Below, one piece after another: positions 1 to 54,701 of a stretch of DNA of 54,701 bases. Each line of letters begins with the position of its first letter. The first letter of the stretch is position 1. Source of the DNA: Candidatus Caldatribacterium sp. (GTDB taxonomy: Bacteria; Atribacterota; Atribacteria; Atribacterales; Caldatribacteriaceae); the NCBI GenBank assembly GCA_028275365.1, contig JAPWUU010000004.1:1-54701 (forward strand), read 5' to 3'. The notes below the pieces were generated by a model. It was not told the origin of the DNA and made no database searches. It was given only the letters and a program-made list of their open reading frames with translations. The translations under genes and the position numbers were made by a program.

Positions 1-115
1 TGTTACCAAGCTCAAAAAAGCCGGATGGACTCCTGCGATTTCTCTTGAAGAAGGGATTCGGGAGCTTCTTCTTGTCTATCAAAAAGCACGGAATAGTGCT
101 TCCCCTTGTGGTTAA
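1..115 (+). CDS. NAD-dependent sugar epimerase/dehydratase, 3' end only
   Basis: Only the last 37 codons are inside the window, read from base 2 to the TAA at 113-115. The fragment contains KKAGWTPAISLEEGIRELL followed by a Tyr. This resembles the C-terminal end of extended SDR-family nucleoside-diphosphate-sugar epimerases, where a 'lGWkPkisLeeGi..ll.wy' segment closes the substrate lobe. The catalytic YxxxK and the Rossmann glycine motif lie outside the window, so the substrate cannot be assigned. A UDP-glucose 4-epimerase or a related dehydratase is possible. The gene is followed at once by the repeat block. Confidence 0.6.
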   Translation, partial: VTKLKKAGWTPAISLEEGIRELLLVYQKARNSASPCG

Positions 116-169
116 GGGCCTTCCCGATATCGCTGAGATTCCTCGCATGCTGTAAGGTCGTATCTCCTT

Positions 170-735
170 TTCCCAGGGTATAAGGCTGCTTCGTTGCTTT
201 GCTCCTCGCAAAGACAAAGGAGGGGGTCACTGCGGGATTGCTTCGGGCCTTTGGCCCTCGCAACGACACACAAAAAGGGTCACTACGAACTCGTCGTTTC
301 GCCCTTTCCTCGGTCATTGCGAGCCTCGCTTTTTCGCCCTTTTCTTGGTCATTGCGAGCCTCGCTTTTTCGTCTGGCGAAGCAATCTCATGAGACTGCTT
401 CGTCGCTTCGCTCCTCGCAGTGACCCCTGCCGTGTCACTGCGAGGTCGTATATTCGTCTCCGAAGCAGTCTCACCTTTTTGCCCCAACAGGAGAGTGTCA
501 GCTCAGGGATTGCTTCGCTTCGCTCGCAATGACCTTCATTGTGTCCCTGCAAGGTCGTCGTGTCGTCTTCTAAGCAGTCCCGTCCTTCAGGCAGGTCAGA
601 TTGCTTCGGGGCTTTGCCCCTCGCAATGACGCACAAAAAGCTCACTGCGAGGTCGTCGTTTCGCACCTTTTTCGTCACTGCGAGCCTCGTTTGTTCGCCT
701 GGCGAAGCAGTCTCAGAGGTTCCTCGCCGCTTCGC
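170..735. repeat. Cluster of imperfect palindromic / tandem repeats (GTCATTGCGAG family)
   Basis: This 0.57-kb stretch has no credible gene and is built from copies of a short unit. One end of the unit reads GTCA(T/C)TGCGAG and the other GAAGCAATCTC or GAAGCAGTCTC. Complementary forms such as ATTGCTTCG...CTCGCAATGAC occur at about 237-267, 508-533 and 599-629. Two near-identical units starting at 312 and 347 form a direct tandem with a 35-bp period (GGTCATTGCGAGCCTCGC, then TTTTTCG). Similar GTCATTGCGAG...GAAGCAAT elements are known as dispersed intergenic repeats in several bacterial phyla. Open frames inside it are low-complexity by-products of the repeats on both strands. Confidence 0.8.
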
Positions 736-966
736 GGCTTCGAGACAACTCAGAATGTTCCATATTCAAAACCAGGTTCCCCAGAGGGCAAAGTTTCCTT
801 TCTGCTCCCTTTGCTGGGGTCACGGGGAATCCCGTTTCTCAGGGTGACAGAACAGGAGGCAGGCTGAGGAGGTGCGTAAGAGAGGATGATCGTACTGGAA
901 TCTGGGAGGAACTTCAAGACAATGGACTTTCCGGGTGTCCCACATGATGTGGATCCATACAGTGGG
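736..966. other. Intergenic stretch without a recognised gene
   Basis: These 230 bases between the repeat block and the tRNA promoter hold no gene I can support. The first part (to about 850) still carries weak repeat-like matches (GGGTCACGGGGAATCCCG). A short + strand frame starts at about 884 behind a purine-rich stretch but runs into the tRNA, so it is unlikely to be real. Confidence 0.5.
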
Positions 967-995
967 TTGCGAGAGTATAGAAGAGCCAGTATAAT
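967..995 (+). promoter_or_regulatory. Promoter of tRNA-Ser
   Basis: A perfect -10 box TATAAT lies at 990-995. It is preceded by TTGCGA at 967-972, which matches 4 of 6 bases of the -35 consensus, with a 17-nt spacer. The predicted start near 1002 lies just upstream of the mature tRNA 5' end at 1005, so the 5' leader would be only a few bases. Confidence 0.7.
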
Positions 996-1004
996 TTTCC
1001 CCGG

Positions 1005-1095
1005 GGAGGGGTGTCCGAACTGGCTAAGGAGCCGGTCTTGAAAACCGGTACGCCCTCGACGGGCAATGTGGGTTCGAGTCCCACCCCCTCCGCCA
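1005..1095 (+). tRNA. tRNA-Ser (anticodon UGA)
   Basis: All cloverleaf parts are visible. The acceptor stem GGAGGGG (1005-1011) pairs with CCCCTCC (1085-1091), followed by discriminator G and an encoded CCA (1093-1095). The anticodon stem CCGGT/ACCGG encloses loop CTTGAAA with anticodon TGA. A long variable arm typical of class II tRNAs (CGCCCTCGACGGGC) precedes the T arm GTGGG-TTCGAGT-CCCAC. Length is 91 nt including CCA. It reads UCN serine codons. Confidence 0.97.
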
Positions 1096-1263
1096 GGGTT
1101 TCTTGAGACCGCCTTTGGGAAAACCCCTCTTTGTGGGATCGCTCGGGAAAAGCCTTGCCTGGTTTTGGTGCTCTCCCTTGGGTTATTTTCTTGCCATTGG
1201 GGAAACGCCTGACGTTTCGCCGCTATCCTCGTCTCTTCCCCGGCTCTCCATGCGGCCCCAAAA

Positions 1264-1272
1264 AGGTATAAT
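1264..1272 (+). promoter_or_regulatory. -10 promoter element upstream of the ybjQ-like gene
   Basis: GGTATAAT ends at 1272, giving a perfect TATAAT at 1267-1272. No good -35 is seen 17 nt upstream (CTCTCC). The element lies 31 nt before the start codon at 1303, leaving room for a short leader with the Shine-Dalgarno sequence GGAGGTGGG. Confidence 0.55.
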
Positions 1273-1302
1273 ACCCCCAGAGTGCACGAAGGAGGTGGGA
1301 AG

Positions 1303-1623
1303 ATGCTCCTCTCGACTCTTGAGTCCATTCCTGGGAAAGAGGTCCGGGAAGTGCTTGGGGTGGTCTGTGGAAGCACCATTCGTGCCCGCTGGCTCGGCAA
1401 GGACATCATGGCCGCTTTGCGGACCCTGGTGGGTGGAGAGGTCAAAGAGTACACCGAGATGCTTTCAGCAGCGCGGAGGATTGCCCTTGAGCGGATGGTG
1501 GAAGAAGCGAGGAAACTCGGGGCCGATGCCGTTTTGGGGGTTCGCTTGGCGACAAGCATGGTCATGACTGGGGCGGCAGAAATCATCGCCTACGGAACGG
1601 CGGTGAAGCTCAGGAATCCTTAG
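1303..1623 (+). CDS. YbjQ/UPF0145 family protein
   Basis: This 106-residue protein matches the UPF0145 (YbjQ) family in length and layout. It has an N-terminal 'LLSTLESIPGKEVREVLGVV.G' strand-turn segment, a central helix with RRIALERMVEEARKLGADAV, and a C-terminal strand ending ...IAYGTAVKL. The family forms small oligomers of largely unknown role; heavy-metal binding has been suggested by name only. The ATG at 1303 is chosen because GGAGGTGGG (1291-1299) sits just before it; a GTG at 1282 would lie upstream of that site. A TATAAT box precedes it. Its 3' end overlaps the converging photolyase gene by 14 nt, and no terminator is seen between them. Confidence 0.88.
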   Translation: MLLSTLESIPGKEVREVLGVVCGSTIRARWLGKDIMAALRTLVGGEVKEYTEMLSAARRIALERMVEEARKLGADAVLGVRLATSMVMTGAAEIIAYGTAVKLRNP

Positions 1624-2959
1624 AGAACTCCTCGACCCGTGCGATGTACTTCTCCACGCTGAACTTCCGGGCACACTGTGCAAGGGTCATGGGGCGGATT
1701 TTGCCGAAGATTTCCCGCTCCGGGAAGGGTCGATCGTGCACGCCCCCTATGGCCCAGGCAATCCCGGTGTACCCGTTTGGGTCCCGCCCGTCAAGGGCGT
1801 ACCGGTCATTGAGGTCAATGGCCCGCCGGAGCGCCTCTTCTTCGTTTTCCGACCACTCGAGGATTTTCTTTGCCCAGTACATCCGCGTGTAACTGTGGAT
1901 TCTCCCTGCAAAAAGGAGCTCCCTCTGGGCGGCGTTCCAGAGGGGGTCGTGGGTTTTTGCGTGCTCAAGCTCTTTGAGGGTGTAAAGATACGGTCGGTTG
2001 TCGGTCCTGTGGGCTTTGAGGGTCTCCTGAGCCCAGCGGGGGAACCCCAAAGGAGTGTCGTAGTGTTCCTCGTAAGTGCAGAAATTCTCGGCAAGCTCCC
2101 GGCGCACGATGAGCTGTTCGAGGAAGGCGTCCACGCTCTCTGGGTATTGTTCTCGAAACCTCAGCACTTCAAGCGCCACCTTTTGAGCCGAAATCTGTCC
2201 GAAGTGGAGGTAAGGGGAGAGGAGGGAGGTGGCAGGGACTGCTGGGTCGTTTCGTTTTTCGGCGTAGTGGGGGAGGCGTTCTTTGAGGAACTCCTGGAGA
2301 GCGCGCATTCCTGCGGCATATCCAGGGGTGCAGAGGAGCTTTGGCTTTTCGGGGAAGAGCTCGAGGAAAAGCCGCTCCCAGTCGCAGGCCCGGAAGGTAA
2401 TCCCCCGGAAAGGCTGTTTCCCAAGCTTCGGAAATTCTTTCAGGAATTCTGGGAGGTGGCGGTGGATTTTCCGGCGGATGGTGAAGGCCCCGTACTCTTT
2501 TACCGGCGAGGTCACCCAGACGGGAACGACGTTCCTCGCATCGACCTCGAACACGGTGGCTGTGAGGTGTTGCAAAACTTCTCTTTTCCAGGCTCGCACA
2601 ATTTTCAGAGGGTTGAAGTCCATGACGATACCTGAAGCTTCAAGGTCACGGACAAGACCCGGGATGGTATTTTCCGGCTGGCCCCGAAGGAGCACAAAGG
2701 GGATGCGGAGCTCCGCAAGCTCCCCCTCAACCTCCCGCAGGCCCTCAAGCATAAATAGGTACGCCCGGGGCAGAGCCCCAAGGAAATCAGGCACAAGGTT
2801 GAAGCAAACGCAAAGCGGAACATCGCTTTCTTTTGCAAGCACAAGGGCAAAGTACAGTGCCCAGTTCTCTCGGACTCTTTGTTCTCGCTGCATCCAGTAG
2901 AGAATGGGTCCTTTTCTTTTCCTTCCCGCTTTGACCAGCCGTACTCTTCTTCTTTCCAT
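1610..2959 (-). CDS. phr: Class II deoxyribodipyrimidine (CPD) photolyase
   Basis: The 449-residue product looks like a class II CPD photolyase, a flavoenzyme that uses light to split cyclobutane pyrimidine dimers. Near residues 19-34 it has the class II N-terminal signature (PILYWMQREQRVRENWAL). The C-terminal FAD-binding half carries LLSPYLHFGQIS, a stretch around ELAENFCTYEEHYD, and RMYWAKKILEWS...NDRYALDGRDPNGYTGIAWAIGG, all typical of class II enzymes. Length fits the family. It is the last gene of a long minus-strand run and starts 9 nt after the UbiB-family gene. No strong Shine-Dalgarno is visible, so translation may be coupled. Light-dependent repair is unexpected for an organism that otherwise looks anaerobic and perhaps subsurface or thermal. 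Confidence 0.92.
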   Translation of the reverse strand: MERRRVRLVKAGRKRKGPILYWMQREQRVRENWALYFALVLAKESDVPLCVCFNLVPDFLGALPRAYLFMLEGLREVEGELAELRIPFVLLRGQPENTIPGLVRDLEASGIVMDFNPLKIVRAWKREVLQHLTATVFEVDARNVVPVWVTSPVKEYGAFTIRRKIHRHLPEFLKEFPKLGKQPFRGITFRACDWERLFLELFPEKPKLLCTPGYAAGMRALQEFLKERLPHYAEKRNDPAVPATSLLSPYLHFGQISAQKVALEVLRFREQYPESVDAFLEQLIVRRELAENFCTYEEHYDTPLGFPRWAQETLKAHRTDNRPYLYTLKELEHAKTHDPLWNAAQRELLFAGRIHSYTRMYWAKKILEWSENEEEALRRAIDLNDRYALDGRDPNGYTGIAWAIGGVHDRPFPEREIFGKIRPMTLAQCARKFSVEKYIARVEEFSKDS

Positions 2960-2968
2960 GGGGCGCTG

Positions 2969-4615
2969 TTACCTGTGGCTCAGCATCTCGGCAACGAGGA
3001 GAGCTCCCAGAAAGGCGGCGGCGGCAAACCCGAGGATGCCGAGAATCCCTAAAACCCTTGAATAGGGGTAGTTGGTGTAGATGAGGGAGGACCCCACAAG
3101 GAGCGAGCCCAAAATCACGCTCAGGGAAAGGCGGGTGCTCATGCGCTCAAGACGCCGGTTCATCTCTCTGAAATCCTGACTTTCCGCCTGGAGACGGATT
3201 CTCCCCGAGAGCGCATGGGTGAGGAGCTGATCCAATCGGTGGGGGAGGTTTTCAAGGAGCTCTTTCCAGTCGAGGACGTACTCCTCAAGGCGCCTCAGGA
3301 CCTCTTCTGGGTGCATGGACTCAAGGAAGAAGCGCCGAAGAGCCCCCTCAAGTTGAGGAAAGACGTTGAAGGTGGGATCAAGGAGAAGCCCTGTTCCCTC
3401 TGCCACCACCAGGGCACGCAGGAGGATGGCAAGGTGCGAGGGGAAACGGAGACGGTGTTTCCTCGCCAGGTAGAAGAACTCGTGCACCACGCTCTCTAAG
3501 CGAATCTCCTTGAGGTTCAGGGCGATGTACCGCTCAAGGACCTCACTCAGGTCCAGGCGCAGGGCAAGGGGCGAGGGGAGAGGAGCAAGGAGGAGTTCCT
3601 CCTCGAGGAGTTCCACCACCCGTTCGGTGTCCTTCTCAAGGAGGGCAAGGAGCAATCGCGCCATGGTTGCTCTTGTCTTTCGGTCCACCACCCCCACGGT
3701 CCCAAAGTCAAGGAAGACGAGATCCCGCTCGGGGAGGCGAAGGAGAATGTTCCCTGGATGAGGGTCGGCGTGGAAGAATCCGTCCTCGAAAATCATCTTG
3801 AGGATGGCCTCCACCCCCCGTTCGGCGAAAGCTTTTCGGTCTTCTTCCTGCAGAGCTACAGTGTCAAGGTGCGTGAGGGGAATACCCTCGATGAGTTCGC
3901 TCACGAGGACTCTTCTGGTACAGTAGGAGGGAAAAACGCGGGGGATGGTCACACCGGGGAAGTGGGCGAAGTTCTCCCGGAACCGGCGCATGTTCTGGGC
4001 TTCGGCGAGGAAATCAATCTCCCGCAAGAGGTGTTTGCGGAACTCCAGGAAGAGTTCCTCCACCGGAATACCTTCCTCGAGAACATGCATGCGGTCAGCA
4101 AGGTGGAGAAGGCTCTCAAGGATTTCGAGGTCCTCAAGGATGGTTTGCTCCGTTTTTGGTTTCTGCACTTTTACCGCCACCCGGGTCCCGTCAGGGAGTT
4201 CCGCCCGGTGGACCTGGGCGATAGAGGCCGAGGCAAGAGGTTCAGGGTCAAAGAAGCGGAAGACCTTTTCTAAAGGAGCTCGGAACTCCTCCTCAAGCAC
4301 CCTGCGAATATCAGGAAACTCGACAGGAGGCGCCTGGTCCTGGAGTTTGCGGAGTTCCCGGCAGTACTCCTCAGGGAGAAGATCAAAGCGGGTGCTCAGA
4401 ATCTGGCCGATTTTGATGAAGGTGGGCCCGAGTTCCTCGAAAATCCGGCGGAGGTTCTCCTGAGGTGGATGCTTCAGGGCTTCCCGGGAGACCAGGGGGC
4501 CCAGGCGATCCAGGAGAGGGAATCTTTTAGAGAGGAGCGGGAAACCGTAACGGGAGAAGGTGGTGAGGATCCGGCGGAGGCGGCGGGTGTGGCGGAAGGG
4601 CAGGCGAGAGAACAT
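2969..4615 (-). CDS. ABC1/UbiB (AarF/ADCK) family atypical kinase
   Basis: The 548-residue protein carries the UbiB-family hallmarks: the KxGQ motif as FIKIGQILSTR near residue 70, the alanine-rich nucleotide loop LASASIAQVHRA, the catalytic region HADPHPGNIL, and the metal-binding LDFGTVG. Two hydrophobic segments at the extreme C-terminus (about 500-545) form a membrane anchor, as is usual for the family. UbiB proteins are ATPases/atypical kinases linked to isoprenoid lipid handling. No quinone biosynthesis genes are nearby, so a ubiquinone role is not implied. The ATG overlaps the stop of the upstream SecB-like gene as TGATG, suggesting translational coupling. Confidence 0.93.
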   Translation of the reverse strand: MFSRLPFRHTRRLRRILTTFSRYGFPLLSKRFPLLDRLGPLVSREALKHPPQENLRRIFEELGPTFIKIGQILSTRFDLLPEEYCRELRKLQDQAPPVEFPDIRRVLEEEFRAPLEKVFRFFDPEPLASASIAQVHRAELPDGTRVAVKVQKPKTEQTILEDLEILESLLHLADRMHVLEEGIPVEELFLEFRKHLLREIDFLAEAQNMRRFRENFAHFPGVTIPRVFPSYCTRRVLVSELIEGIPLTHLDTVALQEEDRKAFAERGVEAILKMIFEDGFFHADPHPGNILLRLPERDLVFLDFGTVGVVDRKTRATMARLLLALLEKDTERVVELLEEELLLAPLPSPLALRLDLSEVLERYIALNLKEIRLESVVHEFFYLARKHRLRFPSHLAILLRALVVAEGTGLLLDPTFNVFPQLEGALRRFFLESMHPEEVLRRLEEYVLDWKELLENLPHRLDQLLTHALSGRIRLQAESQDFREMNRRLERMSTRLSLSVILGSLLVGSSLIYTNYPYSRVLGILGILGFAAAAFLGALLVAEMLSHR

Positions 4616-4974
4616 CAGGAGTACACCCGGCTTAAGAACTCCTGAACGAACTGGCGCAGGGGATGCACAAGGAGTGCCGCCCCCTGGGTACGGCAGACGG
4701 TGGCGAATTTCTCTGCCTCAAGGCCCTCTCCCACGAATGTCCCTTCCGCCACAAGGTGGACGGCAAAACCCTGCTGCCCTTCTCCAAAGAAGTTCATAGT
4801 CAAGGTGAGACGACCCTCATGTTGTCCCTGGGGGTTTTTCGACACCCGGATTTCCGGGTACACGTCAAACCCTCCTTTGTCCTGCTCCTCCAGTGCTTTA
4901 AAGGTGAACTCCACAATGCGCCAGGCAGTAAGCCGCACACCCGGAGCAACATCCCTGGGAAGGGAAAGGTTCAC
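4615..4974 (-). CDS. SecB-like protein
   Basis: This 119-residue protein begins at a GTG that overlaps the stop of the PfkB kinase gene (GTGA). Its C-terminal third (about 83-117: EGLEAEKFATVCRTQGAALL, then HPLRQFVQEFLSRV) closely follows the SecB pattern 'c...cp.iLfPyaRe.is..v.rg'. The central alternating strands are also consistent with the SecB fold. SecB-like proteins outside Proteobacteria can be export chaperones, parts of toxin-antitoxin-chaperone modules, or of unknown role. No toxin-antitoxin pair is adjacent. The acidic C-terminal SecA-binding tail of Proteobacterial SecB is missing. Assignment rests on the C-terminal pattern only. Confidence 0.6.
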   Translation of the reverse strand: MNLSLPRDVAPGVRLTAWRIVEFTFKALEEQDKGGFDVYPEIRVSKNPQGQHEGRLTLTMNFFGEGQQGFAVHLVAEGTFVGEGLEAEKFATVCRTQGAALLVHPLRQFVQEFLSRVYS

Positions 4975-5906
4975 TGGGGCACCCCTCCCGGAAAAAGCAC
5001 GGTGACGAGGGCGTTTCTTGTTGCCAGGCTGTCCCTCTCAGGGGATGTGGAGATGTTGAGGGCAGCCACGGTGGTTGCGCAACGCAGGGCAAGGGGGAGA
5101 GGATAACCCTCAAGGAGCCCGAAGATGAAGCCAGCGTTGAAGTAATCCCCTGCACCCACGGTATCGGTCACAGCAACAGGGAGGGTAGCCGCAGAGAATA
5201 CCCCGTCCCGGGTGTAGGCGGTGCATCCTTTCTCGCCCTGCTTGACGATGGTCCCCTTACGGGGAAGGAGCACAACGCCTTTTCCTCCGGCACCTTCGAG
5301 CTCCTTTTCGTTGGGGAGGAAGTAGTCAAAGAGAGGAAGGAGCGTCCGGATTTCCTCCCGCACATCTTCGGTCCAGCCCTCGGTGGGCCAGCCTGTATCA
5401 AAGAGCATCGTAACACCCCGCTGGCCGAAACCCGAAAGGACGTTTCTTACCTCCGGGATCCTGAGCCCCGGTGAGAGGAAGTACCCGCAAAGAAGCAGGA
5501 AGTCTCTCTCCTCAAGGAGGGGAGATATCGCCTCCAGGTGCTCTCGTGACAGGCATTCCTGAGCTCCGAGGTCCGTGAGGAAGCTCCGCTCTTTGGTCCG
5601 GGCGTTCGTCACCCCCACGGAGATGGCCGTTTGCCTTGTAGGGCAAAGGTGAAGGAAGTCCACCCTGATGCCTCTTTTTGCGAAATGGTCCCGGATTTCT
5701 CCTCCGAGAGAATCCGTTCCCACTGTGGCCACGATGAAGGTTGGGACCCCCAAAGCCGCAAGCGCAAGGGAAGCGTTGCTTGCCGCTCCCCCGGGGCGCA
5801 TGACGTACCCGGGGATGAGCACTTCCGTCCCCCAGGTGGGGTAGTCGGGGATGCCCCCAAGGACAAGGTCAAGGCTCACGTTCCCCACCACAAAGACCTT
5901 CGGCAT
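4971..5906 (-). CDS. PfkB-family carbohydrate kinase
   Basis: The 311-residue protein has the ribokinase/PfkB fold. It shows the N-terminal GNVSLDLVLGGIP strand, the glycine-rich substrate loop RPGGAASNASLALAALG near residue 40, and the C-terminal signature DTVGAGDYFNAGFIFGLL containing the GAGD anion hole with the catalytic Asp. It should phosphorylate a sugar or nucleoside hydroxyl with ATP. The gene starts 2 nt after the SIS-domain isomerase and overlaps the SecB-like gene. The pairing of isomerase and kinase suggests a shared amino- or ketosugar pathway, but the substrate cannot be read from the sequence. A Shine-Dalgarno GAGGGAG lies within the end of the upstream gene. Confidence 0.9.
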   Translation of the reverse strand: MPKVFVVGNVSLDLVLGGIPDYPTWGTEVLIPGYVMRPGGAASNASLALAALGVPTFIVATVGTDSLGGEIRDHFAKRGIRVDFLHLCPTRQTAISVGVTNARTKERSFLTDLGAQECLSREHLEAISPLLEERDFLLLCGYFLSPGLRIPEVRNVLSGFGQRGVTMLFDTGWPTEGWTEDVREEIRTLLPLFDYFLPNEKELEGAGGKGVVLLPRKGTIVKQGEKGCTAYTRDGVFSAATLPVAVTDTVGAGDYFNAGFIFGLLEGYPLPLALRCATTVAALNISTSPERDSLATRNALVTVLFPGGVPQ

Positions 5907-5908
5907 GG

Positions 5909-6952
5909 CTACTCCCTCAGCGTCGTTTTCTGGATGAGAAAAGCCTTCCCCGGCTCTATTCCCTTTTCTTCAGCCATGGTGTAGGCGAGAAGCATAATGG
6001 GAATGACCGAGAGTGCGGGGGCGAAGTATTCGTTCGGGAAGTGCAGAGGAAGGACCTTGAGGTTGTACCGCTCTTCAAGCGTTGCGCCCACAAGGAGTAC
6101 CCCCACACCCCGCTCGGCAAGCTCCTCCGCAAGACGCACCACAAGTTCCTGGGTCTTTCCAGGAAGGGCAAGCGCGATAGCGAACATGGTCTTTACGGCA
6201 AGCTCCAGGGGGCCGTGGCGGAATTGTCCCCCGGAGAAACTCAGGAACGTCTCCTTGGCGCACTCATACATGAGGAGACACCCGTGCCAGGCTGAGCTCA
6301 GGGCTGGGCCCCGGGCGATGAGGACCTTGGTTTCCGCTCCCTGGGCAAATTCGAGGCTTTTGAGTATTTTCTTGGTCCACTCAGGGGAGGTTTCGATGAG
6401 ATGTTCGGCCTCTTCCGCAAGGAGCTCAAGGTCTAAAGAAGCGTGGAGGAAGGCCTCTTTATCTCTTCCCTGGGCCATGGCCCAGAGGTTCAGGGTAACG
6501 AGCGTTGCGGTATGGGTTTTCGTGGCGGTGACGGCGTATTCTGTGCCACTTAAGATGTCGATGGCCTTTGTAACCCTTCGGGCAAGAGTGCTCTTTGGTG
6601 AAGCGGTGAAGGCTAAAGTCTTCGGACGGGAGGGCAGGCGGTTGAGGATCTCAAGGACCTCGTAGGACTCTCCCGACTGGGACAGAAGCACAAGGGTATC
6701 GACGTCCCGTATTCCCTGAAGGCCATAGTGGAGGAGCTCTGAAGCGTCGATGTACACCACCGGGAACCCCCGGGAGAGGAGGTAGAGGTAGGCGGGATAG
6801 GCGGCGAAGAGGGAACCTCCCATCCCCGTGAGGTAGATGGTTCCCGGGTGGTCCTCATACCAGGACACAAAGGTTTCCTCGTTCACGTAGGTTGTAGCAA
6901 CACGACGGAAGACCTCAGGTTGTTCGGCGATTTCCCGGTAGAGCTGGTTCAT
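5909..6952 (-). CDS. Double SIS-domain sugar isomerase/deaminase-like protein
   Basis: The protein (347 residues) has two SIS (sugar isomerase) domains, the arrangement found in the isomerase half of GlmS and in AgaS and FrlB-type deaminases/deglycases. The first domain shows IYLTGMGGSLFAAYPAYLYL and LVLLSQSGESYEVLEILN; the SQSGES loop binds the sugar phosphate. The second has LIARGPALSSAWHGCLLMYE and the SGGQFRHGPLELA segment typical of this family. The glutaminase domain of GlmS is absent. I place the start at the second ATG, because GAGGAG precedes it by 6 nt; a first ATG at 6967 overlaps the upstream stop. The PfkB kinase follows immediately. The substrate is likely an amino or glycated sugar phosphate. 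Confidence 0.85.
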   Translation of the reverse strand: MNQLYREIAEQPEVFRRVATTYVNEETFVSWYEDHPGTIYLTGMGGSLFAAYPAYLYLLSRGFPVVYIDASELLHYGLQGIRDVDTLVLLSQSGESYEVLEILNRLPSRPKTLAFTASPKSTLARRVTKAIDILSGTEYAVTATKTHTATLVTLNLWAMAQGRDKEAFLHASLDLELLAEEAEHLIETSPEWTKKILKSLEFAQGAETKVLIARGPALSSAWHGCLLMYECAKETFLSFSGGQFRHGPLELAVKTMFAIALALPGKTQELVVRLAEELAERGVGVLLVGATLEERYNLKVLPLHFPNEYFAPALSVIPIMLLAYTMAEEKGIEPGKAFLIQKTTLRE

Positions 6953-6963
6953 GACGTTTCTCC

Positions 6964-7446
6964 TCATTTCTTGGTAAGTTGGATTTCCTTTGTCCCCTTG
7001 GCAAGGACCCCTCGCAGGGCGTACCCATACTTGGCAATATCCTGCTTGATGTCCTCGGGCTGCCCCTCCGAAGAGGTGTACTTTGCCTCGTACACGTACA
7101 CCACGACGTTTTTCCCTTCGGCGAATTCGGGGATTTCCTCGTTGAGGTTCTCAAGGAGGTTCACCCGGCGGAAGTCCCCCTTGGTGAAGCGGAGGACGAA
7201 GAAGGGCTGGGGCGAGGAAATCTCCAGGGTCACAGGCTCGGTGACGTAGGTGTACTTGTCGTAGTCGGTTGAGGCCTGGACGAAGATGGTGCCGCTTCCC
7301 TGGACCTCGAGTTCCACCCGAACTTCGGGGATGTTCTGAACCTTCAGGATGTCAATCTTTCTGACCTTCACCTTCTCCACTGCAGCGAAAGCGACGCTTC
7401 CGGAAATGAGCACAGCGACAAGGCAGAGGACAATGAACTTCCGCAC
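6964..7446 (-). CDS. Secreted protein of unknown function
   Basis: I do not recognise a family in this 160-residue protein. It starts at a GTG with AGGAGG 9 nt upstream. Residues 1-22 form a clear signal peptide: basic start RK, hydrophobic core FIVLCLVAVLISGSVAF, then an AXA-type site before VEKVKV. The mature part is rich in beta-strand-like stretches (VRVELEVQGSGTIFVQAS) and Tyr residues, suggesting a single periplasmic beta-sandwich domain. The gene sits between the M23 peptidase and the SIS isomerase in the same direction, which is compatible with an envelope role. Confidence 0.7.
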   Translation of the reverse strand: MRKFIVLCLVAVLISGSVAFAAVEKVKVRKIDILKVQNIPEVRVELEVQGSGTIFVQASTDYDKYTYVTEPVTLEISSPQPFFVLRFTKGDFRRVNLLENLNEEIPEFAEGKNVVVYVYEAKYTSSEGQPEDIKQDIAKYGYALRGVLAKGTKEIQLTKK

Positions 7447-7513
7447 TCCCTTTCGCCTCCTTCGCGAGTGTCTTTTTCATTCCAATACCTCTATGGAAAA
7501 GCGCCTGTTCCCC

Positions 7514-8551
7514 TCAGGGGAGATGGGGCCAGGGATTTACGACCTTGCCGTAGCGGCGAACCTCATAGTGAAGGTGTGGGCCGGTGCTCCGGCCAGTATT
7601 CCCAACTTCTCCAATTTTCTGCGCCTTCTTCACCCGGTCGCCGACGTTCACAAGGATTTTTGAGAGGTGCCCGTAGACCGTCTCAAATCCAAAGTCGTGG
7701 CGGATAATGATGCACTTCCCGTAATTGCCGTTCCACCCTGTGAAAACCACCCGGCCTTCGGCCGCGGCCACAACGCTTCGCCCTGGTGGGGCGGCAATGT
7801 CCACGCCGGTATGCCAGGCCCGGCAGCCGGTGAAGGGGTCCCGCCGCCAGCCGTAGTTCGAGGAGACTCTTCCCCAGGTGGGCCAGCGGGAGGGAACGAC
7901 CTCGAGAACCCGGTCTTTCTTCTGCGCAAGATCCAGGATTTCCTCAAAGGCCTTTCGCCGCAAAAGAATCTCCCCTCGAAGCCAGATAAGGGTATCTTCA
8001 AGCGCACGGGTGGTGAGGTCCTGAGGGGTAACCGGTGGAAGGAGAGCCTGCGGGAGAGGAATGAAAGCGGCGAGTTCCGGTCCTCCTGCGCCCTCCTGGG
8101 GGGCAAGGAAGAGCCCCGCAAGGAAACGGTGCAGGGGAATACAGGTCTGTACTTCGCTCGTTGAAAGCGACAGGGTCACCCCAAGCCTTTTGAGCTGGGA
8201 CTGAAGGCTCTTTTCCATGAGTTCCCGCACCCTCTGTTCGAGTTCCCGGAGGTTGTTGAGCTCGTTGAGGACGTTTTCCGCTTCTTTTGTGAGGTGTTCG
8301 AGTCTCGCTTCCTGTTCTTTTTTCTGAGCCTCAAGCACAAGGAGATTTTTCCGCATTTCCTCGATTCTCGCCATGGTGGTGAAGAGTTCCCGCTTCATCC
8401 GGGACTGGTACCAGAGGACGCCCCCGATGCCAAGGCCAATGCCCACACAGAGGATGACGAATCCAAGAAGGAGCGTCTGCCACCGCAGGTGCAGGCGCCG
8501 CATCTGCCCCCGCAGGGGGCTGATCCAGAATACCGTGAGGTGACGCTTCAC
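7514..8551 (-). CDS. M23 family metallopeptidase (cell-wall endopeptidase), membrane anchored
   Basis: The 345-residue protein has a short basic cytoplasmic start, one membrane segment (about 24-48) and a coiled coil (about 60-125, rich in E, K, L). A C-terminal LytM/M23 domain follows. The zinc-site motifs are intact: WHTGVDIAAPPG (HxxxD), and GPHLHYEV (HxH) near the end. Such proteins cleave peptidoglycan cross-links or act as scaffolds in division and shape. The start is a GTG preceded by GGAGGGG. It follows parB by 12 nt; parAB next to M23 genes is a common arrangement and supports a chromosome/cell-cycle cluster. Confidence 0.92.
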   Translation of the reverse strand: MKRHLTVFWISPLRGQMRRLHLRWQTLLLGFVILCVGIGLGIGGVLWYQSRMKRELFTTMARIEEMRKNLLVLEAQKKEQEARLEHLTKEAENVLNELNNLRELEQRVRELMEKSLQSQLKRLGVTLSLSTSEVQTCIPLHRFLAGLFLAPQEGAGGPELAAFIPLPQALLPPVTPQDLTTRALEDTLIWLRGEILLRRKAFEEILDLAQKKDRVLEVVPSRWPTWGRVSSNYGWRRDPFTGCRAWHTGVDIAAPPGRSVVAAAEGRVVFTGWNGNYGKCIIIRHDFGFETVYGHLSKILVNVGDRVKKAQKIGEVGNTGRSTGPHLHYEVRRYGKVVNPWPHLP

Positions 8552-8563
8552 CCTTACCCCTCC

Positions 8564-9388
8564 TTATTCTGCCCGCGCGATGAGCGTATAAAGCCTTTTG
8601 AGATCATCGAAATCACGGTATTCGATGGTGATCTTCCCTTTCCCCACCCGGACCCGGGTACCGAGGTAGTGGGTGAGGAGGTTTTCGATATGCCTTTCTT
8701 CGCTTTGGGGGAGGTCTGCAGGTCGTGTTTCCCGTGCTTTTCTCTGGCGGGTGAGTTGCTCGGTGTCCCGCACAGAGAGCGACCGGCCAAGGATTTCCTC
8801 AAGAAGGGCTCGCTGCTCTTTTTCGGGAAGCCCAAGGAGAGCTCTGGCGTGCCCCGGAGAGAGGGTACCCTCTTCCACGAGCTTCTGGATATCCTCGGGG
8901 AGCTCGAGGAGCCGGAGGATGTTGGCCACCGTGGGACGCTTTTTCCCCAGGCGTTCGGCGACTTCTTCCTGGGTGAGCCCGAAGCGCTCCATGAGCCTTT
9001 TGATTCCCCGGGCAAGCTCTATGGGGTTTAAGTCTTCCCGCTGGAGGTTTTCGACAAGGGCAAGCTCGAGTTTTTTTTCTTCATCAACCTCTTCGACGAT
9101 CACCGGGACGGTCTTGAGCCCTGCCCTTTTGGCTGCTCTCCAGCGTCGTTCTCCGGCGATGATCTCAAAGCCCTCGGGGCTTTTGCGCACGAGAATCGGC
9201 TGGAGGATCCCGTGCTGGCGGATGGACTCGGCGAGTTCCTCGAGGCGTTCCTCGTCCATATGGGTGCGGGGCTGGAGGTCGCTTTTGTGGAGTTTTTCGA
9301 TGTCGACTTCCTGGATGGTGCGGTTCCCAAAAAGCCCAGCTCCCGGGATGAGTGCCTCAAGCCCCTTACCAAGACCGCGCTTTGTCAT
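8564..9388 (-). CDS. parB: Chromosome-partitioning protein ParB/Spo0J
   Basis: The 274-residue product begins MTKRGLGKGLEALIPG, the conserved ParB N-terminus. The nuclease-like CTPase domain has the box II arginine motif GERRWRAAKRAG and the QREDLNPIE segment. A helix-turn-helix follows (LTQEEVAERLGKKRPTVANI) for parS binding, then a C-terminal dimerisation domain. The ATG at 9388 is chosen because GGAGAGGG precedes it and this is where ParB homology starts. It overlaps the end of parA by 23 nt. The pair would segregate chromosome origins, with ParB clamping on DNA in a CTP-dependent manner. I could not find a parS site (TGTTTCACGTGAAACA-like) in the window. Confidence 0.96.
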   Translation of the reverse strand: MTKRGLGKGLEALIPGAGLFGNRTIQEVDIEKLHKSDLQPRTHMDEERLEELAESIRQHGILQPILVRKSPEGFEIIAGERRWRAAKRAGLKTVPVIVEEVDEEKKLELALVENLQREDLNPIELARGIKRLMERFGLTQEEVAERLGKKRPTVANILRLLELPEDIQKLVEEGTLSPGHARALLGLPEKEQRALLEEILGRSLSVRDTEQLTRQRKARETRPADLPQSEERHIENLLTHYLGTRVRVGKGKITIEYRDFDDLKRLYTLIARAE

Positions 9389-10148
9389 GGACCCTCTCCA
9401 GAACCTCCTCGGCGAGTTCCCGGTACGCCTGAGCCCCCTTTGAGGTTCCTTCATAGAGCGTGATGGGTTTCCCGTAGCTTGGGGCTTCGCTCAGGCGGAC
9501 ACTCCGGGGGATAATGGAGCGAAAGACCTTTTCTTGGAAGACCCTTCGCACCTCGTCCACCACCTGCTGGGAGAGATTGGTGCGGGGGTCGAACATCGTG
9601 AGGAGTACTCCCAGAAGCTCAAGGCGAGGGTTTAGGGCGCTCCGGACCATGGTGATGGTGGTCATGAGCTGTCCCAGCCCCTCAAGGGCATAGTACTCGC
9701 ACTGGATGGGGACAAGAACGGCATGGGCAAAAGTCAGGGCGTTGATGGTGAGCAATCCCAGAGAAGGGGGACAGTCCACGAGAATCCAGTCAAAGCTCGG
9801 CACAAGGTGTTTGAGTCCTTCCTTGAGACGAGTCTCCCGGTTGGGCAGGGTGGCGAGTTCCACCTCTCCTCCTGCCAGGCGGATCGTGGCAGGCAGAAGC
9901 CAGAGGCCCTGGACTTCAGTCTCCTTGAGGAGCTCTCCTGCTTCCACGCCGTTGATGAGGAGGTCGTACACGCACTGGGTGAGGGTTCTCCGCTCAATGC
10001 CCAGGCCACTTGTGGCGTTCCCCTGAGGGTCGATGTCCACAATGAGCACCTGCTCTCCCCGTTCGGCAAGACACGCCCCCAGGTTCACGCAGGTTGTCGT
10101 CTTCCCCACGCCGCCTTTCTGATTGGCCACTGCAACTGCTGTCCCCAT
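9366..10148 (-). CDS. parA: Chromosome-partitioning ATPase ParA/Soj
   Basis: The 260-residue protein is a full ParA/MinD-type ATPase. It has the deviant Walker A KGGVGKTTTCVNLG at residues 11-24 with the signature lysine, Walker A' (DIDPQGNATSGLG), and Walker B (WILVDCPPSLG). ATP-driven dimerisation on DNA moves ParB-bound origins. It heads the parAB pair and lies 36 nt downstream of a membrane-protein gene. AAGGT precedes the ATG by 5 nt. A possible promoter is entered separately. Confidence 0.97.
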   Translation of the reverse strand: MGTAVAVANQKGGVGKTTTCVNLGACLAERGEQVLIVDIDPQGNATSGLGIERRTLTQCVYDLLINGVEAGELLKETEVQGLWLLPATIRLAGGEVELATLPNRETRLKEGLKHLVPSFDWILVDCPPSLGLLTINALTFAHAVLVPIQCEYYALEGLGQLMTTITMVRSALNPRLELLGVLLTMFDPRTNLSQQVVDEVRRVFQEKVFRSIIPRSVRLSEAPSYGKPITLYEGTSKGAQAYRELAEEVLERVHDKARSW

Positions 10149-10158
10149 AGGCGACCTT

Positions 10159-10188
10159 ATTGTAACACATTGCCTTTTCCTCCCTCAA
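10159..10188 (-). promoter_or_regulatory. Candidate parA promoter
   Basis: On the minus strand TTGAGG (10188-10183) and TACAAT (10164-10159) are separated by 18 nt; TG also precedes the -10 box. A start about 7 nt past the -10 would leave only a few bases before the ATG at 10148 and would exclude the Shine-Dalgarno. Either the message is nearly leaderless or parA is read from upstream. Confidence 0.35.
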
Positions 10189-11150
10189 CCGGAAGGGAAC
10201 CGGGCGAGGAAGAGCCCAAGACCGAGAAGGAAGAAGGCAAGAAAGACAAGCCATTCCCCTGGCCGGTCCTTTTTTGAGAGAAGAAGCGCAAGCCCAAAGA
10301 GTACCGGAACGCCGGAGGGTGGGAAGAGGTACGGGCGGAGAAATGCTACCCCGAGCATCCCCAGGGCAAAGACCGCCTGGGAGAGCCCTCCGGAAAGGAG
10401 CGCCCCGAGGAACGGAGCGGCAAGGAGCACCTCAGAGGGTTGAAGGGCAAACGAGGGTTTCTCGAGGGCAAGGAAAGCCCCAAGGCTCAGCGCAGGGTCA
10501 AGGAAGGGGAGGAGCGGATACCCCCCGTAGACCCAGCCAAAGAAGAGGCTCATCCCTCCAAAGAGCAGGAAGGGAGAGAGGGCGAGGATGACGTGCGTTC
10601 CCCGCCGAAGCCAGGACGCTTCAACAGACAGTACCGTACAGAGAGCGAAAATGGGAAGGAGCCAGAAACCCACGGGGTGGCAGAGTGCCGAAAGCCCGAG
10701 GGCAAGGTTCCCCAGAAAACGCGCGGTGTGGTCGTCTTCGGCCCTTTGGAGTCCAGAGAACCCGAAGGCCAGAAAGAGCGCACCCATGGTGAAGGCGGGA
10801 GATGACAAAACCAGGGCGAGGAAAGGCAGGGAGAAAAAGAGGAGTACTGAGGCGATGAACTTTCGCCCTCTCAGGGCGCACAGCCCCCCAGAGACGGTGA
10901 GGCCTCCGGCCACCACGGGGAAGAAGTCTCGAAAGAGGAAGGCGAAAAGCGTGGTAAGGCACGGGGTGGTGGTGATGATGCCCCGAGCGGGGTCAGGGAG
11001 GGCAAGGAGGGTGGGAATCCGGAGGGAAAAGAAACGGAGCTCCGGAGAGTTCTGCAGGGCGAAGGTGTCCTGGGCAAAGCGCTGGAGGGCAAGGAGGATG
11101 GCGGTGGTGGTGCCGGAAAGGGCGATGAAACCTGCCCAGGGTCGTCTCAT
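10185..11150 (-). CDS. Polytopic membrane protein, unknown function
   Basis: The 321-residue protein is almost wholly hydrophobic, with about 9-10 predicted membrane segments (for example FIALSGTTTAILLAL, FIASVLLFFSLPFLALVL, WLVFLAFFLLGLGLFLARF). No enzyme motif is evident. Short polar loops and a topology reminiscent of GT-C or O-antigen-type membrane proteins are compatible with a glycan-handling role, but this is inference from context. Its ATG overlaps the glycosyltransferase stop as ATGA, so it is translationally coupled to the polysaccharide synthase genes. Much longer readings of this frame run into the glycosyltransferase gene and are not credible. Confidence 0.75.
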   Translation of the reverse strand: MRRPWAGFIALSGTTTAILLALQRFAQDTFALQNSPELRFFSLRIPTLLALPDPARGIITTTPCLTTLFAFLFRDFFPVVAGGLTVSGGLCALRGRKFIASVLLFFSLPFLALVLSSPAFTMGALFLAFGFSGLQRAEDDHTARFLGNLALGLSALCHPVGFWLLPIFALCTVLSVEASWLRRGTHVILALSPFLLFGGMSLFFGWVYGGYPLLPFLDPALSLGAFLALEKPSFALQPSEVLLAAPFLGALLSGGLSQAVFALGMLGVAFLRPYLFPPSGVPVLFGLALLLSKKDRPGEWLVFLAFFLLGLGLFLARFPSG

Positions 11151-12997
11151 GGGCCTTTCCTCCGGAACATCCCGTGGACGGTCTTTTCCCAGAAGAAGGG
11201 TCGGGAGAGGAGCTGCCCGATGCCCTTCCAGGCGGCAATACCGGCAAGTGCCCAGTAAAGGGGGTTGAGGAGGGCAAAGGGGAGGAGATGGTCGAGGTTT
11301 CTCCGGAACACGGCGAACATCGAGAAGTACACTCCGAGGAAATTCCCCACAAAAAGGTTCATTGCGCCGATGCAGAGGATTGGGCCGGAGAAGTACGGCT
11401 CGAGGAGCTTCCCGCGACTGAAGAGCCAGGCGAAAAACACCCCCCAGAGCACCACCGAGGCCGCATACCCAAGGGGTGTTCCCCCGATGAAAAGCTGCAG
11501 CGTAAGCCACCCCCTGAAGCCAGAGGTCTTCAGAACGTGGAGGGGGCGACGGTTGTGCACGAGGAAGGTCTGGAGGTACCCCTTGAGCCAGCGGGACCGC
11601 TGACGAATCCAGTTCTTCAGATGGCTTGTGGCCTCCTCGAAGGTGGTGGAGGGGAGAATGCCCACCCGGTATCCCCGGTAGTGGGCCCGCATGCCTAAGT
11701 CGGCGTCTTCGGTGACGTTGAAGGGGTCCCATCCGCCGAGCTTTCGAAGCGCTTCTACCCGGAAGTGGTTGGAGGTCCCCCCAAGGGGAATGGGAAGGCG
11801 AAGGCGAGAAAGCCCGGGCAAGAGGTAGTCAAACCAGAAGGAGTACTCGAGAGTGAAAAGGCGGGTGAGGAGGTTTTGCGTAGCGTTGTAGAAATTGAGC
11901 GCTGCCTGAAGGCAAACGTACTCTTTGGGGAGTTTCCGGAAGGCCAGAACCGCCTTTTTCAGCTGGTCTTTTTCGGGAATGTCCTCGGCGTCGTAAATGG
12001 TGAGGTACTCTCCCCGGGCGAAGGCCAGGCCGAAGTTACAGGCCCGCGGTTTGGTTTTGGGGAAACCCCGGGGAATGAGGATAAAGCGGACGTTGTAGGG
12101 AGGGTGCGCAGCCTTACAGGCCCTGAGGGTTTCAGGGTCATCCTCTTCGATGAGGAAAAGAATGTCAAGCTTCTCCTGGGGGTAGTCTAAGGCACGGATG
12201 GCGCTGGTGAGCTGTTCGATCACCTCAGGGGGCTCCCGGTGAAGCGGCAAGAGCACCGTGTACACCGGGAGCTTGCGGGGGTCGAGGGATTCGAGTTCCT
12301 CCTTGCTGATTGCAAGTGACTCACGGGAACTCCCGGCAAGGCCCACAAGGAGCTTGAAGAGTACCTGCGCGAAAAAGGCCAGGTTGACAAGGGCGAAGAG
12401 CACCTTTAAGGTGGTCTGGGGGGCGAGGAACACCCCAAAAAGCAGCGCAAAGAGGATTCCTGAGAGTACCCCCCACTGCCAGGGAACGAGGACCCGGGCG
12501 GCCGACTCCTCCGGGGCACGGAAGAAGAGCCCCGCGGTGGCTTCTTTGAGGAAGCGCTCCTTGAAGAAAAAGTGGAGGAGCCAGTCAAGCTCATAGGGAG
12601 TGATGAGGGCCATGTGGATTGCGGTTTTCGGGAAGTTCTCCTCAAGCCACCGGTCCCGATGGGGGTTTTCGGGGAAGGGGGTGAGGATTTCAAGGGCACC
12701 CTGGTTGAGGCGTCGGGGGAAGAACGCAAACCGCAGAAGGTCTTGAGGGTCGAAGCGCTCAAGGAGGGTCCTGTCGATGCTCTGCAAAAGCTCCTCAAGG
12801 TCCCTCCCGGCGTAGAGGAGGTTTCCCTGCTCGGCCAGGACCTCATAGAGCTCCATGGGATGGACAAGACCCCGCAAGACAAGGATTTCCCCAAGGAGCC
12901 CTCCCGTCTCTTTCTGGAAACGAAGGGCTTCCTCGAGGTCCTCTTCCCTGATGATGCCTCGCTCAAGGAGGAGTTCCCCAAGGAGCTTTCGTTTCAT
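11147..12997 (-). CDS. Membrane glycosyltransferase family 2 with N-terminal MshEN domain
   Basis: The 616-residue protein joins three parts. Residues 1-75 contain two tandem MshEN motifs of the form LGxxLxxxGxxxxxxLxxxLxxQ (LLGELLLERGIIREEDL..., LLGEILVLRG...); this type binds cyclic di-GMP in MshE and related proteins. The arginine usually before the first LG is Leu here. Two membrane segments follow (about 174-220), then a processive GT2 domain with DAED, TEDADLGMRAHYRGYR and QRSRW. Further C-terminal membrane helices resemble BcsA. MshEN plus GT2 also occurs in NfrB. The ATG overlaps the BcsB-like stop by 4 nt. It probably polymerises a beta-glycan exported with its BcsB-like partner; the PilZ domain of BcsA is absent. 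Confidence 0.9.
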   Translation of the reverse strand: MKRKLLGELLLERGIIREEDLEEALRFQKETGGLLGEILVLRGLVHPMELYEVLAEQGNLLYAGRDLEELLQSIDRTLLERFDPQDLLRFAFFPRRLNQGALEILTPFPENPHRDRWLEENFPKTAIHMALITPYELDWLLHFFFKERFLKEATAGLFFRAPEESAARVLVPWQWGVLSGILFALLFGVFLAPQTTLKVLFALVNLAFFAQVLFKLLVGLAGSSRESLAISKEELESLDPRKLPVYTVLLPLHREPPEVIEQLTSAIRALDYPQEKLDILFLIEEDDPETLRACKAAHPPYNVRFILIPRGFPKTKPRACNFGLAFARGEYLTIYDAEDIPEKDQLKKAVLAFRKLPKEYVCLQAALNFYNATQNLLTRLFTLEYSFWFDYLLPGLSRLRLPIPLGGTSNHFRVEALRKLGGWDPFNVTEDADLGMRAHYRGYRVGILPSTTFEEATSHLKNWIRQRSRWLKGYLQTFLVHNRRPLHVLKTSGFRGWLTLQLFIGGTPLGYAASVVLWGVFFAWLFSRGKLLEPYFSGPILCIGAMNLFVGNFLGVYFSMFAVFRRNLDHLLPFALLNPLYWALAGIAAWKGIGQLLSRPFFWEKTVHGMFRRKGP

Positions 12998-14979
12998 AGC
13001 GGTCGCAGGCGCACGAGTTTCCGGTAGAGCACCGCACACCACACGCCTAAAACCCCACAGGCACCGGCGAGGATGAAGAGCCGGAAACGCCAGAGCAGTT
13101 CAAGGAAACCGGAAGGCGAAGAGGGGGAAGTCGCCTGCGTTTCGCCAAAACCGCGCAGGGTGAAGAGGGCAACATTGCCCTGGAGTGTCCGCAGGGTCTC
13201 TGCCCCCTTGAAGTGCCTGAGGAACGCCGCAAGAGCCAGGTCTTTTCGTCCTGAGGTGAAAAGGTAAAGCGCCGGCTTTCGGGAGAATTCCCCCACGGTG
13301 AGGGCGCTCCAGGGGTCATCAGGGGAGAGCGCAAAGGTCTCAAGGCCGAAAAGGTGCGAGAGGGTAAGAGTGTCTCCTGCGAGTGCCGCGGGTGCTTCGG
13401 GGAGGAGTCCCTCGGGGTGACCGATGATGAGGAAGTACTCGGGAAGCACAGGGGGTGGGGAGAAGAGAAGGCGGAAATTTCCGGTTTTGAGCCATTTTGC
13501 AATTACGGCAGGATTCGGGAAGGAGGTGGGTTGTCCTCTTCGGAAAGCCTTCAGGTCTTTTGGGAAAAGGACCTCAAGGGCAAGTGGCGTAGCGTCGATT
13601 TCCCGCAGGGCTCCGTAGATTCTCCCTGCCACCTCAAGCTCCTCGAGGGACGGATTTTCGGGGAGTACCACGTAGGCTTTCCCTGAAAAGAGGGTTGGAG
13701 CATCGGCGAAGGTGAGAGGTGCTTCGCCTTTTGCAAGCATCCCGGAGAAGTACGAGTCCTCGAAAATTGTGGCCTCAAAGGGCATGGTCCCCCGGCGGCA
13801 GTTCCCCACCTCCGGGAAGTACGAGAAGGCAAGCTCCAGGGCGTTCTCCCGGCCAAGGAGCCTCGCCGGGAGGAAGATGCGCTCCTTCCGCACGGCTTGC
13901 CTTGCCCCGGAGGGGATTTTCCGGACAAAGACCAGGCTGCCATTCAGAAAAACCTTGAGGAAAGCCTCACCGCGGGGGGTTTCAGGAAGCGGCGTGCTTG
14001 CCCAAAAGAGCGTGAGCCAGAGGGACCGGGGAACTCCACCAAGATCGGCAAGGGTGAAGTACAACCTTTCGCGGAGGTCGCCGATGCCCCGCAGGGTCGT
14101 GTTCCGAAAACCGAAGTCCCTGAAGGTCCTCCTCGACTCCCGGGCAAAGAGCACACTCCGTACCCTGAAGGACTGTCCCACAAAGAGTGGGGATTCGGCG
14201 ATGAGCCCGTCGACTCCCCTGGGGGTAAGGTAGAGGGTGTTCCCCGAAAGTTCCACGTCCCGGAGTGCCTGTTCCCGGAGGACGATCCACCGCTCCTTCG
14301 GAGTGGCCTCCTCAGACCTCCTGAGTGCCCCCGGGGGGTCAGTGTGGATGGTCACCGGAAGCCCCCGGAAGTTCCGGCGAAGGAAAGCGTAGAGTTTCAG
14401 GTAGGCGCCGCAGAGGGGCTGGGACCAGGGGGCTTCAGGAAGGACGAGGTGGAAGTGCCTGGCCGGAAGGCGCAGGAAATCCCGAACGGTCCACGTTGCT
14501 TTGCTAAGACTCAGGTTCAGGGTGCTGTCCTTCCGGATGTGGAGGAAGAGGTCTTCGGCGAGGAGGTCCTCGCAGAGGTTGTCGCTTTTCCTCAAGGTTG
14601 CCCGGATTTCGAGCTTCACCGTGTCCCCGAAGGAAGAATCCGCCAGGGAGCTCAGGGGGATGCGGAGCTCGTGTTCTCCCGGGAAGATGCGGAAGGCGGC
14701 AAGGAAGACGTCCTCACCGTACACCATGAGGGTGGAGTCCTCCCCGCACGCTGGAGTGGCGGCGTACCGGAGGGTCAGGGAACTCTCCCTGAAGGAGGTT
14801 TTCGGGAAAACCGGGAGGTAGAGCGCAAGCGACGGCGAGGGTCCCGCAAGGATTGCGTCCGTCCGGAGACCTGCGCATTCCTCGAGGGTGAAGGAGAGCC
14901 GTAGCTCTTCCCCCCATGCGAAAGCACAGGCAAACGCCACAAGGGCAAGCAGTATGCCAAAGAGCACCCAGGACTTCAT
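12994..14979 (-). CDS. BcsB-like periplasmic polysaccharide synthase subunit
   Basis: The 661-residue protein starts with a signal peptide (about 1-23: MKSWVLFGILLALVAFACAF). It has a long beta-rich periplasmic part and ends with one membrane helix (FILAGACGVLGVWCAVLY) followed by basic residues. This architecture, an internal flavodoxin-like pattern around YVVLPENPSLEELEVAGRI, and pairing with a BcsA-like GT2 fit the BcsB family, which guides nascent cellulose through the periplasm. Overall similarity to true BcsB is low, so the polymer need not be cellulose. The ATG overlaps the isomerase stop by 4 nt. A longer reading of the frame only adds residues without a ribosome site. Confidence 0.78.
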   Translation of the reverse strand: MKSWVLFGILLALVAFACAFAWGEELRLSFTLEECAGLRTDAILAGPSPSLALYLPVFPKTSFRESSLTLRYAATPACGEDSTLMVYGEDVFLAAFRIFPGEHELRIPLSSLADSSFGDTVKLEIRATLRKSDNLCEDLLAEDLFLHIRKDSTLNLSLSKATWTVRDFLRLPARHFHLVLPEAPWSQPLCGAYLKLYAFLRRNFRGLPVTIHTDPPGALRRSEEATPKERWIVLREQALRDVELSGNTLYLTPRGVDGLIAESPLFVGQSFRVRSVLFARESRRTFRDFGFRNTTLRGIGDLRERLYFTLADLGGVPRSLWLTLFWASTPLPETPRGEAFLKVFLNGSLVFVRKIPSGARQAVRKERIFLPARLLGRENALELAFSYFPEVGNCRRGTMPFEATIFEDSYFSGMLAKGEAPLTFADAPTLFSGKAYVVLPENPSLEELEVAGRIYGALREIDATPLALEVLFPKDLKAFRRGQPTSFPNPAVIAKWLKTGNFRLLFSPPPVLPEYFLIIGHPEGLLPEAPAALAGDTLTLSHLFGLETFALSPDDPWSALTVGEFSRKPALYLFTSGRKDLALAAFLRHFKGAETLRTLQGNVALFTLRGFGETQATSPSSPSGFLELLWRFRLFILAGACGVLGVWCAVLYRKLVRLRPL

Positions 14980-15995
14980 ACCTTTCCCCCTCCTTCGAAG
15001 GTGCATTCGAGTTTCCGGAAGAGGTGCTTGAGGTGCCTGATGGCGGGGATGCTCACCGGGTCTTCTCCGTGGAGACGGGCAAGGTGCAGGCTCACCCAGT
15101 CGGCGAAGGCCACAAGGGACATCGCCCGAGCAAGAGAGGATTCCCCCTTTGCCCAGACCTCGAAAACAGGCATACCCTTCCCGGTCACGTGCTTTGCATA
15201 GGCTCTGGCCATGGTGGTGAAGAACACCGGTTCTTCCGGGTCGTGGAAGAAGAGGAAGGAGAGGGGGAGGGAGGAAGGGTGAGAGAACCCCACAATTTCG
15301 TTGTGCATGGCCTCTGGGAGTGTGCTGGCAAAAGCCGTGTGTTTGGCGTTTTCGTTGAGCTGGGTCTTGAAGCGCCAGGAGGCGAAATCGGTGTAATGGG
15401 CAAAACCCACGGCGACCGGAATGGTGCCGGCGATGGCTTTGGCGACCTCAAGGGGGAAGCCCCCTCTGGCGTACTCCGGGAGGAGTTCTCTGAGAACGGT
15501 CACCGTCTCTTCGAGGTCTTTCTGGAACGCAAGAACAGGAAAGAGCCCCTCGAAAACCCCAAGAAGGCCACCCACGGTGTACCCCAGGGCGCAGCGGGGT
15601 TGCAACCCCCCGGGAAGAAGCAGCAGCACCTCATGGTCTTCCCGAAGCTCCCTCAGGGGTCCTCCCGAGGTGCAGAAGACGAGAAAGGCTTTCCGGTTTT
15701 TGGCTTCCCGTGCCAGGGTCAGGGTCTCTTCCGTGTGGCCGGAGTAACTCGAGACGATGCAGAGGGTTTCCGAGTCCACCCAGGGAGGAAGTGGAGGGGC
15801 GGCGATGGTGAGAAAGGGGAAGGGGAGGAATGGCAGGAGAATCCTTCTGAGGACGCTTCCGCCTGCGCCTGAGCCTCCAACGCCGCAAAAGAGCAGGGCC
15901 CTGGGGATGTTGCTGAGCGGCTTCGCCACACTTTCTTTGCCCTTTGCGTACCCCTCCTTAAGGTGTGCTGGAAGGCGAAGGAGCACCTGTTCCAT
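14976..15995 (-). CDS. Bifunctional phosphoglucose/phosphomannose isomerase (SIS family)
   Basis: The 339-residue protein matches the PGI/PMI family described first in archaea. It has a first SIS domain with LLFCGVGGSGAGGSVLRRIL and the phosphate loop SSYSGHTEETL. A second SIS domain contains QLNENAKHTAF and LPEAMHNEIVGF; Glu and His of these segments are the catalytic residues in the family. It interconverts glucose-6-P or mannose-6-P with fructose-6-P. The ATG at 15995 follows GGGGGTGAAAGG. It is the first gene of the polysaccharide cluster and presumably supplies hexose phosphate precursors. An extended -10 promoter lies 21 nt upstream. Confidence 0.88.
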   Translation of the reverse strand: MEQVLLRLPAHLKEGYAKGKESVAKPLSNIPRALLFCGVGGSGAGGSVLRRILLPFLPFPFLTIAAPPLPPWVDSETLCIVSSYSGHTEETLTLAREAKNRKAFLVFCTSGGPLRELREDHEVLLLLPGGLQPRCALGYTVGGLLGVFEGLFPVLAFQKDLEETVTVLRELLPEYARGGFPLEVAKAIAGTIPVAVGFAHYTDFASWRFKTQLNENAKHTAFASTLPEAMHNEIVGFSHPSSLPLSFLFFHDPEEPVFFTTMARAYAKHVTGKGMPVFEVWAKGESSLARAMSLVAFADWVSLHLARLHGEDPVSIPAIRHLKHLFRKLECTFEGGGKV

Positions 15996-16015
15996 CCTTT
16001 CACCCCCTTTCCGCC

Positions 16016-16024
16016 ATTGTACCA
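16016..16024 (-). promoter_or_regulatory. Extended -10 promoter of the polysaccharide operon
   Basis: TGGTACAAT reads on the minus strand from 16024 to 16016. The predicted start near 16009 leaves a leader of about 14 nt containing the Shine-Dalgarno GGGGGTG before the ATG at 15995. The same TGGTAYAAT element recurs before other operons in the window. No clear -35 is seen. Confidence 0.6.
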
Positions 16025-16112
16025 GAAAAATAGGGGTTGTGCCTCCCCTTGAGGCAAGAAAACGCAGGATGTCACCAGCCGATGTGTCCTGGGGTGACTT
16101 TCTGGTACGGGG

Positions 16113-16138
16113 AGGGCGAAGGAGCGCTCCTTCGCCCT
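16113..16138. terminator. Perfect 26-bp palindrome after the GH31 gene
   Basis: AGGGCGAAGGAGC at 16113-16125 is followed directly by its exact reverse complement at 16126-16138. It begins 6 nt past the GH31 stop codon. As RNA it would form a very stable hairpin, but no T-run follows on the minus strand, so it is either a U-less terminator, an mRNA 3'-end stabiliser or a protein-binding palindrome. Confidence 0.5.
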
Positions 16139-16143
16139 CGAGT

Positions 16144-18156
16144 TTACGCCCGTATGGGGAGCCTTGCCCCATCCCGTAAGAAGACAGGGATACGGTCTAT
16201 CGGGGCGTCGGCCTCAATCCACTGGCCTCCCTCGTAGGTGACCTCTGTGTAGGGGTCGGTGAAGCGGGCACCTCTTGGCAGGTACACGCGGCGTTTCCTC
16301 GCCCCCTCTTCCACCACTGGAGCGACGAGGAGGTCTGGTCCAAAGAGGTACTCATCCTCCACGGTGTAGCAGGTGGGGTCTTCGGGGAATTCGAGGAAAA
16401 GCGGTCGCATGAAGGGGATACCCTCTTCATGGGCTTTCCTCATCCCCTCGAGGATATAGGGCTTCAGGCGTTCCCGAAGGAAAAGGAGCTCTTTGAGGAT
16501 GGCGTATGCTTCTTCCCCGAAAGACCACACCTCATTCGGGCCTCCGGTGAGTTCATATGCCGGGCAGCGGTTGGGGTCTTCGGGGTAGGGGAGGCGGAAT
16601 CCGTGGAGACGGAAGACGGGGCAGAACACCCCGAACTGGAACCAGCGAACGATGAGTTCCCGAAAACTCGGGCTCCCCGGGTCTCCACCGTAGAATCCCC
16701 CGATGTCTGTCGTCCACCAGGGGATGCCACAGACGGCCATGTTGAGGCCGGCCTTGATTTGTCTCCGGAGGGACTCAAAGGTTGAGGGGATGTCTCCTGA
16801 CCACACCACGACACCAAACCGCTGGCTCCCAAGCCAGGCGCAACGGATGAGGTTGACGATTTCGGTTTCGCCGGCTTCTTTCATCCCCTCAAAGAAGGCC
16901 TGGGCGTAGAAGAAGGGGTAGATGTTGCTCACCTCAAGGCCATTCCCAAGGAAGTACCGGAGGTTATCGTAGTCGTAGGGGAGGACGTTGTCGTACCCGA
17001 ACCCAGGCATGCCGAATTCCGGCTCGGCCTCGTCAAGCCAGAACATCTTGATGCCGTAGCGGTAGTAGTTCTCCCGCACCTTCTCCCAGATGAATGTCCT
17101 GGCTTCAGGATTCGTGGCGTCGAAAATGGTGGTGATGCCCCGGAAGGTGAAAAGGACCGGAATGCCCCGCTCTGTCCGGATAAGAAGCCCCCGCTCGGCC
17201 ATCTCCCGGTAGTTCTCACTCTGGATGTCCACCGTGGGCCAGATGGAGACCATGACCTTCACGCCGAGTTCCTGGAGTTCCTGGACCATTTTCTGGGGGT
17301 CCGGCCAGTACCGGGGATCGAACTTCCAGTCTCCCTGGTGGGGCCAGTGGAAGAAGTCGATGACGATGACTGAGAGGGGCAGGCCTCGTCTTTTGTACTC
17401 CCGGGCAACCTCGAGGAGCTCCTCCTGCGTCCGGTACCGGAGCTTGCACTGCCAGAACCCCAGGGCCCACTCGGGAATCATGGGTGGTTTCCCGGTGATT
17501 TCGGCATAGCGGCGGAGAATATCCTTTGGAGTATCCCCGGCGATGACGAGGTAGTCGATTTGCCGTGCTCCCTCGGCGACAAAGAGGGTGTGGTTGCGCA
17601 CAAGCTCTGCCCTTCCTATGGAGGGGTTGTTCCAGACAAAGCCGTATCCCCGGGAGGATAGAAGGAAGGGAATGCTCACCTGGGTGTTGCGCTGGGCAAG
17701 CTCAAGAACGCATCCTTTGAGGTCGAGGCAATCGTTGGCGTACTGCCCCATGCCAAAGAAGTGCTCTTCGGGATGGGCCTTGAAGTACAGGGCGATGTGG
17801 AAGAGTTCAGAACTCCGGGCCTTGTAGTTCCTGGCCTTCAGGAGGTCGGCATTCAGCACCCTCCCGTCAATCCAGAGTTCTTCAAGGAGCACCTGCCCGT
17901 TCTTCCCCCTATAGCGGACGCTCCCCCGGGCATCGATTTCGGCGGTGATGTTCCCGTTCCGGATGGTCGCCTTTTCAGGGGTTATGGTGATTTCCGGCTC
18001 CACCTCGTTTTGAGGAAGGAGGGTCCAGTCAAGAGGCTCAATGCGTCCCCGCAAAGAGGATCGGAAACGGAGGCAATCCCGTCCGAAGGGCTCAATCCAG
18101 ATGAGCTCGCCACCTCCCTCTGCCACAAGCCGTTTTCCTTCACGATGGAAACGCAC
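16144..18156 (-). CDS. GH31 alpha-glucosidase / alpha-xylosidase
   Basis: The 670-residue enzyme belongs to glycoside hydrolase family 31. The catalytic nucleophile is the Asp in MFWLDEAEPEF, the form seen in many alpha-xylosidases and related enzymes. The acid/base Asp is in VVWSGDIPSTFE. The N-terminal beta-sandwich, the (beta/alpha)8 barrel opening with PEWALGFWQCKLRY, and C-terminal beta-domains are all present, and no signal peptide is seen. It is therefore a cytoplasmic enzyme acting on imported oligosaccharides. It starts at a GTG with GGAGGTGATGAG upstream, 18 nt after the second permease, and is the last gene of the LacI-controlled import operon. The substrate (alpha-glucoside or xyloside) is not settled by sequence. 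Confidence 0.93.
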   Translation of the reverse strand: MRFHREGKRLVAEGGGELIWIEPFGRDCLRFRSSLRGRIEPLDWTLLPQNEVEPEITITPEKATIRNGNITAEIDARGSVRYRGKNGQVLLEELWIDGRVLNADLLKARNYKARSSELFHIALYFKAHPEEHFFGMGQYANDCLDLKGCVLELAQRNTQVSIPFLLSSRGYGFVWNNPSIGRAELVRNHTLFVAEGARQIDYLVIAGDTPKDILRRYAEITGKPPMIPEWALGFWQCKLRYRTQEELLEVAREYKRRGLPLSVIVIDFFHWPHQGDWKFDPRYWPDPQKMVQELQELGVKVMVSIWPTVDIQSENYREMAERGLLIRTERGIPVLFTFRGITTIFDATNPEARTFIWEKVRENYYRYGIKMFWLDEAEPEFGMPGFGYDNVLPYDYDNLRYFLGNGLEVSNIYPFFYAQAFFEGMKEAGETEIVNLIRCAWLGSQRFGVVVWSGDIPSTFESLRRQIKAGLNMAVCGIPWWTTDIGGFYGGDPGSPSFRELIVRWFQFGVFCPVFRLHGFRLPYPEDPNRCPAYELTGGPNEVWSFGEEAYAILKELLFLRERLKPYILEGMRKAHEEGIPFMRPLFLEFPEDPTCYTVEDEYLFGPDLLVAPVVEEGARKRRVYLPRGARFTDPYTEVTYEGGQWIEADAPIDRIPVFLRDGARLPIRA

Positions 18157-18174
18157 AGCTCATCACCTCCAGGT

Positions 18175-18996
18175 TCACTCTTTGAACGCTCCTGCCGTGA
18201 GTCCCGCGACAATCGCCTTCCCCGCAAGGAGGGCTACCACCAGGGGGAAGACGGCGAAGATCATGCTCCCCGCCAGGAGTTTGTTCCACTGCACACCGTA
18301 CTGTCCGATGAAGTTGTAGAGCCCGATGCTCATGGGCTGGAGTGTCCGTTCTTTGAGGAACGAGAGGGCGAAGATGAAGTCCCCCCAGGCAAGGATAAGG
18401 GTGAGGATGCTCGCCGTGGCGATGGCTGGGCTTGAGAGAGGCAAGATGATGCTCAGGAATATCCGCAAAAACCCTGCACCATCGATGAGTGCCGCCTCCA
18501 TGAGCCCAGTGGGAATCGCCTGGATGTACGCGTTGAGGACAATGGTGGCAAAGGGGATGGTGAAAACAGAAATCCCAAAAATCACCCCCAGGTAGTTGTT
18601 GATGAGGCCAATGCGGTTGAAAATGAGGAAAAGCGGGATGATGACCGCGGTGGCCGGGAGCACCTGGGTGAAGGCAAGGATCAACGATGCAGGCCTTTTC
18701 AGGGTGAAATGGAACTTGGCAAGGGCAAAAGCCGAAGGGAGGGCCACAAGGAGGGTGACGCAGAGGACTCCCAGGGCGATGATGACGCTGTTTTTCAGGT
18801 ACAGGGAAAGCGTCACAAAGGCATCCCGGTAGTAGGCGAGGGTGGGGTTGGGAGGGAAAAGGTGAGGGGGTTTGTGGAAGATTTCGGCCACGCTCTGGAA
18901 TCCGGCAATGGCGATGAAGTAGAGGGGGAGGATGATGATCACCGTGGGGATGAGGGCGTACACCGTCCACTTCCACCGGTGGTGTTTCCGCTTCAT
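18175..18996 (-). CDS. ABC sugar transporter permease, MalG type
   Basis: The 273-residue inner-membrane protein has about six membrane segments. The cytoplasmic EAA loop (EAALIDGAGFLRIFLSIILPL) docks the ATPase. It belongs to the CUT1 family of carbohydrate importers, in the MalG position. The ATG at 18996 is one base after the stop of the MalF-type gene (TGACATG), so the pair is coupled; longer readings of the frame enter that gene. No ATPase gene is found in the operon, so a shared MsmK/UgpC-type ATPase elsewhere is likely. Confidence 0.93.
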   Translation of the reverse strand: MKRKHHRWKWTVYALIPTVIIILPLYFIAIAGFQSVAEIFHKPPHLFPPNPTLAYYRDAFVTLSLYLKNSVIIALGVLCVTLLVALPSAFALAKFHFTLKRPASLILAFTQVLPATAVIIPLFLIFNRIGLINNYLGVIFGISVFTIPFATIVLNAYIQAIPTGLMEAALIDGAGFLRIFLSIILPLSSPAIATASILTLILAWGDFIFALSFLKERTLQPMSIGLYNFIGQYGVQWNKLLAGSMIFAVFPLVVALLAGKAIVAGLTAGAFKE

Positions 18997-18997
18997 G

Positions 18998-19864
18998 TCA
19001 GACCTCCCTCTGGAAGAGATTGAGAAGCGCCGTAAGCAAAGCCACAACGAGGACCATGACGATGAGGACGGCGGAGGCTTTCCCAAAATGGAGCTTGTTG
19101 AAGGCCAAAGAGTACGACAGGGTACTGAAGAGGTGTGAGACGTCTCCCGGTCCTCCCTGGGTGATGATCCAGACAAGGTCAAAGACCTTCACCGTGAAAA
19201 TGCACCCAAGAGTCAGGGTGGCAAGGATCACCGGGCGCAGAAGGGGTGTGATGATGAAGCGCACCTTCTGCCACCCTGTAGCCCCATCGATTTCGGCGCT
19301 TTCGAGGAGCTCTTCGGGAATCCCCTGAAGGCCAGTGTAGAGGAGGACGAAGTTGAAGGGAATGCCGAGCCAGATGTTCGCCATGGTCACGGAGAAAATG
19401 GGGAGATGGCCGCTTGTGATCCAGGGGATGGGTCGTTCGATGAGCCGGAAGGCGAGGAGGAACCCGTTGAGCATCCCGTTGTCGCTGAAGAACCAGCGGA
19501 AAAAGGAGCCGCTCACGATGATGGGCAGGACCCAGGGGACCATGATGAGGCTCTGGAGCACCCCCTTGAGGGGGAAAGAACGGTTGAAGAGGAGGGCAAG
19601 GAGGAACCCGATGGTGAACTGGAAGAGGATCGAAAGGCCAGTGAAGAGGAGGGTATTCGAGAAGGTTCGCTGGAAAATGGGGTTGGCGAAGAGTTCTCTG
19701 TAGTTGCCGAAGCCCACGAAGCGGGCGGTTCCCTGGATGTAGGTGATGAAAGTGACGTCCCGGAGGCTTAGAGAGACGTTGTACAGAAGAGGATAAAGTC
19801 CAAAGAAAAGCACGTAGAGCAACGCCGGAAGGAGGAAAAAGTAGGCAACCTTTGTCCCTTTCAT
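18998..19864 (-). CDS. ABC sugar transporter permease, MalF type
   Basis: The 288-residue CUT1 permease has six membrane segments beginning KVAYFFLLPALLYVLFFGLYPLLYN. Its EAA loop reads ESAEIDGATGWQKVRFIITPLL. I prefer the ATG at 19864 (MKGTKVAYF), preceded by AAGGATGAG; an ATG at 19873 is possible. It heterodimerises with the MalG-type partner to form the channel. A strong hairpin lies between this gene and the upstream binding-protein gene. Confidence 0.92.
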   Translation of the reverse strand: MKGTKVAYFFLLPALLYVLFFGLYPLLYNVSLSLRDVTFITYIQGTARFVGFGNYRELFANPIFQRTFSNTLLFTGLSILFQFTIGFLLALLFNRSFPLKGVLQSLIMVPWVLPIIVSGSFFRWFFSDNGMLNGFLLAFRLIERPIPWITSGHLPIFSVTMANIWLGIPFNFVLLYTGLQGIPEELLESAEIDGATGWQKVRFIITPLLRPVILATLTLGCIFTVKVFDLVWIITQGGPGDVSHLFSTLSYSLAFNKLHFGKASAVLIVMVLVVALLTALLNLFQREV

Positions 19865-19878
19865 GACACTCATCCTTC

Positions 19879-19903
19879 CGGGGAGGGGGAGAGCCCCTCC
19901 CCG
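19879..19903 (-). terminator. Intercistronic hairpin between binding protein and permease genes
   Basis: A 10-bp GC stem (CGGGGAGGGG at 19879-19888 with CCCCTCCCCG at 19894-19903) encloses a 5-nt loop just after the binding-protein stop at 19909. No T-run follows. In sugar ABC operons such hairpins stabilise the binding-protein message or partly terminate transcription, so that binding protein is made in excess of permeases. Confidence 0.65.
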
Positions 19904-19908
19904 CTTTG

Positions 19909-21231
19909 TCACTGTGCCGCAGCGGCGATGAGTTCCCGAGCCTGCTTCCGGTACGCCTCGTACTCCTCCGGAGAGAAGAGTCCCCGAATGGCCTCAGCGG
20001 CCTCTTTCAGGGCTTCCTCGGGCGTCTTCATACCGGTGAGCGCCCGCTGCATCGCCGTCCAGACGGTTGAGGACACATCGGGATACTTCTCAAAACCACC
20101 CACAAGAGGTCTTGGCAGGGCGTACCTTGCTTGCTCCAGGAAGGGAGCCAGGATGGGTTTCTGAGCGGCAATCTTTTCCGCTGCCGAGGCCCGGGTGGGG
20201 AGCCCTCCGTGCTCGAGGTTTGCCGCGAGCATCCCATCGGCGGAGGCGATGAAGCTTAAGAATTCCCAGGCAACGGCGAGCTTCTTCGGGTCTTTCGTGT
20301 TTGCGCCGATACCGTAGCATTCTCCGCCAAAAGGCACGATGGGTTTTGCGCCTTCCTTTGGCACAGGCAAAGCGGCAACACCGACGTCACCGAGCTTTTC
20401 GAGGACATCCGGAGTGAGGTGCCAGCCGAATTCCCAGTTCCCGTTCTCCATCATGGCCACTTCACCGTTGATGAACCACTGGGTGACGTCGCCCTGGCCG
20501 GAGACGTTGACGACATCCCGTGGGGTGTACCCTTTCTCCACCATTTCCACGAGGAAACTCAGGGCCTCAACAGCCTCTTTCTGGTCGAGCTCCAGGAGGC
20601 TTCCGCCGTTACTCCACAGGAAGGGCTCAAACTGCCAGGTTCCTTCTTCGCTTGCGGTAGCGCAGAAACCGAACCCGTAAATGCCGAGGGCTTCCTTGAT
20701 TTTCGCGCTGACCTCTTTGAGCTCTGCCCAGGTCTTCGGAGGTTCAGGGATCCCTGCTTTCTCAAGGAGGCTTTTCCGGTAAAAGAGGGCGAGGTTATTG
20801 GTGGTAACCTGGAAGGCGTAGATTTTTCCGTCGACGCTCGTGAGGTCCCGGTGACCTTTGAAGAAGTCCTCCCAGTTCTCCCAACCCCACTCCTTCACTT
20901 TATCGGTGATGTCAAGGTACACGCCGGCCTTGATGAGGTTGGGGACCCAGGGGTTGTCGGCCATGACGACCTCCGGGAGCGTTCCCGTGAGGGCCTGCTG
21001 GAGGATAGTGGGGAGGAGCTGGGCAAAGGGAATGTACACGTGCTTCACCTCAACGTCGGGGTTCTTTTTCATGTACTCTTCAGCCCACCGGTCGACGAAT
21101 TTCGCCATTCCTGACGCTGGCTCAAAGTAATCCTGGATGGTCACCGTTACCTTCTGGGCGTACGCTCCGCCGAAAGCCGCAAGGAAGAAACCCAAAAGCA
21201 CCACAATACCAAGGAGCCGATACCACCGCAT
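19909..21231 (-). CDS. Sugar ABC transporter substrate-binding protein (CUT1)
   Basis: The 440-residue protein has a signal peptide (about 1-26, core LLGIVVLLGFFLAAFGGAYAQ) without a lipobox, so it is a soluble periplasmic protein. The mature part has the family 1 extracellular solute-binding layout, including MADNPWVPNLIKAGVYLDIT, VTTNNLALFYRKSLLEKAG, and the late FGGECYGIGANTKDPKKLAVAWEFLSF. It would deliver an oligosaccharide to the MalFG-type permeases. The start has AAAGGAGG upstream and lies 75 nt after lacI, so it is probably co-transcribed with the regulator. Confidence 0.93.
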   Translation of the reverse strand: MRWYRLLGIVVLLGFFLAAFGGAYAQKVTVTIQDYFEPASGMAKFVDRWAEEYMKKNPDVEVKHVYIPFAQLLPTILQQALTGTLPEVVMADNPWVPNLIKAGVYLDITDKVKEWGWENWEDFFKGHRDLTSVDGKIYAFQVTTNNLALFYRKSLLEKAGIPEPPKTWAELKEVSAKIKEALGIYGFGFCATASEEGTWQFEPFLWSNGGSLLELDQKEAVEALSFLVEMVEKGYTPRDVVNVSGQGDVTQWFINGEVAMMENGNWEFGWHLTPDVLEKLGDVGVAALPVPKEGAKPIVPFGGECYGIGANTKDPKKLAVAWEFLSFIASADGMLAANLEHGGLPTRASAAEKIAAQKPILAPFLEQARYALPRPLVGGFEKYPDVSSTVWTAMQRALTGMKTPEEALKEAAEAIRGLFSPEEYEAYRKQARELIAAAAQ

Positions 21232-21306
21232 GTTGCTTTCCTCCTTTCTCGAGGTTTTTTCAAAGCACTCTGGACTGGGTCAAACACCGGCAAAACCTTC
21301 TGGTTC

Positions 21307-22350
21307 TCACCCCCTCTCACCACGTGGTCCAATGGAACATCCTTCCACGAAGTCCGCCTCAAGGTACTTCCCCACCGGCCCCTGCACTTTCCCCTCGATG
21401 AGGTCGATGAGGAGCCTCGCAGTCTCATACCCTAAGTCTTCCGTCCGCACACGGATGCCCGAAAGCTGGGGGACATAAAAGCGGTAGTTGTCGGTTTCGA
21501 TGTTCCCGAGAATCGACACATCCTGGGGGATGCGAAAACCCAGATCCTGAAGGGCCCGCAGGGCACTTAAAGCTAAGGACTCGGCGATGACAAAAAGCGC
21601 CGAAAAGGCTATACCCTGTTCCTTGAGTTTTCCGAGTTTTTCGGCCACCTTGTCCTTCTCGATTTCCTCGGTGAGGATGAGCTCCTCCCGGAGGGGGATA
21701 CCACGCTCTTTCAAGGCTTTGCTGTACCCGGCAAGTCGCTGCATGGTGTAGACCCGCCCCCGGGAAAGGCCGAGGAACACGATGTCTCTGTGGCCCAGCT
21801 CAAGGAGCCGCTGTACTGCGTTGTAGGAGACCTCCTCCTGGTTGTGGTCAACCCAGCTCATCCAGGAGACATCCTCCCCCTCGGGTTTGCCGATGCTCAC
21901 GAATGGTATCCGGAACTCCTGAAGAACCCCAAAGCGGGGATCGTTCACGAAGATTTCGCTCACGATGAATCCGTCGACGCTCTGGCTTCGAACCAGCGCC
22001 TCGTAGTGGAATTCGGTATCGCAGGACCTTGCGCTTGTGGTGATGAGGAGCTGGTAGCTCGCCTCTTCACAGGCTCGGGCAACACCACTCAAAAACCCCG
22101 GGAAGAAGAAGGTGTTGGCGATGAGATTGGCGGGAAGGTGCGGGAAAAGGAGCGCAATGGTCCGGGTACGGTTGGATTTGAGGCTTCGGGCAGCCCTTTT
22201 GGGAACGTACCCGTACTCTTTGATGATGCGCTCAACGCGAGCCCGGGTTTTAGGGCTCACCTGGTCCACCCGTCCGTTGAGGACGTTGGAGACCGTGGCT
22301 TTCGAGACTCCAGCCAAACGGGCGATCTCGGCAATGGTCATCATGGGCAT
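21307..22350 (-). CDS. LacI-family transcriptional repressor
   Basis: The 347-residue regulator has an N-terminal helix-turn-helix (MTIAEIARLAGVSKATVSNVLNG) followed by the hinge helix near RAARSLKSNRT. A periplasmic-binding-protein-like effector domain completes it (GFIVSEIFVNDPR..., ILGNIETDNYR...). The first ATG is at 22350; ATGs two and three codons later would also do, and no Shine-Dalgarno is seen. It heads the import operon and sits right behind a consensus promoter and two tandem AACCGGTT operators. Autoregulation and control of the downstream transporter and GH31 genes are therefore likely. The inducer is probably the imported sugar. Confidence 0.95.
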   Translation of the reverse strand: MPMMTIAEIARLAGVSKATVSNVLNGRVDQVSPKTRARVERIIKEYGYVPKRAARSLKSNRTRTIALLFPHLPANLIANTFFFPGFLSGVARACEEASYQLLITTSARSCDTEFHYEALVRSQSVDGFIVSEIFVNDPRFGVLQEFRIPFVSIGKPEGEDVSWMSWVDHNQEEVSYNAVQRLLELGHRDIVFLGLSRGRVYTMQRLAGYSKALKERGIPLREELILTEEIEKDKVAEKLGKLKEQGIAFSALFVIAESLALSALRALQDLGFRIPQDVSILGNIETDNYRFYVPQLSGIRVRTEDLGYETARLLIDLIEGKVQGPVGKYLEADFVEGCSIGPRGERG

Positions 22351-22353
22351 ATC

Positions 22354-22378
22354 TGAACCGGTTTACTGAACCGGTTAA
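22354..22378 (-). promoter_or_regulatory. Two tandem LacI-type operators
   Basis: Two near-identical palindromic sites, TGAACCGGTTTA (22354-22365) and TGAACCGGTTAA (22367-22378), share the core AACCGGTT and are spaced 13 bp centre to centre. LacI-family operators are typically of this CG-centred form. They cover the predicted transcription start (about 22376) and the leader of lacI. Confidence 0.85.
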
Positions 22379-22382
22379 GCCA

Positions 22383-22412
22383 AGTATAGAGGAGCGGCAG
22401 AGGGTTTGTCAA
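22383..22412 (-). promoter_or_regulatory. Promoter of the lacI-sugar import operon
   Basis: On the minus strand TTGACA (22412-22407) and TATACT (22388-22383) are separated by 18 nt. The predicted start falls inside the distal operator, so repressor binding would block the polymerase. Confidence 0.85.
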
Positions 22413-22673
22413 GGGTGGGAGGAGCTCTAACGGCGTCAATGCACCGGGGTTCAGGAACTCAGGGTATCCTTTTGCGTTGGGACTCCTTTCGGTGAAAGCG
22501 GACGAATTGAGCGATTTCCAGGCCCCTCCTGAGGAGGGGAACGCCATAGCCGCAGAGGAGAGTGCCCTGCATGCCCTCAAGGCCCCATGTCTCTCAAGGG
22601 GAGAGACTTTCCGGAAAGCATGCTCCGACCTCTGCGAGGAGGCCAGCAAAATGGCGGGAGTCTTGGGTTTGAC
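22413..22673. other. Intergenic stretch without a recognised gene
   Basis: I see no supported gene or known RNA in these 261 bases. They contain a short GC hairpin (CCCCTCCTGAGGAGGGG near 22526-22542) and a + strand frame of about 65 codons from 22477 (LSVKADELSDFQAPPEEGN...) with reasonable composition but no Shine-Dalgarno and no family match. That frame continues antisense through the next gene. A decayed coding region or a structured RNA are both possible. Confidence 0.35.
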
Positions 22674-22979
22674 TCAGCTCATCGAACGGATCAAAAAGAA
22701 CGAGGCCACCAGCCCTCCGCCAATGCCTACAAAGAGGAAGGCGGGGAGGAGAAGCCAGGGGGTAATCCGTCCGACAAGTTGCGTCAGGAGCAATCCCACT
22801 CCCATTCCCGCGAGGACAAGACCTCCCTTCAAGAGGTCCTGTGGTGATGCGGGTGGTTTGAGGTCCTTGGGGTTTAACCCTCGCTCGATCATCGCCATCT
22901 TCTCCCGGTGCTCGGCAAGGATAGCCACAATCGCCACGAGCATCCCTACAATCGGGACAAGAACGAATATCCACTCCAC
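22674..22979 (-). CDS. Small membrane protein, DUF6249-like
   Basis: The 101-residue protein has an N-terminal membrane segment (IFVLVPIVGMLVAIVAILA), a short basic cytoplasmic linker (EHREKMAMIERGLNPKDLK) and two further hydrophobic stretches at about 50-96. This plan, with the R/K-rich 'EKMAMIERGL' linker, is that of DUF6249 proteins, whose function is unknown. It starts at a GTG with GGGAGGGAG upstream. It lies between lacI and the aldo/keto reductase in the same direction. Confidence 0.72.
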   Translation of the reverse strand: MEWIFVLVPIVGMLVAIVAILAEHREKMAMIERGLNPKDLKPPASPQDLLKGGLVLAGMGVGLLLTQLVGRITPWLLLPAFLFVGIGGGLVASFFLIRSMS

Positions 22980-23096
22980 GTATTCTCCCTCCCGAAGAGT
23001 TATGCACCAAGGTACACCGTCTGGCAGGGCAAGGGAAGCCCATTGCCACCCTTTGTCCTGCGCCTTCTTTTGTGATTCTCCATCCCCCAGGGTTCA

Positions 23097-24080
23097 CTAC
23101 CAGCGATGGTGAACGTCGGGGAGAATGTACGCTTCGTAAATCTCCCGGATGCGCTCCATGACCTCCTCTTTTAGCGGAGGCAAATCGGAAGTTTTGGCAT
23201 TCTCTTCTGCCTGGCGGGGGTTCTTAGCTCCCGGAATGACCGTGCTCACCTCGGGGAACATGAGAATCCACTTGAGGGCGAACTGGGCCATGGTGAAGCC
23301 CTGAGGAACAAGGGTCCTGAGCTCCTCCACCGCCTGCAGGCCTTTTTCAAAATCCACTCCGGCGAAGGTCTCTCCCCGGTCGAAGGCCTGTCCGTAACGG
23401 TTGAAATTGCGATGGTCGTCGGGTGGGAACACGGTGTCCTTCGTGATTTTTCCGGCGAGAAGACCACTGGCAAGAGGCACCCGGGCGATGATGGCTACCC
23501 GCCTTTCCCGGCAGCGGGCAAAGAAGAGCTCTGCAGGTCTTTGCCGGAAGATGTTGAAGATAATCTGCACGCTGCGCACCCCGGGGTACTCTATGGCTTT
23601 CAGTCCTTCTTCTACCTTCTCCACGCTGACGCCGTAGTAGCGGATTTTCCCCTGGGCGACCAGTTTGTCGAGGGCGGCGAACACTTCGGGACGATAGTAG
23701 ACCTCCGTGGGCGGGCAGTGGAGCTGCAGAAGGTCGATGGTCTCCACCTCGAGGTTTTTCAGGCTTCGCTCCACGAACTTTGTGAGGTTCTCCTCAGTGT
23801 AACCATCGGCCGTGTGCGGGGAGAGGCGCCTTCCTGCCTTCGTCGCCACAAAGACACGTTCTTTGCGGTCTTTCAGGACCCGGGCAATGAGGCGCTCGCT
23901 TTTGCCGTCTCCGTAGACATCGGCTGTATCAATGAAGTTCACCCCGCAGTCGATGGCCCGGTGGAGCGCCGCAACAGCGTCCTCTTCGTCAACCTTCCCC
24001 CAGCTCCCTCCTATGGCCCAGGCTCCAAAGCCCACCTCGCTCACCGCCCAGCCGCATCTGCCGAACACCCGGTAGTTCAC
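23097..24080 (-). CDS. Aldo/keto reductase
   Basis: The 327-residue protein is an NADPH-dependent aldo/keto reductase of the (beta/alpha)8 type. It shows GVNFIDTADVYGDGKSE (catalytic Asp and Tyr), VATKAG (catalytic Lys) and LQLHCPP (His), plus the C-terminal cofactor segment STVIPGAKNPRQAEEN. It reduces aldehydes or ketones; the closest plan is the general stress protein 69/YhdN-like group. The GTG start is preceded by GAGGGGG. It is 79 nt downstream of the TPR gene, beyond a hairpin, so it may be a separate unit. The physiological substrate is unknown. Confidence 0.92.
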   Translation of the reverse strand: MNYRVFGRCGWAVSEVGFGAWAIGGSWGKVDEEDAVAALHRAIDCGVNFIDTADVYGDGKSERLIARVLKDRKERVFVATKAGRRLSPHTADGYTEENLTKFVERSLKNLEVETIDLLQLHCPPTEVYYRPEVFAALDKLVAQGKIRYYGVSVEKVEEGLKAIEYPGVRSVQIIFNIFRQRPAELFFARCRERRVAIIARVPLASGLLAGKITKDTVFPPDDHRNFNRYGQAFDRGETFAGVDFEKGLQAVEELRTLVPQGFTMAQFALKWILMFPEVSTVIPGAKNPRQAEENAKTSDLPPLKEEVMERIREIYEAYILPDVHHRW

Positions 24081-24134
24081 GGTACCACCCCCTCAGGGAA
24101 CGACGTTTTCTCCAGGTAACCTTCCTCTTCAGTT

Positions 24135-24159
24135 GCTCCCTCCAGTAGCTGGAGGGAGC
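24135..24159 (-). terminator. Hairpin directly after the TPR-protein gene
   Basis: An 11-bp stem (GCTCCCTCCAG at 24135-24145 with CTGGAGGGAGC at 24149-24159) has a 3-nt loop and touches the stop codon of the TPR gene. No T-run follows, so termination would be inefficient or factor-assisted. Confidence 0.5.
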
Positions 24160-25791
24160 TCATCGCTCGAGTTCCTCGATCCTCTTTTTGGCATGCTCGA
24201 TGTACGGGGAATCAGGCGGTGCGTACTGTATGAACCCCCTGTACGCCTCGACGGCCTCTTTGAAGCGCCCGGCCCTCTCACAGACCGTCGCCTTGTTGCA
24301 GTAGGCTTCGGCGTCCTCCGGGTCAATCGCTAAAACCTTCGTATAGTCGCGAATGGCTTCATCATGGAGGCCTTTTGCCTGGTAGGCATTTCCCCGGTTG
24401 AAGTAAGCCAGGGCGTATTCCGGGTCTATTTCCAGGGCTTTTGTGTAGTCACGAATGGCCTCGTCGTGGAGATTCCTGGACTCATAGGCAAAACCACGGT
24501 TGTTGTAAGCTCTCTTATCCCCCGGGTCTATTTCCAGAGCCCTGGTGTACTCGGCAATGGCCTCCTCGTAGAGGCCTTTACCGGAGTAGGCATCCCCTCG
24601 GCCACGACAGGCCTCAGAATTCTTCGGGTCAATCTCCAGAGCCTTCGCGTCATCGTGGATGGCCTCATCGTAGAGGCCTTTTACCCGGTAGACATTCCCC
24701 CGGTTCACATAGGCCCTTGCAAACCCCGGCCAGATTTCAATGGCTCTGGAATAGGCAAGAATCGCTTCATCGTAACGCCCCCGTGCCGCGTACTGGACCC
24801 CGTCAAAGAAGTAGGTCATGGCCTCGCCTTCTGCGTCACCCCCTGGAGAAAACGTTTGCGCCTGTCCCACAACGGCTTTGGTGAAAATGCTCCCCATCCA
24901 CTCCTGGGCATTCTGGTACTCGGAGGCGGGCACGATGATGATCACTAGGAGAGGATGCCCAGGGAAAACCCCAAGGAGCGTGGCGTACTGGATGTTTGTC
25001 TGGGGGTTGCGGGAGGAATAGAGTGACACCTGGACTGCGCTTCCGTTTTGCGTCACAAGGGATGAGGACCCGGAAAAGTCTTTCCCCTGGGTTACCTGGG
25101 CGATGACCTCTTGCACCCCGGCTTCGTCGTCGAACCTCAGAATAACGAGCTGTCCCTGGTTGGGAGTCTGGTAGACAACGCCATTGTCAAGGGTTTGCGC
25201 CACGGTGCTCCCTGGGGGAATGGGAAGGGAGAAGCTGTGCCGGGCATCCTGATACGTCCAGCGCTCTCCTTGAGGCACCTCCTGAGGGGTTCCGTGGGTT
25301 GCCTTAAGACTCTGGGCAATGCTGAGGAACCGGGCCTCAAGGTGGGCGAAATCTTCAGCACGGCAATCGAAGAAAAGAGCATACATGGTGTTCCCCAGGG
25401 GGAAGAGGACGAGCATCCCCTGGAGGGGGCTGGGGTTACCCCGCACAGAGAAAAGGAACGTGTGACGTACCCCGGAGATCCCCTGACCCTGAAAGGGTAC
25501 GACCTCTTGAGGGGTGTAGCTTTCGAGAGTACTCTGGAAGTGCTGCTGCACGTTCCGGAAGTACCCGTTGAGATCAGGGGGCGGAGACACTTCTTCCACG
25601 GTAAGGACGAGTTCTGCTCTGACGGTGTCTCCTTCGACGAGGAGTGCGCAGACCTTCTGATTTGGACTCTGAGGAGTGGTGGGCGTCCACCCTTCCGGAA
25701 TCTCGAAGGAGAGCTCCTGGGGAAAAGACACACCCTGCCATCCCAAAACGACAAATACGGTACCCACAACTATCCAGAAAAGCCTTTTCAT
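24160..25791 (-). CDS. Secreted tetratricopeptide-repeat protein
   Basis: The 543-residue protein has a signal peptide (about 1-25, MKRLFWIVVGTVFVVLGW). Its N-terminal half (about 26-320) has no recognised family but contains SFEIPEGWTPTTP and a repeat of a similar SLPIPPGSTV segment, suggesting two related PsbP/DcrB-like beta domains. The C-terminal part carries about six TPR units of 34 residues (consensus AYxNRGxAYxxKGLYDEAIxDYTKALEIDP). TPR arrays mediate protein-protein contacts, here outside the cytoplasm. The ATG is chosen for the Shine-Dalgarno GGGAGGATTGGAG. It lies 43 nt after the next secreted protein gene, with which it may be co-transcribed. Confidence 0.85.
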   Translation of the reverse strand: MKRLFWIVVGTVFVVLGWQGVSFPQELSFEIPEGWTPTTPQSPNQKVCALLVEGDTVRAELVLTVEEVSPPPDLNGYFRNVQQHFQSTLESYTPQEVVPFQGQGISGVRHTFLFSVRGNPSPLQGMLVLFPLGNTMYALFFDCRAEDFAHLEARFLSIAQSLKATHGTPQEVPQGERWTYQDARHSFSLPIPPGSTVAQTLDNGVVYQTPNQGQLVILRFDDEAGVQEVIAQVTQGKDFSGSSSLVTQNGSAVQVSLYSSRNPQTNIQYATLLGVFPGHPLLVIIIVPASEYQNAQEWMGSIFTKAVVGQAQTFSPGGDAEGEAMTYFFDGVQYAARGRYDEAILAYSRAIEIWPGFARAYVNRGNVYRVKGLYDEAIHDDAKALEIDPKNSEACRGRGDAYSGKGLYEEAIAEYTRALEIDPGDKRAYNNRGFAYESRNLHDEAIRDYTKALEIDPEYALAYFNRGNAYQAKGLHDEAIRDYTKVLAIDPEDAEAYCNKATVCERAGRFKEAVEAYRGFIQYAPPDSPYIEHAKKRIEELER

Positions 25792-25834
25792 CTCCAATCC
25801 TCCCATTGTACGCACTACAGTCACTGCAGGGACC

Positions 25835-26572
25835 TCACCGGCCCTGCTTTTCCCAGGAGGTCACCATGTGGTTGAAGTAGGTGTTGAGTTTTTCCTGGAA
25901 CACTTCTTCCGGAGCATGGTAGAGGAGAATTCCGGCCAGGGAGTACTGGGCAAGAGGAACGTACATCACGTAAAGCTGGAGGGCAATACGCGTATTCCGT
26001 CCCTGGAAGATCCCACTGAAGACCACCCGACCGTAGGTGATACTCACAGTATTCTGTGCTGCCTGTGGGTCGGAGCGAAAGTCCTGACTCACAATGGCCA
26101 GGTTCGTAACATTCTGGGAAAGAATGGCAATAACCCTCTGGGCCAGTTCTTCCGCACTGCGGATAGAGGGATCCTGGATGGCAAGATACGCACTGAACGC
26201 TACAAGCCCAGTGGCATCCTCAGAAAAAGTGACGGACCTGTTGAAGGTATCGACATTCACGAGCCATCCTTCGGGGAAATCCACCACTCCGGTGATTAAG
26301 GGGTTGTACCCAAAGGTCTGACCGAGATCGAGCTGCTTCCAGCGAACGGCAATCTGAGGTGAAGGAGGCGTCACCGTGATACCCCCCTGTTGCCCCTGTC
26401 CCCCAAAGCCCGGAAAAAGGCCACCCGGCACAAGCGGAGAAGGAGAGACGTCTGGAGCCGTATTCCCCTGTCCTTCGGGGGCAAGAGGAGGAAGTCCACT
26501 CTGAGTGGATTCCTGCGCCAGCACAAAAGGAGAAACGAGAAGGAACACCAGAAGTAGTATCCCAGTCTTCAT
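25835..26572 (-). CDS. Secreted protein of unknown function
   Basis: I recognise no family in this 245-residue protein. Residues 1-19 are a signal peptide (MKTGILLLVFLLVSPFVLA). A Pro/Gly/Gln-rich low-complexity linker follows (about 20-72), then a compact domain with WKQLDLGQTFGYNPL and FPEGWLVNVD. The 'PEGW' turn also occurs in the N-terminal domain of the neighbouring TPR protein, so the two may share a fold and act together in the envelope. The ATG is preceded by GGGAGGGGAT and a TATAAT box lies about 32 nt upstream. Confidence 0.72.
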   Translation of the reverse strand: MKTGILLLVFLLVSPFVLAQESTQSGLPPLAPEGQGNTAPDVSPSPLVPGGLFPGFGGQGQQGGITVTPPSPQIAVRWKQLDLGQTFGYNPLITGVVDFPEGWLVNVDTFNRSVTFSEDATGLVAFSAYLAIQDPSIRSAEELAQRVIAILSQNVTNLAIVSQDFRSDPQAAQNTVSITYGRVVFSGIFQGRNTRIALQLYVMYVPLAQYSLAGILLYHAPEEVFQEKLNTYFNHMVTSWEKQGR

Positions 26573-26603
26573 AGCTCTATCCCCTCCCTGCGTAATCTCT
26601 TCC

Positions 26604-26609
26604 ATTATA
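26604..26609 (-). promoter_or_regulatory. -10 box upstream of the secreted-protein/TPR genes
   Basis: A perfect TATAAT reads on the minus strand from 26609 to 26604, giving a leader of about 25 nt with a good Shine-Dalgarno before the ATG at 26572. A TTGACC lies only 12 nt upstream, too close to act as -35. Confidence 0.45.
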
Positions 26610-26872
26610 CTCCTTTTTCTGGGTCAATGTGAAACGATGGCGTCAACCGCTGCCAGTTTGGGGGAAAAGAAGGAATGCCTTTGGGTCCCCAGAGCGCCAC
26701 GTTTTGCCAGTCACCCACCAGGCTTCAGGGCCCGGGAGAGCTTTGGGCAGTGGCGGAGGCTGAGAGAGGGGTTTCATGCTTTCAGGGTGGAACTCCTCAG
26801 CAGAGCCTTAGGTGAACCGGCCGCCAGGATGCTGTTTCCCTGGGACCGGTTTTCCAAGGCTTTTTCCGGCCG
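26610..26872. other. Intergenic stretch after the cobalamin operon
   Basis: This 263-nt stretch holds no supported gene. It contains complementary segments (GCTGAG with CTCAGC, roughly 26758-26805) that could fold into an extended hairpin, and no T-rich terminator. A partial resemblance to the SRP RNA tip was examined and rejected. Confidence 0.35.
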
Positions 26873-28741
26873 TTACAGGCACATCCTGAGAATGGCCAGA
26901 ACGTCTTCTTTTTCGAGTTTTTTCACCGAGCCCAAAGGCCCTCGTTTTGTGGCCTTTTCCGCCATGGTTTCGAAAAGCTCCTCCCCAATGCCCACTTCCC
27001 GAAGTGTTGTGGGAGCACCGATTTCCCGGAACCACTCCCGGGTCCTTTCAATGCCGGCCCTTCCGAGGTCTTCGTCGCTTCGGTTCGCGCGGGGGATGCC
27101 CCACACCCGCTCGGCGAACTGGGCGAATTTCCCCGGGATTTCGTCAAGGACGTACGTCATCCACTGGGGAAAAACGATGGCTAGACCCGCCCCGTGGGGA
27201 ATGTCGTAGAAGGCGCTCAATTCGTGCTCGATGTCGTGGCTTGACCAGTCGCCCTCAACACCCGCTTCGATGAGGTGGTTGAGGGCCAGTGTCCCACACC
27301 ACATGATGGTGGCCCGGGCATCGTAGTCTTTGGGGTTTTCGAGGACTCTCGGGGTGTACTCGATGATGGTCTTCATGATACTTTCTGCCAGGCGGTCCTG
27401 GAGGGGGGTTTCGGGGGTCTTGTGGAAGTACTGCTCGAACACATGGGCCATCATGTCCACAATGCCGTAGACGGTGTGGTCTTTCGGGACGGTGAAGGTG
27501 TTTTCAGGGTCAAGAATCGACACATCGGGGAAAAGCGCCGGATGCCCGAGTCCGAGCTTCTCTTTCGTTGCTTCGTTCGTGATGACCGCATTGTGGTTCA
27601 TCTCTGAACCCGTGGCCGCCAGAGTCAGAACGGTCACAAGGGGAATCCTCCCGGGGACCTTGCTCTTGTCGATGAAGAAGTCCCAGGGGTCACCCTCGTA
27701 GCGCGCCCCGGCGGCGATGATTTTGGCGCTGTCGAGGACGCTTCCGCCACCCACAGCGAGCACAACCTCGATGTTCTTCTCTTTGCAGAGCCTCACTCCT
27801 TCTCTGACCTTGCTCAGGGTAGGATTGGGCTTGATACCTGGAAGCTCAAAGACCTCGAGGTTGTGCTGGGTGAGGCTCTGCTGGAGCCGGTCGTAAAGTC
27901 CTGTCTTTTTGATGCTGCCACCGCCGTACACGAAGAGCACCCTTTTCCCAAACCCAGCACAGATTTCACCAACACGGTCTGTGGTCCCTTTCCCAAAGAG
28001 TACCCGTGTGGGATTGTGGAATTCGAAGTTCTCCATCGTCTCAACCCCCTCTTCGGGTATTGTACCATGGGGTGGGTGCTTTTTGAGGACGAGAAGCGAA
28101 AGGTACGAAATCCCCTCAAAAGAAGAGGGAGAGAACGTCAGGCGGTTTACCCCTCCCAGGTCTTCCCCGAGAAGGCAGAGGGGGAACTTTGCCGAAAGGC
28201 GCCTGAGGGATTCTCTGTCTTTCAGAGCGGTGAGCTTGTAGAGGATTAGAGTGTCGGAAAGCTCAGCGAGTGCCCCGAGCCTGTCTTCGGGGAGGGTTGC
28301 GGGGGCAAGGGTGAGGACTTCCTCTTTCTGGGTGAGGGGCAGGGTGGCGTACGCTGCCGCCAGCTGAAAGGCGCTGATCCCGGGAATGACCTCTAAGGTG
28401 AGGTCCGGAAGGAGCGTGCGGAGAGCAGAAAAGAGGCGGAAAAACGACGAGTAGAGAAGGGGGTCTCCAAGGACGAGGAACACCGCTTGTTTATGGTGTC
28501 CGGAGGAAATCGCCCCGACAACTTCCCGGGCAAGGGCAGCGAAATCCTCCTGGTCGTGAAAGGGAAGGAACACGACCTGGGTGTCTTTGGGGAGGAATTC
28601 TTTGACGGTCCGGTACGCCCGGCTCTCTCCGGATCGGGCAAGGGGAGCAAAGACGAGGCGAGCCTTCCTGAGGCATCTTATGGCCCGGAGGGTGAGAAGG
28701 TCCGGTTCCCCAGGACCGGTCCCGATGAGGATGAGCTTCAC
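26873..28741 (-). CDS. cbiL: Fused frame: CbiL (cobalt-precorrin-2 C20-methyltransferase) + iron-type alcohol dehydrogenase
   Basis: One uninterrupted 622-residue frame starts at a GTG overlapping the cbiGH stop (GTGA). Residues 1-235 are CbiL: KLILIGTGPGEPDLLTLRAIR, VLGDPLLYSSFFRLF and EVIPGISAFQLAAA are the SAM-binding and substrate motifs of tetrapyrrole methylases. From M236 (28036) onward lies a complete group III iron-containing alcohol dehydrogenase of the YqhD/BdhA type: MENFEFHNPTRVLFGKGT, VLAVGGGSVLDSAKIIAAG, and the metal ligands in DMMAHVFEQY and HDIEHELSAFYDIPHGAG. No stop codon separates them. A promoter-like TGGTACAAT and a Shine-Dalgarno precede M236. Hence the dehydrogenase (387 residues, 26873-28036) may also, or mainly, be made alone. 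A lost cbiL stop is the simplest origin. Confidence 0.88.
   Translation of the reverse strand: MKLILIGTGPGEPDLLTLRAIRCLRKARLVFAPLARSGESRAYRTVKEFLPKDTQVVFLPFHDQEDFAALAREVVGAISSGHHKQAVFLVLGDPLLYSSFFRLFSALRTLLPDLTLEVIPGISAFQLAAAYATLPLTQKEEVLTLAPATLPEDRLGALAELSDTLILYKLTALKDRESLRRLSAKFPLCLLGEDLGGVNRLTFSPSSFEGISYLSLLVLKKHPPHGTIPEEGVETMENFEFHNPTRVLFGKGTTDRVGEICAGFGKRVLFVYGGGSIKKTGLYDRLQQSLTQHNLEVFELPGIKPNPTLSKVREGVRLCKEKNIEVVLAVGGGSVLDSAKIIAAGARYEGDPWDFFIDKSKVPGRIPLVTVLTLAATGSEMNHNAVITNEATKEKLGLGHPALFPDVSILDPENTFTVPKDHTVYGIVDMMAHVFEQYFHKTPETPLQDRLAESIMKTIIEYTPRVLENPKDYDARATIMWCGTLALNHLIEAGVEGDWSSHDIEHELSAFYDIPHGAGLAIVFPQWMTYVLDEIPGKFAQFAERVWGIPRANRSDEDLGRAGIERTREWFREIGAPTTLREVGIGEELFETMAEKATKRGPLGSVKKLEKEDVLAILRMCL
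28036..28067 (-). promoter_or_regulatory. Internal promoter and ribosome site of the alcohol dehydrogenase
   Basis: Within the linker between the CbiL and dehydrogenase parts the minus strand reads TGGTACAAT (28067-28059), then GAGGGGG (28051-28045), then ATG (28036-28034). Spacing of -10, predicted start (about 28052), Shine-Dalgarno and ATG is workable. This supports separate expression of the dehydrogenase. Confidence 0.55.
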
Positions 28742-30420
28742 CACCGGTACCCCCTCGGAACGATGAGGACATCGCCGAAACTCTGAACGCCTCTTGGGGG
28801 GATAAGGAGAAGGCACGACATATCGAGGTCTTCAGGACGGAGATCACAAATTCTCGCCACGCGTTTTTGTCCTCCTTTCCGCGCAATCCCTACCGGGAGA
28901 TCCTGGCCCCGTGCTCTGGCGAAAGTTTCCCTGAGGAAGGCGATTTTCTCTTCTTTCCCCCGCCCGACGATGTTGTACACAGAAACGGTAAGGTCGGTTT
29001 CGGCGAGCCGTTCAAGGTTTCTCTGGATTTCTTCCCAGGGAGTGAGGTAGTCGCTCAGGCTCACTGCAGCGAAGCCCTTCACAAGGGGAGACCCGAAAAG
29101 AGCCGCAGCGGAGGATACAGCACTCACCCCAGGAACGACACGGAAGGGAACCCCCTCTCCCTGGGCCATTTCAAGCGCCGGCGAAACCGCTCCGAAGACC
29201 CCGACATCCCCTCCAGAGACAAGAGCGACAATGCTACCGCATCGGGCAAGACGCACGGCTTCTTTCGCCCGCTCCACCTCTTGCTTCATCTGGGAGAAAC
29301 GGTGGAGGGCCCTTCCCTGAAAGCGCGGGGGAAGAAGATCAAGGTACGCCCTGTACCCCAGGATGACCTCCGCCTCCTCTAAGGCCTCCAGGGCTTCGAG
29401 GGTTATGGTGTTTGCCCCATCTCCTAAGCTGACAAGGAGCAGGCTCCCCCTTCGGGACCACGGTTTCCTCCCCAAAGCCAGCGCAACCTCGGGATACACG
29501 GTTTTGGGGACAAGGAGCGTGTACCCCCGGGCAAGGAGCACCGGTTCAGCCACTCCCGGAAGGCCAAGGTGTTTTTCGGCGCAGGGTGAGGGCGAGGGGG
29601 CAGGGATGTTTCGGAGGACGTCCTCGTCAACAAGAACGCTCTGCACCCCAAGTTTCTCCGCAAGGAGGGCGAGGTCTTTCGCTTTCCGGCTGATGCTCAC
29701 GAGTTCTCCCAAAGAGGCGAGGGCAAAGCCCTGACGTTCAAGGAAATCCCTGATGCAGGCGACCAGGTGTTCGGTGTCATGCACCTTTCGAAAGCCAAGG
29801 CCCACGGCAAGGGTTTTCGGCCGGAGGAAGAGCGCAGGGGTCTCCGGAAAGAGCCGTTCGCTCAGCACAAGACAGGTTTGGGGTAGCGGCCCGGTGAGGG
29901 GCCTTGTGTCGTAGCCGGGAAAGGGCAAAAGGGGAAAAGGGTCGTCAACGAGGAGGGGAACCCGATCTCCGCGGGCAAGAAGACCGAGGATTGCCTTCTC
30001 GCACTCCCGGTCTCCCTCAAGGGCACACCCCAGGCGCTCGGCGAGTTCCCTGGGGGTGAAAACGCCAAAGGCTTCAGAAGCCGTAGTCAGCACTGCCTGA
30101 GCTTTCAGGAAACGGGCGAGGCGAAGGGCAAGGGCATTCACCCCCTTTTCATGCCCCCCACAAAGGGGGATGACGAAGTCTCCGGAACCTGGAATGCAGA
30201 GGATTCCCGGGTCTTCCTTCTTGTCCTTGAGGAAGGGTGCTATGAACCGGACAACGATACCCAGGCTTCCGATGCACACGAAAAGATCGGCATCCTCCCA
30301 GAGTTTCTCGAAAGCTTCCCTTGGTGGACCACTCCAGAGGAGGGCCTGCTCCCCGAAGAAGTCCAGTATGGTCTTCTCAAGGAAGGAAGAGGCAACGCAG
30401 GGAACGATGACGACCGTCAT
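28738..30420 (-). CDS. cbiGH: CbiG-CbiH fusion: cobalt-precorrin-5A hydrolase / precorrin-3B C17-methyltransferase
   Basis: The 560-residue protein fuses two steps of anaerobic corrin synthesis. The N-terminal half is CbiG: GSLGIVVRFIAPFLKDK and PLCGGHEKGVNALA in its first domain, and LAVGLGFRKV at the start of its C-terminal domain near 235. It opens the delta-lactone and releases acetaldehyde. The C-terminal half (about 330-560) is CbiH: SLGDGANTITLEALEALEEAEVILGYRAYLD, VSGGDVGVFG and VPGVSAVSSAAALFG, which methylates C17 and contracts the ring. The ATG overlaps the cbiF stop (ATGA). The acetaldehyde by-product is of interest because the BMC operon in this window handles acetaldehyde. Confidence 0.94.
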   Translation of the reverse strand: MTVVIVPCVASSFLEKTILDFFGEQALLWSGPPREAFEKLWEDADLFVCIGSLGIVVRFIAPFLKDKKEDPGILCIPGSGDFVIPLCGGHEKGVNALALRLARFLKAQAVLTTASEAFGVFTPRELAERLGCALEGDRECEKAILGLLARGDRVPLLVDDPFPLLPFPGYDTRPLTGPLPQTCLVLSERLFPETPALFLRPKTLAVGLGFRKVHDTEHLVACIRDFLERQGFALASLGELVSISRKAKDLALLAEKLGVQSVLVDEDVLRNIPAPSPSPCAEKHLGLPGVAEPVLLARGYTLLVPKTVYPEVALALGRKPWSRRGSLLLVSLGDGANTITLEALEALEEAEVILGYRAYLDLLPPRFQGRALHRFSQMKQEVERAKEAVRLARCGSIVALVSGGDVGVFGAVSPALEMAQGEGVPFRVVPGVSAVSSAAALFGSPLVKGFAAVSLSDYLTPWEEIQRNLERLAETDLTVSVYNIVGRGKEEKIAFLRETFARARGQDLPVGIARKGGQKRVARICDLRPEDLDMSCLLLIPPRGVQSFGDVLIVPRGYRW

Positions 30421-31151
30421 GGGGTTTTCCTCCGATAAAGATATGATCGCTTGCCCTCGGCTTTCAGAAACTCCCCCACGAGGATAATGGTGCTTTCCCG
30501 ACGGTGCAGGGCTTCTGAGAGACACTCGAGTTCTCCCAGGGTTCCGGTGAGGATCTGTTCGTCAGGCCAGGTGGCGTGGTACACCAAAGCAGTGGGAGTT
30601 TCGGGAGGGTACGCCTCAAGGAGGGCTCTCTGGACTTCCCCGGCAAGGTGGGCGCTGAGGAGGATGGCCATGGAGGAGCGATGTTCGGCAAGGAGCGACA
30701 GTTTTTCCCGTTCGGGGACAGGGGTGGTTCCGGCGCAGCGGGTGATAATAAGAGTCTGGCTCACTCCGGGAACGGTGTACTCCCGGTGAAGACACGCCGC
30801 AGCGGCCGAGACCGAGGAGACCCCGGGGACAACGGTCACCGCAATCCCTCGCCGATGCAAAGCGGTGATTTGCTCGGTGAGGGCGCCGAAAATCGAAGGG
30901 TCTCCGGAGTGGAGGCGCACCACCGTTTTCCCCTCCCGTACGAAGCGCTCAATACAGTCGACGATGTCCTCAAGGGAGAGACGGGAGCTATCGATTTTCA
31001 CCGCCTCTTTTCGAGCAAAGTCAAGGATTTTTGGGTTCACTAAAGACCCTGCGTACACGATGCAGTCCGCCTCTTCAAGGAGCCTTTTCCCTCGGAGGGT
31101 GAGGAGTTCCGGGTCTCCTGGTCCGGCTCCGACGAAGTACACGGTCTTCAT
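30417..31151 (-). CDS. cbiF: Cobalt-precorrin-4 C11-methyltransferase
   Basis: The 244-residue enzyme matches CbiF. It has the SAM-binding GAGPGDPELLTLRGKRLLEEADCIVYAGSLVNP start, RLHSGDPSIFGALTEQ, the VVPGVSSVSAAAACL loop, and ATWPDEQI near the end. It methylates C11 of cobalt-precorrin-4 in the anaerobic branch. The ATG overlaps the cbiET stop by 4 nt and its own stop overlaps cbiGH, so expression is tightly coupled. Confidence 0.96.
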   Translation of the reverse strand: MKTVYFVGAGPGDPELLTLRGKRLLEEADCIVYAGSLVNPKILDFARKEAVKIDSSRLSLEDIVDCIERFVREGKTVVRLHSGDPSIFGALTEQITALHRRGIAVTVVPGVSSVSAAAACLHREYTVPGVSQTLIITRCAGTTPVPEREKLSLLAEHRSSMAILLSAHLAGEVQRALLEAYPPETPTALVYHATWPDEQILTGTLGELECLSEALHRRESTIILVGEFLKAEGKRSYLYRRKTP

Positions 31152-32335
31152 GGCTTTCTCCCCCAGACAATGAAAACGGTGTTCAGGGACTGGCCCTGCT
31201 GGCTTCCCCCCACAAAGCGGGTAATGCTCTGGGAGAGGACCCCAACATCCCCTCCACAGAGCGTGCCAAGGGTTACCGTGGCCTCCTCCAGGGTCTTGAG
31301 CGTTACGGCGCTGCAGACGATTCGGCCACCCACCTCAAGGAGGGCGTAGCTCTTTTTGAGGATTTCCCGGAGATTCCCCCCGCTTCCTCCAATGAAAACC
31401 CGCTCGTAAGACCTTTCGGGGATAGCAAAAGGCGCAACACCCTCGTGGATTTCGACGTTGGTGACGAAGAAGCGCCTGAGGTTTTCTCTGAGGTATCCGA
31501 GGGCCTTGGGGTCCTTCTCTACAGCCACAACCTTCCCTCCAGGGATGCGACGGGCCATCTCTACAGTCATGCCCCCGGCTCCTGCCCCAACTTCAAGGAC
31601 GGTCATCTCTGGGGCGAGTTCCAGAATGCCCAGGAGGAGCATGCGGGTTTCCTTTTTTGTCAGCGGAACGGTACCCCTGGCGAGCTCGTGGTCCTCAAGG
31701 AAACGAATGCCTCGCCGTTTTCCCGGGGGAACGAAAAGGAGGAAAAGGCCATCCTCCTCGGGGAGGGTTTTCCGGAGGCTTTCGGGGGTTCCCCGCCCAA
31801 TCCATTCCCCCGGAAGCGACAGGTCCTTTCCGGCGAAAACCTCCGCATCCTCTCGCAGAGCCCCGATGATTTCAAGAATCCTTAAGGCTTGGAGCCGTCG
31901 CCCTGCAAAGACCACCACGCCATCCCCCTGTTCCAAGGCAAAGACAAATCGCGAGAGTTCCTGGGTCGCGTGGCAGTTCACGATGGCACAGTGATCCCAG
32001 GGGATACCAAGACGGGCGAGGAAGTACTGGAAGCTGCTCACCCCGGGGACGATTTCTAAAGACCAGGAGGCAGGGAGGTGCTTGGCAAGACTAAAGAGCA
32101 TCGGGTCTCCTGAAAGGAGTACCGTCACTTCGGCGAAATCCTCAAGAGCCTGGCCGATCAGTACCCGCATGGTGTTTTCGTCTCCCCGAAGGGGAATGCC
32201 TACCTTGTGCGGGAAGAGGCTCAGAAGGTCCTCCCGCCCCATGATCACCCGGGCGCGCTCTATGGCCTCCTTCCCCCGGAGGGTGAGGAGTTCGGGGTTC
32301 CCCGGACCCACACCGACGAGCACCACCCGCGGCAT
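31148..32335 (-). CDS. cbiET: CbiE-CbiT fusion: cobalt-precorrin-7 C5-methyltransferase / precorrin-8 C15-methyltransferase (decarboxylating)
   Basis: The 395-residue protein combines CbiE (about 1-200: RVVLVGVGPGNPELLTLRGKEAI, LLSGDPMLFSL, VPGVSSFQYFLARLG) with CbiT (about 205-395: TKKETRMLLLGIL, LEVGAGAGGMTVEMAR, IGGSGGNL). It adds methyl groups at C5 and C15 and removes the acetate carboxyl at C12. The same fusion is CobL in the aerobic pathway. The ATG at 32335 lies 1 nt after the cbiD stop with GGGGATGAG ahead of it; longer versions of the frame have no homology. Confidence 0.95.
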   Translation of the reverse strand: MPRVVLVGVGPGNPELLTLRGKEAIERARVIMGREDLLSLFPHKVGIPLRGDENTMRVLIGQALEDFAEVTVLLSGDPMLFSLAKHLPASWSLEIVPGVSSFQYFLARLGIPWDHCAIVNCHATQELSRFVFALEQGDGVVVFAGRRLQALRILEIIGALREDAEVFAGKDLSLPGEWIGRGTPESLRKTLPEEDGLFLLFVPPGKRRGIRFLEDHELARGTVPLTKKETRMLLLGILELAPEMTVLEVGAGAGGMTVEMARRIPGGKVVAVEKDPKALGYLRENLRRFFVTNVEIHEGVAPFAIPERSYERVFIGGSGGNLREILKKSYALLEVGGRIVCSAVTLKTLEEATVTLGTLCGGDVGVLSQSITRFVGGSQQGQSLNTVFIVWGRKP

Positions 32336-32336
32336 C

Positions 32337-33386
32337 TCATCCCCTCCCCAGGACCCCATACCGGAGGGAAAAAAGGATGCTCTCCACTTCAGTTTTCCCT
32401 CCCAGGCGAGTACGTACTCTCTGAGAAATCTCTTGCGCAAGGTAGGCGAAGAACTCCCGGTATCGTTCCCAGGCCATAAGGTGTTCTAAGGCCTCTTCGG
32501 CTGTTTTGGCTTCCCACACCGCTTTCCAGAACCTCCCCGGTAAACCAAAGCGGACAAGGTGAGCAAAGAGGATTTCCCGCCGGGCATCGGCCACCTCGTG
32601 GTGGAGGTCGAAGATGCCTCCGGCCACCTTGACCATCTTCCCTATCTGGCCGAGGAGCACAACTTGAGCGATCCCCTCCCTCTTGCAGACCTCAAGGGCG
32701 AATCCGAGGAAGGTCCCGACCTCGACCGTGGCCTCTTCGGGGAAGCCGAGTTTTCGGGCCCAGGCTCTTCCGTGGTTTCCGAAAACAAGGTAAACTCCTC
32801 CCCCAAGGAGGGCCCGCTGGTGGAGGTGCAACCGGATAGTTTCCTGGAAAGCCTCGCAGGAGATGGGGCGGACGAAGCCCGTGGTGCCAAGGATGGATAT
32901 CCCCCCCACGATGCCAAGGAGGGGATTGCAGGTTTTCCGAGCAATCTCCTCACCCCGGGGGATGGTGATCTCTACCCACCCACCGAGGCCTTCGGGGAGG
33001 ACTTCCCGGAGATTCTCGGTGATTTGCCGGCGAGGAGAAGGATTGATGGCCCACGCTCCTTGGGGAAGTAGCAGTCCCGGCCGGGTGACCTTCCCCACTC
33101 CAGTACCCCCGGTGATGAGGATGTCTCCCCCAGGAACTGGGGTGAAGCGGACCCTTATGAGGGCGTTCGAGGTGACATCATGGGCTTCACCGCAGGGTTT
33201 CTCGGTTTCGGCCCAACATGCCCTACCCTTCTGGGTGGTGGCAACAGTCACCCTGGTCTTCCCTCCCTGAGGTAGGGTAACCTCCACCACATCCTGGGAT
33301 TCGCCGAGGAACCTCAGGGCGGCGGCCTTCGCGCAGGCGGCGGCACAGGTTCCCGTGGTGGGGATAAGGACGCGTGGGTCAAGCAT
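32337..33386 (-). CDS. cbiD: Cobalt-precorrin-5B C1-methyltransferase
   Basis: The 349-residue protein is CbiD. It has the N-terminal TTGTCAAACAKAA signature, TGGTGVGKVTRPGLLLPQGAWAINP in the middle, the IPRGEEIARKTCNPLLGIVGGISILGTTG stretch, and the LLGQIGKMVKVAGGIFDLHH segment. It methylates C1 of cobalt-precorrin-5B using SAM. It overlaps the cbiC stop by 8 nt. This gene is diagnostic of the anaerobic (early cobalt insertion) pathway. Confidence 0.96.
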   Translation of the reverse strand: MLDPRVLIPTTGTCAAACAKAAALRFLGESQDVVEVTLPQGGKTRVTVATTQKGRACWAETEKPCGEAHDVTSNALIRVRFTPVPGGDILITGGTGVGKVTRPGLLLPQGAWAINPSPRRQITENLREVLPEGLGGWVEITIPRGEEIARKTCNPLLGIVGGISILGTTGFVRPISCEAFQETIRLHLHQRALLGGGVYLVFGNHGRAWARKLGFPEEATVEVGTFLGFALEVCKREGIAQVVLLGQIGKMVKVAGGIFDLHHEVADARREILFAHLVRFGLPGRFWKAVWEAKTAEEALEHLMAWERYREFFAYLAQEISQRVRTRLGGKTEVESILFSLRYGVLGRG

Positions 33387-33999
33387 GGTGCACTCTCCGC
33401 AGGAATTCCCGAAGCAAAGCGTTCAGAGCGGCCACTGCGATGGGGCTTCCTCCCCGGGGGCCACGGAGCACCAGAGCAGGAATAGGGAGGCGCAGAAGCT
33501 CCTCTTTCACCTTTGCAGCGCCAACGAATCCCACAGGACAGGCGAGCACCCAGTCGACCCGGTACCCTCTTGCTATCCACTCAAGGAGCCGCCCAAGACC
33601 TGTGGGGGAATTTCCGAAGACGAAGCCCCGGATGTCCTGCTCGCAGGCAAAATCCACCGAGGCTGCAACCCGGGTAAGGCGGTGCTTTCTGGCTCTTTGG
33701 TCGCACGCTTGAGTGTGCACGAAGGTGGCAAGCTGCACTCCAGATTTTCTCAGGAGCTTCTCGTTCACACCGCTTTGCACCATCGCCACGTCGCAGAAAA
33801 TGGTATACCCCGGGGTCAGGCTCTCGAAGAAACGCTCGACGAATCCTTCGTTGATCACAACAAGTGGAAGGAGCGAGAAGTCGGCTGTGGCATGGACAAT
33901 CCGCTCAAAGAGGAAGGCGTACGCTTCAGGCAGGGCGTAGGATGGAAGGATACTCCGGATCATCCTGAGGCTCAGCCGCTCAATGCCCTGTCCCCGCAT
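33379..33999 (-). CDS. cbiC: Cobalt-precorrin-8 methylmutase
   Basis: The 206-residue enzyme is CbiC. It has ERIVHATADFS with the catalytic histidine, DVAMVQSGVN, the FVFGNSPTGLGRLLEWI segment and VGFVGAAKVKEELL. It shifts the C11 methyl to C12, forming hydrogenobyrinate-type products. The chosen ATG gives a start (GIERLSLRMIRS) in line with other CbiC proteins. It overlaps the end of cbiK by 20 nt. Confidence 0.95.
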   Translation of the reverse strand: MRGQGIERLSLRMIRSILPSYALPEAYAFLFERIVHATADFSLLPLVVINEGFVERFFESLTPGYTIFCDVAMVQSGVNEKLLRKSGVQLATFVHTQACDQRARKHRLTRVAASVDFACEQDIRGFVFGNSPTGLGRLLEWIARGYRVDWVLACPVGFVGAAKVKEELLRLPIPALVLRGPRGGSPIAVAALNALLREFLRRVHHA

Positions 34000-34774
34000 A
34001 GGTGAGGAGTTCCTCCACCCTTTCCCAGAGCATCCTTACGAAGGCCTCCTCCTGAAGGAGTCCCCGGGGGAGAACTTCCACCGTGAACCCTTCTTCCTCG
34101 AGTCTTTCCCTGAGGGAACCACGGCCTTCGGCGATGTCGTTTTTGAAGTGGTGCCCGACAAAGAACATGAGGGGCCAGAGAATAACCCTCTGCACGCTCT
34201 TTTTGAGCCTTGGGAGGAGCTCTGCAAGGCTCGGGTTTCCTTCAAGCACCACCACACCGCTTTGGGGGCCGAAAGCTCGAATGAGGAGCCCATCAAACTC
34301 CCTGTAGGCAGCTTCGCCCTCTCTGCTTCCGTGTCCTACAAAGACAATGGCTGTACCCTGGTCTTTGAGGTACGGGGTCACAAGGGGGGTGAGGGTGGTG
34401 ACCACCGCTTTCTGGTCTTCCGACGTTCCAAGGAGTGCCCGCCCAAAGAGCATTGCCGCAAAGAGGGGATTCCCCCGGATGTCCCTGAGGGCGGTGAGGG
34501 TGGTGCAGAACTTCAAGACCGAGGTGTACACCGCTCCGGGAACGACAGAAAGCGGCTGGACGACCACACGGGTGTACCCTGCGTCGTGAATTCGTCCGAA
34601 GGTGGTGAGGAGACCCTCCATCCCGTGGTGCCTTTGCACTGTGGGGGAGACAAAAGACGAGAAAACCCCGACTCCTCTCAGGACTTCCTGTGCCCGCTTC
34701 AGGAAGTCTTCAAAGTCCTCCAGGGGCTCCGGTTGCGTTGTTCCAAAAGCCGCAAAGAGTATGGCGGTCCTCAT
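33980..34774 (-). CDS. cbiK: Anaerobic cobaltochelatase (sirohydrochlorin cobalt-lyase)
   Basis: The 264-residue protein fits CbiK in length and sequence. It has AAFGTTQPEPLEDFEDFL at the start, a duplicated chelatase domain with VGHGSREGEAAYREFD (metal-binding His), and WPLMFFVGHHFKNDIAEG near the end. It inserts cobalt into sirohydrochlorin as the first committed step of the anaerobic pathway. No signal peptide is seen. The ATG at 34774 follows GAGG and lies 23 nt after the terminator stem. A longer reading of the frame crosses the riboswitch and is not real. It heads the operon. Confidence 0.94.
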   Translation of the reverse strand: MRTAILFAAFGTTQPEPLEDFEDFLKRAQEVLRGVGVFSSFVSPTVQRHHGMEGLLTTFGRIHDAGYTRVVVQPLSVVPGAVYTSVLKFCTTLTALRDIRGNPLFAAMLFGRALLGTSEDQKAVVTTLTPLVTPYLKDQGTAIVFVGHGSREGEAAYREFDGLLIRAFGPQSGVVVLEGNPSLAELLPRLKKSVQRVILWPLMFFVGHHFKNDIAEGRGSLRERLEEEGFTVEVLPRGLLQEEAFVRMLWERVEELLTYAGTGH

Positions 34775-34779
34775 CGTCC

Positions 34780-34822
34780 TCAAAAAAAGCAAAACTCCGT
34801 TCTCTGTCCTCCGCAGAGAACG
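34780..34822 (-). terminator. Intrinsic terminator forming the riboswitch expression platform
   Basis: On the minus strand CGTTCTCTG (34822-34814) and CAGAGAACG (34806-34798) form a 9-bp stem with a 7-nt loop, followed by a T-rich tract ending in seven Ts at about 34787-34781. It lies between the cobalamin aptamer and the cbiK start codon, as expected for B12-dependent premature termination. Confidence 0.85.
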
Positions 34823-34835
34823 AGCACCGCTTCCC

Positions 34836-34985
34836 GGGCCGGTCTCCTGACTCGAAGGTCCAAGCCTACTCGGCCCGCCTTCCCGGACTTTCTCCGGTGG
34901 CATCGTGGGCCTTTCGTCCCTTCTCACAGTGGCGGGACCGTGCCGGATTTGCACCGGCTTCCCGAACACCCGGGAAGGACCTTTT
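34836..34985 (-). promoter_or_regulatory. Cobalamin (AdoCbl) riboswitch
   Basis: The minus strand contains the hallmark core GCCGGTGCAAATCCGGC, the CGGTCCCGCCACTGTGA box (about 34924-34958) and the conserved 3' GAGTCAGGAGACCGGCC (about 34838-34855). A closing helix pairs AAGGTCC with GGACCTT (34855-34861 with 34977-34983). It precedes the cbi operon and an intrinsic terminator, so high B12 should switch the operon off. Confidence 0.95.
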
Positions 34986-34991
34986 CCCCAT

Positions 34992-35000
34992 ATTATACCA
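34992..35000 (-). promoter_or_regulatory. Extended -10 promoter of the cobalamin operon
   Basis: TGGTATAAT reads on the minus strand (35000-34992), placing the start just upstream of the riboswitch. It is only 10 nt from the -10 box of the opposite promoter. Confidence 0.75.
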
Positions 35001-35006
35001 TGGGCG

Positions 35007-35015
35007 TGGTACAAT
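35007..35015 (+). promoter_or_regulatory. Extended -10 promoter of the YjbQ-family gene
   Basis: TGGTACAAT at 35007-35015 precedes the gene at 35049 and would give a leader of about 27 nt with Shine-Dalgarno GGGGAGGG. It overlaps the spacer region of the divergent cobalamin promoter. Confidence 0.7.
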
Positions 35016-35048
35016 AAAACACAAAGGTAGCCAGGGGAGGGATAGCGC

Positions 35049-35444
35049 ATGCTCCAGACAATAACGCTTGAGACCACGGCGAAAGAAGAAGTCATCGACA
35101 TCACGGATCAGGTGGCCCGGATTGTGGCGGAAGCCCAGGTTGAGGAAGCTGGAGTCTTTGTCTACGTCCCTCACGGCGATGCGGCGGTCAACATCCAGGC
35201 AGGGAGACCCAAAACTTCGGAGCCGCCGCTCAACGACCTCTTGAAGAAGGTCCTGGAGAGAGAAGAGTTTGAGAAGCCGGAAACCGGTGCGGCCTTTGTG
35301 GCCCCCACAGAGGTCCTCATCGCCCACCGAGGCAGGCTCCTTCTTGGGGAGGACCAGCGAATCTACTTCTACGAGTTCAACGGTCCAAAGAAGCGTTCGG
35401 TGTACGTCCTCGTCATTCCCTCTTCCGCCCGCTGGGGGAACTGA
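35049..35444 (+). CDS. YjbQ/UPF0047 family protein
   Basis: The 131-residue protein belongs to the UPF0047 (YjbQ) family. It has ITDQVARIVAEA, the VYVPHGDAAVNIQ strand that corresponds to the family's 'hhTtaal.ine' site, and the C-terminal LLGEDQRIYFYEFNGPKKRSVYVLVI. The usual double His-Thr-Thr stretch is changed here to PHGDA, which may alter metal or ligand binding. Family members have weak thiamin-phosphate synthase activity and an unsettled role. It is divergent from the cobalamin operon and monocistronic; it converges with the UPF0316 gene. Confidence 0.87.
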   Translation: MLQTITLETTAKEEVIDITDQVARIVAEAQVEEAGVFVYVPHGDAAVNIQAGRPKTSEPPLNDLLKKVLEREEFEKPETGAAFVAPTEVLIAHRGRLLLGEDQRIYFYEFNGPKKRSVYVLVIPSSARWGN

Positions 35445-35463
35445 GTCACTCGTTCCCCCGCGC

Positions 35464-35997
35464 TCACTGCCCTTCGGGGAAGACTCCGGCGTGGGCTGCC
35501 CGGATGTCCTCCACCGAGAAAAAAGCCGAAGGGCTGACGGCGCGAATGATGCTGAGGACTTTCCGAAGGTCCCTTCGCCGGACCACGGTGAAAATGAGTT
35601 TCACCGGCCCCCGGGCACCCTGCCCATCGAAAACCGTGACGCCAAATCCTTCGCTCTTTAGGGCAGAAAAGAGTCGTTCTCCGTCCTGCTGCAGGATCAC
35701 CCGCACAATGACGTACCCTATGGCGAACCACTCTTCAATGTAGATACCCAAGAAGTTCCCCAGAGCAAATCCTGCGGCGTACCCCAGGAAGGCGACTGGG
35801 GTCCTCGTGTGGGTGATGAGCCGGCTCACCACCACAATCCAGATGAGGACCTCGACGAACCCAAGGAGTGGGGCAAGGCTCCTTTTCCCTCGGGCAGTGA
35901 GGATGATGCGCAGGGTCCCCAGGCTCACGTCGCCTACCCGGGAAGCGAAGACAAAAAGTGGCAATATGACGTTTCCGTACCAGTCGAACCCCTCCAT
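35464..35997 (-). CDS. UPF0316/DUF2179 membrane protein
   Basis: The 177-residue protein has three membrane helices in its first 100 residues (ILPLFVFASRVGDVSLGTLRII, LLGFVEVLIWIVVVSRL, FLGYAAGFALGNFLGIYIE). A cytoplasmic DUF2179 domain follows at about 110-175 (GEGFGVTVFDGQGARGPVKLI-like core). This is the plan of the UPF0316 family, which has no assigned function. Shine-Dalgarno GGGAG precedes the ATG. It starts 9 nt after the esterase gene stop and is the last gene of that run. Confidence 0.9.
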   Translation of the reverse strand: MEGFDWYGNVILPLFVFASRVGDVSLGTLRIILTARGKRSLAPLLGFVEVLIWIVVVSRLITHTRTPVAFLGYAAGFALGNFLGIYIEEWFAIGYVIVRVILQQDGERLFSALKSEGFGVTVFDGQGARGPVKLIFTVVRRRDLRKVLSIIRAVSPSAFFSVEDIRAAHAGVFPEGQ

Positions 35998-36006
35998 GGT
36001 TCTCCC

Positions 36007-37065
36007 CTATTGTACCACGACGTTTTTGGTTTTCCGCTCAAGAAGGGCACGAAAGATTGGGGCGAAGGCGCCTTCCTGGTCGAAGTCGGAGTTGAGGACA
36101 AAAAGCGTTCCCCCGTGACCCACGTTCGGGACCACAAAGAGGGAAGCGGTGTTGTTCTTCTCAAGGAGCTTCGCGAGGAGCTTCTCCGATTGCTCCCTGG
36201 GAGTGATTTCGTCCCTTTCTCCAACCACAAGAACATAGGAGATATGGGTGTGCTCCACCTGGAAAACCGGGGAGAGCTCCCTGAGGTTGTTCCTTCCCTC
36301 AAAGAGGTCGAAGAATACCCGGCGAATGAGGTTTTTGAAGGGGATATCGAGGGTTTCGTCATATGCGGGAAGGTCGTAGGGGCCACTCAAGAGGAATACC
36401 TGGGTGATGCTCCTGTATACCTCCTCCGGGAGCACACCATGCTGCACGGTGGTCAGGGCCACAAGATGCGCCCCGGCAGAGTGACCACAGAGGACGAACT
36501 GCTTCTGTCCCCCGTATGCTTCGACATGGGCAAAAAGCCAAAGCAGTGCCTGGCGAATATCCCCGAGGATTCCCGAGAAGCGGACCTTCGGGTAGACCCG
36601 GTAGTCCAGGCTCACGAAGAGGTACCCCGCTTTGAGGACCTCCCGGGCGAAGTGGCTGTAGAGGACCTCATCCTTTGAACCTCCAATCCAGGTTCCCCCG
36701 TGGACGAAGACGAACACCGGAAGCTTTTCGCCACTGCGAAGACGTAAAGGCACGAGGATATCGAGTGCCTGTCCCTTCTTTTTCCCGTAAGGGATATCCT
36801 TGTAGACCAGGGCTTCGGCGTAGTCGGCAAGGATTGGAGGAGGCATGAAGAGGGGCTTGCCCGTCTCCGGTCTTTTCAGGCCAAAAAAGCGGGCGAATTC
36901 GTCTTTCATCCTCTCGTTTTCCCAAAAAGAAAAGGCGAACTGCTCTTCAAGCTTTCGAGAGAGGATTGCGGCAGCGTTCTCTAAGGAGATGTAGCTCAGA
37001 AGGAGGAAGAAGAGCACGAGAACCGTTGTGCTCTGGAGTGCCGGGGTATGCCTTTTGCGGATCAT
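36007..37065 (-). CDS. Alpha/beta-hydrolase esterase, membrane anchored
   Basis: The 352-residue protein begins with an uncleaved hydrophobic segment (about 13-36). It then has the alpha/beta-hydrolase fold of the HSL/BD-FAE-like group: the oxyanion-hole motif VFVHGGTW, nucleophile elbow GHSAGAH, a likely acid in VVGERDEITP, and a histidine in NVGHGG. It may deacylate a cell-envelope or carbohydrate ester. Its start overlaps the pbpC stop by 4 nt (ATGA). This links it to the PBP1C/alpha-2-macroglobulin unit and suggests a periplasmic-side role. Confidence 0.87.
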   Translation of the reverse strand: MIRKRHTPALQSTTVLVLFFLLLSYISLENAAAILSRKLEEQFAFSFWENERMKDEFARFFGLKRPETGKPLFMPPPILADYAEALVYKDIPYGKKKGQALDILVPLRLRSGEKLPVFVFVHGGTWIGGSKDEVLYSHFAREVLKAGYLFVSLDYRVYPKVRFSGILGDIRQALLWLFAHVEAYGGQKQFVLCGHSAGAHLVALTTVQHGVLPEEVYRSITQVFLLSGPYDLPAYDETLDIPFKNLIRRVFFDLFEGRNNLRELSPVFQVEHTHISYVLVVGERDEITPREQSEKLLAKLLEKNNTASLFVVPNVGHGGTLFVLNSDFDQEGAFAPIFRALLERKTKNVVVQ

Positions 37066-39284
37066 GGCGAGGGAGCTCCGAAGTCCCTTCGAGTTTTTGC
37101 GAAGGTTGTGGGGCTCACCACAACCTCGGTGGTATCACTCTGGCCGCTTTTGTCAGAGGCGATGATACGGTGCTCTCCCGGGGGAAGGGAGACGAAGAGG
37201 GTCCCCCCAGGCTGACTCTGTCCGGCGTATGCTCCATCCACGAACCAGAAGATAGGTCCCTTTCCCCCCTCGGCGCGAAGGGGAAGACGGAGAAAAGATG
37301 CACCGGGGAAGGTGAAGTACCGCCGGCCGGAGACCGGGGAGACGATGGCAAGAGGAACGACGTCTGGTCTCCCCAGGGCAGCCTGGACTTCCCCAGGCCA
37401 GGGGAAGGATGGATTTTCCAGGGAAGTGGCATGGAGGTCGCAGACCTCAAGGGGAGAGACGCCCTTGAGGAAGGGTGCAAGGATTTTTCCCTCACAGCGG
37501 GCTGAGGCGATTTTCCCTGAAATCGGACAGACCTCCCGCCACGTTACATCCTCGGGGCACTCATACCACACCCGTTCTCTCCCCATAAGGTACTCCATGA
37601 TGCGCAGGGCACAGGGAGCGGCAAGACGTATCCCCACGAGTTCCTCGTGAGGCAGGCCCTGGGGATCCCCAAACCACACAAGGACCGTGTAACGGGGGTT
37701 GTACGCCACGGTCCAGGCGTCCCGAAAGCCGTAAGAAGTTCCGGTTTTGAAAGCACAAAGGGGTGTGGGGAGTGTCCTTTTGGGGAGAGGGTTGAAGCGG
37801 AAACGGTCGGCAAGGATTTCGGCAACCATGTAGGCACTTCCTGGAGAGAATACCCGCTTTTTCTGCGGATTTTCGTCCTCACGGAAAAAACTCAGGGGAA
37901 TTGCCTCCCCAAGACGGGAGAGGGCGGTGTACGCCCTGGCGAGTTCCAGGGGCGTCACCTCGCATCCTCCAAGGACCAGGGCGTCCCCGTAGAAATCGGC
38001 GCCCCTTTGCAGCCTGGAGAATCCCAAGGTCTGCAGAAGACCCAGAACGTCCTCAAGGCCAACCTTTCGAGCCACCCGTACGGCCGGGACGTTCAGGGAC
38101 AGGGCCAGGGCCATCTCGCAGCTCACCGGTCCCCGGAAACCTTCGTCGAAGTTGCGGGGGACGTTCCCGCGAAGGCCAAAAGGGGTGTCAGCGATGATGC
38201 TTGAAGGAACAAGAAGCCCCCGGTCGAATGCCCGGGCGTACACAAAGGGCTTCAGGGCGGAACCCGGAGAACGGGGGGCCTGAAGGCAGTCCACAAAAGC
38301 CTGCTCGGGATTTCTGCGGAAACGGGCGTTCCCCACATAGGCGAGGATTGCGCCGGTACTGTTCTCCACCACCACCGTGCAGGCGGTGATTTCCCGGGGT
38401 AGAGTGACCAAAGCCTCGTCGAGGAGCCGCTCGAGCCACTCCTCGAGGGAAAAGGAAAGGGAGGAGAAGACCCGGGGTGAGGTTGTGGTTTGCCGCAGGA
38501 ACCAGGCGGCGTGGTATGCCAGACGGGGAAAGCCCCGGGGGGTGGGAGGGGGAGAAGAGGTGTACAGGGCGTATTCTTCCTGAGAGATGATGCCCCTGCG
38601 GCAGAGGCGTTCAAGAAGGGCGTTCCGCCGCCTCAGGAAACCTTCGGGGTTTTTGTCAGGCCGGAACCTTTCCGGGGCAGGGAAAAGGCTCACCAGGGAA
38701 GCGGCCTCAAGAAGGGTGAGGTCCTTCGCGCTTTTGCCGAAGTAGTACCAGGAAGCGGCCTCAACCCCTTTGATGTTGCCCCCGAGGGGAATCCGGTTGA
38801 GGTACGACTCGAGGATGTCCTCCTTTTTCAGGACGCGCTCGAGGCGCAGCGCCAGAAGGCATTCGCTGAGTTTCCCCTTCAGGGTCCTTTCCCGGGGCAG
38901 AACGAGCCGCACAAGCTGTGTGGTGATGGTGGAGGCTCCGGAGACCACCTTCCGGGCACGCAGATTCTGCCAGATTGCCCGGCCCAGGGCGAGGAAATCC
39001 ACGCCAGGGTGGCTGAAGAATCTCCGGTCCTCGCTCTCCACCGCAAGGAGGGGAATCCACTTCCCCATCTCTTTGAGGGGCACTGGAATGAGCCATGCAT
39101 CGTCTGGGGAGCGAAGAAGGCAAAGCAACTGTCCCTCCCGGTCGTAGAGCGCAAAAGAAGGAGTATAGGTACAAAAAGGAGCCACCTCAAGGGGGAGGGA
39201 GAGCAGGCACAACCCTCCCCCACAAAGCACCACACTTCCTAAAAGTACACTCCAGAGGATGCTCTGTCTTCTTTTCCGCATCAT
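37062..39284 (-). CDS. pbpC: Penicillin-binding protein 1C (bifunctional peptidoglycan synthase)
   Basis: The 740-residue protein has an N-terminal membrane anchor. The GT51 transglycosylase domain shows ESEDRRFFSHPGVDFLALGRA with catalytic Glu, and GASTITTQLVRL. The transpeptidase domain carries SxxK as SPGSALKPF, SLNVPA (SxN) and KTGTSYG. A C-terminal BiPBP_C domain follows (about 650-740). This is the PBP1C architecture. The start may be the ATG at 39284 (overlapping the upstream stop) or 39281 (TGATG). It is coupled to the alpha-2-macroglobulin gene, the same pairing as yfhM-pbpC in enterobacteria, where the two are thought to repair the wall and trap invading proteases. Confidence 0.95.
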   Translation of the reverse strand: MMRKRRQSILWSVLLGSVVLCGGGLCLLSLPLEVAPFCTYTPSFALYDREGQLLCLLRSPDDAWLIPVPLKEMGKWIPLLAVESEDRRFFSHPGVDFLALGRAIWQNLRARKVVSGASTITTQLVRLVLPRERTLKGKLSECLLALRLERVLKKEDILESYLNRIPLGGNIKGVEAASWYYFGKSAKDLTLLEAASLVSLFPAPERFRPDKNPEGFLRRRNALLERLCRRGIISQEEYALYTSSPPPTPRGFPRLAYHAAWFLRQTTTSPRVFSSLSFSLEEWLERLLDEALVTLPREITACTVVVENSTGAILAYVGNARFRRNPEQAFVDCLQAPRSPGSALKPFVYARAFDRGLLVPSSIIADTPFGLRGNVPRNFDEGFRGPVSCEMALALSLNVPAVRVARKVGLEDVLGLLQTLGFSRLQRGADFYGDALVLGGCEVTPLELARAYTALSRLGEAIPLSFFREDENPQKKRVFSPGSAYMVAEILADRFRFNPLPKRTLPTPLCAFKTGTSYGFRDAWTVAYNPRYTVLVWFGDPQGLPHEELVGIRLAAPCALRIMEYLMGRERVWYECPEDVTWREVCPISGKIASARCEGKILAPFLKGVSPLEVCDLHATSLENPSFPWPGEVQAALGRPDVVPLAIVSPVSGRRYFTFPGASFLRLPLRAEGGKGPIFWFVDGAYAGQSQPGGTLFVSLPPGEHRIIASDKSGQSDTTEVVVSPTTFAKTRRDFGAPSP

Positions 39285-42200
39285 TCTACCCGGAGCGTTC
39301 CACCTCCGGAGAGACTCGACACCCCTGGGTTGTACATGCACTCTGCCTGTACCGGAGCTACGGTGAACGTCCCGGAGGTAACGGCCGTGACGCGGTAGCG
39401 GTACGATACCTTCCCCTCAAGGTGCGAGAAGAAGAGCACCACCCGGTCATCCCGACGGTCCACAAAGACCGGGAGCATCGCTTCCCCGGTTTCCCCCGGG
39501 GTTTCAAGGTGGGTGAACTCCAGTCCTCCAGGGAGGAGGTCCACCACCACAACGTTGTCAAGAGGCCTTGGGGCTTCAAGCTCGATGAGGACTAAAATGT
39601 CCTCGCCCCGGGGAACAACAAGGTCTTTCAGGGGATTTCCTGAGGCATCGAGGTACGTCCTCCGAACCGCTATGCCCCGGTCCCAGGGTGATGGGGGTGT
39701 TGCCGGCACACCCTCGGCGACGAGAAGGTAAAAGATCCTCCCCTGGCCTTCGTTCCGGATGGTCCACGGCGGGGAGGGGAGGAGGGTCAGGTCAAGACCT
39801 GCCCGGTCCCTGCCGCTAGAGGAGGCAAGGGTCTCGCCGGTTTTCCCAAGGATTTTCGCTTCGAAGGTTTCGGCTCGCTTTTCCTGGGCAAAATACCGGG
39901 AAAGGGCAAAGAGCAGAAACGCTGCTTCCTGGGTGGAAAGATACGCCCGCTCCCTGAGAACCTCCTGGAGTTTCCCCGCAAGGTACGTCGCCCGGGTGTG
40001 GGTGGGGTCAAGCTCAAGCTCAAGGAGGAGGGCTAAAGCCCCCTCCCGAAGGGGCGATTCGTACACCCCACCGCTTTGGGGTTCTCTGGAGAGATCTGGC
40101 GTCCACTCCCCAACCAGACTACGGGCAAGGTCCTTCTGGCCAAGGAGCGCATAGGTGAGGGCGAGGAAGAAGACTCCTGACTCCCTAAGGTACGTTCGTT
40201 TTTCCCGGAGTTCCTCAAGGGTGCTCAACGGCCTCTCTCCAGAGAGCGCAAGGACGTAGGCGGCGTAGGCTTTGGCAGTGTAGAAATCCCGGAGTTCTTC
40301 TTCCCAGCTGGTGTACGGTGGCATGGTGAGAAAGCGCAGGAGGTAGCTTTTGGCTTCCTCAAGGGGTGGGGGAGGAATGTCCACACCTTGTTTTTGCGCT
40401 TCCAGGAGGAAGTGATAGGCGTACGCCGAATCCCAGGGACGGCTTTCCCCTCCCGGCCAGGCGCTGAAGCCGCCGTCAGGGGTCTGGAGGGAGAGGATTC
40501 GGCGAATCTTCCGCATGAGGTGCTTTTCGGCAAGTGCCCGAGGAGCAAGGAGGGGGTCAAGGTCCTGCAGGTATTCTGGAAGAAGCAGGGCCACCCAGCC
40601 ACTTGAAGTCGTCTGCTCCAGGCACCCGTACGGGTACTCCCAGAGGATTGAGGCAAGACGCCTGAGGTCGACATCGGGAGTGCCGGAGAGAAGCAGTTGC
40701 CCCCTGAAGGTCCGGACTACAAAGCTCTCCGGAATGTCCAGGGTTTCCTCCTCACCAGGGTTGACGCTTCCGGCAAGGGAGATGGTGATTCTTGGGGCGG
40801 CTGGACGAATGGGGAAACGGAAAGCCCTGTGCTTTGTTTTTTCTGCAAAGCGCACCGAAAGGTTCATCTCCGCATCTCCGACAATCCCCAAGGTTTTTGC
40901 CGAGAAGTAGGCCACGTCTTTCCCCCGGGGTGGGAGGGTGAGAGTGACTTCTTTCGGGGTGACCTCGAGGAGGTCGTTGGTCGAAAGGGTGAGCGTTACC
41001 TGGGTGGGGGCATCGTTTTTCGAGAAAACCGTGACCGGGATGGTGCAGGTGTCTTCCGGGGCCAGGGCTTTCGGATGGAGGACCTCGGCCACGATCTCCT
41101 CTTCAAGGAGGACCTCCGTGGCGCTACTCCCGAATTGATCTTCCTTGAAGGCCAGGGCCACCATTCGTGCTGTTGTGGCCACATCGGGGAGAGCAAGCTC
41201 AAGCGTGACCTTTCCCTCTTTGTCGGTGACAAGACCCGAAACAAAGAGGGAGAGGATTTCAAAGAGTGCAGGACGGAGGAAAGAGAGCTGTGCCTTGAGA
41301 AAGGCCTCTTCCGGAGCACCTCCGGCCGGATGGAGGAGGGGCGTCGTTTGGGGTTCACCCAGGATGAGGTTGCCGTAGAGGTCAAAGGTTCCGACCCCAA
41401 GGCGGCGCTTGGCGGAGAAGAACCCCAGGGGGTCGGGGACGGGTTCATCGGTGAGGGCGAGGACGCCAACGTCCACAAGGCTTAGGGCGACTTCAGCCCC
41501 GGGAACGGGATTTCCGTGGGTATCCCGGACCGTCACCGTACAGGGGAGTTTCTCCCCGGGGCGGGCGCTCGTTTGGGTTGTGATGGTCACCACGAGGCGA
41601 TGGTCTTCCTGGTCCACGAAAAGGGGCGTGACCCCCAGAGCCCGAAGCGGACCTTCTTGTGGGGTGCCTTCCTTAAGGAGCACGAGGGAACAGTAGGCGT
41701 TGGGGGCCATGGCCTCGGTGACCTCGAAGCGGATTTCGCCACTCTCCTCAAGCGCAACAATCCGGGAGAGCACGATGGTGTCCGTTTCCACGGTGAACAG
41801 GGCTTTTCCGGCAAACGGTGCCCGGTACCGCAGGGTGGCCTCTTCCCCCAGGCGGTATCGGGATTTGTCAAGAACGAGATTGAGGCGGTCCGGTAGAGCC
41901 TCACCCTGAGGAGCAAGACCGTACCGTCCGAAAACGAAGAACCTGCGGGTGGTGGTGCTCAGGGATTGGGGCTCGCTCACCTCAAGGAGGTACTCTCCGT
42001 AAGTTTTCGGCGTGAAGGTGTAGGTTCCCTTCCCTTCGGCAAGAGCAAGGGAAGTCTCCACCTCAGGTACCCATTCCTCCTCTTCCCGGTACCGCAGGCC
42101 TTCGCCCTCTTCCGGGGCGGAGAGCACAAAATGGCGCAGGATGCGGAGGATCCGGAGATTCACCTCGGTTTCCTTTGGCTTTCCTTCTCTGTCAAGTGCC

Positions 42201-44605
42201 ACAAGGGCAATGGCAAGGGGGACTCCCGGTTCGAATTCCCCTTCCGGGAGGGCCACTCCCAGGTACACGGGGTAGGGGGAAACCAGGATGTTCAGGCTTT
42301 CGCTCACCGGGCGACCAGCAGGATCGCTCACGGTGACGGTGACTTTCCCGGTGAGGAAAGCAGGAGGACGGAGGTCTGGAGGAACCGTGAACGAGAAGGA
42401 CGCCCTTCCCTCTTCGTTCAGCGTCCCCTCCCCAAGAGGAAGGGTGAAGGGGGAAAAGGTCGCTTCTTTGTTGCCGAAAGTGTAGGTGGCAAAGTCGGGG
42501 AAGGAGGGGGGAGTACTTTCAAAGACCACCTGGGCAGTGAAAGGGAGCCCCGATGCCTTCCGGCCAAAGAGGTACTCGCCCGTAACGTCCACGCTCACGT
42601 CCTCCCCGGTTGCGACCGAGAGGGAACTTGCCTGAAGGTTAACCCGGAGGCGAGGAGGGGCGAACTCCTCGACAAGGAACTGCTTCTCCGCAAGGACTGT
42701 CTTCCCATCCGGGAGGGTAAGGGAGAGGACGTACGCTCCTGTGGGGGCGTTCTCCGGAAGGAGAAGAGAGAAGGTTGCCCCACCCTGTGGGGAGAGCATG
42801 GTGCTCTCTTCCGCAATTTCCCGACCCAGAGGGTTTCTCACCGCAAACCGGATGGGGAAAGCCGGCGGAGGAAGGAGCTCCGGTCCCCGGACAATGGCCT
42901 GGGCTTTGAGTTCTTCACCTGGCCGGAAAACTCCCCGGGGGAGGTAGAGAAAGGCCTCGTAGCCTTTTCGCAGGTACTCCCGCCCGGTGATATCAAAGCC
43001 ACTTACGGCGAAGAGTTCCCCCTCTAAGACCAGGAACGAGAGGTCGTCTGTGGTCTGCACCGTGACGATGTAGGGCCTGGTCTTTTCGTCCCAGGGGATG
43101 TCCCGAGTCCCCAGGAAGAGTCCTCCTTCATCGCAGGTTCCTTCAAGGAGCAGCTGATTGGTTCGGGAGAAGACCTTGACCCAGGCGTTGACAAGGGGTG
43201 TTCCATCCCGCAGGGAATTGGCCCACACGAGGATACCCTGGGGGAAAACCTTGGCGACGATGCCAATATCGGTGAAGGCCACAAGGTGCTCGGCGAAGGC
43301 CCAGCTCTCGTCGCTTGCATCCTGGGCGATGAGAAGATACGTCCCCTTTCGGTTTCCCGTGAGGTGCACAAGGTCTAAAGCTTTCCGCACAGGGACATTG
43401 GGAGGACTGTCGTTGAAGAGCGTCTCTTCCCGGACAAGTTCCCCTAAGGCCTCAGCGGGAACCTGGGGGAGGTTTGCCAGGGCGACGGGGATGTTGTTGT
43501 CGTAGAGCCGCCAGAGGAGCACACGCACCTTAGGAACGTTGAGGAGCGTTACGGGGATTCGTGCCCCCAGCGCTTCGGTGACGTAGGTCCCGGTAACGGG
43601 GAAGGCAACGGAAGGGTAGAGATCGGGGATGATGATGGCCTGGGTGAAATCCTCAAGGAGTTTCGCTCCGTTGCGTGCCTGGGCTCCACGCTTCACGGTG
43701 ATGACCTTCCGTTCCCTGGGGAGAAAAGGCCCAACGATGGCAAACCCTCCGTAGCTTCGACGAACCGTGAAGGGGGATGGGGGGTCGACGCGGATGAAGG
43801 GAGCCAGGGCTTCTGGGTCAACAGGCGTGGAGGTGTTGAAGGTGATAACGCAGGACTCAGGGCTCTCGAAGTACACCCAGTTCTCCAGAATCTCAAAGGC
43901 GTAGGTGACTTCAAGGGTCTTCCGGTAGGCGTCCTCAAGGCCCAGGGGACCCCGCTCGCTCGTGAGTCCGGGGAGGATTTCCACAGAAAGCACCGGTTCC
44001 TGAAGGGGAACGGTTGTCAGGTAGAGCCTGGTGCTTGCCGGACCTAAGGGGAGCGCGTAGGGAACTTCGTTTCCCCGGGAATCCCGAAGCGTCAGAAACC
44101 CCCGGAGTTTCTGAGGAAGCACGGGAAGGGAGAAACTGCACTCCAGCACCACCCCACCCTCTTCGGTGTAGTCCACCTGCTTGATGCCAAGAACTCTGAG
44201 AGGTTCGGTGGAGAGGGTGAAATCGTGGCGCCCGGCGAGGAGCTTACCCCGCACATCCCGGAAGTCGTCCCGGAAGCGGAAGACGTACCGGGTGGCTTCC
44301 CGAAGCGCTCCTTTGGGCTTCAGCACCAGGGTTTTCTCATCCTCCCAGAGGAACTGCCCCTGGAGGGGCGGATTGATGGAGAGGGGAAGGAAGGAGAAAT
44401 CCTGGGAAACCCCAACGTCCTCGTGTGTGACGACCTCCCGGGAGAAAACGATACGGATTTCGGTGAGCACCGGTGGCACCAGGGTGTCGGGGGGTGGCAG
44501 GATGGAGAGGATGGTGAACTCTTCCTCCTGGGCGAAAAGGAGGCCACAGAGTACCAGGACCCCGACCACCACGAAAACAGCCCCACAGAAAAGGCGACCT
44601 TTCAC
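39281..44605 (-). CDS. Bacterial alpha-2-macroglobulin with thioester
   Basis: The giant 1774-residue protein follows the bacterial alpha-2-macroglobulin plan. It has a signal peptide (core CGAVFVVVGVLVLCGLLFA, no good lipobox), repeated MG beta-domains, the A2M bait-region/alpha-2 domain (VTLELALPDVATTARMVALAFK), and the thioester motif CLEQ at C1328-Q1331 within YPYGCLEQTTSS. An alpha/alpha toroid and a C-terminal MG10-like domain complete it. It would trap proteases in the periplasm by covalent linkage. I choose the GTG at 44605: GGAGGG precedes it, while the ATG at 44635 overlaps the -10 box and has no ribosome site. pbpC follows with a 4-nt overlap. Confidence 0.94.
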   Translation of the reverse strand: MKGRLFCGAVFVVVGVLVLCGLLFAQEEEFTILSILPPPDTLVPPVLTEIRIVFSREVVTHEDVGVSQDFSFLPLSINPPLQGQFLWEDEKTLVLKPKGALREATRYVFRFRDDFRDVRGKLLAGRHDFTLSTEPLRVLGIKQVDYTEEGGVVLECSFSLPVLPQKLRGFLTLRDSRGNEVPYALPLGPASTRLYLTTVPLQEPVLSVEILPGLTSERGPLGLEDAYRKTLEVTYAFEILENWVYFESPESCVITFNTSTPVDPEALAPFIRVDPPSPFTVRRSYGGFAIVGPFLPRERKVITVKRGAQARNGAKLLEDFTQAIIIPDLYPSVAFPVTGTYVTEALGARIPVTLLNVPKVRVLLWRLYDNNIPVALANLPQVPAEALGELVREETLFNDSPPNVPVRKALDLVHLTGNRKGTYLLIAQDASDESWAFAEHLVAFTDIGIVAKVFPQGILVWANSLRDGTPLVNAWVKVFSRTNQLLLEGTCDEGGLFLGTRDIPWDEKTRPYIVTVQTTDDLSFLVLEGELFAVSGFDITGREYLRKGYEAFLYLPRGVFRPGEELKAQAIVRGPELLPPPAFPIRFAVRNPLGREIAEESTMLSPQGGATFSLLLPENAPTGAYVLSLTLPDGKTVLAEKQFLVEEFAPPRLRVNLQASSLSVATGEDVSVDVTGEYLFGRKASGLPFTAQVVFESTPPSFPDFATYTFGNKEATFSPFTLPLGEGTLNEEGRASFSFTVPPDLRPPAFLTGKVTVTVSDPAGRPVSESLNILVSPYPVYLGVALPEGEFEPGVPLAIALVALDREGKPKETEVNLRILRILRHFVLSAPEEGEGLRYREEEEWVPEVETSLALAEGKGTYTFTPKTYGEYLLEVSEPQSLSTTTRRFFVFGRYGLAPQGEALPDRLNLVLDKSRYRLGEEATLRYRAPFAGKALFTVETDTIVLSRIVALEESGEIRFEVTEAMAPNAYCSLVLLKEGTPQEGPLRALGVTPLFVDQEDHRLVVTITTQTSARPGEKLPCTVTVRDTHGNPVPGAEVALSLVDVGVLALTDEPVPDPLGFFSAKRRLGVGTFDLYGNLILGEPQTTPLLHPAGGAPEEAFLKAQLSFLRPALFEILSLFVSGLVTDKEGKVTLELALPDVATTARMVALAFKEDQFGSSATEVLLEEEIVAEVLHPKALAPEDTCTIPVTVFSKNDAPTQVTLTLSTNDLLEVTPKEVTLTLPPRGKDVAYFSAKTLGIVGDAEMNLSVRFAEKTKHRAFRFPIRPAAPRITISLAGSVNPGEEETLDIPESFVVRTFRGQLLLSGTPDVDLRRLASILWEYPYGCLEQTTSSGWVALLLPEYLQDLDPLLAPRALAEKHLMRKIRRILSLQTPDGGFSAWPGGESRPWDSAYAYHFLLEAQKQGVDIPPPPLEEAKSYLLRFLTMPPYTSWEEELRDFYTAKAYAAYVLALSGERPLSTLEELREKRTYLRESGVFFLALTYALLGQKDLARSLVGEWTPDLSREPQSGGVYESPLREGALALLLELELDPTHTRATYLAGKLQEVLRERAYLSTQEAAFLLFALSRYFAQEKRAETFEAKILGKTGETLASSSGRDRAGLDLTLLPSPPWTIRNEGQGRIFYLLVAEGVPATPPSPWDRGIAVRRTYLDASGNPLKDLVVPRGEDILVLIELEAPRPLDNVVVVDLLPGGLEFTHLETPGETGEAMLPVFVDRRDDRVVLFFSHLEGKVSYRYRVTAVTSGTFTVAPVQAECMYNPGVSSLSGGGTLRVE

Positions 44606-44630
44606 GGGGGAATACCCTCCTTTCCCCTCT

Positions 44631-44639
44631 ATCATACCA
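44631..44639 (-). promoter_or_regulatory. Extended -10 promoter of the alpha-2-macroglobulin operon
   Basis: TGGTATGAT reads on the minus strand (44639-44631), immediately after the stop region of the GatZ-like gene. The predicted start near 44624 leaves the Shine-Dalgarno GGAGGG and the GTG start at 44605 in the leader. Confidence 0.6.
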
Positions 44640-44641
44640 CT

Positions 44642-45940
44642 TCACAGGACTTTTTGAAGCCGAAGGTCGAGGTCCACAAGGTTGAATGCCCGGAAGTACT
44701 TGTCGAGGGCACGTTCAATGGCTGTGAGGACGATGTCCTCCGGGAAGTACCCGTTTCTTTTCAGGTTCTCGTAAAGCAGCACCCTTTTTGCCACCACTTC
44801 CGGCTGGGCCCAGATGTACCGGCATCCTGTTTTCACCAGCCACATTTTCCGCTCTCTGGGGAGTTCCAGGAGGTCCTTCCCCATTTCTTCGGGGAGGAGC
44901 CATTTCTTCCAGCGGCCGCTTTTGCGGACTTCCTGAGTGAGGACCTCAAGGATTTCCGATTTCTCGACCACCAGCTTCCGGGCAAAGAGCTCCTCTTCTA
45001 TGTGGGCGAGCTCAGCCAGGGCGTTGTACTCCTCTTCGGTGAACTCCGGGCCCACGTTGGCCGCCCCCATGCCCGATTTCGGATAGTCCTCGGGGTTCTC
45101 CACGTAGTCGGTGTAGTGTCCCTTGATGAAAGACCCATACGATCGGGCCTTTTCGGAAAGCAGCCGGGCAACCTGGGGGTCAAAGAGGGTGGTGTGGAGG
45201 TCTGTTCCTACCTTCCCCACCACGAAAATCGGCCAGACTTCCCCAAGTCCCCGAGCCTTCAGGGCGTCTTTGAGCCCGGAGAGGAACCGCTCGAAAACCC
45301 CAAGGTCCGCCAGCCCCCCATGGACTTCCTCGGTTCCCACTTCATAGGAGATGGGAGGAAGCCCCCGCTTTTTCCGATGGTTTTCCGCGTGCTCGATGAG
45401 TTCTACCGTCCGTGCAATAACCGTCTCTACAGGAAGCGTCGTTCCGGGAGGCAGGGTTCGGTCCACGGTGGGGTCAACGTGGAGGAGGTCGTACCCTGCG
45501 TCAAGCGCGGCTTCAAACGACCGCTTCACCCAGTCCATGCACGTTTTGAGGTCCCACCCTTCAATGGTGTGCCGGTCCTTCACCCACGGTCCCCCATGGT
45601 CCAGGGCGATGATGATGAGCCCTTCAAAGTGGATGGCCTCGGCCTCCTGTTTCACGAGCTCCACGAATTCCCTCTGGGTGAGCCCCGTGTACCCCCGGTC
45701 GATATCCACCTGGTTCAGTGTGGCGGCGAACTTCACCGGGGCCCGGGCCCGTTTGGCTGCCCGCAGGGCTGCCCGGATGACCGTCCGGGAGTTGGGGCAC
45801 ACGGCAAGGAGTGTCTGGGGTTTCCCCTCAAGCTCTGCCAGCTCCTGCATTTTCTGCATCAGGAAATCACAAACCGGGATACCGGCCTTTTGAGCTTTCT
45901 TCCGGATAGGGCTTGCGTCAACCGTTTCGCGGGGGAACAT
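44642..45940 (-). CDS. GatZ/KbaZ-like protein (tagatose-bisphosphate aldolase subunit family)
   Basis: The 432-residue protein resembles GatZ/KbaZ, the so-called non-catalytic subunits of class II tagatose-1,6-bisphosphate aldolases. It has FAATLNQVDIDRGYTGLTQREF, IALDHGGPWVKDR, LLHVDPTVD, and SYEVGTEEVHGG with PIFVVGKVGTDLHTT. No GatY/KbaY aldolase partner is nearby, so it may act alone; some GatZ-like proteins are sugar (phosphate) epimerases. It starts with GGAAGGAGG upstream, 15 nt after a PfkB sugar kinase, implying a two-gene ketose/ketose-phosphate unit. It lies back to back with the BMC operon and may feed it. Confidence 0.82.
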   Translation of the reverse strand: MFPRETVDASPIRKKAQKAGIPVCDFLMQKMQELAELEGKPQTLLAVCPNSRTVIRAALRAAKRARAPVKFAATLNQVDIDRGYTGLTQREFVELVKQEAEAIHFEGLIIIALDHGGPWVKDRHTIEGWDLKTCMDWVKRSFEAALDAGYDLLHVDPTVDRTLPPGTTLPVETVIARTVELIEHAENHRKKRGLPPISYEVGTEEVHGGLADLGVFERFLSGLKDALKARGLGEVWPIFVVGKVGTDLHTTLFDPQVARLLSEKARSYGSFIKGHYTDYVENPEDYPKSGMGAANVGPEFTEEEYNALAELAHIEEELFARKLVVEKSEILEVLTQEVRKSGRWKKWLLPEEMGKDLLELPRERKMWLVKTGCRYIWAQPEVVAKRVLLYENLKRNGYFPEDIVLTAIERALDKYFRAFNLVDLDLRLQKVL

Positions 45941-45955
45941 CCTCTTCCTCCTTCC

Positions 45956-46891
45956 TTAAAGACGTTCCAGGAATGCTTCCACCTCTTCCCAGGTCGGGGC
46001 TCCTTCCATGGGACCCTTTCTGGTCACCGCCAGGGCTCCCACGGCATTGGCGAACCTCCCCGCCTCCTCCACGCTCATCCCCCGGGAGAGGGCTGCCAGG
46101 AACCCGGCACAGTAACAGTCTCCTGCCCCTGTGGGGTCGACTTCCTCCACAGGGAAGGCCGGAAGCGTGTACACTTCCTTCCTCGTTACCACGGTGGACC
46201 CCCGCTTTCCCTGTTTGATGGCCACAATCTCCGGACCTTCTAAGAGCACCTTCTCTGCAGCCCTCAGGGGATCTTGCTCTCCGGTGAGGACGGAGAGTTC
46301 CTCTTCGGTGGGGAAAACGATGAAACTCTCCCTGAGAATGGGCAGGAAGAGCTCCCGGGCTCGGTCTTTCCCTAAAAGCTCGGGCCTGAAGTTGGGGTCA
46401 AAGCTCACGCGCTTTTTCGCTTCCCGGACGATACGGATAGCCTTCTCGTAAGAAGCTCGACAGTTCTCGTTGATGAGCATGGTGGAGCCCATGACGTGCA
46501 GGAGGTCTACTTTTACGAAATCCTCCTCCCGCACGTCCTCGGGGAATATCTGTCCTGAAGCTGCCCGGGAAATGTGGTAGATGAACTTCCGGGAACCATC
46601 GCTGAAGTAGGTCACAAAGGCCACTCCGGTGGTGAAGTCGTCAAGGATTTTGATGCCTGAGGTGTCCACTCCGTCTTTTTGCAGCCGCTCAAGAACGAGA
46701 AAGCCGAAATCGTCTCGCCCAATGGCACCGACGAAAAAGACCTCGCCTTTCAGGCGGGCCAGGCAATCAGCAAAAATTGCCGGAGCTCCGCTGGGGTACG
46801 GCCCGAGGAAAACCCCGGGAACACCCAGAGGAACGTCCACCTTATCCCGCATGATTTCTACAAGGAGTTCTCCCATGCATCCCACGCGCAT
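45956..46891 (-). CDS. PfkB-family sugar kinase
   Basis: The 311-residue kinase has the ribokinase-like N-terminus (GCMGELLVEIM), substrate loop YPSGAPAIFADCLARL, and the C-terminal DPTGAGDCYCAGFLAALS with the GAGD catalytic motif. It most resembles the 2-keto-3-deoxygluconate/fructokinase-like branch, but the substrate is not certain. AAAGGAGG precedes the ATG. It is divergent from the BMC operon, whose promoter begins 83 nt away, and followed by the GatZ-like gene. Confidence 0.9.
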   Translation of the reverse strand: MRVGCMGELLVEIMRDKVDVPLGVPGVFLGPYPSGAPAIFADCLARLKGEVFFVGAIGRDDFGFLVLERLQKDGVDTSGIKILDDFTTGVAFVTYFSDGSRKFIYHISRAASGQIFPEDVREEDFVKVDLLHVMGSTMLINENCRASYEKAIRIVREAKKRVSFDPNFRPELLGKDRARELFLPILRESFIVFPTEEELSVLTGEQDPLRAAEKVLLEGPEIVAIKQGKRGSTVVTRKEVYTLPAFPVEEVDPTGAGDCYCAGFLAALSRGMSVEEAGRFANAVGALAVTRKGPMEGAPTWEEVEAFLERL

Positions 46892-46973
46892 AGCCCTTCC
46901 TCCTTTCTCCCCAATACCTTAGCGCAAGACCAGAGAAGCCTCAAGCGAAAAAACAGAAACTCTCCGTCCCTCA

Positions 46974-47002
46974 TTGACAGGAGAGGGGCAATGTGTTATA
47001 TA
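46974..47002 (+). promoter_or_regulatory. Promoter of the microcompartment operon
   Basis: TTGACA at 46974-46979 and TATATA at 46997-47002 are 17 nt apart, a near-consensus housekeeping promoter. The predicted start is near 47009, giving a leader of about 75 nt. Confidence 0.88.
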
Positions 47003-47031
47003 CATGACAGAATCTGTGTAAATAATAACAC
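46993..47031 (+). promoter_or_regulatory. Two-part concentric operator over the microcompartment promoter
   Basis: An 11-bp palindrome ACAGA-A-TCTGT (47007-47017) and an outer pair GTGTTAT (46993-46999) with ATAACAC (47025-47031) share exactly the same centre, base 47012. The element covers the -10 box and the start site. No regulator gene is adjacent to bind it. Confidence 0.65.
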
Positions 47032-47032
47032 C

Positions 47033-47060
47033 TCGGCAGGAAGCGCCGGCTCCCTGCCGA
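47033..47060 (+). other. Leader hairpin of the microcompartment operon
   Basis: TCGGCAGG (47033-47040) pairs with CCTGCCGA (47053-47060) around a 12-nt GC-rich loop, ending about 24 nt before the first start codon. It may stabilise the 5' end of the long message. Confidence 0.5.
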
Positions 47061-47084
47061 ACGAATGGAAAGGAGTAGGGAACG

Positions 47085-47411
47085 ATGGGCGAAGTCTACT
47101 CAGATGCTCTGGGCATGATTGAGACCCGTGGGTTTGCGGCGATGGTGGAGGCAGCTGACGCTATGGTCAAAGCGGCAAAGGTGGAACTCGTCGGATACGA
47201 AAAGATTGGTGGAGGGTACGTCACCGCCATCGTGCGAGGGGACGTGGCAGCAGTGCGGGCGGCTCTCGATGCCGGACAGGTTGCGGCGGCAAAGGTTGGA
47301 GAGGTTGTCTCCGTCCATATCATCCCGCGTCCTCATCCGAATGTGGACGAGGTTCTTCCTCTTGGTCGAGGCGGCAAGAAGAAGGACATCACCATCGGTG
47401 AAAAGGATTGA
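47085..47411 (+). CDS. BMC-H hexameric shell protein (PduA/EutM-like)
   Basis: The 108-residue protein is a single Pfam00936-type BMC domain. It starts [24 protein letters not shown], has the edge lysine and pore loop KIGGG in [21 protein letters not shown], and [11 protein letters not shown] at the end of the fold. A charged tail ([15 protein letters not shown]) follows. Hexamers tile the facets of the shell and their pore passes small metabolites. It is the only BMC-H in the operon and the first gene, with AAAGGAG upstream, so it is likely the most abundant product. Confidence 0.97.
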
Positions 47412-47429
47412 GAGGGAGAACATTACCCC

Positions 47430-47738
47430 ATGATTCTCGCCAGAGTGGTGGGGACGGTCGTTTCCACCCGCAAAGAGGAGAAAATCAAGGGCATCAAGTT
47501 TCTGCTCCTTGAGAAAATTGACCCCGTGACGCTCCAGGGGAAAGGGGATTACCTTGTGGCCATGGACTGTGTCGGGGCGGGAAAGGGAGAAATTGTTTTC
47601 TACGTTTCAGGGAGCAGCGCCCGGATGACTGCTATCACCGAGGGTAAACCAAGCGATGCCGCCATTGTGGCGATTGTGGATGAAATTGAAGTCGACGGGA
47701 AAGTGGTGTACCAGAAGGACGCCGTTGTGACCACGTGA
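47430..47738 (+). CDS. BMC-P pentameric vertex protein (EutN/CcmL), copy 1
   Basis: The 102-residue protein is a Pfam03319 EutN/CcmL-type vertex protein: MILARVVGTVVSTRKEEKIKGIKFLLLE, then VAMDCVGAGKGEIVFYVSGSSAR and IVAIVDEIEVDGK. Pentamers cap the icosahedral vertices. It is the first of four such paralogs in the operon and follows the BMC-H gene by 18 nt. Confidence 0.95.
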   Translation: MILARVVGTVVSTRKEEKIKGIKFLLLEKIDPVTLQGKGDYLVAMDCVGAGKGEIVFYVSGSSARMTAITEGKPSDAAIVAIVDEIEVDGKVVYQKDAVVTT

Positions 47739-47752
47739 CCAGAGGAGAAGGC

Positions 47753-48052
47753 ATGATTCTGGCTAAGGTTGTTGGAACGGTGGTGGCAAGCCAGAAAAAC
47801 GATGGTATTACCGGGGGGAAGTACCTTCTGGTGCGGGCCTGCGATACCCGGGGGAGAGAAAAGGGCGAGTACCTGGTGGCCCTTGACCTTGTGGGGAGTG
47901 GGAGAGGCGAGGTTGTCCTTATCTCCCAGGGGAGTTCGGCTCGCCAGACCGAGTTCACCTACCAGAAGGCCATAGACTGTGTCATTGTCGGCATCGTGGA
48001 TCGCATAGAAGAGAACGGCCAGGTCGTCTTCCGGAAGGAAGAAGGGCGATGA
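47753..48052 (+). CDS. BMC-P pentameric vertex protein (EutN/CcmL), copy 2
   Basis: The 99-residue EutN/CcmL protein has MILAKVVGTVVASQKNDG, LDLVGSGRGEVVLISQGSSARQ and IVGIVDRIEENGQ. The start at 47753 follows AGAGGAGAAGGC and matches where paralogs begin; a frame extension to 47735 is not needed. Its stop overlaps the pduS start (ATGA). Residue differences from copy 1 in the vertex-pore region suggest distinct vertices rather than redundancy. Confidence 0.95.
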   Translation: MILAKVVGTVVASQKNDGITGGKYLLVRACDTRGREKGEYLVALDLVGSGRGEVVLISQGSSARQTEFTYQKAIDCVIVGIVDRIEENGQVVFRKEEGR

Positions 48053-49368
48053 CAGTTCCCGAAGCCGTCAAAGCCATGGGAGTGGTCGGTGCAGGAGGGG
48101 GAGGCTTCCCTACCCATGTGAAGCTCTCTCGCTCCGTTGAGGTGGTCATTGCCAACGGTGCGGAGTGCGAGCCGCTTCTTGGGAACGACAAGCTCGTCAT
48201 GGAAGAGGAAGCAGAAGCAGTGGTTGCGGGTCTCTGTCTCGCCATGGAAGCGACCGGGGCCAGAAAGGGCGTCATTGCTCTGAAGGGCAGAGGTTCTCCC
48301 GCGGAGGAAGCCCTCCGGAAAGCCTCTCAGGGGAAAGAAGGCCTCAGCATTTTCCCTCTGGGCGATTACTATCCGGCGGGAGACGAGTTCCTGCTCGTGC
48401 GGGAGGTCACCGGGCGTATTGTTCCCGAAGGAGGGATCCCTCCTTCGGTTGGCGTGGTGGTGCTGAACGTTGAGACGCTCCGGAACATTGCCCGGGCTGT
48501 GGAAGGGAAACCGGTGATCGAGCGCACTCTGACCTGTCAGGGGGAAGTTCGCCGGCCTTCGGTCCTCCGGGTGCGGGTGGGGACACCCTTTGAGAAGGTT
48601 CTGGAGTACTGCGGCGGCGCCACGGTGGACGACTTCGTCCTCCTTGTGGGAGGGCCGATGATGGGGTTGGTGACCACCGACCTGAAGGCTCCGGTAACGA
48701 AGACGACTTCGGGTCTTTTTGTCCTCCCCCGGGACCATGTTCTCGTGCAGAAGAAAACCCTGCCCCTTCCCTTCATCATCAGGCAGAGCAAGACCGCCTG
48801 CTGCCAGTGCACGTACTGTACGGAGTTCTGCCCCCGGTATCTTCTGGGGCATGACCTGGCTCCACACAAGATCATGCGGCAGATTGCCCTTGGGCTCGAT
48901 GTGCCCCCTGAAGTCATCGAGCGTGCGGTGCTCTGCAGCGAGTGTGGCCTGTGTGAAATTGCCTGTCCGATGGAGCTTTCTCCGAGGCTGGTGAACCGGG
49001 CGATCAAAGAGCAGTTCCTCAGGATGCAGTATCGACCGGTGTTTCCTCAAAGAGCTCTACAGACCCGTGTGGACTTTCCGTACCGGAAGGTCCCGATCTT
49101 GCGGGTCAAGGGGAGAATTCGGGTTGAAGAGTACGAGAAACGCCCGCTTTTCCGGATGCGGGAGGTTCCGCCACCGGAACGGGTTGAGCTTCTCCTGAAG
49201 CAGCACGCGGGAGCTCCGGCTCAAGCAGTGGTTAGGGTAGGGGATGTAGTGCAGGAGGGAGACCTTGTGGGAGAGGCGGAGCAAGAGGTCAGTGCCCGTG
49301 TGCATGCCAGCATCGGAGGGCGTGTCGTCTTTGTCGATGACGAGCGAGTGGTTATTGAGGCCCGGTAG
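48049..49368 (+). CDS. pduS: PduS-like flavin/iron-sulfur electron-transfer protein (RnfC family)
   Basis: The 439-residue protein has the RnfC/NuoF-like N-terminal GVVGAGGGGFPTHVKL, ANGAECEPLLGNDKLV (flavin/NADH region), and an SLBB-type middle. Two Cys-rich ferredoxin clusters follow, CCQCTYCTEFCPRY and CSECGLCEIACP (about 245-310), with a biotinyl-like SLBB end. In the Pdu compartment PduS carries two 4Fe-4S clusters, binds flavin and interacts with the PduT shell protein. Here it is the only obvious NADH-oxidising component of the operon. It overlaps the upstream BMC-P stop by 4 nt. Confidence 0.94.
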   Translation: MTVPEAVKAMGVVGAGGGGFPTHVKLSRSVEVVIANGAECEPLLGNDKLVMEEEAEAVVAGLCLAMEATGARKGVIALKGRGSPAEEALRKASQGKEGLSIFPLGDYYPAGDEFLLVREVTGRIVPEGGIPPSVGVVVLNVETLRNIARAVEGKPVIERTLTCQGEVRRPSVLRVRVGTPFEKVLEYCGGATVDDFVLLVGGPMMGLVTTDLKAPVTKTTSGLFVLPRDHVLVQKKTLPLPFIIRQSKTACCQCTYCTEFCPRYLLGHDLAPHKIMRQIALGLDVPPEVIERAVLCSECGLCEIACPMELSPRLVNRAIKEQFLRMQYRPVFPQRALQTRVDFPYRKVPILRVKGRIRVEEYEKRPLFRMREVPPPERVELLLKQHAGAPAQAVVRVGDVVQEGDLVGEAEQEVSARVHASIGGRVVFVDDERVVIEAR

Positions 49369-49381
49369 CTGAGGTGGACGA

Positions 49382-49936
49382 ATGGACATCGTCGTTCTGG
49401 GAGCACTGGAATTCAATTCCATCGCCATAGGCATCAAGGCCCTGGATGCCATGGTGAAGGCTGCACCGGTGAGGGTTGTTGACGCGAAGACCATCTGTCC
49501 AGGGAAATTCCTCATCGTGGTGAGTGGTGAAGTGGCCGAAGTTGACGCCTCGCTCACCGCGGGGAAAGAAGCCGGAGAAGGTTGCGTGGTGGACGAGCTC
49601 TTCATTCCCAATCTCCATCCCCAGGTTATCCCGGCCATTCTGGGGACGGTGGTCTGCGAGATGTGGGATGCCGTAGCGGTGGTCGAGTCCTTTTCGGCCA
49701 TCGCCAGCATTGAGGCGGCCGATGTGGCGGCAAAGACGGCCGATGTCCTCATTACCGAAGTGCGTCTGGCGGTGGGTATGGGTGGGAAATCGTACGTGAA
49801 GATGATGGGGGATGTCCACGAGGTGGAGGCAGCCGTCTCAGCAGCGAAAACAGTGATTTCCCAGCGGGGACTCCTCTGCAAGGAGGTCATCATCCCCAGT
49901 CCCCATCCCGATATCCGGCCGTACTTCCTCTTTTGA
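49382..49936 (+). CDS. pduT: BMC-T trimeric shell protein, PduT-like with pore cysteine
   Basis: The 184-residue protein has two fused BMC domains (about 1-90 and 95-180). In the first, C39 lies in TICPGKF, the position of PduT Cys38 that ligates a 4Fe-4S cluster at the pseudo-hexamer centre. The second ends IIPSPHPDIRPYFLF. It would form a shell tile that conducts electrons across the shell, next to pduS. AGGTGG precedes the ATG. Confidence 0.95.
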   Translation: MDIVVLGALEFNSIAIGIKALDAMVKAAPVRVVDAKTICPGKFLIVVSGEVAEVDASLTAGKEAGEGCVVDELFIPNLHPQVIPAILGTVVCEMWDAVAVVESFSAIASIEAADVAAKTADVLITEVRLAVGMGGKSYVKMMGDVHEVEAAVSAAKTVISQRGLLCKEVIIPSPHPDIRPYFLF

Positions 49937-49951
49937 AGGTGGGGTTGACGT

Positions 49952-51391
49952 ATGGAGGTTAAAGAAGCCGATATCCGCTCCATTGTGGAGCAGGTGATTG
50001 AGAGACTCGAAAAAACCGGGGTGCTCCCGAGGGCTCCAGAAGTTCGGGGAGAACCCCCTCTGCGGGGTGTTGGGGTTTTCGAGAACATCGAGGATGCGGT
50101 GAGGGCGGCCCGGAAGGCTCATGAGAAACTCATGGAGCTCCCCCTTGAAACCCGTCGTAACATTATCCGTGCCATCCGGAAGGTCTCTGTGCGGGAAGCG
50201 GAAACCCTTGCCCAGATGGCCCACGAGGAGACGGGAATGGGTCGCGTGGCGGATAAGGTCGAGAAGAACCGCCTCGCCGCCCTGAAAACACCGGGAGTGG
50301 AGGACCTTGAGCCCATGGCCTTCACCGATGAACATGGGCTCACCCTTGTCGAGCGGGCACCCTACGGGGTGATTGCCTCCATCACTCCGTCCACCAACCC
50401 CACCTCCACCATCATCAACAACACCATCAGTATGGTGGCAGCAGGAAATGCCGTGGTTTTCCATCCCCATCCGGGGGCAAAGCGCTCATCCTGCGCTACC
50501 GTGACGCTTCTCAACGAGGCTATTGTCGAAGCCGGGGGTCCCGAGAACCTCGTCTGCGCCATCGGGAACCCCACCCTTGAGTCTGCTCAGGCACTCATGA
50601 AGCATCCCATGGTCCGCCTTCTTGTGGTCACCGGTGGGGGAGGGGTGGTCCAGGCGGCTATGGCGAGCGGCAAGAAGGTTATTGCTGCCGGCCCCGGAAA
50701 TCCTCCCTGCGTGGTGGACGAGACGGCCGATATTGCCAAGGCGGGTCGGGATATCGTCCTCGGTGCCGGTTTCGACAACAACATCGTCTGCGTCTGTGAG
50801 AAGGAAATCCTCGTGGTGAACGAGGTTGCCGAAGACCTCGAGAAGGCCATGGAATTCAACGGAGGTTTCCGGCTCAACCGGCGCCAGATGGAGGAGGTCA
50901 CGCGCCTGGTCATCGATGAACCAGGAGGACCGGGAAGGCCCGGGAAGCCGAAAAGGGAGTGGGTTGGAAAGGATGCGTCCCTTATTGCCCGGGAAATCGG
51001 CCTTCGGGTTCCCGAGAACACGAGAATTCTCTTTGGTGAAGTCGATCGGGATAACCCCCTGGTCTGGACGGAGCAGTTGCTCCCTGTGATCCCTGTTGTG
51101 CGTTTCCACAACGTGGAGGAAGCCATGGAGTTTGCCGTGGAGTGTGAGCACCATTTCCGGCACACGGCGGTCATGCATTCCCGGAATATCGCCAATCTCT
51201 CGAGAATGGCGAAGATGATGGACTGTTCCATTTTTGTGAAGAACGGCCCGGCGTACAGTGGGCTCGGGAAGGGCGGCGCTGGTTTCACCAGTTTCACCAT
51301 TGCTACCCCCACCGGGGAGGGTCTCACCCGCGCCCGGACCTTCACCCGGGAGCGGCGCTGCACCCTGGTGGACTACTTCCGCATCGTGTGA
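49952..51391 (+). CDS. CoA-acylating aldehyde dehydrogenase (PduP/EutE-like)
   Basis: The 479-residue enzyme is a PduP/EutE-type dehydrogenase that turns an aldehyde, CoA and NAD+ into acyl-CoA and NADH. The catalytic Cys is C253 in GPGNPPCVVDETADI. ITPSTNPTSTIINNTI and FHPHPGAK are typical family segments, as is the RARTFTRERRCTLVDYFRIV C-terminus. Residues 1-23 (EVKEADIRSIVEQVIERLEKTG) form an amphipathic helix joined by a Pro-rich linker, as in encapsulation peptides. Acetaldehyde from the aldolase is the likely substrate. Confidence 0.96.
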   Translation: MEVKEADIRSIVEQVIERLEKTGVLPRAPEVRGEPPLRGVGVFENIEDAVRAARKAHEKLMELPLETRRNIIRAIRKVSVREAETLAQMAHEETGMGRVADKVEKNRLAALKTPGVEDLEPMAFTDEHGLTLVERAPYGVIASITPSTNPTSTIINNTISMVAAGNAVVFHPHPGAKRSSCATVTLLNEAIVEAGGPENLVCAIGNPTLESAQALMKHPMVRLLVVTGGGGVVQAAMASGKKVIAAGPGNPPCVVDETADIAKAGRDIVLGAGFDNNIVCVCEKEILVVNEVAEDLEKAMEFNGGFRLNRRQMEEVTRLVIDEPGGPGRPGKPKREWVGKDASLIAREIGLRVPENTRILFGEVDRDNPLVWTEQLLPVIPVVRFHNVEEAMEFAVECEHHFRHTAVMHSRNIANLSRMAKMMDCSIFVKNGPAYSGLGKGGAGFTSFTIATPTGEGLTRARTFTRERRCTLVDYFRIV

Positions 51392-51402
51392 GGAGGAAAA
51401 CC

Positions 51403-51684
51403 GTGAGGATTGCCAGAGTCATTGGAACCGTTGTGGCAACACAAAAAGTCCCCTCTTTCGAGGGGGTGAAACTGCTTCTCATTCAACCGCTCGATGAGCA
51501 TCTGCGCCCGGTGGGGTCACCGATTGTCGCCTGTGACACGGTGCAGGCTGGACCCGGGGATATCGTATTCTATGAAGGGGGACGGGAGGCAGCACTTGCC
51601 CTTCCCAACTGGTTTAATCCTTCGGATTGTACCATTATGGGAATCATCGATGCGGTGCAGGTTGAGGGGGGCGAACCCTCGTGA
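51403..51684 (+). CDS. BMC-P pentameric vertex protein (EutN/CcmL), copy 3
   Basis: The 93-residue protein starts at a GTG with GGAGG 7 nt upstream. It has RIARVIGTVVATQKVPSFEG, CDTVQAGPGDIVFYEGGREAA and IMGIIDAVQVEGG. It shares 'FxGVKLLLIQPLDE' with copy 4, so copies 3 and 4 are closer to each other than to 1 and 2. It begins 11 nt after the dehydrogenase stop. Confidence 0.93.
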   Translation: MRIARVIGTVVATQKVPSFEGVKLLLIQPLDEHLRPVGSPIVACDTVQAGPGDIVFYEGGREAALALPNWFNPSDCTIMGIIDAVQVEGGEPS

Positions 51685-51947
51685 TGCTTGGAAAGGTTGT
51701 GGGCAACGTGGTGGCAACGGCAAAGCTCCCCATCCTCCAGGGCCTGAAAATCATGGTGGTGCAGCCCATCGATGCGGTGGGGAAACCCAGGGGCCAGACG
51801 CTCCTTGCCTTTGATATGGTCCAGGCAGGGATTGGGGATACGGTGCTTGTGATCGATGAGGGGAATTCCTGCCGGACGATTCTTGGCGATCCTCAGGCAC
51901 CAATCCGAATGCTCATCGTGGGAATCGTGGATGAGATTGAGCAGTAG
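51684..51947 (+). CDS. BMC-P pentameric vertex protein (EutN/CcmL), copy 4
   Basis: The 87-residue protein reads MLGKVVGNVVATAKLPILQG, FDMVQAGIGDTVLVIDEGNSCR and IVGIVDEIEQ. The start is the ATG at 51684 (overlapping the upstream stop as TGATG) or the GTG at 51681. It is the shortest of the four vertex paralogs and lies just before the core enzyme genes. Confidence 0.93.
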   Translation: MLGKVVGNVVATAKLPILQGLKIMVVQPIDAVGKPRGQTLLAFDMVQAGIGDTVLVIDEGNSCRTILGDPQAPIRMLIVGIVDEIEQ

Positions 51948-51958
51948 GGGGAGAGACG

Positions 51959-52522
51959 ATGCCAGAACGGAGCTTTTCCCGAGTCGTCCAGAACGTGGTG
52001 GGAGGGCTGCATGCCCTGGGGACTCCCCCAAAGACCGAGCCTGACCCCGTGAACCAGAAGGACCATGTGGTACGGGTGGCCATTGGCTCGGACCACCGGG
52101 GCTTCGAGGCAAAGGAAATCCTCAAGCGGTACCTCACCTCTTTGGGGTACCGGGTGTACGATGTGGGGACATTCAGCGGAGACCAGAGCGTGGATTACCC
52201 GGACTTTGCCGTGAAGGTGGCGCAGAAAGTCGCCTCTGGGGAGTGCGAACGGGGAATCATGATTGACGGGATGGGCATCGGTTCCTGTATGGTGTGCAAT
52301 AAGGTGCGGGGCATTCGGGCGGCGCTCTGCTATGACCGGGACAGCGTCATCAACAGCCGCGAGCACAACAACGCCAATGTCCTCACCCTTGGAGCTCGAC
52401 ACTCGCCGGAGGAACTGTGTGAGCTTGTGAAACTCTGGCTTGAGACGCGATTTGCCGGGGGACGGCACTGGTCCCGGGTGAACAAAATCATGGCGGTGGA
52501 GAGGGGTCATTTCGGACCATGA
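51959..52522 (+). CDS. RpiB/LacAB-family sugar-phosphate isomerase, microcompartment-associated
   Basis: The 187-residue protein has an RpiB fold from about residue 37 ([66 protein letters not shown]). The residue that is the catalytic Cys in classical RpiB (CGTGIG) is Asp here, D103 in DGMGIG. So the base and perhaps the substrate differ from ribose-5-P. Residues 1-36 are an extension absent in plain RpiB: an amphipathic stretch ([18 protein letters not shown]) plus a Pro-rich linker, a likely encapsulation peptide. GGGGGAGAG precedes the ATG; deoC overlaps by 4 nt. Confidence 0.9.
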
Positions 52523-53307
52523 ATCGAGAAGAGCTTATCGAGCGGGTAACAAAAGAGGTATTGGCCAGGCTTCAGGGTGTTTCCCGGAGTGAGGAGCAAC
52601 GGGTGCGTGCTCCTCAGAGCTCCTCAGAGTGTACCTGTGACCTTGTTGTGACTCCTTCAGACATTGCCCGCTACATTGACCATACGCTCCTTCGACCTGA
52701 CGCCACAAGGGCAATGATCGAGAAGCTCTGTGATGAAGCTGTGCAGTACCGTTTCTACGCTGTATGTGTGAACCCCTGCTGGGTTGCCCTCTGTGCCAGA
52801 AGGCTTCGCGGGACCGGGGTCAAGGTAGCCACGGTGGTCGGTTTTCCTCTTGGGGCAACCGATAGCCGCACCAAGGCCTTTGAAACCCGCAATGCTATCG
52901 AAAACGGAGCCGATGAAATCGACATGGTCATCAACATCGGAGCGCTGAAATCCCGGGACCTCAAGACCTTCGAAGAGGACCTCTGGGCAGTGAAGCGGGC
53001 CTGCCGTCCCACAACAGTCACCAAGGCCATTATCGAAACGTGTCTTCTCACCGATGAGGAAAAGGTCCTGGCTTCTGAAATTATCAAAAAGGTGGGGTAT
53101 GACTTCGTCAAAACCTCCACAGGGTTCTCCACGGGAGGTGCCACCGCCCGGGATGTCGCGCTGATTCGGAGGACCGTTGGTCCCAAAATGGGGATTAAGG
53201 CTTCAGGGGGCATTCGGACCTTTGAGGACGCAAGGCTCATGATTCTCTCCGGGGCCACTCGTCTTGGGACGAGCGCCTCGGTGAAGATTGTCACGGGAGG
53301 CGAGTGA
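52519..53307 (+). CDS. deoC: Deoxyribose-phosphate aldolase with encapsulation peptide
   Basis: The 262-residue protein is a class I aldolase of the DeoC family that splits 2-deoxyribose-5-P into glyceraldehyde-3-P and acetaldehyde. Schiff-base Lys is K198 in [15 protein letters not shown]227 in [10 protein letters not shown] and D135 in [14 protein letters not shown] complete the active site. Residues 1-20 ([19 protein letters not shown]) are an amphipathic helix followed by a polar linker of about 25 residues, lacking in cytosolic DeoC and typical of encapsulation peptides. Its presence marks this locus as a sugar-phosphate-utilising compartment. Confidence 0.96.
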
Positions 53308-53317
53308 GGGAGAGAAC

Positions 53318-53977
53318 ATGGAGCGCCTCGATGACCTTGTGGCGTACATTGCCGAAATCGTGGTCCAGGAACTCCAGGGCACCCATGAGGCACCGGGGGA
53401 AGCATGTACCATCCCCGTTGAGGTTTCAAACCGCCACTGCCACCTCACAAGGGAGACCTTTGAGGTGCTCTACGGCAAGGGGAAGGAGCTGACTCTACTT
53501 CGGGAACTCTCCCAGCGAGGGGAATTTGCTGCTCAGGAGACGGTGACGCTCGTTGGTCCCAATATGCGCTCCATTGAAGGTGTGCGGATTCTCGGTCCTT
53601 TTCGCAAGTTCGACCAGGTGGAATTATCTTTCACCGATGGGTTTTATCTGGGAATGGACCTCCCGGTTCGTCTGAGTGGGGATGTTGCAGGATCTGCCCC
53701 CATCACCATTGTGGGCCCTAAGGGCTCGGTGACGCTCAAAGAAGGGGCCATCCGGGCCATGCGCCACCTCCATGCAAGCCCGGAAGAAGCAAAGAGGCTT
53801 GGTCTACGAGATGGGGAGAAAATCGCCATAGAGGTGCCCGGACCCATCGGGGTGGTTTTCCAGAATGTGATCGTCCGGGTTTCTCCAAACGGCCGGCTCG
53901 CGTTCCATATCGATACCGATGAGGCCAATGCTGCCGGGGTAAAAAGACAGGGGCTTGGGCGGATTGTGAGGGGGTAA
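53318..53977 (+). CDS. pduL: Phosphate acyltransferase PduL
   Basis: The 219-residue protein is PduL, which converts acyl-CoA and phosphate to acyl-phosphate and regenerates CoA inside the compartment. It has the zinc-binding VSNRHCHLT (usually RHVHLS), MRSIEGVRILGPFRKFDQVELS, and the second histidine site RHLHASPEEAKRLG. An N-terminal amphipathic helix (ERLDDLVAYIAEIVVQELQG) and linker look like an encapsulation peptide. The ATG at 53318 follows GAGGGAGAG; a frame start at 53288 overlaps deoC and is less likely. It is the last gene of the operon. Confidence 0.95.
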   Translation: MERLDDLVAYIAEIVVQELQGTHEAPGEACTIPVEVSNRHCHLTRETFEVLYGKGKELTLLRELSQRGEFAAQETVTLVGPNMRSIEGVRILGPFRKFDQVELSFTDGFYLGMDLPVRLSGDVAGSAPITIVGPKGSVTLKEGAIRAMRHLHASPEEAKRLGLRDGEKIAIEVPGPIGVVFQNVIVRVSPNGRLAFHIDTDEANAAGVKRQGLGRIVRG

Positions 53978-54006
53978 GACGGAAGTTCCCTGGCGAGAGC
54001 ATAAAA

Positions 54007-54036
54007 AATGGGCGGGGAGCATGTTCCCCGCCCATT
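54007..54036. terminator. Bidirectional terminator between the microcompartment operon and the ABM gene
   Basis: A 12-bp stem (AATGGGCGGGGA at 54007-54018 with TCCCCGCCCATT at 54025-54036) has a 6-nt loop. On the minus strand it is followed by six Ts (54008-54003), a textbook terminator for the ABM gene. On the plus strand the tail is only moderately T-rich (TGCGTTTCTTGG). Confidence 0.9.
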
Positions 54037-54051
54037 GCGTTTCTTGGTGCG

Positions 54052-54701
54052 TCACTTCTCCTTCCCTGTGGGGGTGAGTTCGAAGTCGATCATCTTCCAG
54101 CCGGTGAGGTCGATCTTCTCCGTCACCTGGGGAGCAAAGTTGAACCACCGGACCAGGTACTCGGCCTTCATGTGGTCCTCTTTCCAGACCTTGAAGTTGT
54201 ACCAGTTCTCGTAGAACATGATCTTGCGGTAGTTCCTGGCCATGGTGTCCATGTCGAGGTTCACGTGCATGGTGTACTCAATGCACCCGGGCTCAGTGTG
54301 GGTGTAGGGGACAAGGGCGAGCATCTCCTTCCAGGCCCGGTCCTCACAGCCCTCCTTGACGTCCACCAGGGCTAAGAGGGTGTACTTCTCCTTGGGATCA
54401 GGGTTCTCACCACCACGGAAAACGGGGTTCGTGGGGAGGTCCACCGCTTCCCAGATGGAGAGGTCAATCTTCTCGCAGACCTCCTTGGACTTCTCAAACC
54501 AGGCCTTGATGTAGGGCATCTCCATGTGCTTGTCCCAGTCTTCACGGCTCCGCCAGATCTCGTAGAACATGTAGAGCCTGGGGTTCTCCACCATGTAGTT
54601 GTCGTACTCTGTGCCCACGTTGATGTGCATCTGGTAGCGGAGACATCCTGGTTCTTTGTTGGTGGGAGGAATGAGCTTTATGAGTTCTTGCCTCGCCACC
54701 T
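54052..54701 (-). CDS. Tandem ABM-domain (antibiotic biosynthesis monooxygenase-like) protein, 5' end cut off
   Basis: The visible 216 codons hold two repeats of a ferredoxin-like ABM/dimeric alpha-beta-barrel domain. The first contains RQELIKLIPPTNKEPGCLRYQMH, LYMFYEIWRSREDWDKHM and EMPYIKAWF. The second repeats this as KEMLALVPYTHTEPGCIEYTMH, IMFYENWYNFKVWKEDHM and EYLVRWF. The family includes small oxygenases and many proteins of unknown role. The frame runs off the window, and the first domain lacks its N-terminal strand, so the GTG at 54699 is probably an internal valine codon. A strong terminator follows the gene. Confidence 0.85.
   Translation of the reverse strand, partial: VARQELIKLIPPTNKEPGCLRYQMHINVGTEYDNYMVENPRLYMFYEIWRSREDWDKHMEMPYIKAWFEKSKEVCEKIDLSIWEAVDLPTNPVFRGGENPDPKEKYTLLALVDVKEGCEDRAWKEMLALVPYTHTEPGCIEYTMHVNLDMDTMARNYRKIMFYENWYNFKVWKEDHMKAEYLVRWFNFAPQVTEKIDLTGWKMIDFELTPTGKEK

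Follow-up and report, generated by a model that had tools for sequence, protein, structure and literature searches.

Gene content of the operon

The window analyzed here, the whole 54,701-nucleotide stretch, is one contig (C54) of a Candidatus Caldatribacterium assembly of 1.73 Mb in 169 contigs, 89.65% complete. It carries eleven genes in one plus-strand run, 47085-53977, with several 4-base start/stop overlaps, in the order BMC-H, BMC-P, BMC-P, PduS, PduT-like, aldehyde dehydrogenase (AldDH), BMC-P, BMC-P, RpiB, DeoC and PduL. These genes and two divergent neighbors are as follows.

44642-45940, minus strand: GatZ/KbaZ-like protein, divergent neighbor, candidate feeder gene (domain match)
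45956-46891, minus strand: PfkB sugar kinase, tagatose-kinase-like, divergent neighbor, candidate feeder gene (domain match)
47085-47411, plus strand: BMC-H hexameric shell protein (PF00936 in the own-genome search; EutM-like by NCBIfam)
47430-47738, plus strand: BMC-P shell vertex protein 1 (CcmL/EutN models)
47735-48052, plus strand: BMC-P shell vertex protein 2 (PF03319; overlaps the pduS start)
48049-49368, plus strand: PduS, 439 aa, FMN/NADH-type flavoprotein with two 4Fe-4S motifs and a C-terminal RnfC-type barrel (Pfam domains)
49382-49936, plus strand: PduT-type BMC-T shell trimer protein, 184 aa, with C39 in TICPGKF (BMC domain twice; alignment to 3pac and 3nwg)
49952-51391, plus strand: CoA-acylating AldDH (EutE/PduP type) with predicted N-terminal encapsulation peptide (NF011927, 662 bits; N-terminal helix)
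51388-51684, plus strand: BMC-P shell vertex protein 3 (profile match)
51681-51947, plus strand: BMC-P shell vertex protein 4 (profile match)
51959-52522, plus strand: RpiB-type sugar-phosphate isomerase with a conserved 37-residue N-terminal extension (PF02502 from residue 40)
52519-53307, plus strand: DeoC deoxyribose-phosphate aldolase, the signature enzyme, with a 48-residue N-terminal extension holding a predicted encapsulation peptide (TIGR00126 from residue 49; helix)
53288-53977, plus strand: PduL phosphotransacylase with predicted N-terminal encapsulation peptide (PF06130 from residue 43; helix; likely start ATG 53318)

A DeoC-type aldolase (PF01791) and an RpiB-type isomerase (PF02502) lie among the shell genes at 51959-53307, and the locus holds an acylating AldDH and PduL but no alcohol dehydrogenase (ADH). 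Judged by this gene content, the locus is one that encodes a sugar-phosphate-utilizing (SPU) metabolosome, a microcompartment (BMC) type known from Atribacterota. AldDH, DeoC and PduL each have a clear N-terminal helix, with hydrophobic moments of 0.49-0.56. SPU loci were defined from single-cell genomes of Atribacteria and others by Axen 2014 (PMC4207490), with PduS present in Atribacteria and ADH as the sole absent core enzyme, and Sutter 2021 (PMC8217296) counted more than 280 such loci in 26 phyla and seven subtypes. The present operon has the same DeoC, RpiB, AldDH, PduL and shell genes, shares PduS with the Atribacteria members, and does not differ from them in kind; given the description in PMC4207490, the missing ADH characterizes the SPU type as such and is nothing peculiar to this genome. 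SPU loci with neither PduS nor ADH are also on record (Axen 2014, PMC4207490), and PduS is therefore not obligatory for the type.

Ca. Caldatribacterium saccharofermentans and californiense are the nearest named relatives by PduT, at 97-99% identity; viral contigs queried with PduT yielded no relatives. Two genomes of the same genus (G013 and G014, 99% and 96% complete) yielded no match for PduT, which suggests that not every member of the genus has the compartment. The PfkB and GatZ/KbaZ-like pair (44642-46891, minus strand) is conserved beside the operon in genome G012, as is at least the kinase in genome G015, and the pair possibly feeds the compartment.

PduS and the PduT-type pore protein

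The original prediction described a PduS with two 4Fe-4S motifs and a flavin/NADH-type N-terminus beside a PduT-like tile, at coordinates that proved exact; the genes are adjacent, with 13 bp between them. The domain and motif assignment was borne out by the Pfam domains, in the order Complex1_51K, SLBB, Fer4_17 and then an RnfC_N barrel at residues 370-433, and by the eight cluster cysteines (251/254/257/261 and 296/299/302/306), all invariant in 44 of 44 distinct homologues. In the same homologues, conservation is 95% or higher at the glycines and the FP of the nucleotide-binding motif GxxGxGGxGFP. The closest solved relative, RnfC of Rnf complexes, shares the core domains and both clusters but has the barrel at its N-terminus, whereas here it is C-terminal; the architecture is therefore that of PduS, and the domain order rules out an RnfC identity for 48049-49368. 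PduS and PduT of Citrobacter and Salmonella agree with the present pair in domain order, in their tandem genes and in the cysteine motif of the pore; their Pdu compartment differs in having its own ADH, PduQ, and a B12-dependent signature enzyme. C. freundii PduS oxidizes NADH, carries two coupled 4Fe-4S clusters and also binds and reduces cobalamin (PMC2982820), and it binds and co-purifies with PduT (PMC6325248).

C39, predicted to occupy the known PduT ligand position, indeed pairs with the cysteine of Citrobacter PduT (3pac) and with that of 3nwg in gap-free alignments (42-45% identity). The protein is a tandem BMC-T, and its CPGKF fits the published pore motif C-P/S/A-G-K/R/S-Y/F (PMC6325248). 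By alignment, then, C39 is the PduT cluster-ligand position, a putative 4Fe-4S site in the pore. The best NCBIfam model, TIGR02526 (eut_PduT), scores 112.9 bits, under its curated cut-off of 250.3, and we therefore use the safe name of PduT-type homologue rather than that of a curated equivalog. An electron-transfer role for the PduS/PduT pair is well supported.

Of 50 Atribacterota genomes, 25 have a PduT, and 47 loci emerged when about 85,000 species genomes were scanned; being driven by PduT, the scan covers PduT-bearing loci and is silent on SPU loci without PduT. Non-duplicate loci with pduS and deoC on one contig number 28 (19 Atribacterota or near-identical, 6 Spirochaetota, and one each from Ruminococcaceae, Elusimicrobium and a Cyanobacteria-labelled MAG), and they thus extend PduS/PduT-bearing SPU loci beyond Atribacteria, the only group in which Axen 2014 reported PduS. 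Of 50 distinct PduT homologues, 49 retain the cysteine; the scan patterns omitted this residue, so for the scanned loci its conservation is no artifact of the search. Its sole loss is in the second BMC-T copy of the Elusimicrobium locus L123 (BMC-T genes at 14191-14739 and 9989-10537), which does not adjoin PduS; the PduS-adjacent paralogue retains the cysteine, which is what a PduS-PduT wire predicts. At every locus with room upstream pduS precedes pduT in tandem, except at L119. There (6442-10534), the cysteine-bearing PduT-like gene has no PduS in its locus and adjoins an FlpD/MvhD, iron-sulfur and flavin oxidoreductase module.

Other features of the related loci were also noted. The DeoC of the Cyanobacteria-labelled SPU locus (L118, 483-1316) has an N-terminal CxxCxxCxxxCP ferredoxin-like motif, and that of L123 (15803-16759) has a Cys-rich N-terminal region too; in both proteins Pfam recognizes DeoC only. 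One SPU locus lies on a Flavobacteriales-labelled contig (L091) and encodes a PduT 90% identical to that of the window, so labelled probably because an Atribacterota contig was misnamed or mis-binned. Related loci add genes for sugar uptake, a PfkB kinase, an RhaA-like isomerase, a glycerol-kinase-like protein, a GatD-like polyol-phosphate dehydrogenase or a triosephosphate isomerase, an indication that sugars or polyols are broken down to supply the compartment.

Alcohol dehydrogenases in the operon, the assembly and related loci

In canonical metabolosomes an encapsulated ADH recycles NAD+. Open reading frame, profile and domain searches found no ADH gene in the operon (47085-53977), in agreement with the original prediction, and an Fe-ADH does occur on the same contig. 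Across the 28 non-duplicate pduS and deoC loci, a profile search found no Fe-ADH inside any operon; as a positive control, a model from which EutG had been left out detected EutG in the E. coli eut operon at 3e-76. In one relative (L055), an Fe-ADH lies about 6 kb away from the operon.

Assembly-wide, profiles matched five Fe-ADHs, one of them in the window, and twelve Zn-ADHs. A cargo-tagged ADH elsewhere in the genome had been named beforehand as evidence that would speak against electron exit, and inspection of the ADHs one by one gave none among those readable in this incomplete assembly. In ADHs with a clear start, the catalytic domain begins at or near the N-terminus and no amphipathic tag precedes it; the check is less certain for three Zn-ADH frames with uncertain or overlong starts and for one cut by a contig end.

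The Fe-ADH of the window (26873-about 28036, minus strand) lies 19 kb from the operon within a cobalamin-synthesis cluster. We rejected it as a hidden compartment ADH on account of this setting, its in-frame fusion to a CbiL-like gene, and its close homologues in the two same-genus genomes without a PduT match, the last of which leaves it untied to the compartment. The CbiL-like precorrin methyltransferase and the YqhD-like Fe-ADH form one open 647-residue frame (26873-28816, minus strand), also open in genome G015 at 95% identity; in G013 and G014 the Fe-ADH stands alone. In five Atribacterota loci (L055, L059, L060, L065, L067) a GatD-like Zn dehydrogenase lies directly 3′ of PduL, often accompanied by a glycerol-kinase-like gene. 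It is unlikely to be the missing ADH, being an untagged relative of galactitol-1-phosphate dehydrogenase that does not occur in the present locus.

No EutE-type acylating AldDH other than that of the operon was found in the assembly; a weak Aldedh match on contig C6 proved by sequence to be ProA beside ProB. The assembly also holds two acetate kinase genes and four FeFe-hydrogenase matches.

Proposed electron exit and its alternatives

The gene set suggests the following scheme. Inside the shell, DeoC would cleave deoxyribose-5-phosphate to acetaldehyde and glyceraldehyde-3-phosphate, and AldDH would oxidize the acetaldehyde to acetyl-CoA with formation of NADH. RpiB cannot turn a 2-deoxy-aldose into a ketose. 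PduL would return CoA and yield acetyl phosphate, from which a cytosolic acetate kinase would make acetate. PduS, docked on PduT, would oxidize lumenal NADH through FMN and two 4Fe-4S clusters and pass single electrons to a pore cluster held by the three C39 residues of PduT, which would hand them to a cytosolic acceptor. In other metabolosomes NAD+ is recycled by an ADH, a task that this route would take on at least partly. We consider it somewhat better than an even chance that NADH electrons of this SPU metabolosome leave by way of PduS and the PduT pore cluster in this manner. The explanation is favored because the PduS cluster cysteines, its FMN/NADH-site glycines and the PduT cysteine are conserved, because pduS and pduT stand in tandem while the 28 loci hold no Fe-ADH and the readable ADHs no tag, because two acetate kinases are encoded and C. 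freundii PduS both oxidizes NADH and binds PduT, and because the neighboring sugar uptake, kinase and isomerase genes fit sugar catabolism.

There are energetic objections to such a scheme. Measured potentials are -150 to -262 mV for PduS and +99 mV for PduT (PMC2982820, PMC6325248), downhill from NADH, so that ferredoxin and H+ are out of reach and a high-potential acceptor is required. At these values, the NADH electrons of a hydrogen-producing fermenter would be wasted unless another acceptor took them, although the Caldatribacterium potentials may differ. No electron acceptor is encoded adjoining the locus, and Atribacter laminatus does not use nitrate, ferric iron or sulfate; with potentials too positive for ferredoxin or H+, the acceptor is a real gap in the scheme.

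What stands of the original interpretation is that the operon lacks an ADH, that its PduS/PduT pair is intact and conserved together, and that no readable ADH of the genome is tagged. The claim that all NADH is reoxidized across the shell is not supported, given that the Pdu ADH is encapsulated without a tag and that the measured potentials are wasteful without a high-potential acceptor. Nor is the claim of a purely oxidative, all-acetate compartment, since a reductive model has been published for Atribacteria and cultured relatives form ethanol.

Ethanol bears on a rather unlikely alternative, in which an untagged ADH piggy-backs into the shell, or acetaldehyde or NADH leaks to cytosolic ADHs, and PduS and PduT play a minor part. 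The Pdu ADH is itself tagless and interacts with the tagged AldDH (PMC6325248), and the present assembly has the five Fe-ADH and twelve Zn-ADH matches. A. laminatus forms trace ethanol and T. velox some, and as the only EutE-type AldDH is that of the compartment, acetaldehyde may escape to cytosolic ADHs. The GatD-like dehydrogenase 3′ of PduL in five relatives could be read the same way, but it is an untagged polyol-phosphate dehydrogenase relative foreign to this locus; the lack of any Fe-ADH inside the 28 operons and the occurrence of the window Fe-ADH in PduT-free genomes likewise argue against this alternative.

Less probable again is a compartment run in reverse, in which AldDH uses NADH to reduce acetyl-CoA to acetaldehyde, DeoC condenses this with glyceraldehyde-3-phosphate, and PduT and PduS bring electrons in. 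As cited in PMC6281690, the Nobu 2016 model gives AldDH this reductive, NADH-consuming direction in Ca. Caldatribacterium and JS1. The cargo reactions are all reversible in principle, and the four FeFe-hydrogenase matches together with sugar-fermenting relatives suggest a need for NADH sinks. On the other hand, the genes nearby for uptake, sugar kinases and isomerases suggest catabolism, PduL and acetate kinase favor ATP-yielding acetate formation, and the known PduS/PduT potentials are too positive for NAD+ reduction.

It is very improbable that PduS serves here as a cobalamin reductase, as in Pdu, or is a relic, a reading offered by Axen 2014 (PMC4207490): the C. freundii enzyme does reduce cobalamin (PMC2982820) and a cobalamin-synthesis cluster lies about 13-20 kb upstream in the window, but the operon has neither a B12-dependent enzyme nor PduO, and strict conservation of the cluster ligands and the PduT cysteine over several phyla is not relic-like. 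The least credible proposal, that PduS itself reduces aldehyde to alcohol as an enzymatic substitute for ADH, exists as a published suggestion only (Axen 2014, PMC4207490; the C. phytofermentans fucose study) and is at odds with domains typical of an NADH:FMN iron-sulfur electron carrier, whose closest solved relatives are RnfC electron-transfer subunits.

Electron exit through PduS and PduT, the reading we prefer, was stated as a hypothesis by Ferlez 2019 (PMC6325248), and a 2021 Bilophila study (PMC8667426) proposed it for an ADH-free acetaldehyde compartment; work on Listeria has connected extracellular electron transfer with a PduT-like protein (PMC8547011). The isethionate BMC of Bilophila wadsworthia (GRM type) likewise converts acetaldehyde to acetyl-CoA with PduS and PduT and no ADH gene, but it is built around a different signature enzyme, isethionate-sulfite lyase, in a host that can pass electrons to a respiratory acceptor. 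As the SPU type and the electron-exit hypothesis are both published, the present locus is a further example and the hypothesis is not new. What is new is the absence of Fe-ADH from 28 loci alongside PduS cysteines kept in 44 of 44 homologues and the PduT cysteine in 49 of 50, the added value being this test of co-conservation.

A standing question of the BMC literature is how a metabolosome that has no ADH renews the NAD+ of its private pool, and this locus offers a compact case, with one candidate route from PduS to PduT and no rival ADH in the operon. Because Atribacterota have been cultured and the Caldatribacterium proteins are probably thermostable, electron export is open to spectroscopy and product analysis. 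We put forward only tentatively, and with some doubt, that SPU compartments with PduS and PduT, in Atribacterota, Spirochaetota and other groups, may form an ADH-free class whose sole means of NAD+ regeneration, in fermentative cells, is electron export through the PduT pore cluster. If true, electron conduction would be a main function of the shell, of use for wiring synthetic compartments.
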